Virus record (IMG/VR): IMGVR_UViG_3300037427_001344
Span: 1 to 39,088 of that record
Source of the DNA: a virus
Length of the DNA stretch: 39,088 bases
Direction: 5' to 3' (one strand)
Each line of letters begins with the position of its first letter. The first letter of the stretch is position 1. The translations under genes and the position numbers were made by a program. This document shows positions 1 through 39,088 of the stretch, one piece after another. Under the pieces are notes generated by a model. That model saw only the letters and a program-made list of their open reading frames with translations, was not told the origin of the DNA and made no database searches.

Positions 1-348
1 TTTAATGAGTCTACTTATTTTATAAGCCACGATCAAATATTTTTATACAAAAGAAAAGATAAGTGGACAGCTCCAAAAGGTTATTGTTTTGTAAAACCTT
101 TAAAAGCAATAGATCAATTTAATATTGAATCTGAAAAACCTCTACAAGGTATTGTTAAATATTCAGACGGTACAGTAGAAGTAAATGACTTAGTTGGTTT
201 TAGACCAAGTAGTCAATATGAATTTATAGTTGACGGTGAAAGACTATATAGAGTTTTATCTAATTTTATTACAATCAAATATGAATATCAAGGAGACGAA
301 GAAGAATATAATCCAAGCTGGGCAGAGAGCAGTGGAAGAACTGATTAA
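1..348 (+). CDS. GroES-like co-chaperonin, 5' truncated
   Basis: The gene enters from outside the window and reads open in frame 1 for 115 codons to a TAA at 346-348. The residues suggest a chaperonin-10 fold: a KGYCFVKPL strand, then GIVKYSDG, then VNDLVGF and finally EFIVDGERLYRVL followed by an ITIKYE strand. This order resembles the end of GroES, where a 'GD.V.F' strand is followed by a 'VDGE..' hairpin and a final strand. Known phage co-chaperonins (T4 gp31 is the classic case) help host GroEL fold the capsid protein, and the position just before the packaging and head genes suits that role. The tail EEEYNPSWAESSGRTD is an acidic extension not found in GroES. The start and any mobile loop lie partly outside the window. 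The call is by motif only. Confidence 0.6.
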   Translation, partial: FNESTYFISHDQIFLYKRKDKWTAPKGYCFVKPLKAIDQFNIESEKPLQGIVKYSDGTVEVNDLVGFRPSSQYEFIVDGERLYRVLSNFITIKYEYQGDEEEYNPSWAESSGRTD

Positions 349-556
349 GGTCGCTAAAGAGCCTATTGTAGATTCTGACGACGATATATCAGCTGATAGA
401 TTAAAGAATGCTGCGGCTACTAAAAAGCTAGCTATATTTGATGCATTTGAAATACTTAACAGAATCCAAGAAGAAGAGAACTTGCTTGAAGGCAAGGAAC
501 CTGAAGAGAAAAAGGAAACAGTTTTTAGAGGATTTGCAGAGGGAAGATCTAAGTGA
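281..556 (+). CDS. Small protein in the terminase small subunit position
   Basis: This 91-residue protein is mostly charged and probably helical (AGQRAVEELIKVAKE, then ADRLKNAAATKKLAIFDAFE), with an acidic C-terminal tail. I prefer the ATG at 281 to an upstream TTG at 230 because the preceding residues look like out-of-frame noise from the neighbouring gene. The gene overlaps the end of the co-chaperonin gene by 68 bp in another frame. Its stop (TGA 554-556) overlaps the terminase ATG at 556, which suggests translational coupling. Small terminase subunits usually sit here, recognise phage DNA and feed it to the large subunit. No helix-turn-helix is obvious, so the function rests on position and size. 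Confidence 0.55.
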   Translation: MNIKETKKNIIQAGQRAVEELIKVAKEPIVDSDDDISADRLKNAAATKKLAIFDAFEILNRIQEEENLLEGKEPEEKKETVFRGFAEGRSK

Positions 557-2769
557 TGTACGAGCAAGATTTATTTAAAATAATAGAACCAATTAAAAAA
601 ACGACTATTAGTCGTCTTAACAAAGGTAAAAAATGGAAATATGGATATAATAAAGAACATGATATTGTTGTTATCTCAAAGACGGGAAAAATTGGTGAAG
701 TCATTGAAATCCAAGGTTTGCGAATTGGCTTGCCGTTGGAACCAAAAGGAGTGTACGTGCACCCCAAAAACAAATGGGTAAAATTTGAACAACCTAAAGA
801 ATTATCTCGTTTAAAGAATATATTTGATTGGAGAAACTATCCTGAAGAGAAAAAAGATCAGTGGTACGATTATATAGACGAGGAGTTTAAAAGAAGAGAC
901 GAAGGGTTTTGGTTTATGAACAATGGTAAACCAACTTATATAGTAGGAACTCATTATATGTACTTGCAATGGAGCAAGATAGATGTTGGAGCTCCAGACT
1001 TTAGGGACGCAAATAGATTGTTCTTTATATTCTGGGAGGCTTGTAAAGCAGACAAAAGATGTTACGGTATGTGTTATCTAAAGAACAGAAGATCAGGGTT
1101 TTCGTTCATGTCATCTGCAGAAACAGTTAATTTGGCCACTATATCGAGTGATAGTAGATATGGGATACTATCTAAAACAGGTTCAGATGCGAAAAAAATG
1201 TTCACAGACAAAGTTGTTCCTATATCGATTAACTATCCATTCTTTTTTAAACCTGTCCAAGATGGTATGGATCGTCCTAAATCCGAACTTGCTTATAGAG
1301 TGCCTGCTAGTAAATTTACAAGAAAGAAAATGTCAGCTACAGATGGCATGGAGGAAATTGAAGGGTTAGACACTACTATTGATTGGAAGAATACAGGTGA
1401 CAATAGTTATGATGGTGAAAAATTAGCATTATTAGTACATGATGAAAGTGGTAAATGGGAAAGACCAGATAATATATTAAACAACTGGCGTGTTACAAAA
1501 ACATGTCTTAGATTAGGTAGTAGGATTATAGGTAAGTGTATGATGGGGTCAACTTCCAACGCCCTAGATAAAGGTGGAGATAACTTCAAAAAACTATACA
1601 ATGCATCAGACGTCACTAAAAGAAATAGAAATGGTCAGACAAAGTCTGGTTTATACTCTTTGTTTATCCCAATGGAGTGGAACTACGAAGGATTTATTGA
1701 CGAGCACGGAGTTCCAGTATTCACTACTCCTGACACAGATGTGTTTGCCCCAGACGGTGAACTAATAGATATAGGAGTAGTAGATAGTTGGCAAAATGAA
1801 GTAGATGGCTTAAAAGGAGATCAAGATGCTTTAAACGAATTCTACAGACAGTTCCCAAGAACTACAGAGCACGCGTTTAGGGATGAATCAAAAGGTAGTA
1901 TATTTAACTTAGTTAAGATATACGAGCAGATAGATTACAACGAAGAAATGTCTAGAACCCTAGGAGTTACTCAAGGTAATTTTCAATGGGTCAATGGAAT
2001 TAAAGATTCACAAGTGATATTCTATCCAGATCCAAAGGGTAGATTTAAAGTTAGTTGGGTTCCACCTTCTAGCATACAAAATAGAGTGGTTTTAAAAAAT
2101 GGTATAAAATATCCTGGTAATGAACACATGGGGGCATTTGGTTGTGACTCTTATGATATATCGGGAACCGTAGATGGAGAAGGATCTAAAGGAGCACTAC
2201 ACGGCTTAACCAGGTTTAGTATGGAGGACGCTCCTGCGAATAGCTTCTTTTTAGAATACTTATCAAGACCACCTACGGCTGAAATATTCTTTGAAGATGT
2301 TTTAATGGCGTTAGTGTTTTATGGAATGCCAATACTCGCGGAGAATAATAAACCTAGATTATTATACTATTTAAGAAGAAGAGGGTATAGAGGTTTTTCT
2401 ATGAATCGACCTGATAAAATATGGAATAAATTATCTGTAGCGGAGAAAGAAGTTGGTGGAATACCAAACTCTAGTGAGGATATAAAACAAGCTCACGCGG
2501 CAGCAATCGAGATGTATATTCAAGATCACGTAGGCGTGAAACAAGATGGAACTTTTGGAGACTTGTATTTCAATGCTTTGTTAAATGATTGGAGTAGGTT
2601 CGATATAAACAAAAGAACGAAGTATGATGCGTCTATAAGTTCTGGTTTGGCTATTATGGCAAATAATAGGCATTTATATGCGCCAAACGCTAAGGTTGAA
2701 AAACCTAAATTAAATATAAACATTTCCAAGTATAGTAATACTGGGACTAATTCACAAATAATAAAATAA
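556..2769 (+). CDS. terL: Terminase large subunit (packaging ATPase and nuclease)
   Basis: The 737-residue protein would drive ATP-dependent packaging of DNA through the portal and cut it into genome lengths. A Walker-A-like loop reads YLKNRRSGFSF at about residues 174-184. It has Phe where the usual GK(S/T) lysine sits, so an upstream Lys or Arg (K176, R178, R179) may serve instead. A Walker B strand is ALLVHDE with D296 and E297. The C-terminal RNase-H-like nuclease appears to begin with GCDSYD (D531, D534), and a later acidic-hydrophobic helix contains EDVLMALVFYG. I chose ATG 556 over GTG 553 because ATG overlaps the stop of the upstream gene. The portal gene starts 4 bp after this one ends. 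Confidence 0.88.
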   Translation: MYEQDLFKIIEPIKKTTISRLNKGKKWKYGYNKEHDIVVISKTGKIGEVIEIQGLRIGLPLEPKGVYVHPKNKWVKFEQPKELSRLKNIFDWRNYPEEKKDQWYDYIDEEFKRRDEGFWFMNNGKPTYIVGTHYMYLQWSKIDVGAPDFRDANRLFFIFWEACKADKRCYGMCYLKNRRSGFSFMSSAETVNLATISSDSRYGILSKTGSDAKKMFTDKVVPISINYPFFFKPVQDGMDRPKSELAYRVPASKFTRKKMSATDGMEEIEGLDTTIDWKNTGDNSYDGEKLALLVHDESGKWERPDNILNNWRVTKTCLRLGSRIIGKCMMGSTSNALDKGGDNFKKLYNASDVTKRNRNGQTKSGLYSLFIPMEWNYEGFIDEHGVPVFTTPDTDVFAPDGELIDIGVVDSWQNEVDGLKGDQDALNEFYRQFPRTTEHAFRDESKGSIFNLVKIYEQIDYNEEMSRTLGVTQGNFQWVNGIKDSQVIFYPDPKGRFKVSWVPPSSIQNRVVLKNGIKYPGNEHMGAFGCDSYDISGTVDGEGSKGALHGLTRFSMEDAPANSFFLEYLSRPPTAEIFFEDVLMALVFYGMPILAENNKPRLLYYLRRRGYRGFSMNRPDKIWNKLSVAEKEVGGIPNSSEDIKQAHAAAIEMYIQDHVGVKQDGTFGDLYFNALLNDWSRFDINKRTKYDASISSGLAIMANNRHLYAPNAKVEKPKLNINISKYSNTGTNSQIIK

Positions 2770-2773
2770 ATAT

Positions 2774-5191
2774 ATGGCAGAGTCTGGCAATAGTTATTTT
2801 CCAAATCAAACTGTAAGTGACGCTGAAAAGCTGAGCTACGATTATGGTTTAAAGGTTGGTAAAGCAATAGAGCAAGAGTGGTTTAATAATGATAGAAGTC
2901 TTAATAGATATAAATCTAATCAAAACAATTTTCATAGTTTAAGGTTGTACGCTCGTGGCGAGCAATCAATTCAAAAATACAAGGATGAATTATCTATAAA
3001 CGGTGATTTGTCCTATTTAAATTTAGACTGGAAACCAGTACCTATTATATCTAAATTTGTGGATATAGTTGTGAACGGTATTGCTGAAAGAACTTATGAC
3101 ATAAAAGCGTTCTCGCAAGACCCACATGGTGTTGCCAAGCGAACAAAATATATGGAGTCCATACTTTCAGATATGAGAACAAGAGAGTTAAATGAATTTT
3201 CTAAAGAGGCCTTTGGAATATCTATAGCTGAGAATGATGAGGATACTTTGCCTGAAACAAAAGAAGAGTTAGAATTACACATGCAGTTAACTTACAAGCA
3301 GGCTGTAGAATTAGCAGAAGAACAAGCTTTAAATGTTTTAATGGAAGGTAATAAATACGAATTAATTAAAAAGCAGTTTTATTATGATCTAACGGTGTTG
3401 GGTATAGGTGCTGTTAAAACCTCGTTTAATACCTCTGAGGGTGTTGTTATAGATTATGTAGATCCAGCCAACTTGGTCTATTCTTACACTGAGTCACCTT
3501 ATTTTGACGATATATATTATGTTGGTGAGGTTAAAACTATCCCTGTAAATGAATTAGCAAAACAATTTCCTCATTTAACAGAAGTTGATCTTGAGGATAT
3601 AATGAAAAACAAACCCAACAACAGATCTAATTACAACTCTATACATGCCTATGATAAGGAGGACAATAATACTATTCAAGTTTTATATTTCAACTGGAAA
3701 TCGTACATGAACGAAGTGTATAAAGTGAAAGAAACTGGAACAGGTGCTGATAAAATTATACCTAAAGACGACACGTTTAATCCACCACAAGAAAAAGAGG
3801 GTGGATATAGTAGAATGCTGCGATCTGTAGAGTGTCTATATGACGGCGCTATGATTTTAGGCACTGACAAACTACTTAGATGGGAAATGGCATCTAATAT
3901 GATGCGTCCTAAAAGTGACTTTACTAAAGTAAAAATGAACTATGCTATTGTAGCGCCAAGAATGTATAATGGAAAAATAGATTCATTAGTGAAACGTATA
4001 ACTGGTTTTGCTGATATGATACAGTTAACTCATTTGAAATTACAACAAGTAATGGCTAGAATGGTGCCAGATGGTGTTTATTTAGACGCAGATGGTTTGG
4101 CAGAAGTTGATTTGGGTAATGGAACTAACTACAATCCACAAGAAGCATTAAACATGTTCTTTCAAACTGGTAGTGTTATAGGTAGATCATTCACAAGTGA
4201 AGGCGACATGAATCCTGGTAAAGTACCTATTCAAGAAATAACATCTGGATCTGGCGGTAACAAAATGCAAGCTCTTATAGGTAATTATAATTACTACTTA
4301 CAAATGATAAGAGACGTAACCGGACTTAACGAAGCTAGAGACGGTAGTATGCCAGATAAAAATGCTTTAGTGGGGGTGCAAAAATTAGCTGCTGCTAATT
4401 CTAATACAGCAACTAGACATATACTGCAGGCTGGTTTATATTTAACTGCTGAAACAGCAGAGTGTTTATCACTTAGAGTTTCGGACATTATAGAGTATTC
4501 TCCAACTAAAGACGCTTTTATTCAAGCGATAGGCGTGCATAATGTAGCTACATTAGAAGAAATGCAAGATCTGCATTTATATGACTTTGGTATATTTATA
4601 GATTTAATGCCAGATGAAGAAGAAAAAATGATGTTAGAAAACAATATACAAATGGCGCTGCAACAACAAAGCATAGAACTTGAAGATGCTATTGATGTTA
4701 GGGATATAAAAAATGTTAAACTAGCAAACCAATTGTTAAAGATAAGAAGAGCTAAGAAACAAGAAAGAGACAGACAGTTGCAATTAGAAAATATCCAAGC
4801 GCAAGCCCAATCTAACGCTCAAGCAGCTCAAGCGGCTGCCCAGACTGAAGTTCAAAAAGAACAAGCATTAACACAAAATAAGGCTCAACTTGAGCAAATG
4901 AAAGCGCAAATTGACGCTCAGAAAATGCAACAAGAAGTTGCCATGAAGAAAGAGTTAATGGCCCTAGAATTCCAATACAACATGCAATTAAAAGGAGTTG
5001 AAGTTGATGGAATGAAAGATAGAGAAAAGCAAAAGGAAGATAGAAAAGACGAGAGAACAAAAATTCAAGCAACACAACAATCAGAAATGATTGAACAAAG
5101 AAATAGTGGAAAACCACCTAAAAACTTTGAATCCGCAGGTAATGATACCTTAGGCGGGGGATTTGATTTAGGCGCGTTTGACCCTAGTTAA
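2774..5191 (+). CDS. Portal protein
   Basis: This 805-residue protein directly follows the terminase and precedes the scaffold-like gene, the standard place for a portal. The portal is the dodecameric ring at one head vertex through which DNA enters and leaves. The body (about residues 1-620) is mixed alpha/beta with a long helical stretch (GFADMIQLTHLKLQQVMARM) and a TGLNEARDGSMPDKNALVGV segment typical of portal stem/crown regions. Residues about 660-775 are a Gln/Ala/Lys-rich coiled coil, like the C-terminal barrel helices of P22-type portals that reach into the head. The last 21 residues are a glycine-rich tail starting FESAGND at residue 785, a motif also seen in the next protein. The size suits large P22-like or crAss-like portals. 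Family membership is inferred from position and overall character. Confidence 0.8.
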   Translation: MAESGNSYFPNQTVSDAEKLSYDYGLKVGKAIEQEWFNNDRSLNRYKSNQNNFHSLRLYARGEQSIQKYKDELSINGDLSYLNLDWKPVPIISKFVDIVVNGIAERTYDIKAFSQDPHGVAKRTKYMESILSDMRTRELNEFSKEAFGISIAENDEDTLPETKEELELHMQLTYKQAVELAEEQALNVLMEGNKYELIKKQFYYDLTVLGIGAVKTSFNTSEGVVIDYVDPANLVYSYTESPYFDDIYYVGEVKTIPVNELAKQFPHLTEVDLEDIMKNKPNNRSNYNSIHAYDKEDNNTIQVLYFNWKSYMNEVYKVKETGTGADKIIPKDDTFNPPQEKEGGYSRMLRSVECLYDGAMILGTDKLLRWEMASNMMRPKSDFTKVKMNYAIVAPRMYNGKIDSLVKRITGFADMIQLTHLKLQQVMARMVPDGVYLDADGLAEVDLGNGTNYNPQEALNMFFQTGSVIGRSFTSEGDMNPGKVPIQEITSGSGGNKMQALIGNYNYYLQMIRDVTGLNEARDGSMPDKNALVGVQKLAAANSNTATRHILQAGLYLTAETAECLSLRVSDIIEYSPTKDAFIQAIGVHNVATLEEMQDLHLYDFGIFIDLMPDEEEKMMLENNIQMALQQQSIELEDAIDVRDIKNVKLANQLLKIRRAKKQERDRQLQLENIQAQAQSNAQAAQAAAQTEVQKEQALTQNKAQLEQMKAQIDAQKMQQEVAMKKELMALEFQYNMQLKGVEVDGMKDREKQKEDRKDERTKIQATQQSEMIEQRNSGKPPKNFESAGNDTLGGGFDLGAFDPS

Positions 5192-5219
5192 AATTTATTA
5201 ATTATTATTATATTATATT

Positions 5220-6410
5220 ATGGAAGAAAAAGATGAACAAGTAGTTGAAGAGACTACCCAAGAAACAACTGAACAAGTTGATGAAAGTAAATTTGAATCT
5301 GCTGGTGACGATAGTGTTATAAAAGTAGATTTAAACAAACCACCAACACCAAAAGAAGAGAAAAATGAAACTAAAGAAGATAACGCTGACGACAGCGGAG
5401 TGGTTGCAGGGTCTGAAAACGCCGAGCCCACACAAGAACAAGAAGAAGTACAACCGGAAGCTGAAACACAAGAAACTCCAGTATTAGAAGAAATTACTGA
5501 AGAAGAAGTTGAAGAGCAAGTTGAAGAAATGGCTACTGAAGCAGAAGAAGCTATTAAAGAAAACTTAGAAACCGGTAAACCATTACCAGAGAATATCCAA
5601 AAGTTAATGGACTTTATGGAAGAAACTGGTGGAGATTTAAATGACTATGTAAAGCTTAACCAAGATTATTCAAAATTAGATGATCAAAATCTATTATACG
5701 AATACTACAAGCAAACAAAACCTCATTTAAATAACGAAGAAATTAACTTCCTTATGGAAGATTCGTTCTCTTATGACGAAGAAGTTGATGAAGATAGAGA
5801 TATACGAAGAAAGAAATTAGCGCTAAAAGAGCAAGTTGCCAGCGCTAGAGCCCATCTGGACGGGCAAAAGTCCAAATACTATGAAGAAATTAAAGCTGGT
5901 TCAAAGCTCACGGGTGAGCAGCAGAAAGCAGTTGATTTCTTTAATAGATACAACAAGGAGTCAGAAGCAACTAAAAAAACAGTTAAAACAAACTCTGACA
6001 TTTTTACACAGAAAACAAATAATGTTTTCAACGACAAGTTCAAAGGTTTTGAATATAACGTCGGTGATAAAAAATACAGGTTTAATGTAAACAACGCCGA
6101 AGAGGTTAAAAATACCCAGAGCGATATAAGTAATTTCACCAAAAAGTTTTTGGATAAGAATTCTGCTTTAACAGACGCTAAGGGTTATCACAAATCTCTA
6201 TACACGGCGATGAATGCGGACGCTGTTGCAAAACACTTTTATGAACAAGGAAAAGCTGATGCTATGAAAGATAGTGTTGCTAAGGCCAAAAATGTTAATA
6301 TGAATCCAAGACAAGCTCATGGAAAGATTGAAGCAGGTGGTTTGAAGTTCAAAGTGCTAGGAGAAGATTCTTCTGATTTTAAGTTTAAAATTAAAAACAA
6401 AAATAAATAA
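5220..6410 (+). CDS. Acidic scaffold-like protein
   Basis: The 396-residue protein lies between portal and capsid genes, where head scaffolding proteins are usually encoded. The first ~120 residues are very rich in Glu and look disordered. The middle is helical and charged (LALKEQVASARAHLDGQKSKYYEEI), and the C-terminal third is basic, ending in KFKIKNKNK. An acidic N-terminus with a basic tail is common in scaffolds, whose C-terminal helices bind the capsid protein. Residues 25-31 read FESAGDD, matching the end of the portal protein. No catalytic motif was seen, so a scaffold-protease fusion is not supported. The start follows a long A/T leader with no Shine-Dalgarno sequence. Confidence 0.65.
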   Translation: MEEKDEQVVEETTQETTEQVDESKFESAGDDSVIKVDLNKPPTPKEEKNETKEDNADDSGVVAGSENAEPTQEQEEVQPEAETQETPVLEEITEEEVEEQVEEMATEAEEAIKENLETGKPLPENIQKLMDFMEETGGDLNDYVKLNQDYSKLDDQNLLYEYYKQTKPHLNNEEINFLMEDSFSYDEEVDEDRDIRRKKLALKEQVASARAHLDGQKSKYYEEIKAGSKLTGEQQKAVDFFNRYNKESEATKKTVKTNSDIFTQKTNNVFNDKFKGFEYNVGDKKYRFNVNNAEEVKNTQSDISNFTKKFLDKNSALTDAKGYHKSLYTAMNADAVAKHFYEQGKADAMKDSVAKAKNVNMNPRQAHGKIEAGGLKFKVLGEDSSDFKFKIKNKNK

Positions 6411-6430
6411 AAATTTAAAATTATTACAAA

Positions 6431-7852
6431 ATGGCAATTACAGGAGTAACGGCGGGTGCATTGACACCATCGCCAAGAAAACAGACGCTTGCGTCTGCAT
6501 ATATTGACTTTGCTGACGGTTCCTCAGGGAATGACTGGTCGCAACAATACCTACCAGACTTGATGGAAAAAGAAGCAGAGATTTTTGGAAACAGAACTAT
6601 CTCAGGTTTCTTATCACAAGTTGGAGCTGAAGAAGCTATGGCCTCTGACCAAGTTGTTTGGTCTGAGCAAGGTAGATTACATTTACATTACAAAAATTGT
6701 ACTGTATCAACTAATACAATTACTATTGTTAACGAAACTGATGGTTCTGCATCTGTATCTACACACGGTATACGTAAAGGTGACATGGTATTAATCTCAG
6801 ACGCTAATGCAACTATTAGAGCTTTCGTTAATGACGTGGCTGCTGATACTATTGCAGTATTACCTTATACTCACGCGAATATCGCTGGTGCTGGTGTTGC
6901 TAGTACAACTAACGTTAGTGTATTAGTTTACGGTTCTGAGTACGTTAAAGGTGTTACAGGAAGAGACGGGGCTAACGCGCCAACGTTCAAATCTTATAGC
7001 AACAAACCAATCATATTAAAAGACAAGTATGAGATCTCTGGATCTGATGCGTCTGCAATTGGTTGGGTTGAAGTTTCTGGTGAAGACGGTCAGAATGGAT
7101 ACTTATGGTACTTAAAAGCCGAAGGTGATACTAGAGCTAGATTTACTGATTATTTAGAAATGGCAATGCTTGAGTCTGTATCAGCAACTGTTACGGTTAC
7201 TAATACTGATTCAGCTACTGGTGGTACAATGACTGGTACTGAAGGTTTATTCGCTGCTATCGAAGCAAGAGGTAATCAAACTTCTGGTGTTACTGGTGTT
7301 AATGCTGCTACTGATTTAGCAGAATTTGACGCTATCTTAGCTGAGTTTGATAAAAACGGCGCTATTGAGGAGAACATGATGTTTGTTGATAGATCAACTG
7401 CTTTAGCAATGGATGACATGTTAGCTTCTATGAATTCTTATGGGGCTGGTGGTACTTCTTACGGAGTATTCAATAACTCTGAAGACATGGCTTTAAACTT
7501 AGGTTTCTCTGGTTTCAGAAGAGGTTCTTATGACTTCTATAAGTCTGACTGGAAATATCTAAACGATGCAGCTGCTAGAGGTGGTATGATTGATACTGTT
7601 AGTAATATTCGTGGGGCTATAATTCCAGCGGGTGTATCGTCTGTATACGATCAAACTTTAGGTAAAAACCTAAAACGTCCATTCTTACATGTTAGATATA
7701 GAGCTTCGCAAACTGAATCAAGAAAAATGAAAACTTGGGTAACAGGAGCGGTTGGAGCTGTAACATCTGATCTAGATGCAATGGAAGTACACTATTTATC
7801 TGAAAGATGCTTAGTGGTTCAAGGTGCAAACAATTTCATGTTAATGAACTAA
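6431..7852 (+). CDS. Major capsid protein
   Basis: This 473-residue protein would form the icosahedral shell. Support comes from its position after portal and scaffold, a suitable size, and a mixed alpha/beta sequence with alternating small and aromatic residues. It has a helix-rich N-terminal arm (WSQQYLPDLMEKEAEIF), a long beta-rich middle (residues about 85-200), a helix before residue 320 (AEFDAILAEFDKNG), and a beta-rich end with LSERCLVVQGANNFMLM. Such a pattern suits an HK97-fold capsid protein, perhaps with an insertion between residues 95 and 180. Codons are more uniform (many GGT, GCT and ACT) than in neighbouring genes, which fits very high expression. It is followed by a strong terminator. 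No decisive fold motif can be read by eye. Confidence 0.78.
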   Translation: MAITGVTAGALTPSPRKQTLASAYIDFADGSSGNDWSQQYLPDLMEKEAEIFGNRTISGFLSQVGAEEAMASDQVVWSEQGRLHLHYKNCTVSTNTITIVNETDGSASVSTHGIRKGDMVLISDANATIRAFVNDVAADTIAVLPYTHANIAGAGVASTTNVSVLVYGSEYVKGVTGRDGANAPTFKSYSNKPIILKDKYEISGSDASAIGWVEVSGEDGQNGYLWYLKAEGDTRARFTDYLEMAMLESVSATVTVTNTDSATGGTMTGTEGLFAAIEARGNQTSGVTGVNAATDLAEFDAILAEFDKNGAIEENMMFVDRSTALAMDDMLASMNSYGAGGTSYGVFNNSEDMALNLGFSGFRRGSYDFYKSDWKYLNDAAARGGMIDTVSNIRGAIIPAGVSSVYDQTLGKNLKRPFLHVRYRASQTESRKMKTWVTGAVGAVTSDLDAMEVHYLSERCLVVQGANNFMLMN

Positions 7853-7864
7853 GCACAATTATTT

Positions 7865-7907
7865 TAAAGAGACTGGGATTAATTTCCCAGTCCCTTTATT
7901 TTTATTA
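7865..7907 (+). terminator. Intrinsic terminator after the capsid gene
   Basis: An 8-bp perfect stem, GACTGGGA at 7871-7878 with TCCCAGTC at 7885-7892, encloses a TTAATT loop. After one A-C mismatch it extends by about five more pairs into flanking AAAG/CTTT. The descending arm runs into a T-rich tract (CTTTATTTTTATT). This is a textbook rho-independent terminator and the strongest hairpin seen in the window. It should end or attenuate transcripts from the upstream packaging and head genes, or protect the 3' end of capsid mRNA. Confidence 0.88.
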
Positions 7908-7927
7908 ATTTTATTATATATTATATT

Positions 7928-8827
7928 ATGGCAAAAAAAGAAAACAAAGGCATTTTTAACAAAATGCAAGATGCTTTTACTAAAAATGAAAAAAGCGTTG
8001 ATCAAACATTAACTGTAGACAATACAGAGGTGGAAACAACTCCACCGGTTGTAAAACAACCAAAGATTAAAACTCCAGTTATGGACGTTCCACAACCAAA
8101 AAAAAATACTTGGGAAATAAAAGATAGACTCTATGTTTTAAAAAACGATAGAGCACCATTAAGTTATTCGATCAAAACGTCTGGTATTTACTATTTTGAC
8201 AAAGAGGCGGGTTATGAAAGAGAGTTAAAATACACGTCCAATCAGAGAACTGTATTTGTAGATGAGATGAAAGGAGAGCAGAGGCTAGAACATATTGTTT
8301 TTAGAAATGGTAGTTTATTTGTACCTAAAAACAAAGTAACACTACAACAGTTATTATCCTTATATCATCCTTTAAAAGATAGGCTTTTTGAAGAAGTCAA
8401 TAAAGAAGCTGAGGCTATAGATGAGATTGGTGATTTAGAAACCGAAATAGCGGCATTAAACGCTGCTCAATCTATAGATATAGATATGGCTGAGGCAGTT
8501 ATGCGTGTTGAGGTTGGTTCTAAAGTATCAGAGATGAGTTCTAAAGAGCTTAAAAGAGATTTGTTACTATATGCTAAAAGAAATCCTAGATTATTCTTAG
8601 ATTTAGTAAATGATGAAAACGTTGTTTTAAGAAACTTTGGTATTAAAGCAACGGAAATGGGGATAATTAAGTTATCTCAAGATCAAAGAACTTTTTCATG
8701 GGGATCTAATGATAGAAAACTAATGAATGTTCCTTTTGACGAACACCCTTACTCAGCTTTAGCTGCTTGGTTTAAAACTGACGAAGGAATGGAGATTTAC
8801 TCCAATATTGAAAAACGATTAAAATAA
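7928..8827 (+). CDS. Head-associated protein of unknown function
   Basis: This 299-residue protein is the first gene past the capsid terminator. It has a basic, low-complexity N-terminal region (about residues 1-60, rich in Lys, Pro and Thr), a probable beta-rich domain (about 62-135), a helical acidic linker (EEVNKEAEAIDEIGDLETEIAALNAA) and a C-terminal domain containing NPRLFLDLVNDENVVLRNFG and DEHPYSALAAWFKTDEGME. The C-terminal block looks conserved rather than random. I have the impression of similar proteins after capsid genes in other marine phages, but could not check. No signal peptide, membrane helix or enzyme motif was seen. Position suggests a head completion, minor capsid or assembly protein. 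The leader is A/T-rich without a Shine-Dalgarno sequence. Confidence 0.6.
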   Translation: MAKKENKGIFNKMQDAFTKNEKSVDQTLTVDNTEVETTPPVVKQPKIKTPVMDVPQPKKNTWEIKDRLYVLKNDRAPLSYSIKTSGIYYFDKEAGYERELKYTSNQRTVFVDEMKGEQRLEHIVFRNGSLFVPKNKVTLQQLLSLYHPLKDRLFEEVNKEAEAIDEIGDLETEIAALNAAQSIDIDMAEAVMRVEVGSKVSEMSSKELKRDLLLYAKRNPRLFLDLVNDENVVLRNFGIKATEMGIIKLSQDQRTFSWGSNDRKLMNVPFDEHPYSALAAWFKTDEGMEIYSNIEKRLK

Positions 8828-8841
8828 TAATCACTTGTAGA

Positions 8842-8867
8842 TGCAGTCGCTCTACGGGGCGATTGCA
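8842..8867 (+). other. Intergenic RNA hairpin without a U-tract
   Basis: The 60-bp gap between the head-associated gene and the first ring gene holds a 9-bp stem, TGCAGTCGC (8842-8850) and GCGATTGCA (8859-8867), with one G-U pair and an 8-base loop. It is followed by A-rich sequence, not a run of T, so it is unlikely to be an intrinsic terminator. TGTAGA just upstream (8836-8841) could pair instead with TCTAC in the loop (8851-8855), giving a competing fold. A processing site, mRNA stabiliser or attenuator are possible roles. Confidence 0.5.
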
Positions 8868-8887
8868 AATACAAACAAAAAGAAATT

Positions 8888-9655
8888 ATGGTAAGTATAG
8901 ATAGAGTATATCAAAAAGTTTTGGCATTAGCCAACAAAGAACAAAGAGGGTATATAACTCCTCAGGAGTTTAACTTATTTGCCGACCATGCTCAGATGGA
9001 AATCTTTGAGCAATATTTTTACGATATTAATCAATTTATAAGATTACCTGGTAATAACACTGGCCACTCGGATGTGGTTACCAATATTGAAGAGAAAATT
9101 AGTATTTTTGAAAGATACGATCAAAACGTTAGGGTGGAAGGTGGTCTTGGAAATGTTATGATGTCGGAGATTGATAATCTGTATAGATTAGAGATGGTAA
9201 GAGTTGATTACGTTGCTAATAGTGTTTTTGTAGTAGCTGAAGAAGTACAACTTAATGAATTAAATAAATATGGCACAGCGCCTTTAGCCACTTGGTCTAA
9301 AAAAAGACCAGTATACACGAGATACAAGGGCTCTACAAATCCTCAAGCGCTAAAAGTATACCCTAACCCAGAAGATGCAGTTTGGGATGCTGATAATCAA
9401 GAGTATATATTTACAGATCGTGTTCTTATTAGTTATATACAAAAACCATTAAAACCAAACTGGTCTTATGTAGTTGTAAATGATAAACCGTTATATAATG
9501 CAACTAGTGCTGTTGACTTTGAACTACATGGCTCAGAGGAAATAGAACTGGTATATAGAATACTAGCGCTAGCTGGTGTTGCTATAGAAAAACCACAATT
9601 AACACAGGTTGCGGCTGGACTTCAAGGCGCTCAAATTCAACAAGAAAAACAATAA
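8888..9655 (+). CDS. Tail ring/adaptor protein
   Basis: The 255-residue protein begins with a helical block, DRVYQKVLALANKEQRGYI followed by TPQEFNLFADHAQMEIFEQY. Such a block recalls short-tailed-phage connector or ring proteins that attach below the portal. The middle is beta-rich with several Tyr-containing strands (RPVYTRYKGSTNPQALKVYP). The C-terminus returns to helix (SEEIELVYRILALAGVAIEKP) with a Gln-rich tail. It precedes another ring-like gene and the nozzle gene, the usual order for adaptor proteins joining head to tail. I infer a virion ring role from this context and sequence style. The equivalence to P22 gp4 or T7 gp11 is not proven here. It has a Shine-Dalgarno-free leader. Confidence 0.6.
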   Translation: MVSIDRVYQKVLALANKEQRGYITPQEFNLFADHAQMEIFEQYFYDINQFIRLPGNNTGHSDVVTNIEEKISIFERYDQNVRVEGGLGNVMMSEIDNLYRLEMVRVDYVANSVFVVAEEVQLNELNKYGTAPLATWSKKRPVYTRYKGSTNPQALKVYPNPEDAVWDADNQEYIFTDRVLISYIQKPLKPNWSYVVVNDKPLYNATSAVDFELHGSEEIELVYRILALAGVAIEKPQLTQVAAGLQGAQIQQEKQ

Positions 9656-9659
9656 ATAA

Positions 9660-11015
9660 ATGGGATTATTAGACGGTACTACGCAGAGACAATATTATGA
9701 ATCGAATACATTTGGTGGTTATCAATTTACTTCTTTAGACGATATTATAACTCAATTTGAAATTGCTTATGTTGGTGAGAACAAAATAATATCAAAAATA
9801 AAAAGAGCTGATATCGCTTTTCACGCTCAAAGAGCTTTACAAGAATTATCTTTTGACACTTTAAAATCTGTAAAAGCACAAGAAATCACAGTTCCCGCTA
9901 CATTACAAATGACGTTGCCACAAGACTACGTAAACTATACTAAAATTAGTTGGGTGGACTCTGCTGGTATTAAACACTTATTATATCCTACAAGTAAAAC
10001 TTCAAATCCATCTTCGGCCCCATTGCAAGATTCTGTGGGTGATTTTGTATTACAAGCGGTTGGAACGTTGAGCGACTCGTCAAGTAGTATTACTTTAGAT
10101 GATGAATATAAAGACATATTAGTTGGTATGGCGGTGACTGGTCCTTATGTACCAAGTGGGGCCGTTGTTACTGCTACATCAAACTTGGGCGGTATTACGA
10201 TTATAACTATAGACAATGACAACGATACTAGTACTGATTTTTTTCCAACGGAAAGCTTAACAAATGCAACTTTAACTTTTACAGCTGAAGATGGGTCTTT
10301 AATATTACCACAAAAATCTTCCTATATAGTTGAAAACTTAACTTGGAATGCCTCGGGTTATCCCCTTGATAAAATAACAGCCAGCGCCGCCGCTGACATA
10401 GCAGATATAAAAGTTGGTATGTTAGTTTCTCATGATCATTTTACAGTTGGAACAACGGTGGTTAATATTGACGGAACAACCATTATCGTCTCTAGTTCTG
10501 TGCTCGATACGACAGCGGTAACGGCTGGTGAAATAACATTTGTAGATCCGGATAAAGATACTACGACCTGGGCAAATTACAAATCAACAACACCATCTGA
10601 AAATAATAATGATGATTACGAGGATGATACTTACTGGCCGGCTGAAGGATCAAGATTTGGATTAGACCCTCAACATGCCCAAGCTAATGGATCTTTTTAT
10701 ATAGATAACATGTCAGGAAAAATACACTTTAGCTCTAATATTTCAGGAAAAACTGTGATCTTAGATTATATAAGTGACAGCCTTGGTACTGATGCTGAAA
10801 TGCAGGTTCATAAATTTGCAGAAGAAGCAATGTATAAATTTATAGCGCACTCTATACTATCTACATCTTCTTTGCCAATCCACCAACAATTAGCGCCAAG
10901 ATTTAAAAAAGAAAAATTTGCAGCTGTAAGGCAAGCAAAATTAAGATTATCTAATATTAAATTAGAAGAATTAACTCAAATACTTAGAGGTAAATCTAAG
11001 CAAATAAAACACTAG
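9660..11015 (+). CDS. Second tail ring/adaptor-like protein with beta insertions
   Basis: The 451-residue protein has an N-terminal helical region (residues 25-70, including ADIAFHAQRALQELSFDTL), a strand-rich part (VPATLQMTLPQDYVNYTKIS), and a C-terminal helical region (about 375-445: AEMQVHKFAEEAMYKFIAHS and a basic final helix). This arrangement is typical of short-tail adaptor proteins such as P22 gp4 or T7 gp11. Two beta-rich blocks interrupt it, at about 130-208 and 222-294. Each contains a VGMxV motif followed by a 'GT/GA-V-V' strand and a hydrophobic strand. They look like duplicated insertion domains and probably project outward. The gene starts 4 bp after the previous stop and ends 3 bp before the nozzle gene, so the three are surely co-transcribed. 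Confidence 0.6.
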   Translation: MGLLDGTTQRQYYESNTFGGYQFTSLDDIITQFEIAYVGENKIISKIKRADIAFHAQRALQELSFDTLKSVKAQEITVPATLQMTLPQDYVNYTKISWVDSAGIKHLLYPTSKTSNPSSAPLQDSVGDFVLQAVGTLSDSSSSITLDDEYKDILVGMAVTGPYVPSGAVVTATSNLGGITIITIDNDNDTSTDFFPTESLTNATLTFTAEDGSLILPQKSSYIVENLTWNASGYPLDKITASAAADIADIKVGMLVSHDHFTVGTTVVNIDGTTIIVSSSVLDTTAVTAGEITFVDPDKDTTTWANYKSTTPSENNNDDYEDDTYWPAEGSRFGLDPQHAQANGSFYIDNMSGKIHFSSNISGKTVILDYISDSLGTDAEMQVHKFAEEAMYKFIAHSILSTSSLPIHQQLAPRFKKEKFAAVRQAKLRLSNIKLEELTQILRGKSKQIKH

Positions 11016-11018
11016 TAT

Positions 11019-14000
11019 ATGCCTGAGATAAAACACCAGTTTACCGCTGGTAAGATGAACAAGGATCTTGACGAGAGGCTTGTTCCAAACGGTGAATATA
11101 GAGACGCGATGAACGTACAAGTGTCAACGTCAGAAGGCTCTGAGGTTGGTACCGTTCAAAATATATTAGGTAACTCTTTAGTTTCAGGGCAAGATTTTAT
11201 TGAAAATGATGCTTACTGTGTTGGTTCTGTAGCGGACGAAAAAAACGATACTTTATATTATTTTATTGTTAATGGCCAATCTTCTTACAAAGGCGATGTT
11301 ATAATTCAACATAATGTAAAAGACAATAGCATAAGTCCAGTATTAGTTGACACAAGTGGTGATGTGTTAAACTTTAAAAATGGCAGGACTAACGACCCCA
11401 CTTATTATATAACTGGCGTTAATATAATTGACGGTATGTTATTTTGGACAGACAATTATTCCGAGCCAAAAAAGATCAATATTCCAAGATCAATCAATGG
11501 TACCAATTCCGGTGGCCTAACTCACACAGATTTTATTAACGAAAAGACTAGCGTTTCTACACCTATAGAAGAAAAGCATATTACTGTTATTAAGCAAGCG
11601 CCTTTATCAGCACCTAAAATAGAATTAATATCAGAAAGGGACGAGGATAAAACTTATACTGGCGTAATGCGTATCACAGGGCCATTTACTGGGGGTAATG
11701 CCAATAATGAATCATCATTTAATTTTAGCGCCAATCAAGTTCAAACTAGGTATGATTTTTCTGGATTAAGGATTGGTGATAGTTTTCAAACTGAAATAGA
11801 AACTGATATAAACGGTGAAAGTGATTTTACTTTAGAGTGGAATGATGGTGACACTGTCTTGTTTAAGGAGTTTATAGATGATCAAGCCCCAACGTTACCA
11901 ATAACAAATTACACTATAAAAGCTAGAGTAGCTGAAAAATTTAATAATAGTAATGAAAATAGGTTTACTGACAGTAGAAGTGAAGAGGCTATAAATGGTG
12001 ATTTTATCACGCCCGATGCTACTGGAACTTGGCCTGAGAGGTTCGACGCTTCTGGTGGGTCTGCTGCCGGTATTACATATAATAGCGCTCTTAATAGAGT
12101 AGAGTGGAACTTTCCTACATCCAGCACTACTAGTTGGAAAGTTTTTAAGTATATTAGAGATGCTAGCAACAACCAGCCTAACTGGGATGATGGCGGCACG
12201 CCAAAGACATACAGAGTTACAGTTGAATTATCTGGAGTTACAGAAGGTCAGCTACGGCTTTATATTGTATCTTCCCAAACAAATAATGGCGGTTGGAACT
12301 ACGCGTGGAAGACTGGTAATATGACCACTAATGGAACCCATGTTTTTGATATCACAACAGACATAAATGTAGGAGCTACTGTACATAATTGGAACCAATT
12401 TGCTGAAAACTTCTTTTTCACAAACAGTAGTACTAGTATAGGTTTTGTAGGTAATATTGATTCTGTTTCTATAGAAAATCTAGATGCTACAAATGCTAGA
12501 GTTAGGTTTGAGGTACTAGATATAGAAGGCATCCCACCTATAGTTCAAGATGGTGATACAGAACTAAAGTATGCTATTGACAAACAAGAAACAGGTGACA
12601 AGCTTTATGAGTTTAAGTTCCCTAGATTCGCTACAAGATACAAATATCAAGACGGTGAGTACTCTGCTTTTTCTCCCTTTACTTCAGTGGCATTTTTACC
12701 AGGCTCATTTGATTATGACCCTATTAAAGGTCACAACGTTGGAATGACTAATAGACTTAATAGCGTTAACGTGTACCCTGGGACTAATATTGTTCCAGAT
12801 GGCGTTACGCTTATAGACGTTTTATATAAAGAAGAAAAATCGCCAAATGTTTATGTTTTAGACTCTATAAAGCAAGCAAACTGGAACAGTATGTACAGTG
12901 TGACGTCAGAAGCTGTTAATAGAGCCGTTCCATCTAACCAATTATTGAGGCCTTGGGATAACGTGCCTAAAAAAGCTTTAGCTCAGGACGTGACAGGTAG
13001 TAGAATTGTATACGCTAACTACGAGCAGGGCTATGACTTACTAGACAACAGCGATAATGAGTATGAGTCAAATATTACTGTTGATTTTGAAAGCGAGACA
13101 GTTGGTAGTAAGGTAAAACCGTCTATTAAATCGTCTAGAGATTATCAGGTTGGCATAACGTTTGTTGATCAGTATGGTAGAGAAACACCTGTTGTTGCTG
13201 GTCAAGTTCAAAATACATCTGACGCTAAAAGAGCCAGTAAAGAACTAGCCGACAAAGCAAATAAAATAAGTGTTGTTTTAAACAATAACGATTTTATGAA
13301 AGACGCTAAGTTCTTTAAATTTTTTGTTAAAGAGACTTCTGGAGAATATTATAACATGGCGATGGATAGATTTTGGAAAGCAGAAGATGGGCATGTTTGG
13401 GTGTCTTTTCCTTCGTCTGATGTAAATAAGATTGATATAGACTCTTATCTAATATTGAAAAAAGGTATTGATTCTAGCAGTTTAGTTGGAGATCCGGCTA
13501 GATATAAAGTTATAGCTATAGAAAACGAAGCGCCCGACTTTATTAAAACTAAAAAAACCGTAATAGCTGAAAACATGCACGTTGAAAGTGCTAGTTCTAC
13601 AGATTTATTTGGTAGCACTCTTGCGGGTACGCCGATTCCAGGTGTTAAAGAATTTAAACTAAAATACGAGCCTTTTAGAAACAGTAGTGGATCAAATTTG
13701 GATTTAGTTGATGACGGTAGCGTACATTACGTAGAGTTTACCAACTTAACATCGTCCTCTATTTCTCAGCGATATAGAATAAGTAAAATTGATACCAATT
13801 GGAGACATCAAACGACTAGCAACCCTGTTTATATTATAAAACTAGACAAGCAACTTGGTGATGACGTTGATTTTATTAATGATGGTACCGAAATATTAGA
13901 TAACACGATAGTGAGGGTATATAAATACAAAAAAGAAAACTCACCAGAATTTGATGGTAGATTTTTTGTTAAAATAGTACAAGACAGTATCTTTAAAAGT

Positions 14001-17000
14001 AATGTGAGCACCAATCAAAGCGCCACCGACTACAAGGTTGTTGTTAGTAAAAAATTATATTACCTAAGTCCCTTTACTAATCACAATGCCATCCACTCAG
14101 CCGCTATAACTGGACTAGGTAATAACGCTGCTATAGGCGAGGTAGCTAATATGTATGAAAGCACTAATACCAACGGTGCGTCAAATACTTTTGGCAGATT
14201 AGCGCCTTTTTTTAGAAACTACAAATACCCACCTAGCTCTGTGGAGCATAATGATGATAATGGTAATCCACAGCCTATTGGGCAATATCGTTTTGGATTA
14301 GGTGATCATTGGAAAAATGAGTTTCTAGACTACACTTGTGGAGGGGCAAATTACTGGGACGGTGCTTGGAACAATAATCCGCACTATAGACAATACACCA
14401 ACTTAAAACAGGCAGATAAATATCCAAATCAAGATCCAGACGAAGAAGAAGTTTGGTTTATTGACGCTCATAAATACTTTGGATCTAGAAGCACTAACTA
14501 TAATAGTTTACATTGGGGCTATGTCAGCCAATCAAATGGAAATAAAAGTGGTATATCGAACTATGCAGCGGGCTCACCCCAAGCCACATTGAGCATTGCT
14601 ATTGGCGGTATATACCACGATGACGTATCAACTTCAAATGAACAGTCTATTGATAATTTTTTCAACGTTGGGTATGATGGTGGTAATTCATATTACCAAG
14701 ACGACGCTACAAAGAGTTTAGTTGGTCAATTTAATTCGAGTAAAAAGTTTAGATTTAGAGATGACCCAGAACAAACAGTATATACGGTGCAGTCCAAAGT
14801 GGATAGTCAACTGCTTAGGTTTAATGATGGTAACCCTACTGATGAAACACAAGGACATGTTAGTGGCGTTTACCCTTGGTCTAGTGGCTATAGTTGGAAT
14901 TTACAAATTGCTCAACTATCTCCAAACTTCACCAGAAATTGGGATTTAAGAGTTAAAAACCCAAACAACGATGGGCAAATGAACTGGGTGCCAACAGGGA
15001 CTGCGGGCCCTATAACTGGTGGTTTAGAAATAACGATAGATCATAGTGCTTTTGCACCCACTAATACTCACGGAAACCTTATTGTTTCTGTTGCAAGTCC
15101 AATTGGAATTGATCCCACTAGAGGCTCTTGGCCAATAAAAGAAGGAATGATATTGGTTAGCCATAGCGATGGTGGTACTACATACGATGGCACGAGCAAC
15201 AAAGAGTATCTAGCAATATGGAAAATCGAAAAACAAACCGCTACTAAGTATAATATTCATTTAACAGGATATTCTAAGTTACTGCAAAGCACCCATTTAA
15301 TATTTGCTACTGCACCAACGGTTAGTCAGTCAATGGTATTTAAGCAAGCAAAAATGAATGGTTATAGTCAATTTTCTGCTAATAGAATAAATGAGCAAAA
15401 TGCTCCTACATACGGTTTAACAAACCCAGGTCTATACGCGCTTGGTTATAGTATTGAGTTTTTAGAAGAGGTTGAAGCGGATAGCGTTCTGCCTGACAAT
15501 CCAGCAATATGGGAAACAGAGCCAAAAGAAAATACACCTTTAGATGTATATTACGAGGCTAGTGGCTTAAATCCTGTTAAATTAGAAGATGACACTAAGC
15601 ATTTAGCAATCCCCATTGGCTCAACTGTGACCCACACTGGGAATTCCGCTAGTATTTCAGAAGGAACATTAGTTGCTAGTGTTGGCTTTATCCCATATAA
15701 CGAACCAATGAGTGCAAACGCTCAGAGCGGTTGGTACATGATACTTGGGTCGAAAATAGAACTACCAGATCCGTTCGTCGGAGCGCCTTATATAGTCGAG
15801 CAATCTACCCTGCGCATTGCGAAACCCGACGGTAGCTCTGTAAATGTTGTAGTGACTGGTTGGGAGGGTTCTGATGCTAATGCTACTAAGTTTTTTATAG
15901 GTGAAGAACTATACAATAAAAAATACACTCTAAATTGGCACAATTGCTTTTCTTTTGGTAACGGTGTAGAATCAAATAGGATTAGAGATACTTTTAATTT
16001 ACCATTTATTGACAATGGGGCTAGAGTATCTACAACATTAGAAGATGAAGAGGATTATAGATTAGATCGTAGAAAAAGTGGATTAATATACTCCGGGCTT
16101 TACAACAGTATTGGCGGTATTAATAATTTAAACCAATTTATAGCCGCAGAAAAAATAACTAAAGATCTAAACCCTGTATATGGTAGTATTCAAAAACTAC
16201 ACTCTAGAGATTCTGATTTAATAGCGTTATGTGAAGATAAAGTAGTACAAATACTAGCAGATAAAGACGCTGTTTTTGAAGCAGACGGTAGTCCTCAGTT
16301 GACTGCTACAAATAGAGTTTTAGGGCAATCTAGACCTTTTGTAGGTGAGTATGGTATATCAAGCAATCCAGAGTCGTTTGCGTCTGAATCTTATAGAGCT
16401 TATTTTACAGATAAAGTTAGAGGCGCTGTAATGAGATTATCAAAAGATGGGTTGACACCTATATCCGATGCTGGCATGAAAGATTACTTTAAAGATAATC
16501 TTAAAAATAACGATTTATTAATTGGTAGTTATGATGATAAAAAAGATGAATACAACTTAACGCTACCAACCACGGGCACTACAGTTTCGTTTAAAGAAGA
16601 CATAAGAGGTTGGGTTAGTTTTAAATCTTTTGTGCCTGACAATGCCATTAGTTGTGCAAATGATTATTTTACATTGAAAGATGGTAAGCTTTATAAACAC
16701 CATGACGAGGGTGTAGATAGAAATACTTTTTATGATAGTTTTACAGAATCACATGTGGATGTGTTGTTAAACGACATGCCTAGTAGTATAAAATCATATC
16801 ACACTTTAGATTATGAAGGTAGTCAATCTAGAGTTGAAGGTATCAAAAGAGTAGAGGTAACAGGAATAGAACACGCTGATGGCTCGTCTATTGATGGTAA
16901 ATATTTCTTCTTTGAAGTGTCGGATATGGACGCGTTATTAGATAATTCAAATTGGCATACTACAACTGTTGAAGTAAAGCAATACCGTAATAGTATACTT

Positions 17001-18179
17001 ATACGCGCGGGGTTAGTGAAAATCTGGGATAACACTTCTAGTAACTCGTTATTTCCTGCTTCAACTTCTGGAGGCCCAACAAAAGGACACGGGCGGTATA
17101 ACACAGGTACTGAGCCAGGGGACTTTGAAGTTGGAGATGTTATAACAACGCAACTCCAAGAAGAAAGTATTCACGCGATTGGTTCTAACCTATTTAATTC
17201 TACTCCAACAGACGGTTGGTTCGTTAGTAATATTGAGACAAATAAAGAAAAAGGTAGTTTATCTGAATTTATAGAAAAAGAAGGTAAATGGTTCAACTAT
17301 ATAAAAGGAGTTGAATCAGCGATTGGTTCTGATACTGACTTTGGGTCGTTTGATATTCAAGGCCTGGGGATGGTTCAAGGTGTAGATAGCAATGATATAA
17401 CTATAAATGGAGATTTAAACGCTTCTCTCCAGGTTGGAGATATTATTTATTACGAACAACCATCACAAGTATTAGAAGATAGTATATTAGACATGAACGT
17501 GTTTTCATCTGGTTACAATATAGATTATTATAATTTGATAGGAAATACAAGCATGGGATCTGACCAAGGCTTTGTAATTGCCGCTGATGACACTGTAGTT
17601 TGGAATGGTTTAACTGATATTAATGTTCCCTCGGGGATTAATTTCTTTAATAATTTAACAACAGAACACCTAGTTGTTGGTGAAACTTATTTTGCTACTT
17701 TAGAAGTTAGTGATTACAACGGCACGGGTAGTTTAGGATTTAGTAGCAGCGGTGGTTTGGGTAGCACTATTAGAGTTGATGAGAACGATGTAGACACGAA
17801 TGGGGACGCTAGAGTAACGAAATTTTTTGTTGCTAGTGTTGCTGCGAAACCAGATTTATTTGCTAGAGACACTAATTCAGGCACAATGAAAGCTTCTATT
17901 CAAAAAGCTGTGACGGGTGGAACATTTGGTTTTATACGGCTAGAATCTGATCAATTACAAAAGGCTGGAGTGATTACGGGTGTGAATGGCAATATTATAA
18001 CAGTAGATGACAGCGGGACATTACCATCAGAAAGCGATTACGCTATGTTTGTTAAAAATCAAGTTATTAATATGAATGGTTTATCTGGTTATTACGCTAG
18101 CGCTAGATTTAAAAACAACTCTAATATAGAAGCTGAATTATTCTCAGTTAGTTCTGAAATAACCGAAAGTAGTAAATAA
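11019..18179 (+). CDS. Giant tail nozzle/hub protein
   Basis: At 2386 residues this is the second largest protein here. Its N-terminus carries NKDLDERLVPNGEYRDA followed by SEGSEVGTVQNILGN, a pattern I associate with nozzle or hub proteins (T7 gp12, P22 gp10 and the crAss-like muzzle), whose beta-propeller forms the tail tip. Repeated beta-rich blocks follow, including GRETPVVAGQVQ and FVGEYGISSNPESFASESYR. At about residues 323-488 there is an insertion resembling a carbohydrate-binding jelly roll, starting NGDFITPDATGTW and ending GNIDSVSIENL. A weaker second one sits near residues 2180-2300. No catalytic motif was identified. Such insertions could bind host surface glycans. The protein is much longer than T7 gp12 (about 790 residues), so extra domains make up most of it. 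Confidence 0.68.
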   Translation: MPEIKHQFTAGKMNKDLDERLVPNGEYRDAMNVQVSTSEGSEVGTVQNILGNSLVSGQDFIENDAYCVGSVADEKNDTLYYFIVNGQSSYKGDVIIQHNVKDNSISPVLVDTSGDVLNFKNGRTNDPTYYITGVNIIDGMLFWTDNYSEPKKINIPRSINGTNSGGLTHTDFINEKTSVSTPIEEKHITVIKQAPLSAPKIELISERDEDKTYTGVMRITGPFTGGNANNESSFNFSANQVQTRYDFSGLRIGDSFQTEIETDINGESDFTLEWNDGDTVLFKEFIDDQAPTLPITNYTIKARVAEKFNNSNENRFTDSRSEEAINGDFITPDATGTWPERFDASGGSAAGITYNSALNRVEWNFPTSSTTSWKVFKYIRDASNNQPNWDDGGTPKTYRVTVELSGVTEGQLRLYIVSSQTNNGGWNYAWKTGNMTTNGTHVFDITTDINVGATVHNWNQFAENFFFTNSSTSIGFVGNIDSVSIENLDATNARVRFEVLDIEGIPPIVQDGDTELKYAIDKQETGDKLYEFKFPRFATRYKYQDGEYSAFSPFTSVAFLPGSFDYDPIKGHNVGMTNRLNSVNVYPGTNIVPDGVTLIDVLYKEEKSPNVYVLDSIKQANWNSMYSVTSEAVNRAVPSNQLLRPWDNVPKKALAQDVTGSRIVYANYEQGYDLLDNSDNEYESNITVDFESETVGSKVKPSIKSSRDYQVGITFVDQYGRETPVVAGQVQNTSDAKRASKELADKANKISVVLNNNDFMKDAKFFKFFVKETSGEYYNMAMDRFWKAEDGHVWVSFPSSDVNKIDIDSYLILKKGIDSSSLVGDPARYKVIAIENEAPDFIKTKKTVIAENMHVESASSTDLFGSTLAGTPIPGVKEFKLKYEPFRNSSGSNLDLVDDGSVHYVEFTNLTSSSISQRYRISKIDTNWRHQTTSNPVYIIKLDKQLGDDVDFINDGTEILDNTIVRVYKYKKENSPEFDGRFFVKIVQDSIFKSNVSTNQSATDYKVVVSKKLYYLSPFTNHNAIHSAAITGLGNNAAIGEVANMYESTNTNGASNTFGRLAPFFRNYKYPPSSVEHNDDNGNPQPIGQYRFGLGDHWKNEFLDYTCGGANYWDGAWNNNPHYRQYTNLKQADKYPNQDPDEEEVWFIDAHKYFGSRSTNYNSLHWGYVSQSNGNKSGISNYAAGSPQATLSIAIGGIYHDDVSTSNEQSIDNFFNVGYDGGNSYYQDDATKSLVGQFNSSKKFRFRDDPEQTVYTVQSKVDSQLLRFNDGNPTDETQGHVSGVYPWSSGYSWNLQIAQLSPNFTRNWDLRVKNPNNDGQMNWVPTGTAGPITGGLEITIDHSAFAPTNTHGNLIVSVASPIGIDPTRGSWPIKEGMILVSHSDGGTTYDGTSNKEYLAIWKIEKQTATKYNIHLTGYSKLLQSTHLIFATAPTVSQSMVFKQAKMNGYSQFSANRINEQNAPTYGLTNPGLYALGYSIEFLEEVEADSVLPDNPAIWETEPKENTPLDVYYEASGLNPVKLEDDTKHLAIPIGSTVTHTGNSASISEGTLVASVGFIPYNEPMSANAQSGWYMILGSKIELPDPFVGAPYIVEQSTLRIAKPDGSSVNVVVTGWEGSDANATKFFIGEELYNKKYTLNWHNCFSFGNGVESNRIRDTFNLPFIDNGARVSTTLEDEEDYRLDRRKSGLIYSGLYNSIGGINNLNQFIAAEKITKDLNPVYGSIQKLHSRDSDLIALCEDKVVQILADKDAVFEADGSPQLTATNRVLGQSRPFVGEYGISSNPESFASESYRAYFTDKVRGAVMRLSKDGLTPISDAGMKDYFKDNLKNNDLLIGSYDDKKDEYNLTLPTTGTTVSFKEDIRGWVSFKSFVPDNAISCANDYFTLKDGKLYKHHDEGVDRNTFYDSFTESHVDVLLNDMPSSIKSYHTLDYEGSQSRVEGIKRVEVTGIEHADGSSIDGKYFFFEVSDMDALLDNSNWHTTTVEVKQYRNSILIRAGLVKIWDNTSSNSLFPASTSGGPTKGHGRYNTGTEPGDFEVGDVITTQLQEESIHAIGSNLFNSTPTDGWFVSNIETNKEKGSLSEFIEKEGKWFNYIKGVESAIGSDTDFGSFDIQGLGMVQGVDSNDITINGDLNASLQVGDIIYYEQPSQVLEDSILDMNVFSSGYNIDYYNLIGNTSMGSDQGFVIAADDTVVWNGLTDINVPSGINFFNNLTTEHLVVGETYFATLEVSDYNGTGSLGFSSSGGLGSTIRVDENDVDTNGDARVTKFFVASVAAKPDLFARDTNSGTMKASIQKAVTGGTFGFIRLESDQLQKAGVITGVNGNIITVDDSGTLPSESDYAMFVKNQVINMNGLSGYYASARFKNNSNIEAELFSVSSEITESSK
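11985..12483 (+). other. Carbohydrate-binding-like jelly-roll insertion in the nozzle protein
   Basis: This region of the nozzle gene encodes a beta-rich block that starts with an 'NGDF' turn, has aromatic residues on alternating strands (NRVEWNFPTSS, GGWNYAWKTGNM) and ends with GNIDSVSIENL. The closing 'GxIDxVSI' pattern is characteristic of CBM4/9-like carbohydrate-binding domains that decorate many phage tail proteins. Sugar binding is inferred. The ligand cannot be predicted. Confidence 0.55.
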
Positions 18180-18192
18180 ATAAAATAATAAA

Positions 18193-19794
18193 ATGGATAA
18201 AATTATAAAAAAATTTAATTTGGATTTATCCGATATACAGGAAGCGGGTGAAAACAGAGCTTTTTCTATTATAGCTGATAGCGGTGCTGAGTTTATTTTA
18301 AAAATAAAAGATACTACAACTGGTTATTATTATAATTTTTACACAAATACTTTCCAAGCCACACAAACGTCTCTAGATGATGTTGTAGTAGGTAGAATTT
18401 ATAATGGCAATATACAATTTCCAAGCGTAACGGGTTCTGATGATCAGTATGATATTTATTTACATGCAAGACCTGGGACTAAACACACTACGTATAAGGA
18501 GGTGAGATTTGCTGACGGTAGTATGGATCTAAATTCTTCTGTGGGATCTAATTCTTTAATGATGCAGAAGGTGATATATCAATATACAGATGTAGAACTA
18601 ACAATAGGTAAGCACTCATTAAATGGTACTATTGAAAGCACTGGAACCGGACATGTAAATGAAACTATAACTATCCCAAGGGGAAGGGGGTTAACAAAAG
18701 CTAGCTTTACCGTAAAATCGGTCGTTACTACCGCATCCAAAGCTTACAAAATACTAAAACAACCTAGTGCGGGTGATATAATATCTTACAACACTTTTAC
18801 AGTTGGCTCCTCCCCAGAGTTACTACCAGGAGAAAGCGAATATTCTACTTTAGATATAACAACTAAAACACATGGCAGCACAGCCACATCTAGTTCTGTA
18901 ACAGTTACTATGGCGACTACAATCGAGGATATCGGTCTTGTTATTGGTGATAGGGTTAGACTTACAAGTAGTGATGGTTTAGATTTTTCTAGTATAATTA
19001 CTGTTTCGGCTATTAGTGGTGGTGGGCTAGCGTCAAATCAATTTACCGCTTCTAGTGCTATTAGCGTGAGTGCTGATACAAATCTATATTTTTATCATAA
19101 AAGATATAAACAGTGGCCAATTAATAATATTGAAAATATTCAAGAGGGCATGATTGTAAAAGGAACAAACGTTACAAGTGGAGCTACAGTGTCTGATTAC
19201 GAAGATAGTGTGACCATGTTTGAGGGCACTGAAAACGAACAGATAATTGTAAAAAATAAAGCTCCATTTAAAGATACTAAAGGTCAAAAACCAACAATAA
19301 GCAAAGGACTGGTAACGGCGCAGTTGGGTAATATCGTATTTAGTAGTCCACAGTTAGCAGGGTTAGCTGACGATTCAATAACGATATACGCCAACGGTGA
19401 AGGCCAGGTAAATAACTTTTATAATTATGACGTTAAGTTTACGGATTTAGCTATTGAGTTGACCACGGTGACAACTACTACAACAGCAGCTGTTAATAGT
19501 AGCACGACAGTACCGGTCACAGAGGTAAAAGGTATACTAACAAATAATAGCACTGTTAGTGGCATAGGTATAGACGCTTCTTCCGCCGCGCCAACTGTTA
19601 CAGCTAGAAGCGCAACAAGTGGAAATGGCAACCTAACACTGAGCGCTGCACAAACTATAGAAAGTGGGGCAACCTTAAACTTTGAGGGCGCCGGCCAAAT
19701 AGCGACAATAACTGGTAATATAGAAATACTAAAAGCAGGCACGGCAAATCAAAGTATATATTTCGATTTAGAGAAACTACTCTCTATAACTTAA
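18193..19794 (+). CDS. Virion-associated beta-rich protein, function unknown
   Basis: The 533-residue protein has a mixed N-terminal domain (NLDLSDIQEAGENRAFSII, then YYYNFYTNTF and DIYLHARPGTKH) followed by many Thr/Ser/Gly-rich beta repeats. A block near residue 318 (IENIQEGMIVKGTNVTSGAT) matches the VGM-type beta repeat inserted in the second ring protein. The C-terminal part is Thr/Ala-rich (TTVTTTTTAAV), then LTLSAAQTIESGATLNFEG. Low complexity and beta repeats are typical of tail-associated or fibre-like proteins. It sits between the nozzle gene and the internal proteins and is transcribed with them. No enzyme motif, signal peptide or membrane helix was found. Confidence 0.55.
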   Translation: MDKIIKKFNLDLSDIQEAGENRAFSIIADSGAEFILKIKDTTTGYYYNFYTNTFQATQTSLDDVVVGRIYNGNIQFPSVTGSDDQYDIYLHARPGTKHTTYKEVRFADGSMDLNSSVGSNSLMMQKVIYQYTDVELTIGKHSLNGTIESTGTGHVNETITIPRGRGLTKASFTVKSVVTTASKAYKILKQPSAGDIISYNTFTVGSSPELLPGESEYSTLDITTKTHGSTATSSSVTVTMATTIEDIGLVIGDRVRLTSSDGLDFSSIITVSAISGGGLASNQFTASSAISVSADTNLYFYHKRYKQWPINNIENIQEGMIVKGTNVTSGATVSDYEDSVTMFEGTENEQIIVKNKAPFKDTKGQKPTISKGLVTAQLGNIVFSSPQLAGLADDSITIYANGEGQVNNFYNYDVKFTDLAIELTTVTTTTTAAVNSSTTVPVTEVKGILTNNSTVSGIGIDASSAAPTVTARSATSGNGNLTLSAAQTIESGATLNFEGAGQIATITGNIEILKAGTANQSIYFDLEKLLSIT

Positions 19795-19854
19795 AGTAAA
19801 AAAACAGTGAAAACTGTGATAATAATAAAGTAAAAACAATTAAAAAAATATAAT

Positions 19855-20544
19855 ATGGATCCAGTAACAACACAAGCTTTAATTGGGGCGGGCGCTAGTT
19901 TACTTAGTGGTCTTTTTGGTAGAAAGAAAAGAAGAAGACAGCAAAGAGAGGCCAAGGCGCGGTATGAAGAAATGAGAGCGGCTTATGAAGGTTTAGATAC
20001 CAGCAATATATATGCTGATGTTACAAACCCGTATGCCGACATGGAAAACACAATGGAAGATCTACGTGTTAACACTCAGCAAGCAGATTTTATGGCTCAA
20101 CAAGGTTCTCAGGCTAGAGCTGATATACTTGGTGGATTTAGGCAGGCCGCGGGTGGAAGTGGTATAGCTGCGCTAGCACAATCATTAGCAAATCAACAAA
20201 CACAACAAGCAGCGCAAATGTCAGCGTCGATAGGTCAACAAGAAGCCGCAAACCAAGCCGCGGAAAGAGATATGGCTGGTAAACTACAACAATTAGATAG
20301 AGCTGGCGAATTCCAAGCTCAACAAACGAGATTATATGGTGAATCACAAGCTAGAGCATTAGATTGGCAAAAAACTGGAACAATGTTTGGCATGAGCCAA
20401 CAGAGATTAGCTGGTGCAAACCAAGCCGCAGCACAAGGTCAAGCTCAATTATATGGTGGCATTGGTGGTTTAACAGCTGGCTTCGCAACTGGGGCGTTTG
20501 GGAAAAACAAATTAACGGAAGCTCTTGGGGTCGAAGTCGCATAA
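19855..20544 (+). CDS. Internal virion (ejection-type) protein
   Basis: This 229-residue protein opens with a glycine/alanine-rich hydrophobic helix (ALIGAGASLLSGLFG) followed at once by a strongly basic patch (RKKRRRQQREAKARYEE). The middle is Gln/Ala-rich helix, and the C-terminus is again Gly/Ala-rich and hydrophobic (GGIGGLTAGFATGAFGK). Small, helical, Ala/Gln-rich proteins with amphipathic ends placed just before giant internal proteins are typical of ejection proteins such as T7 gp14 and P22 gp7. These help form a DNA-transfer channel through the cell envelope. No homology can be demonstrated by eye. The gene is 13 bp upstream of the next one and clearly in the same operon. Confidence 0.6.
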   Translation: MDPVTTQALIGAGASLLSGLFGRKKRRRQQREAKARYEEMRAAYEGLDTSNIYADVTNPYADMENTMEDLRVNTQQADFMAQQGSQARADILGGFRQAAGGSGIAALAQSLANQQTQQAAQMSASIGQQEAANQAAERDMAGKLQQLDRAGEFQAQQTRLYGESQARALDWQKTGTMFGMSQQRLAGANQAAAQGQAQLYGGIGGLTAGFATGAFGKNKLTEALGVEVA

Positions 20545-20557
20545 TAAAAATAACAAT

Positions 20558-21937
20558 ATGGCAAAAAAAGAACAACCAAAATTATCATACAGTCCTAATA
20601 CGGGTTTAATAGCGGGTGAAGCTCAAGTAGCAGCTTCAGAAGTTGGTTTAACAAATGCCAGCGGGGCTTTTGGACAGGGCTTTGGAGCTGTGTTTGGGGA
20701 AATACAAAAGGCTAATGAAGAGAGAGATGCTAGAATGGAAGCCTACGAAGCTAGTTTGCCCGGTATGGGCAATGTTAACTTAATACAAGACCCTGCTAAT
20801 AAACAAATAATTACTAGTTTTTTAAATAAGCAAAGAGATGAGTTTAATAGATTAGCTGAGATTTGGGACAAAACGAAAGATAGAGGTGTAAAAGATCAAA
20901 TGGAGGCTGTTAAGTTTTCTTTAATAAATTTAAACGATCAAATAAAAACATTTGATGAGGATAAAATGGAATTTAGAACTGCTTTTGACGAAAATCAACT
21001 AGCAAGCGTTGAAACTTATGATAAAGAGGGGTTTTTTACCAACGCATTTACTAACAATGCTGAAATGCAAGTAGGTGAAAATGGTGATTTAGGTTTTACT
21101 ATTAATAACAAATCTTACAACTATAAAGACAAGGCCGGCAAATGGAATGTTGATGCCTCTGAAGAAGAGGAGTTTATTTTTAAAGCATTTAATAGCGGTC
21201 GTAGCAACGGTAGTAAAGGTATTAAAATGAATCCCGACGATGCTTACACCAATATGTTTGCTGGTCTTAAACGTTCTAGTGCTAGCGACCTACAAGTGTT
21301 AGCAACCACAGATTTAGTTGGAGATAATCGATCTGAAACTTTTCGACAGCAATTTGCGAGTGGAAATCTTGATCCAAATCTTTATAAGAAAATTGGTATG
21401 ACCGCAACGGATGGTGAATATGATACCGAATGGATGTTTGATAATAAAAATAGTAATCAACTTAAAACAGTATTAGCAGAATATTTTAAAAATGTTGTTA
21501 TTGATGGTAATACCACTGCTTTTGGAGAATACCAACAAAAAATAAATAACAAAAACGTAACGCAACCACAAGATTACGTTCTAGAAAGTAGAGCTAACGT
21601 AAACAAAGTAAACCAATTGATAGCAAACCCTAAAAAGATAACAATGGAAGCCTTATGGGGTTTAAATATAGATTCCAAGTTAAGACGTGATATCACGGAG
21701 GAAAATGGGGTTTTTAAAATCTTCGATGCCCAAGACAAAACTACAAAAATAGATCCTAACGCGTCAATAGAACAAATAAGGGGTCAATTATATAATTTAG
21801 TAAACGTAAGACAAGCTGACGTGGATTTATATGGTGGTTTATATATAGGGTACCAGCACACAGCGACAAAAGGAAAATATAAAGATCAACTAATGGAGTG
21901 GAAAGGACCTAATTTAGGTTGGAAACCAGTAAAATAA
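20558..21937 (+). CDS. Probable internal virion protein
   Basis: The 459-residue protein begins MAKKEQPKLSYSP at ATG 20558. I prefer this to an in-frame TTG at 20525, which would overlap the previous gene. The N-terminal part is Gly/Ala-rich, then helical and charged (FLNKQRDEFNRLAEIWDKTKD, MEAVKFSLINLNDQIK). The rest is mixed alpha/beta with a Tyr/Lys-rich C-terminus. No catalytic motif, signal peptide or membrane helix was found. It lies between a small ejection-type protein and the giant polyvalent protein, 6 bp before the latter, so all three probably form the internal or ejected set. It could equally be an assembly chaperone for the giant protein. Function is not known. Confidence 0.5.
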   Translation: MAKKEQPKLSYSPNTGLIAGEAQVAASEVGLTNASGAFGQGFGAVFGEIQKANEERDARMEAYEASLPGMGNVNLIQDPANKQIITSFLNKQRDEFNRLAEIWDKTKDRGVKDQMEAVKFSLINLNDQIKTFDEDKMEFRTAFDENQLASVETYDKEGFFTNAFTNNAEMQVGENGDLGFTINNKSYNYKDKAGKWNVDASEEEEFIFKAFNSGRSNGSKGIKMNPDDAYTNMFAGLKRSSASDLQVLATTDLVGDNRSETFRQQFASGNLDPNLYKKIGMTATDGEYDTEWMFDNKNSNQLKTVLAEYFKNVVIDGNTTAFGEYQQKINNKNVTQPQDYVLESRANVNKVNQLIANPKKITMEALWGLNIDSKLRRDITEENGVFKIFDAQDKTTKIDPNASIEQIRGQLYNLVNVRQADVDLYGGLYIGYQHTATKGKYKDQLMEWKGPNLGWKPVK

Positions 21938-21943
21938 AATAAT

Positions 21944-24900
21944 ATGCCAGATAATATCATTACATCAGAAGACTTAGGTTTTTCAGAGGCACCAGTAGAA
22001 CAACCAAGTGGAGGTGGTTACATCTCATCAGAAGACATTTTTGGAGTGGGAAAGACAGTAGACTCGACGGGAGACCCGACGATGAGTCAAGAAAGTACGG
22101 GGTCACAATCGGAAGATGGTTCATCGGAATCACCAACTTGGGGTGATAAAATATCAAATACATTTAATGCTTATATAAATCCATTTACACCAACTGCCGA
22201 GCGACCTTTATACGCTGCCGGTATTGACGTTGATGAGGTAAAAGAAAAGACTAGAAAAAAATCTAAAGATTACAATTCTGATAAGGTAAGTTTTGAAAAA
22301 GAATTAGATAAAGCTTTTTCAGACGGAAAGTTATTTGAAAAAATGATTGAAAACCCAAATAAACTCACTCTACAAGAAAGACAAGTTGAGGCTGGTGATT
22401 TTGGTTCGCCTGAAGAATATCTTTTAGACGTTGTAAAAAAAGAACTAGGTGGAAGTGAAGTTTTTGGAATGGGTTGGTTTGGAGATAGAAGCGTTGATGA
22501 AGAAGGAAATCCACTGTATGGAAATCTAACAAACAACGATATTGAAACTATTGTTGAACAAAAGTTCTATGAAAAATTAGATTTAGAAAAAAATAACAAG
22601 GCAAACAACACGGCTTTAAACACTAAAGAGAACATTGAAAAGCAAGGTATTAATATCCGTCAATGGCAAGATGATACTAGAAAAACTTTTATAAGTGGAT
22701 ATTCTGGTGTTGATAGAGAGATAGCTAATCTTGTTGAAGCTATAAACAACGGTGGTTTAGACGAGGCTAAAAGAAAAGAAGCTTACGAAAAACTTACAAG
22801 CTTGAAGGGTAGAGAAAAACGCTCTATGCTTTACGATCTTAATACTGGGCAATTAACTAAAAATAAAACTGAAAATACAGTAGATTTAGGTGTTGAGGAA
22901 ACGCAAGAAAAATATAACGATATTTTAGGTAGACTTAAACCAGAGGATCAATTAGACTATTTAAGAAATGAATTTGAAAGATCAGCATTGACATTATCTG
23001 GTCATAACCAAAAACTAGACGAAGTAAAACAGTGGTCTATACTTAAATCTGGTTATGAAATAGCAGACGATCCAACTGGTGGTAACAGACGTATAGTTGA
23101 GAGCAGTTTAAGAGATCTAATGATGGATACGGAGTTTGCTAATTTTTCACCTGTACCAGCGAGTGAATTAAGAAGAAAAAAAGACGAAACAGATTCTGAG
23201 TATAAAAAAAGAAAAAAGGATTTATTTTCAAATTACGAAACTGATATTAAAGCTTTAAAACAAGACGATCTAGAATACACTAGAGAATTTGAGTCGCTTA
23301 AAGGTATGTATTTATTAAACGATGGTATTGTTGATATAGAAAAACCTGAATATTTAGGCGCTTTACTACCACCTAAAAACATGGCTGCTTTAAAGCAATC
23401 TGCAGCTGCTTTAATAAGACCTTGGACTAGTGAGTATCATGTTGATAAATTATTGGGTTCTACCAATAGGACTATACTAACTGAAACTGGTGAAATTTAT
23501 GATAATTTAGGTATTAAAAAAACTAAAGCTGAAGAAAAACAAGTAAAAGCTTCGTTTGAAGAAGGTCTTAACGAGGGTGTTCTTGGTATGAATAAAATGA
23601 TGTTTGAGTTTGCTGGATACAATAAAATTCTGGGCGTTACCGGTGTAACTAGTAAGTTTAACGGTTTAATGAAGGCTTTAAATGGTGGTAAGTGGGTTAA
23701 AAATGGAAAAACTTTTACTGATGCAAGTATAAAAGCTAGAGCAACAGCTCAAGGAATCAAAGTGAAAGATTACGCAGCTAACTTAGGGTTAAGATCCGTT
23801 CAAAGCGCTAAAAATAGATTTTATAGTATTGGGGCGTCTGGTTTGTTAGAGGGTGGTAAATTTGAGTTGTTTACTCAATTTGATATAACAAAAGGTAAAC
23901 TAAAACCTGAAGCTGGTGAACAATTTGGTTTTGCTACTGGTTTTGGTTTTGGAGCTATGGGTAGAGTTATAGCCCCATTGTCTCCATTTTTACAAGGAAA
24001 AGGCTATTTAAAAGATATAGATAAGTCTATAAAACTTGGAAGTAGAGAAGCTAGAATAGGTTTAAATAGTAAAAAACTATTTGAAACGTTTGTAACACAA
24101 CCAGCTAGTTTTGTTGTTGGTTCTGAAGGCGGTGAATTAGCAAATGCTATAGTTGATGACATGTTAGGTAATAAGCAACTTGGTAATTATATGGAACACC
24201 ATTACGGTGATTATGGTGATGTTGGAATGAGATTGATTACTAATTACTTTACTGGACTAGGTTTAGGTGTAGGGCATTTTAAAGGTTTTACAGATTTTAA
24301 ATCTAAAGCGGCTTTAAGAAGAACTAGAGATACAGCGTTAGATAAAATGAGAGAATCTGGTAGATTAGCTGAGCTAACAGAAGCTGAGCAAAATAATATA
24401 TTTAGTGAAAACTCTCAAAATAAATTACATAAAAATTTATCTGATAAAAACCTACAAGAATTTTACAAACACTACGAGATATTTGATGGTATGGAAGGTA
24501 GACTTCAACAGCTTTATAGAGCTGAGGGTTATATGGACCCATCAAGAGCAGATGAGTTGGTAAAACAAGATCATAAACAATTTTTAGCTGAAGAAAAAGC
24601 CGCTGGAAGAGAGGTTAAACTTGAGGTTGTAAATAATAAAAAACTTAAATTTCAACAACAAGCTATTGACCCAAATAAGAAAGCTGAAATATCTAAAGAT
24701 CCTAAAAGTAAAATAACAACTATTAGATATAATGCTGAGTTATATAGCCCAGATGTAATGCCACACGAGGTGCATCACTACTATACTGATGAGTTATTTG
24801 GTCAAGACGCTGTGTTTAAAGGTGAATTTATGAATACTTTAAAAAGTATTGGTAATAATGTAACATTAAAAAGGTTAGTAACAGAGCAAGAGGCTAAAGA

Positions 24901-27900
24901 ACTTGGCAATGAAAGCTTAAAAGGGAAAAAGATGACGCTTTCTCAATCTATTGAATTAAAGAAATTTGATCTTTCAAGTCCAACTAATCAGCAAAGAATA
25001 TCTCAATGGGAGTTGTTTGCTCATATCGCGGAGCAGATAGGTAATAAAAATAATTACTTTGATATAAAAAATTCTGGTGAAGTTGATGGTTTTGTTGGTC
25101 TTAGAGATTTATTATCTACTTTAGGTAAAACTACTGGTAAAAAAATAAATTTAAGTAGAGAAAAAGATGTTGTTGAATGGTTTTCTAAGTATGCTGAAAA
25201 CGTAAAGAAAGGTAAAAGTGTTGTTGACATGTTCTCTGAATTAGAAAGTGTTATTGATTTTGAAGCCACAGCAATACGTAAAGCTGAAAGATTAGCTGAA
25301 GGTAGAACCGGTAAAGATACTTATAGTTCTGAAACTTTAGATTTAGGTGAAGGGCGAAAAGTAAATAATCCTAAAAAATTAGCTAGCGATATTCAAAAAG
25401 AATACGAAGCAAAACTAGCTGAAGGCAAGGATAAAATGGCTGCTTATAAAGAACTATCAGATCCAAATCCACGCTCTGCTAACTATGATGCTAATTATCC
25501 TGTGCTAGGTAAAAAAGTAGGGCCTATGTTTGACATAGCTATATCTTCTTGGAATCGAAGTGTTGGTGATCAGTTTAGAATTAATTTAGGTGATAGAGGT
25601 TGGGAGTCAAAAAGATCAGCGTTAGCTATGGACTTTTTATCTGATAAAAGAGGCTTTCAAGATATATTTAAACAATATACACCTGACAAGGGTAAGTTAA
25701 TGACTTGGGTTGTTGGTCAATCTAGGTTAAGAATGCAAGAGATAATTGAACGTGGTGTTGGTAAGGTTACTGATATAAGAGAAACCAAAGTAGGTGACTT
25801 TGTTGAGTTTGAAAGAATATTTGAAGATGTTGACATGGCTGGTGGTAAGGTAGACAAAAGCTTTGATGCTCAAAATCCAAATATAGAAAGAAAAGGTATA
25901 TATCTACCTGAGCATAAATTTGAATTTGAAGGTGGGCAAAAAAGAACAATGGATCCAGCTTCTGTTGAAAGCATAAAAGCTGAATCTAAAAAAGTTTTTT
26001 ACGAAAGTAAATTAGAAGAAAACACTGGTGTTCAAATAGGTGAAAAATTACAACCTATTACCGAAGCGGCTATGAACAAAATGATTGGTGTTAAAGAAGG
26101 TATGAAACCCGCTGAAATTAATAATGTTCAATCTCCGTTTTTTGCTAAAAACAAAGCTATATCTTACGATGCTGGTTTAGAATTAACGTCAAACCCTAAT
26201 TTTTATGAAAATACAAATGCTGCAAAAAGTATATTTAACTTCGCACATAAAAACACCGGTGTAAAATACAAAACAGCTGAGTTAACCGTTGAAGAAGCTC
26301 GTAGAACAAACGCTAGAGCTTATAAATATGAAAAGAAAAAAGCAACAGAACAGCTTGTTGACAAGGTACAAGAAGTAATAAATTCTGGTAGAGACGCTGG
26401 TACAAAAGTAGCAAAACAAAATGTGTTAAAAAATGGTATAGGAAAACATTTTGGTAATCAAATATACAGAGAGTCTTTAAAAGAAATAAAACAAGAAATT
26501 GATTCTAAATTACAAGATCCAACTTTAGATGTAAAATATTGGTCAGAGCAAAAAGCTAAACTAGAAGGTGTAATGGCTGAATTAGCAATGCGTAAGCTTC
26601 GAGGAGCTGTCCCTGAAAAATTAGCATCTGAAGATCTAGATGTAATGAATAACTTTATTAAAGAGTGGAAAGGGTTAGATCACGGTAAACTTAAATACCC
26701 AGAGATACGCTTAAGAACAATGATTGAAAACAACAAGGATTACAAACGTTTGTTTGATACCAAATTAAATGTTGTTGATCAGATCGCTAAAGAAATGGGA
26801 TATGAGTTAAGAGAAATATCTAAAGATGTATTTGAACAAGTAAGCGAGGCTAATAGAGTTTTAGAAAAAAATATAACAAAAATAGTAGAACCTAGATTAA
26901 CTAAAAACTGGAGAGAAGTTGAGTTTGGAAACGAAATGAAACAACTTTTAGAAGAAAAAGGTTATCCTAAAGAAATCGTAAACGAATTAAAGTTTGATGA
27001 AACTTCTTGGTCTAAAGATCGTAATAGTGTAGTAGAATATGATACGTTTTTAAAGGATTTTTATAACGAATTACCATTAGAAATAGCATTACACCAAATA
27101 TTAAAAAAATCAGCTGGAACGGGCGCTGGTAAAACACTATTTGTAAACGAAAAAGGACAAGTAGAAAGAAGAAATAATGATTGGTGGGATTCTTTTAGTA
27201 AAGAGTTTAAAGGTTCTGGTAAAAAAGCACCAGCATGGCTTAAGCATGTTAAAACTATTAAGAACGGTACTTTAAAAGCTGGAATAAATAAAGCTTTAGA
27301 ATTACCAGAGTTTAGTGATATTAAAACAAACGAAAAAACACAAAAGAAGTTTGCTAATTATATAACTAAAAAATATTTAACAAATAAAGGCTCTACATAC
27401 GAACAGGTTTTAGATGCAAATCAAAAAATGATGGAGTTTATGGGTGAAAAACTTTTTGATTATTTTAATAAATCTAAAGATAAAGTATTTGCACTAAACA
27501 ATATAAAAAGATATTTACAAATACAAACTAGTATAGAAGATGGTTTTGTTAGAAGTTTAGCCACACATGACGCTATATCTATAAAAAGAGGATCAAAGCA
27601 TAGTGAACATGAGTTTCAAGCATTAAACATGAGTACTAATCTTATGTTAAATGTGGTTAAAAACGCTGGTAGTAAAAAGGTGTTTTTAGAAAACCTAAAA
27701 CCTTTAACAAGAATATTTAGACAAAGTATAATAGAAAAATCTGTACAAGCAAAATACGACGCGCCGGAATTTGGTGGTAAAACCGGTTTTGAATTTGTAT
27801 TTACCACGGAAACCGGTAAGTACGGTTGGATGAGAGAAATGAAGGTGGCTGAAAACACTTTAGATTTAAGAACCGGTAAAACTTATGACAAATTAATTTT

Positions 27901-30625
27901 AGATTTAGTTACAAGTAGTAAGGCTCTTAAAGCTGTGGAAAAATTAAAAGACAAAATGCTTAATCAAGTAGGTGTAGATGGCAAAAGAATGTCTCCTACT
28001 GAAAAAGTTGAAGCCATGAAAACTATAGATAACGCTATAGCTTTAGGTAGAAAAAGAAAAAAAGTAGCTAGAGGTATGAGTACTTTTGATTTTGATGAAA
28101 CATTAAGAGAAAAAGGTAAAGAATTTGTTACGGCAACTAGAGGTAAAGAATCTATAAAAATAAGTTCTGAAAACTTTCCACTAAAAGGACCTGAGCTTGC
28201 TGAGCAAGGTTATAAATTTGATTTTAAAGATTTTGTAAATGTTAAGGGCGGTGTAGAAGGACCATTAATGCAAAAACTAAGAAATCAAATAAAAAAATAT
28301 GGCAATGAAAATGTTTATATTCTAACAGCTAGAATGCAAGAAGCGGCACCAGCAATACATGCTTGGTTAAAATCTAAAGGTGTAGAATTACCTATAGAAA
28401 ACATCACTGGTTTGGGTAATAGTACAGGCGAAGCAAAAGCAATGTGGATGTTAGAGAAGTTTTCAGAAGGATATAACGATATGTATTTTGTAGATGACGC
28501 TATGCCTAACGTAAAGGCCGTTAGAAATGTTTTAAACCAACTAGATATAAAATCTAAAGTTCAACAAGCTTTAGCTAGTGAAAATTTAGATATTAGTGTC
28601 AACAAAATAATGGAACACTCTTTAGATATAGGTTCTGAAAAAATATTTTCAAAAGCTGAAGCTAAAGTTAGAGGTAAAGATATTAAGCGTAGAAGAGTGT
28701 TTATGAGGGATAGCGCTGCTGATTTAGAGCTTCTTATAGAGCCTTTATATGGCAAAGGTAAGAAAGGTATAGAGAATAAAAAATGGTTTAAAGAAGAGTT
28801 TGTAATGCCATTTGAAAGAGGTACAAGAGACTATAATACAGCTAGACAATCCGCTAAGAACGATTATATAAATCTTCGTAGACAAAATAAAGATGTTGTC
28901 AAAGAAATATCAAAAGAAGTTGAAGGGACTACATTTACTAATGACATGGCTATGAGAGTTTATCTTTGGAATAAAGCTGGTTATAAAATTCCTGATCTAG
29001 CTAAAACAACAGAAGCTAAATTAGTTGAGCATATTCAAAACAACCCAAAACTACAGGCCTATGCAGAACAATTTGCTAGAATAACAAAGCAAGAAAAAGG
29101 CTTAAAAGAACCAGGTCAAAACTGGTGGGCAGAGACAATGGCTGGAGAGGTGACAAATATAAATAGAGGTGTTAGTAGAAAACAATATCTTCAAGAGTGG
29201 ATAGATAGAAAAAATGAAATATTTACCGAAGAGAATCTAAACAAGATGGAGTCTAAATTAGGCACTGAGTGGAGAGAAAATGTCACAGATATGTTTGATC
29301 GTATGGAAACTGGTAGAACTAGATCTTTAAAGATGGATAGAGGTAGCGCTGCTATGATGAACTATCTAAATGGAGGTATTGGTACTATTATGAATTTTAA
29401 CACTAGATCAGCTTTACTACAAACTATATCTACTACCAATTTCTTAAACATGAGAGAGAACAACCCTATTGCCGCCGCTAGAGCAATGGGCAATGTAAAA
29501 CAGTTTGCTAAAGATTTTAAGTTTATAATGAACTCTGACATGTTAAAACAAAGAAGAGATGGTTTAGCTATAAACGTGACTGAAGCTGAACTTGCTTCCG
29601 CAGCTGCTTCTTCAACAAATCCTATACAAGGAATGATTGCTAAAGTTCTTAAGGCTGGTTATTTACCAACTAAAATGGCGGATAGTTTTGCAATATCACT
29701 TGGTGGCGCTACATTCTATAGAAATAGAATTAAGATGTATGAAAAGCAAGGTATGAAAACTAAAGAAGCTGAAAAACAAGCTTGGTTAGATTTTCAAGTA
29801 TTATCAGAGAGAACTCAACAGTCATCAAGAGCAGATTTATTATCTAAACAACAAACATCATTAATAGGTAGATTTATATTACCATTTGCTAATACGCCTA
29901 TGCAGATGAATAGAGCTGGTATGAAAGATATATTAGATATATCTAAAGGTAGATATAAAGATGGTAGAGAGTTAACAGAAAAAGTAGGTAGAATATCTTA
30001 TTACATGGGAGCTCAAGTAGCTGTATTCGCTGGATTACAATCAGCATTGTTTGCAATGTTATTAAATGATGATGACGTGCCTGAAGAAAAAATAGCTAAC
30101 ACAAAATCAATGATGTTAAACACAACAGCTGATTCTATGCTAAGAGGTTTTGGTATACAAGGTGCTGTTATATCAGCATTTAAAAATGCTACGCAAGAAT
30201 ATTTCAAGCAATCCGCAAAGGGTTATAACGCTGATTATAGCGAGGTTGCTGAAGATTTATTAAATATATCACCTCCAGTTGGCTCTAAGTTTGGCATGTT
30301 GGATAGAGCTGGTGATACTAAAAAGTGGGCAAAAATAAGAGGAGATGATAAATTTAAATTTGAATTAGGTAATCCATCTTTAGAGGCTTCATTAATGACT
30401 ATACAGGCAACTACTAATGCTCCTGTTTACTCACCATACCAAAACATATTTAATATGAGTCATGCTTTGAGTGACCAATATGAAACATGGCAGAGATTCC
30501 TTATGGGCGCTGGTTGGACACCATATAGCGTTGGGGTTGAAACTGAAAAGAAAAAGAAAAGTAGCGTGGGGGGAAGAAAAGAAAGAGTAAGAAAAGAAAG
30601 AGTAAGAAAAGAAAGAGTTAGATAA
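21944..30625 (+). CDS. Giant polyvalent internal virion protein (zincin-like and HAD-like motifs)
   Basis: This 2893-residue protein has the hallmarks of phage polyvalent proteins, which are packaged with DNA and carry several activities into the cell. From the N-terminus: a disordered acidic stretch with two SED motifs (ITSEDLGF, ISSEDIFG); long helical regions; HEVHH at residues 941-945 with a possible third zinc ligand in WELFAH (E1023); KGKLMTWVVGQSRLRMQEII near residue 1249; and DFDET (D2049, D2051, T2053) with LTAR (T2128) and FVDD (D2184, D2185), the order of HAD phosphatase motifs I, II and IV. The C-terminal ~450 residues resemble the end domain common in such proteins (RFILPFANTPMQMNRAG) with a hydrophobic helix (GAQVAVFAGLQSALFAMLL). 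Three KERVR repeats end it. Activities are inferred from motifs only. Confidence 0.72.
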   Translation: MPDNIITSEDLGFSEAPVEQPSGGGYISSEDIFGVGKTVDSTGDPTMSQESTGSQSEDGSSESPTWGDKISNTFNAYINPFTPTAERPLYAAGIDVDEVKEKTRKKSKDYNSDKVSFEKELDKAFSDGKLFEKMIENPNKLTLQERQVEAGDFGSPEEYLLDVVKKELGGSEVFGMGWFGDRSVDEEGNPLYGNLTNNDIETIVEQKFYEKLDLEKNNKANNTALNTKENIEKQGINIRQWQDDTRKTFISGYSGVDREIANLVEAINNGGLDEAKRKEAYEKLTSLKGREKRSMLYDLNTGQLTKNKTENTVDLGVEETQEKYNDILGRLKPEDQLDYLRNEFERSALTLSGHNQKLDEVKQWSILKSGYEIADDPTGGNRRIVESSLRDLMMDTEFANFSPVPASELRRKKDETDSEYKKRKKDLFSNYETDIKALKQDDLEYTREFESLKGMYLLNDGIVDIEKPEYLGALLPPKNMAALKQSAAALIRPWTSEYHVDKLLGSTNRTILTETGEIYDNLGIKKTKAEEKQVKASFEEGLNEGVLGMNKMMFEFAGYNKILGVTGVTSKFNGLMKALNGGKWVKNGKTFTDASIKARATAQGIKVKDYAANLGLRSVQSAKNRFYSIGASGLLEGGKFELFTQFDITKGKLKPEAGEQFGFATGFGFGAMGRVIAPLSPFLQGKGYLKDIDKSIKLGSREARIGLNSKKLFETFVTQPASFVVGSEGGELANAIVDDMLGNKQLGNYMEHHYGDYGDVGMRLITNYFTGLGLGVGHFKGFTDFKSKAALRRTRDTALDKMRESGRLAELTEAEQNNIFSENSQNKLHKNLSDKNLQEFYKHYEIFDGMEGRLQQLYRAEGYMDPSRADELVKQDHKQFLAEEKAAGREVKLEVVNNKKLKFQQQAIDPNKKAEISKDPKSKITTIRYNAELYSPDVMPHEVHHYYTDELFGQDAVFKGEFMNTLKSIGNNVTLKRLVTEQEAKELGNESLKGKKMTLSQSIELKKFDLSSPTNQQRISQWELFAHIAEQIGNKNNYFDIKNSGEVDGFVGLRDLLSTLGKTTGKKINLSREKDVVEWFSKYAENVKKGKSVVDMFSELESVIDFEATAIRKAERLAEGRTGKDTYSSETLDLGEGRKVNNPKKLASDIQKEYEAKLAEGKDKMAAYKELSDPNPRSANYDANYPVLGKKVGPMFDIAISSWNRSVGDQFRINLGDRGWESKRSALAMDFLSDKRGFQDIFKQYTPDKGKLMTWVVGQSRLRMQEIIERGVGKVTDIRETKVGDFVEFERIFEDVDMAGGKVDKSFDAQNPNIERKGIYLPEHKFEFEGGQKRTMDPASVESIKAESKKVFYESKLEENTGVQIGEKLQPITEAAMNKMIGVKEGMKPAEINNVQSPFFAKNKAISYDAGLELTSNPNFYENTNAAKSIFNFAHKNTGVKYKTAELTVEEARRTNARAYKYEKKKATEQLVDKVQEVINSGRDAGTKVAKQNVLKNGIGKHFGNQIYRESLKEIKQEIDSKLQDPTLDVKYWSEQKAKLEGVMAELAMRKLRGAVPEKLASEDLDVMNNFIKEWKGLDHGKLKYPEIRLRTMIENNKDYKRLFDTKLNVVDQIAKEMGYELREISKDVFEQVSEANRVLEKNITKIVEPRLTKNWREVEFGNEMKQLLEEKGYPKEIVNELKFDETSWSKDRNSVVEYDTFLKDFYNELPLEIALHQILKKSAGTGAGKTLFVNEKGQVERRNNDWWDSFSKEFKGSGKKAPAWLKHVKTIKNGTLKAGINKALELPEFSDIKTNEKTQKKFANYITKKYLTNKGSTYEQVLDANQKMMEFMGEKLFDYFNKSKDKVFALNNIKRYLQIQTSIEDGFVRSLATHDAISIKRGSKHSEHEFQALNMSTNLMLNVVKNAGSKKVFLENLKPLTRIFRQSIIEKSVQAKYDAPEFGGKTGFEFVFTTETGKYGWMREMKVAENTLDLRTGKTYDKLILDLVTSSKALKAVEKLKDKMLNQVGVDGKRMSPTEKVEAMKTIDNAIALGRKRKKVARGMSTFDFDETLREKGKEFVTATRGKESIKISSENFPLKGPELAEQGYKFDFKDFVNVKGGVEGPLMQKLRNQIKKYGNENVYILTARMQEAAPAIHAWLKSKGVELPIENITGLGNSTGEAKAMWMLEKFSEGYNDMYFVDDAMPNVKAVRNVLNQLDIKSKVQQALASENLDISVNKIMEHSLDIGSEKIFSKAEAKVRGKDIKRRRVFMRDSAADLELLIEPLYGKGKKGIENKKWFKEEFVMPFERGTRDYNTARQSAKNDYINLRRQNKDVVKEISKEVEGTTFTNDMAMRVYLWNKAGYKIPDLAKTTEAKLVEHIQNNPKLQAYAEQFARITKQEKGLKEPGQNWWAETMAGEVTNINRGVSRKQYLQEWIDRKNEIFTEENLNKMESKLGTEWRENVTDMFDRMETGRTRSLKMDRGSAAMMNYLNGGIGTIMNFNTRSALLQTISTTNFLNMRENNPIAAARAMGNVKQFAKDFKFIMNSDMLKQRRDGLAINVTEAELASAAASSTNPIQGMIAKVLKAGYLPTKMADSFAISLGGATFYRNRIKMYEKQGMKTKEAEKQAWLDFQVLSERTQQSSRADLLSKQQTSLIGRFILPFANTPMQMNRAGMKDILDISKGRYKDGRELTEKVGRISYYMGAQVAVFAGLQSALFAMLLNDDDVPEEKIANTKSMMLNTTADSMLRGFGIQGAVISAFKNATQEYFKQSAKGYNADYSEVAEDLLNISPPVGSKFGMLDRAGDTKKWAKIRGDDKFKFELGNPSLEASLMTIQATTNAPVYSPYQNIFNMSHALSDQYETWQRFLMGAGWTPYSVGVETEKKKKSSVGGRKERVRKERVRKERVR
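24764..25030 (+). other. Zincin-like (HExxH) region in the polyvalent protein
   Basis: HEVHH at residues 941-945 gives the HExxH zinc-binding helix of metallopeptidases. About 80 residues later, SQWELFAHIAEQI offers an acidic third ligand (E1023) in a helix, as in gluzincin-type folds. A hydrophobic strand (ITTIRYNAELYSPDVM) lies just before HExxH, as expected. The motif is short and proteolytic activity is unproven. Confidence 0.5.
28082..28585 (+). other. HAD-superfamily phosphatase-like region in the polyvalent protein
   Basis: STFDFDETL supplies motif I (DxDxT: D2049, D2051, T2053). VYILTAR supplies motif II (T2128), a Lys within STGEAKAMW could be motif III, and MYFVDDAMPN supplies motif IV (D2184, D2185). 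Order, spacing and hydrophobic strands before each motif match HAD hydrolases, which cleave phosphoester bonds. The substrate is unknown. Nucleotide or polynucleotide 3'-phosphate is one possibility. Confidence 0.7.
30575..30619 (+). repeat. 15-bp tandem repeat, 3 copies, at the end of the giant gene
   Basis: The unit AGAAAAGAAAGAGTA occurs three times in a row (the last copy ends in GTT) and encodes RKERV three times, followed by a final Arg and stop. It adds a strongly basic C-terminal tail. Because the unit is a multiple of three, copy number can change without breaking the frame. Confidence 0.95.
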
Positions 30626-30659
30626 GTAAACAATTCAAAAAATAAGTGATAATAAAAGG

Positions 30660-31739
30660 ATGGTGAAAAGACTAATAATACTGCTACTACTTATATCTAA
30701 TATAACAGTGGCCCAGACATTTGGAAAAGAAGAGATTAAGGACCTGTTAAAGTTCTCTACATTCTATGCCGCAGTTAACGGTGGAACATCGCTTTCTGAC
30801 GTTGATGTATTTTCTGTAGATAATGGTTTATCTACACAAACTATTTCAACTCCTTATGATTATAATTTTACCATAGGTTTACGTAAGATTGCTCGGTTTG
30901 GATATGAGAATAAAGCGCAAACGTTTTATGATGGAACGGAATCTAATTACAGTGATGCGGCTACTGTAGGTAAAGTAAAAGGAGTTGAATACTTATTTGA
31001 AGTTGATTACAAAAGACAGGAGGGTGTTGACTATATGGATCAGCACCATTTCATTAGATTTAGTTCTGATGATGGTTGTGAGGATGAGCTTTGTATAAAC
31101 TTCTTTGCTTTAAAGCTAGAGTACCTAGAAGATGGGTTTGCGGATATTAAATATTTCGAAGCATCGGAGAGATATAGACAGCGTAAAAGTAAAAACCTAT
31201 CATGGAATGTTGGGATGGTGCATAGATTGGCAGAGCCATATGGTTATAATGCTCTAGACGAATGGGCATTAAGCAATGGTAATATCCATTATACTTATTT
31301 AGCACTACAGGAAGGTTATACGGTGGATGTGTATAGCAACACGTACTACAACCCTACTGGAGAGGTGGTTGCTACTAGTGCTGAGGTTTGGGAGGCGGTA
31401 GTTATCCCAGGAGTACTAGCTGATTACACAGAAAAGAAAAGAAACGAATTAAAGAAAACCATACAGCATTCTTTTGTTATGGGTTTTGATTATTATAAAT
31501 ACTCTAAAAAAACCTGGTTACACGCTTGGGGAAGTTTAATGCCATACCATTATGATGATGGTAGCGAGTTTAGTTATCATAACTATGTTGATGGGCAATG
31601 GTATGATTACTCAGGTGGGTTAATTTACGGAATAAAAGTAAATAAACAATTAGGTTATTTTGTAGAAGGAAAATACAACAAGTACTGGAACAGAGAATGG
31701 TACGATTTTAAACTAGGATTAAATTACACTATATTTTAG
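30660..31739 (+). CDS. Exported outer-membrane beta-barrel-like protein
   Basis: The 359-residue protein starts with a clear Sec signal peptide: MVKRL, a hydrophobic core IILLLLISNI, and probable cleavage at TVA|QT (residue 18), the Ala-Gln junction frequent in Bacteroidota. The mature part has many alternating aromatic/polar strands (FTIGLRKIARFGYENKAQTF, EYLFEVDYKRQ, LGYFVEGKYNKYW). It ends LGLNYTIF with a C-terminal Phe, the signature by which the BAM machinery recognises outer-membrane barrels. It is the first of four abutting genes for envelope or secreted proteins. I infer insertion into the host outer membrane late in infection. A soluble periplasmic or virion role is possible. AAAGGA directly before ATG is too close to act as a normal Shine-Dalgarno. 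Confidence 0.65.
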   Translation: MVKRLIILLLLISNITVAQTFGKEEIKDLLKFSTFYAAVNGGTSLSDVDVFSVDNGLSTQTISTPYDYNFTIGLRKIARFGYENKAQTFYDGTESNYSDAATVGKVKGVEYLFEVDYKRQEGVDYMDQHHFIRFSSDDGCEDELCINFFALKLEYLEDGFADIKYFEASERYRQRKSKNLSWNVGMVHRLAEPYGYNALDEWALSNGNIHYTYLALQEGYTVDVYSNTYYNPTGEVVATSAEVWEAVVIPGVLADYTEKKRNELKKTIQHSFVMGFDYYKYSKKTWLHAWGSLMPYHYDDGSEFSYHNYVDGQWYDYSGGLIYGIKVNKQLGYFVEGKYNKYWNREWYDFKLGLNYTIF

Positions 31740-31740
31740 A

Positions 31741-32022
31741 ATGGCAAAGGAATTAAATGAAGATACGGGGTTTCAAGTAAGTATTAAGAGTTTAATAGCT
31801 ATAGGATTCGCTATGGCTACTATAATAGGAATGTGGTTTGCTTTACAAGCAGATATTGCGGAAGCAAAGGAATTACCAGCTCCATTACCACCAGATGTTA
31901 CTCGTATGGAATTTGACATGAAAGACCAAATGATTCGTAATACAATTATAACTACGCAATCAGATGTTGAAGAAATTAAAGAGACTCTAGAGAAAATAGA
32001 AGATAAACTTTATAATAGATAA
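31741..32022 (+). CDS. Small one-helix membrane protein (holin-like or spacer)
   Basis: The 93-residue protein has one predicted membrane helix (LIAIGFAMATIIGMWFALQA, about residues 17-36), a Pro-rich hinge (ELPAPLPPDV) and a C-terminal coiled-coil-like region (SDVEEIKETLEKIEDKLYN). One TM plus a charged coiled coil resembles some phage holins, pinholins or spanin-like subunits, and tailed phages usually keep such genes among late genes. No endolysin is recognisable next to it, so a lysis role is only a possibility. It starts 1 bp after the barrel gene and its stop abuts the next start, indicating tight co-translation with exported proteins. Confidence 0.6.
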   Translation: MAKELNEDTGFQVSIKSLIAIGFAMATIIGMWFALQADIAEAKELPAPLPPDVTRMEFDMKDQMIRNTIITTQSDVEEIKETLEKIEDKLYNR

Positions 32023-32364
32023 ATGAAAAATAGAATAGCATATTTATTTGTAATTATATTCTGGTTAATAGTTGCAACTGCTTTTGGTCAAATACAAGTT
32101 TCACAATTTAATGCCAGTTGGAATAGTGCCAATGGAGTTTCTTGGGTTCAAGATTTAAAGGAGTGTAAGACTATAGCTTATGTAGATATAAACGATAGTC
32201 CTAAATTAGCTACAGAGCATAAGATAGCTGTTATACCTACTATTATAATATTTAAAGACGGAGAAGAGGTTGCTAGATTCCAAGCTGATCTTAGTTTTAA
32301 AATGGTAGCAACAAGAGAAGAAGTACAAGAAGAAATAGATAACCAACTAATGAGTGATTTTTAA
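32023..32364 (+). CDS. Exported thioredoxin-fold protein lacking the active cysteines
   Basis: This 113-residue protein has a signal peptide (LFVIIFWLIVATAFG|Q, cleavage near residue 22) and a compact thioredoxin-like sequence. The order VSQFNASWNSAN, IAYVDINDSPKLATEHKI, then IPTIIIFKDGEEVARF matches thioredoxin's strand-active site, strand-helix and cis-Pro (P72) strand-turn. Where thioredoxin has WCGPC this protein has W33-N34-S35-A36-N37, so both redox cysteines are Asn and disulfide exchange by the usual mechanism is impossible. One Cys (C48) remains elsewhere. It probably acts in the periplasm as a binding or folding partner, perhaps for the repeat protein 1 bp downstream. Cargo and role are unknown. 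Confidence 0.68.
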   Translation: MKNRIAYLFVIIFWLIVATAFGQIQVSQFNASWNSANGVSWVQDLKECKTIAYVDINDSPKLATEHKIAVIPTIIIFKDGEEVARFQADLSFKMVATREEVQEEIDNQLMSDF

Positions 32365-32365
32365 A

Positions 32366-34960
32366 ATGAAAAAACTATTATTAATATTATTATTACCTAT
32401 ATTTAGTTTCGGACAAGTTGTAAATACTTTTCCTTGGATACATGATTTTGAAAACGCTATCCCATTAGAGCAAGAAACAAATGATGATGGAGATTGGTGG
32501 TTAATGCAAGGGGCTACAACATCTATAAACACTGGTCCTTCAGGAGATCACACCACTGGTAATGGTGTATATTTTTACATAGAATCATCCTCGCCTAATT
32601 ATCCTGATAAAGAATTTATATCTTATACACCTGTATTTGATGTATCTGCAACTCCTGGTAAAGTATTATCATTCTGGTATCATATGTATGGGGCGTCTAT
32701 GGGCGATCTAGAGATAGGTATATTAACAAACGGTATATATATACCTATTGATACTATATCTGGCAACCAGGGCAATCAATGGCAATTTGCTTATTATCCA
32801 ATAATGGCAAATAATGCTTTCAAAGTAGCATTTAAAGGAACTACTGGAGCGAGTTTCACTAGTGATATATGTATTGATGATATAATGGTTAGTGATCCAT
32901 TTGCAATTATATATGGCTGTATGGATACTATATCTTCAAATTATAATCCAACAGCAACTATTAATTCTGGTTGTATATATTCATATGGATGTATGGATCC
33001 AACTGCTACTAATTATAATCCTTGGGCTAATGTTGATGATGGTAGTTGTATTATGGAAGTTGTTTGTACTGCAAACAAATCATTAGTTGATATAGCTATA
33101 ACTTTAGATAACTGGCCAAATGAAACATCTTGGTTAATATATTCAGCTACAGATACATTTGCCTCAGTTCCAACTAATACTTACGATTATACACAGACAG
33201 GACAAACAGTACATACTCAAGTATGTATACCTGTTGGAGATTCAATAATGTTTACACTTAACGACAGCTATGGTGATGGTATTGGTGGTGGATCAGTTGT
33301 TGGTGGTTGTTTAGTTACAAATTTAGATTGTCAAGATACGGTGTTTTATTTAAACCCACCTAACTTTGGATATACAGCATCGTCTAACTGGTATACATCG
33401 GCGTCTTGTAACAATGATACTATTATATACGGATGTACAAACAACACTTATTTAGAATATGATTCTTTAGCTACAGATGATGACGGTAGCTGTGTGACAC
33501 TAGCCGCTTATGGCTGTACTGATGTAACAGCATTCAATTATGATCCAAACGCTGACTTTATGTTGTTAACTTCACCTTGTGTTTATGATTTAATATTATA
33601 TGATGATGGTGGGGATTCATGGGGAGCTTGTTGGCTAGGTGTTGAGCAAGGTGATTCATTGTGGCAATTTAAAATTAATGGCAACAATATATACTCAGAT
33701 ACTTTTGCTTTAGAGCTCAACTCTTATGATGAGGTTTATTTCTATTATTTTGAAATACCTACACCTCAGCAAAACGCTCAACAATTAGATATACAAACGA
33801 TACAAAATTCGTTTAAATTAGAGAATTCTTTTGGGACTATACTATATGAAGGTAATAATCCTTGGCCTGGTCCAAATGAGAATAAATTAAGAAATTATAG
33901 AAGCGCTTTAGATATTTATGAAGCACAACCTTATTGCGGTAACGAATGTGTACCAGTTGTTATGGGTTGTATGGAGATTACTGCCTACAATTATAATAGC
34001 TTGGCAAATACAAGTGATACATGTTATTATGACCCTGGTTGTACTAATCCTGGTTATTTACAGTATTACACTCAAGGATTCGCTGCTGATATAGATGATG
34101 GTAGTTGTACTACTCCAGTAGTTTTTGGATGTATGGACTCTACTGCTTTTAATTACAATGGATCTGCTAATGTGGATAATGGTGGTTGTGTGCCTGTTAT
34201 TTTAGGTTGTATGAACGAGTTAGCTTTTAACTACAATCCACTAGCAAACACACCTGATACCTGTGATCTTATTATATATGGATGTATAGATCCAACAATG
34301 TATAATTTCTGTGATAGTTGTAATACTGAAGATGGTAGTTGTGAACCATACGTGTTTGGCTGTACAGATTCAACAATGTTTAATTATAATCCATTAGCAA
34401 ATAGTGATAACAATTCTTGTATACCTTACATATCTGGCTGCACGGATCCTTCTATGCTTAATTATAACCCACAAGCAAACACGGAGGATTTTAGTTGTAT
34501 CCCTTATGTTTATGGGTGTATGGATAGTTTGGCTCTTAACTATGATTCACTTGCTAACACGGACAACGGTTCGTGTGTCGAAGTGGTTATGGGTTGCATG
34601 GATCCAAACGCGTATAACTACGAATCAGCTGCTAATGTTAATGATTCTATATCTTGTTTATATAGCGCTAATTGTATTACTGGTGCAGGGAATCCTTACT
34701 GGCTCAATGACGAATGTTATGCTTGGGTTATTTCAGTAGATGATTACTGTTGTGAAAACGAATGGGATACTATATGTCAAGCAACATATGACTATTGTGA
34801 TGGTACTTGGTCAGGACCATTATTAACTAGAACACCTGTAGAAAAGAAACTTATGCAGATTACTGATCTTTTAGGTAGACCAACAAAACAAACAAAAAAC
34901 AAACTTCTCTTCTATATCTATGATGATGGTACGGTAGAGAAAAAATTAATTAAACAATAA
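32366..34960 (+). CDS. Secreted repeat-rich surface protein with T9SS-type C-terminal domain
   Basis: I take ATG 32366, 1 bp after the previous stop, giving 864 residues. It begins with a signal peptide (MKKLLLILLLPIFSFG|QVV). Next comes a MAM-like beta-sandwich (about residues 20-175) with FPWIHDFEN and KVLSFWYHMYGASMGDLEI. Thirteen Cys repeats of the type YGCMDPTATNYNPxAN..DGSC follow in groups of 2, 2 and 9, separated by two beta domains (one with NDSYGDGIGGG). A Cys-rich block (DECYAW, DDYCCENEWDTICQ) precedes the last ~40 residues, EKKLMQITDLLGR and LFYIYDDGTVEKKL. This tail matches C-terminal sorting domains used by the type IX secretion system of Bacteroidota. The protein should be exported and attached to the host surface by host machinery. 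Confidence 0.78.
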   Translation: MKKLLLILLLPIFSFGQVVNTFPWIHDFENAIPLEQETNDDGDWWLMQGATTSINTGPSGDHTTGNGVYFYIESSSPNYPDKEFISYTPVFDVSATPGKVLSFWYHMYGASMGDLEIGILTNGIYIPIDTISGNQGNQWQFAYYPIMANNAFKVAFKGTTGASFTSDICIDDIMVSDPFAIIYGCMDTISSNYNPTATINSGCIYSYGCMDPTATNYNPWANVDDGSCIMEVVCTANKSLVDIAITLDNWPNETSWLIYSATDTFASVPTNTYDYTQTGQTVHTQVCIPVGDSIMFTLNDSYGDGIGGGSVVGGCLVTNLDCQDTVFYLNPPNFGYTASSNWYTSASCNNDTIIYGCTNNTYLEYDSLATDDDGSCVTLAAYGCTDVTAFNYDPNADFMLLTSPCVYDLILYDDGGDSWGACWLGVEQGDSLWQFKINGNNIYSDTFALELNSYDEVYFYYFEIPTPQQNAQQLDIQTIQNSFKLENSFGTILYEGNNPWPGPNENKLRNYRSALDIYEAQPYCGNECVPVVMGCMEITAYNYNSLANTSDTCYYDPGCTNPGYLQYYTQGFAADIDDGSCTTPVVFGCMDSTAFNYNGSANVDNGGCVPVILGCMNELAFNYNPLANTPDTCDLIIYGCIDPTMYNFCDSCNTEDGSCEPYVFGCTDSTMFNYNPLANSDNNSCIPYISGCTDPSMLNYNPQANTEDFSCIPYVYGCMDSLALNYDSLANTDNGSCVEVVMGCMDPNAYNYESAANVNDSISCLYSANCITGAGNPYWLNDECYAWVISVDDYCCENEWDTICQATYDYCDGTWSGPLLTRTPVEKKLMQITDLLGRPTKQTKNKLLFYIYDDGTVEKKLIKQ
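32912..34660 (+). repeat. Thirteen Cys-rich protein repeats in three blocks
   Basis: Blocks lie at about 32912-33052 (2 units), 33428-33583 (2 units) and 33962-34660 (9 units). Each unit is about 23-26 residues: a GC pair, a D/N-containing turn, (N/E)Y(N/D)-P, then DGSC or similar. They are diverged in DNA sequence, so they are old protein repeats and not recent duplications. Cys spacing suggests one disulfide per unit. Such repeats are common in marine Bacteroidota surface proteins. Confidence 0.88.
34838..34960 (+). other. T9SS-type C-terminal sorting domain
   Basis: The last ~40 residues of the surface protein read EKKLMQITDLLGRPTK, a short polar linker, then LFYIYDDGTVEKKLIKQ. The 'DxLGR' turn and the 'YIYDDGTVEKK' strand are hallmarks of short flavobacterial type A sorting domains. 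They would direct outer-membrane translocation and surface anchoring by the host T9SS. Confidence 0.8.
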
Positions 34961-34973
34961 AAAGTAAAAAATT

Positions 34974-35393
34974 ATGGCAACAACAACGGCGACATTAACG
35001 CTTTCTAGTACTGACTTGCTTTCTGACGCGTTGTCTGTGTCAGCAACTCAAACACTTTACAAAGCGGGAACAACAACAGGGTTAGATGGACTTCAATACG
35101 AAAGATTAGAAGTGGCGGCTGGGACAGAAGTAGATATAATAGATGCTACGACAGCGGGTGCTAACAAAGCTAATAAAGTTTATGTAGCTAACAAGCATAC
35201 GGATGAAACTAAATATATAGAAGTTTATATAGCAACTTATAAAATCGGTAGACTATATGCTGGTGATTGGATGTTTATACCTTTAGAGGCAGCAGCTGCT
35301 AGTCAAGACATAAGTATAAAAGCTATTACAACTACTCAAGTAGTTGAATTTGCTTTGATACATGAGGGTAAAACATTAACAACTGCTTCTTAA
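34974..35393 (+). CDS. Small structural protein, copy 1 of a diverged tandem pair
   Basis: The 139-residue protein starts MATTTATLTLSSTDLLSDAL and contains KVYVANKHTDETKYIEVYI followed by IGRLYAGDWMFIPLEA. The next gene has the same two landmarks, so the two are paralogs. Thr/Ala-rich, short, all-beta sequences of this type occur near tail-fibre genes in marine phages and are usually minor virion or decoration proteins. There is no signal peptide, although the preceding four genes encode exported or membrane proteins, so this marks the return to virion genes. Function is unknown. Confidence 0.55.
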   Translation: MATTTATLTLSSTDLLSDALSVSATQTLYKAGTTTGLDGLQYERLEVAAGTEVDIIDATTAGANKANKVYVANKHTDETKYIEVYIATYKIGRLYAGDWMFIPLEAAAASQDISIKAITTTQVVEFALIHEGKTLTTAS

Positions 35394-35419
35394 TAATAAC
35401 GATAAATAAATAAATAAAT

Positions 35420-35902
35420 ATGGCAACAACAACAGCAACAATAACTTTAGCCAGTTCTGACATAGCTGACAACGCGTTATCTATTTCGAACACGATGACA
35501 ATGACAACGGCTGGTACTACGACTGGTATTACAGAGACAACAGGTTTAGCGAGAAAAAAAATGGCAAGCACAACTTTAACAGATTTGATAACGTTAAATA
35601 GCTTCCAAGATATTACTGCCCAAAAATCAGCTAAAGTATATATTAAAAATACAGGTACAGCAACAGATAAATATGCTATAATAGGTATAGGTAATTCAGC
35701 TGCTACACCGTATACAATAGGTAGATTATATGGTGGAGATTGGATGCTTTTCCCTTGGTTAGCGCTTCCAGTTGACGGAGATGGATTTAGTGCCTCTGAA
35801 ACAGACGATGGAACTTACGGTCACGCGTCGAACCAGGATATCACTATAGACATGTCTGATGACACTGAAACCATTATTGAATATATGGTATTCTTTGAAT
35901 AA
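35420..35902 (+). CDS. Small structural protein, copy 2 of a diverged tandem pair
   Basis: The 160-residue protein begins MATTTATITLASSDIADNAL, has AKVYIKNTGTATDKYAIIGI and YTIGRLYGGDWMLFPWLALP, and ends in IIEYMVFFE. It matches the previous protein in its start, its KxYxxN strand and its IGRLY-GDWM block, with an extra ~20-residue loop after the last. The DNA has diverged, so the duplication is not recent. The leader is a run of TAAATAAATAAATAAAT before ATG with no Shine-Dalgarno. A decoration, head-fibre or fibre-attachment role is plausible but not shown. Confidence 0.55.
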   Translation: MATTTATITLASSDIADNALSISNTMTMTTAGTTTGITETTGLARKKMASTTLTDLITLNSFQDITAQKSAKVYIKNTGTATDKYAIIGIGNSAATPYTIGRLYGGDWMLFPWLALPVDGDGFSASETDDGTYGHASNQDITIDMSDDTETIIEYMVFFE

Positions 35903-35904
35903 GA

Positions 35905-36420
35905 ATGGCTCAATACTTTAATATATCTGGTGAGCTTACTCAAGAGCTTTTAGCGGCCGGGGACGACGTTAATGTAAATAAAATATATTTAACAAATGTT
36001 CAAAAAGTCGCTAAATGCAAAGTAGACTTGTATATAGAAAAGCAGCTTACAGGTAAATTCTATCTCTTAAAGGGAGTAGAATTACCCATAGGAGCAACTT
36101 TACTATACGATAATGTATCGTTCAATAACTCTGATGGTGAGTATGGCTTGTATATTAAATTAACAGATGGTGATAATTTCGTTTTAACAGGAAGCATAGA
36201 TGTAACCGGAACTAATACAGACGTTCCTGGTACTAACACTTTATATACTTCAGAATTATCTGTTGGAGATGAGATCTTAGTAACTGGAGAAACAAGAACA
36301 GTATCATCAATAACGGGTGATACAACAGCGGTGGTTAGCGCCGCTTGGGGAAGTGACTTGGCTGATGACTCCTCACCAGAGTGCTACCCAACGGCTTTAG
36401 TAGACGTAGTAATAAATTAA
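35905..36420 (+). CDS. Small beta-rich virion-type protein
   Basis: The 171-residue protein is predicted to be largely beta: KIYLTNVQKVAKCKVDLYIE, GKFYLLKGVELPIGATLLYD and YGLYIKLTDGDNFVLTGSI. The second half holds a repeat-like VTGTNTDVPGTNTLYTSELS followed by VGDEILVTGETRTVSSITG, resembling phage tail beta-roll domains. It starts 2 bp after the preceding stop. The family is not recognised. Context among structural genes and absence of a signal peptide suggest a tail or fibre accessory protein. Confidence 0.5.
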   Translation: MAQYFNISGELTQELLAAGDDVNVNKIYLTNVQKVAKCKVDLYIEKQLTGKFYLLKGVELPIGATLLYDNVSFNNSDGEYGLYIKLTDGDNFVLTGSIDVTGTNTDVPGTNTLYTSELSVGDEILVTGETRTVSSITGDTTAVVSAAWGSDLADDSSPECYPTALVDVVIN

Positions 36421-36426
36421 TAAATT

Positions 36427-36690
36427 ATGACATGGATAGGTAATGCTAGCTCAACTACATCGTTGGAGTTAGTAACATCAAATATTACATATACACACTC
36501 TCAGACTTCTTCGTCTAACACGTGGACTATCACTCATAATTTGGGTAGGTATCCCTCTGTAACAGTGGTAGACACTGGTGGGACGATACTTACAGCTGCT
36601 GTAACTTATAACTCAGTAAATCAACTAACAATAACATTTTTTTCCAATGGATCTGCTTTAGCAACTACTGGGAAAGCATATCTTAATTAA
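36427..36690 (+). CDS. Stand-alone fibre-tip-like protein
   Basis: The 87-residue protein resembles the end of a phage tail fibre without the shaft: TWTITHNLGRYPSVTVVDTG, a beta hairpin, LTITFFSNG and an ending GKAYLN. A similar ITH-S-LG motif occurs near the C-terminus of the 740-residue fibre just downstream. Isolated tip domains may trimerise and cap another fibre, or be leftover from recombination. It is in the same operon as the fibres. Receptor binding is inferred. Confidence 0.55.
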   Translation: MTWIGNASSTTSLELVTSNITYTHSQTSSSNTWTITHNLGRYPSVTVVDTGGTILTAAVTYNSVNQLTITFFSNGSALATTGKAYLN

Positions 36691-36711
36691 AAATAACAAA
36701 AACAAAATAAA

Positions 36712-38934
36712 ATGGCAATTAATTTTTATAGTGCGATAAATATGAACGGGAACGACATAGAGCGGCTTCGTCCACATCAGTTAAGTTCCGCACCTAGTAG
36801 CCCTTCTCCAGTTTCTGGACAAATGTATTATAATACAACGGCTAATACTTTACATTATCATGATGGTACTAACTTTATACAAGTTGCAAACCACGCTGAT
36901 ATTGGATCTGGCGCTATGAGTGCCTTTATAATAGAGGATGACGATGGAACTGAAGTATCAGTTTCCAACGCTGAAGAAATTAAGTTTATAGGATCTGGTA
37001 TAACAACTAACTGGACAGATACTTCTCATGGTAGTGACGGTGATCCGTTCGACTTAACATTCACGGTTGACGCAGCTCAAACTGGTATAACATCTATATT
37101 AGCTACTGATTTAAAAATTGGTGAAGACAATCAAACAAAAATAGATTTTGAAACTGCAGATGAAATTCATTTTTATGCAGCCAATGTAGAACAAGTGTAC
37201 TTAGCAGACAATATATTTGGACCACAATCTGATAGTGATGTTGATTTAGGTACTACAGGGGTACGCTGGAAAGATGCTTATGTAGATAGTATAACAGTAA
37301 CAGGTGAGGTTGATGGTGCTACTCTTGATATTAGTGGTAATGCTGACATAGCAGGTGACTTAACCGGTCTAGATAATATAACATCAACAAATTATATTGT
37401 TGGAGGTCACACTATAGACGATATAGATATTACAGCTGAGTTTACTGATGCAGATGCGCATATAATGTCATCTAAAGCTATTGGCGCTAGATTTGCATTA
37501 AAAAATGCTGACACAACTGGTACTGCTGCAATAGCAACCACTGTTACAATCACAGATAACGAAAGTACTGATGAAGACAACCCAATTGTATTCGTCGCAG
37601 GTGGTGACGTTGATGGTGGTAACTTAGGGCTAGAAACAGATGGTAACGCTCACTACAATCCTTCAACGGGAAAAATAACAGCAACAGCTTTCGCGGGTAA
37701 TTTAACTGGTAACGTTACTGGTAATGTAACTGGTACAACATCGTTAGCTACTGTTACTAATTCAACAGCAAACACAAACTTCCCAGTAGTATTTAATGAT
37801 GAGTCAAACGCTTTATTGGACGATACGGGAGCTCTTTACTATAATCCTTCTACAGGATTATTAACTGTTCCAAACTTAAGTGTAGCTGGTACTACAACAC
37901 AGGTTGACACGGTAACAATGAATGCGCAGAACGCTGTAGTATTTGAAGGTGCTACTGCTGATGCTCACGAAACAACTTTAACAGTTGTGGATCCTACTGG
38001 TGATAATACTGTTTACATACCTGATGCTGGTGGTTACATACCATTGATCGCTGATGCAAGTACAGCTGATGGAGCTGTAACAGCCGCTGAGTTTGCTTTA
38101 CTTGATGGTGGTTCTACAGTAGCAACTGGAGCTTTTGCAAATGGAGATGGTTTACTGCATAATGATGGCGGTACAATGAAACAAACAAACGTTAGTTCGT
38201 TAGCAACTTTGTTTGCTGGTGCTGGTATGACAGCTACAAGTTCTGTTGTTAATGTTATTGGTGGAGATGGTATTACTGCAAATGCAAATGATGTTGCAGT
38301 GACAGCTGCTCAAACTACTATAACATCAGTATTAAATGCTTCTCTTGTTGTAGGTAGAGACGCTCACAATCAAATTGATTTTTCTACTGATAATCAAATA
38401 AAGTTTAAAACAAATAACGAGACCCCAGTAATTATAATGAAATCTTCTGGAGAGATCGAGGCTACTAGCTTAGATATATCAGGTGATGCAGACATCGATG
38501 GTACTTTAGAAACAGACGCGCTTACAATTGGTGGTGCAGCGGTACTAGCACAAGCAACAGCAAGTGCAGTTGGTGCGGTTGAATTAGCAACTGCAGCTGA
38601 AGTTTTAACTGGTACAGATACCGCTAGAGTTGTTACAGCTGATACTTTGGCTGCTAAAGCAGTTGTTTGTGATATTGATGTTTCAAGTTTGACGGATGAT
38701 AAGAGAGCTACAATAACACATAGTTTAGGCACGGCTGATGTAGCGGTGCAGATGTATGACAAGACTACAGAGGCCACGGTTTACGCTGAAATTGGTAGAA
38801 CAACTGATGATATGAGTACTGCTAGTACATCTGTGATTACCGTTGACTTTGGCGCGACAGATCCACCAAACGATATTAGAGTCGTTATTACAAGTTTAGC
38901 TGGAGCAACAGCTGGATCAGTAGCCTACACATAG
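36712..38934 (+). CDS. Tail fibre protein
   Basis: The 740-residue protein begins MAINFYSAINMNGNDIERL, followed by SPVSGQMYYNTTANTLHYHD and GTNFIQV, a modular N-terminus common in phage fibres. The shaft is repetitive and Gly/Thr/Asp-rich, including AHYNPSTGKITATAFAG, the LTGNVTGNVTG tandem motif near residue 331, and YYNPSTGLLTVPNL. Near the C-terminus, RATITHSLGTADVAVQMYD forms a likely tip. No intramolecular chaperone peptidase (S74-type) was seen. Fibres of this design bind receptors, and the repeated shaft allows module exchange. The module GRDAHNQIDFSTDNQI (from 38350) recurs at the start of the next gene. The gap before it is A-rich without a Shine-Dalgarno. Confidence 0.78.
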   Translation: MAINFYSAINMNGNDIERLRPHQLSSAPSSPSPVSGQMYYNTTANTLHYHDGTNFIQVANHADIGSGAMSAFIIEDDDGTEVSVSNAEEIKFIGSGITTNWTDTSHGSDGDPFDLTFTVDAAQTGITSILATDLKIGEDNQTKIDFETADEIHFYAANVEQVYLADNIFGPQSDSDVDLGTTGVRWKDAYVDSITVTGEVDGATLDISGNADIAGDLTGLDNITSTNYIVGGHTIDDIDITAEFTDADAHIMSSKAIGARFALKNADTTGTAAIATTVTITDNESTDEDNPIVFVAGGDVDGGNLGLETDGNAHYNPSTGKITATAFAGNLTGNVTGNVTGTTSLATVTNSTANTNFPVVFNDESNALLDDTGALYYNPSTGLLTVPNLSVAGTTTQVDTVTMNAQNAVVFEGATADAHETTLTVVDPTGDNTVYIPDAGGYIPLIADASTADGAVTAAEFALLDGGSTVATGAFANGDGLLHNDGGTMKQTNVSSLATLFAGAGMTATSSVVNVIGGDGITANANDVAVTAAQTTITSVLNASLVVGRDAHNQIDFSTDNQIKFKTNNETPVIIMKSSGEIEATSLDISGDADIDGTLETDALTIGGAAVLAQATASAVGAVELATAAEVLTGTDTARVVTADTLAAKAVVCDIDVSSLTDDKRATITHSLGTADVAVQMYDKTTEATVYAEIGRTTDDMSTASTSVITVDFGATDPPNDIRVVITSLAGATAGSVAYT
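37696..37734 (+). repeat. 12-bp tandem repeat in the tail fibre shaft
   Basis: Three diverged copies of the 12-base unit GGTAAYNTNACT, closed by a further GGT, encode GNLT, GNVT, GNVT and G. Such Gly-Asn-x-Thr repeats are common in fibre shafts and may allow slippage in length without loss of frame. Confidence 0.85.
38350..38406 (+). repeat. Shared fibre module, copy 1
   Basis: These 19 codons of the first fibre (VGRDAHNQIDFSTDNQIKF) resemble 39006-39062 at the start of the next gene (IGRDADNLLDFSTDNEITF). They are a direct, diverged repeat marking module sharing between adjacent fibre genes. Confidence 0.85.
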
Positions 38935-38960
38935 GATATAATTAAATAAAATAAAATAAT

Positions 38961-39088
38961 ATGGCAATAAACTTTTATAGTGATATACATTTAGCTGCCA
39001 ACAAGATTGGTAGAGACGCCGACAATTTACTAGATTTTTCTACAGATAATGAGATAACATTTAGAGTCGGCGCTGGAGACGGTGTTGT
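38961..39088 (+). CDS. Second tail fibre protein, N-terminal part only
   Basis: The ATG at 38961 begins MAINFYSDIHLAANKIGRDA and the frame stays open to the window end (42 codons visible). The first seven residues equal those of the preceding fibre (MAINFYS), and the following block matches a module about 190 residues before that fibre's end. It is therefore a fibre paralog that begins directly with the late module. The remaining length and tip are outside the window. The leader is AATTAAATAAAATAAAATA-type with no Shine-Dalgarno, like the other starts. Confidence 0.7.
   Translation, partial: MAINFYSDIHLAANKIGRDADNLLDFSTDNEITFRVGAGDGV
39006..39062 (+). repeat. Shared fibre module, copy 2
   Basis: This is the partner of the block at 38350-38406. 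It encodes IGRDADNLLDFSTDNEITF near the start of the second fibre. Direct orientation and about 600 bp spacing could support recombination between fibre genes, though the DNA is diverged. Confidence 0.85.

Follow-up and report, generated by a model that had tools for sequence, protein, structure and literature searches.

The window, as the whole stretch of DNA analyzed is called here, comprises a viral sequence record 39,088 bases in length, and all of the features described below lie on its plus strand. An open reading frame at positions 32366–34960, whose ATG start and stop codon fall exactly where the preliminary description had placed them, encodes a protein of 864 amino acids (P0001) that resembles cargo of the type IX secretion system (T9SS). 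A scan of IMG/VR yielded relatives of this protein at 65 loci from 36 datasets, with most matches reaching the last residues; these loci are contigs rather than independent genomes, and some are near copies of each other.

The protein begins with a signal peptide, MKKLLLILLLPIFSFG (residues 1–16; positions 32366–32413), followed by Q, and the signal peptide claimed earlier can thus be read directly from the translation. A hydrophobic signal core is present in all 58 relatives with a complete N-terminus, and 57 of them have a cleavage site between a small residue and Q. Residues 34–175 (32465–32890) form a MAM domain (PF00629, 75.7 bits versus a cut-off of 26.4, E 4.6e-21), described earlier as "MAM-like." The head of the protein varies within the family: the majority of relatives have a module other than MAM in this place, and the N-terminal starts comprise 27 with MAM and 39 that are either different or cut off.

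Between residues 184 and 764 (32915–34657) the chain consists of GC-x-D...NYNP.AN repeats, with other β domains in between; counting GC-x-[DNE] in the translation gives 13 repeats, the number first reported. A Cys domain (residues 770–811; 34673–34798), recognized by near-invariant alignment columns with the pattern C..YWLND.CYAWV..VDDYCCENEWDTICQ.TY..C, lies directly ahead of a short T9SS-type tail of 47 residues (818–864; 34817–34957). The tail, which ends in YIYDDGTVEKKLIKQ, is identified by a hidden Markov model of bacterial tails and is predicted by AlphaFold to contain three strands. The AlphaFold model of the full-length cargo has a mean pLDDT of 46.9, most of the protein falling below 50, and is usable for the tail and for some of the head and β domains.

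Two side observations concern the ends and repeats of family members. At one locus (L012:2386–4854) the signal peptide of the cargo relative, MKNKIACLFVVLFWLVITTVFGQ, resembles that of the thioredoxin-fold gene of the window, unlike those of other cargo genes; signal peptides, too, appear to have been exchanged between genes. The same GC-x-D repeats are found in large tail-less phage open reading frames upstream in L019, L036, L044, and L056, and cyanophage S-CAM3 has them in a protein annotated as "virion structural protein."

Viral Origin of the Locus

The cargo gene is embedded in a phage late region. Genes for the terminase large subunit and portal (553–5191) match phrog_6681 (E 1.3e-174) and phrog_6547 (E 1.7e-159); a gene at 21944–30625 encodes a protein of 2893 amino acids that is conserved at about 40% in most relatives with a podovirus-type backbone and is the positional counterpart of an 11-kb structural gene in Elemovirus; and small appendage-like genes together with a tail-fiber-like protein lie downstream of the cargo (34974–38934). 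Terminase, portal, and virion genes thus surround the cargo gene on one strand, in agreement with the late operon proposed initially. By terminase, the nearest named relatives are Caudoviricetes MW202828 (64% identical) and Elemovirus (Flavobacterium phage elemoA, 45%), both of which share the late gene order of the window, and then phages of Cellulophaga, Tenacibaculum, and Maribacter. By this measure the window phage falls among the flavobacterial phages.

The domain make-up of the cargo is that of host surface proteins, and repeat-rich relatives occur in bacteria of the order, as would be the case for an ordinary bacterial surface gene brought into the record by host contamination or by a misjoined contig. 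The preliminary description had itself named a misjoin as grounds for abandoning its reading. The same neighbors are found at 50 or more of the 65 viral loci, and this phage synteny, conserved across 36 datasets, rules out a misjoin and leads us to reject contamination. When the same architecture is sought in bacterial genomes, as had been proposed, only repeat-level relatives appear, the best segments being 27–57% identical; the exception, the closest copy among 296 genomes of the order (E 4.7e-96), resides on a T4-like phage contig. A bacterial origin of the record at this locus thus has a negligible probability.

A Short C-Terminal Sorting Domain

The preliminary description quoted two motifs from the tail, DLLGR and YIYDDGTVEKK, as signs of a flavobacterial sorting domain, and it proposed a comparison with TIGR04183 in which failure was to count against a T9SS role. 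Both motifs are present, and the match to the bacterial-tail profile argues against chance. The standard profile, on the other hand, leaves the tail unmatched: TIGR04183/TIGR04131-type models give no hit to it, nor does any other NCBIfam model. The tail of the window thus appears to be a short variant that lies outside TIGR04183. The T9SS reading is nevertheless retained, on the strength of an exchange of this tail for a canonical one, the occurrence of the same tag in bacteria, the three-strand model, and purifying selection.

Among the 62 relatives with a complete C-terminus, 47 end in the short tail, and in the other 15 a canonical TIGR04183 domain is attached at the equivalent junction. 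The two kinds differ in length (43–51 residues for the short form, 75–79 for canonical type A) and join closely similar bodies at one point. Isolated canonical tails match TIGR04183 with E values down to 5e-14. Of the 48 records searched with this model, 14 contain a match above its curated cut-off; in every case it falls at the end of a cargo-family gene, and nothing else in those records exceeds the cut-off. Likewise, all of the open reading frames that match either tail profile among the 7377 read from the viral loci belong to the cargo family. A tree of the bodies, which is rough owing to repeats and recombination, requires about 10 changes of tail label, at least 3 of them on well-supported branches. 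The sorting domain is therefore both located at the extreme C-terminus and exchangeable between cargo proteins. The ratio dN/dS for the tail is about 0.34, with dS near saturation, and points to purifying selection. Comparison of the short and canonical tail profiles gave an alignment confined to the linker, and direct homology between them was not found. Counts confirmed by tblastn, which may include near copies, put the short form on 157 contigs and the canonical form on 203.

A profile constructed from 33 bacterial tail matches alone, a few of them fragments, hits residues 826–863 of the window protein with E 4.9e-22 and has no other convincing match among the proteins of the window; in the 65 viral loci it finds exactly 47 open reading frames. 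The short tail occurs in 95 of the 296 Flavobacteriales genomes, on many different proteins, and five small marine Flavobacteriales genomes have 21–25 copies each. In its bacterial form the tag reads K-x-[TN]DLLGRET...LFYIYDDGTVEK and is missed by TIGR04183 (examples are L084–L113). Six of the tail-sharing genomes were examined for the secretion system itself: PorU is present in all six and SprA in five, with 22–57 canonical tails in each, the genome without SprA being a small and possibly incomplete assembly; these Flavobacteriales share the tail and may not be the host of this phage. Most of the bacterial short-tail proteins with a visible start also have the same style of signal, MKKLLLILLCLPMIGFGQ as compared with MKKLLLILLLPIFSFGQ in the phage, and the phage signal peptide is a near copy of the bacterial one.

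The AlphaFold prediction, a further check suggested at the outset, places the strands of the tail at residues 829–833, 847–852, and 857–861, mostly with pLDDT near 80. Short C-terminal domains (CTDs) have been described in Prevotella intermedia, where they comprise 43–55 residues and form a three-stranded sheet (PMC11969387), and the 47-residue, three-stranded tail of the window resembles them in both respects. In models these domains have the same topology and bind PorV, and their cleavage and glycosylation are established facts (PMC11969387). The motif B Gly and the basic motif E of these domains are also present in the window tail; in the tail alignment the L, G, and R of LLGR are invariant, and almost every row has basic residues close to the end. 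Short and long CTDs coexist in one genome in P. intermedia, as they do in the tail-sharing Flavobacteriales. In contrast, the GxY (or GxN) of motif D, found in the P. intermedia domains, is missing from the corresponding LLFYIYDDG of the window, from the other phage short tails, and from most of the bacterial ones. The tails considered here differ further in belonging to marine Flavobacteriales and their phages, and in that their cleavage and anchoring are predictions. As far as sequence can tell, marine Flavobacteriales are the second group with short CTDs after P. intermedia.

In its overall plan the cargo corresponds to T9SS type A substrates (TIGR04183, PF18962), with an N-terminal Sec signal and a sorting domain at the very end, but it differs from them in that the curated models match none of its 47-residue tail and in that the gene is viral. 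For a canonical CTD, the last 22 residues are enough for secretion of GFP (PMC4804311). The suggestion of a T9SS-exported adhesin can thus be divided. Its export part stands, since both export signals are present, conserved, and of the type used by T9SS-bearing Flavobacteriales, even though the standard profile fails, and the cargo is very likely to be exported; the word "adhesin" is a guess.

A Four-Gene Cassette

Three genes lie directly upstream of the cargo. The first (30660–31739) encodes a putative outer-membrane β-barrel of 359 amino acids, with a signal peptide and a C-terminal Phe; the second (31741–32022), a protein of 93 amino acids with one transmembrane (TM) segment and a coiled coil, holin- or spanin-like in shape; and the third (32023–32364), an exported thioredoxin fold without CXXC (PF00085, E 4.3e-6). 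In this last protein the active site is replaced by FNASWNSANGV, and its role is likely to be structural and non-redox. The barrel model has a pLDDT of 71.7; the matching folds in the PDB are NanC (TM 0.35/0.55) and FapF, and a search of BFVD retrieved A0A516LKJ4 (E 1e-20). Searches of PDB sequences with the cargo and barrel profiles gave no match. A PorV/PorP-type T9SS shuttle was considered for the barrel and found to be unsupported, given that it has no Pfam match and that NanC and FapF are its best PDB folds. Close relatives of the barrel (e.g., L040, L045, L021) begin with either a plain signal peptide or a lipoprotein-like start (LIACSAPKKCCSQ).

These genes travel together. The TM and thioredoxin-fold genes are each kept at 53 of the 65 cargo loci. 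The barrel was found in 433 viral stretches, and the best 79 of these include the TM and thioredoxin-fold genes in 72 cases and the cargo in 55; the cassette is adjoined by 75 of the 79 canonical-tail loci. Two gene orders dominate, barrel–TM–thioredoxin–cargo (36) and cargo–barrel–TM–thioredoxin (26). Relatives of the barrel are 60–94% identical, as against about 40% for most relatives of the neighboring 2893-residue protein, and a window-type version of the latter gene occurs within the flank read at 13 of the 79 canonical-tail loci. A staphylococcal-nuclease-like gene (18 loci, e.g., L016:9632–9997) and a weak PAP2-like gene (20 loci, e.g., L033:8782–9312) are often found in or beside the cassette. 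In MW202828 and Elemovirus, by comparison, the stretches examined show no annotated cassette gene, and the barrel has no match in their records. A search of 50,697 named phage records found no barrel, TM protein, or cargo-family member at comparable similarity, the repeats alone matching a cargo query.

The whole cassette is also present on a T4-like myovirus contig of 43,296 bases (G175:C32, L280–L282), beside an amidase endolysin. This contig encodes a T4-type sheath, a DNA polymerase, a DnaB helicase, and a single-stranded-DNA-binding protein, and was binned with a Flavobacteriales genome. Other copies occur on contigs as large as 297 kb. The cassette thus recurs in unrelated phages, on podovirus-type and T4-like contigs.

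This distribution bears on the question of whether the cargo is a virion protein, for example a fiber or a decoration of the head. Its bacterial-looking ends would then be left over from the capture of a gene, or else the protein would be exported first and bind to particles after their release. The cargo gene does lie among virion genes, and its repeats recur both in the "virion structural protein" of S-CAM3 and in the tail-less large reading frames of some relatives. Proteins that are assembled in the cytoplasm would nonetheless hardly be expected to have a Sec signal, as 58 of 58 relatives do, and the tail is either kept under selection or swapped for another T9SS tail. Moreover, the same cassette accompanies podovirus-type and T4-like virions alike, which argues for a function within the infected cell and against one tied to a single type of particle. 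A place in the virion is thus quite improbable.

Possible Role in the Infected Cell

The products of the cassette are predicted to be distributed one per layer: the TM/coiled-coil protein in the inner membrane, the thioredoxin fold in the periplasm, the barrel in the outer membrane, and the cargo at the surface. Made late in infection, the cargo would cross the inner membrane by the Sec pathway through its signal peptide. Its short sorting domain would be recognized in the periplasm, and the protein would pass through the SprA translocon of the host. PorV would then hand it to PorU, which would remove the tail and leave the body either attached to the cell surface or set free, with the three other proteins of the cassette acting as partners in their respective layers. 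The two export labels, taken together with three neighbors that are envelope proteins, indicate that, in the course of infection, the host is probably made to present a protein of the phage on its surface. There is good reason to regard the gene product as a phage-borne substrate of the host T9SS that acts at the envelope with three co-encoded proteins. That the cargo stays on the surface is likely, as is a joint function of the four products.

An alternative is that the cassette is a lysis module, in which the TM protein serves as a holin or spanin partner while the barrel and surface protein destabilize or breach the outer membrane. This is the strongest competitor of a masking role, because endolysin and holin-like genes are close by: an amidase endolysin adjoins the cassette in the T4-like contig, genes for M15 peptidases lie within 4 kb at 25 loci, and a holin-like gene with three TM segments is found at 12. 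The predicted layers, too, are those of a trans-envelope device. Yet late genes cluster in any case, and with separate holin-like and endolysin genes nearby the basic steps of lysis can do without the cassette. Nor do known spanins and disruptins resemble a large protein with Cys repeats, variable heads, and a T9SS tail. Lysis is accordingly an unlikely function of the cassette, if a somewhat less remote one than a place in the virion.

Mutants of Flavobacterium johnsoniae defective in T9SS or gliding resist phages, which suggests that T9SS-displayed proteins matter for adsorption. Since its sorting tail is of the kind that the host itself uses, the cargo might act as a decoy, saturating PorV, PorU, and SprA when overproduced and so removing host surface proteins that serve other phages as receptors. 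For this purpose the tail alone would do; the large body, the diverse heads, and the three partner genes would be left unexplained, and we regard a decoy as improbable, slightly more so than a virion protein.

The role that we favor for a displayed cargo is the masking of infected cells or their debris. The cargo would alter infected cells at their surface, and subsequently the debris, such that rivals and the phage's own progeny avoid unproductive adsorption, the exchangeable head domain and the repeats being the masking or binding part. As an assignment of function, masking or exclusion is tentative, and the odds are against it. A functional analogy is offered by Llp of phage T5, a phage protein at the host outer membrane, as is predicted for the cargo, that blocks superinfection as well as adsorption to the fragments of lysed cells (PMC9586334). 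Llp is a small lipoprotein that uses another export route and has no homology to the cargo.

More broadly, the cassette could be a mobile four-gene trans-envelope apparatus of marine Flavobacteriales phages, with an outer part delivered by the T9SS and with head and sorting tail swapped independently. It would then constitute a new phage-built cell-surface system common to podovirus-type, T4-like, and larger phages. This wider proposal is plausible but falls short of even chances.

Relation to Earlier Work and Implications

The principle of T9SS cargo in phages is already known. For Cryophage (2020), genes bearing T9SS type A sorting domains, within a variable gene content, were proposed to use the host system and were called a unique occurrence (PMC7468147). 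The likeness to the window cargo is clear, but the Cryophage cargo consists of an endoglucanase, a GH39 protein, and a PA14 protein, whereas here a single MAM/Cys-repeat family is found, with a short tail and a fixed four-gene cassette, on hundreds of contigs. Sorting domains were also noted in Bacteroidetes phage proteins in the crAss-BACON study (2019), whose passages on this point concern gut phages in which BACON repeats and a T9SS sorting domain occur in one open reading frame, and describe no cassette (PMC6949934). Beyond these two reports, nothing relevant to phage T9SS cargo was found in the open-access literature. New here are the conservation of a single family across hundreds of contigs, two swappable sorting tails, a short form held in common with bacteria, and the cassette; this variant of phage T9SS cargo is much better supported.

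If the T9SS reading is correct, the tail provides a means of identifying likely hosts of uncultured phages. The results also suggest that short CTDs, reported so far for Prevotella intermedia only, are a common sorting signal of marine Flavobacteriales. Since current family models miss these domains, the secretomes of marine Flavobacteriales would be undercounted. The T9SS is restricted to Bacteroidota and their relatives. If the proposed export is correct, phages of a common group of marine bacteria would routinely rely on this system to reshape the exterior of the cells they infect, by means of sorting signals taken over from the host.
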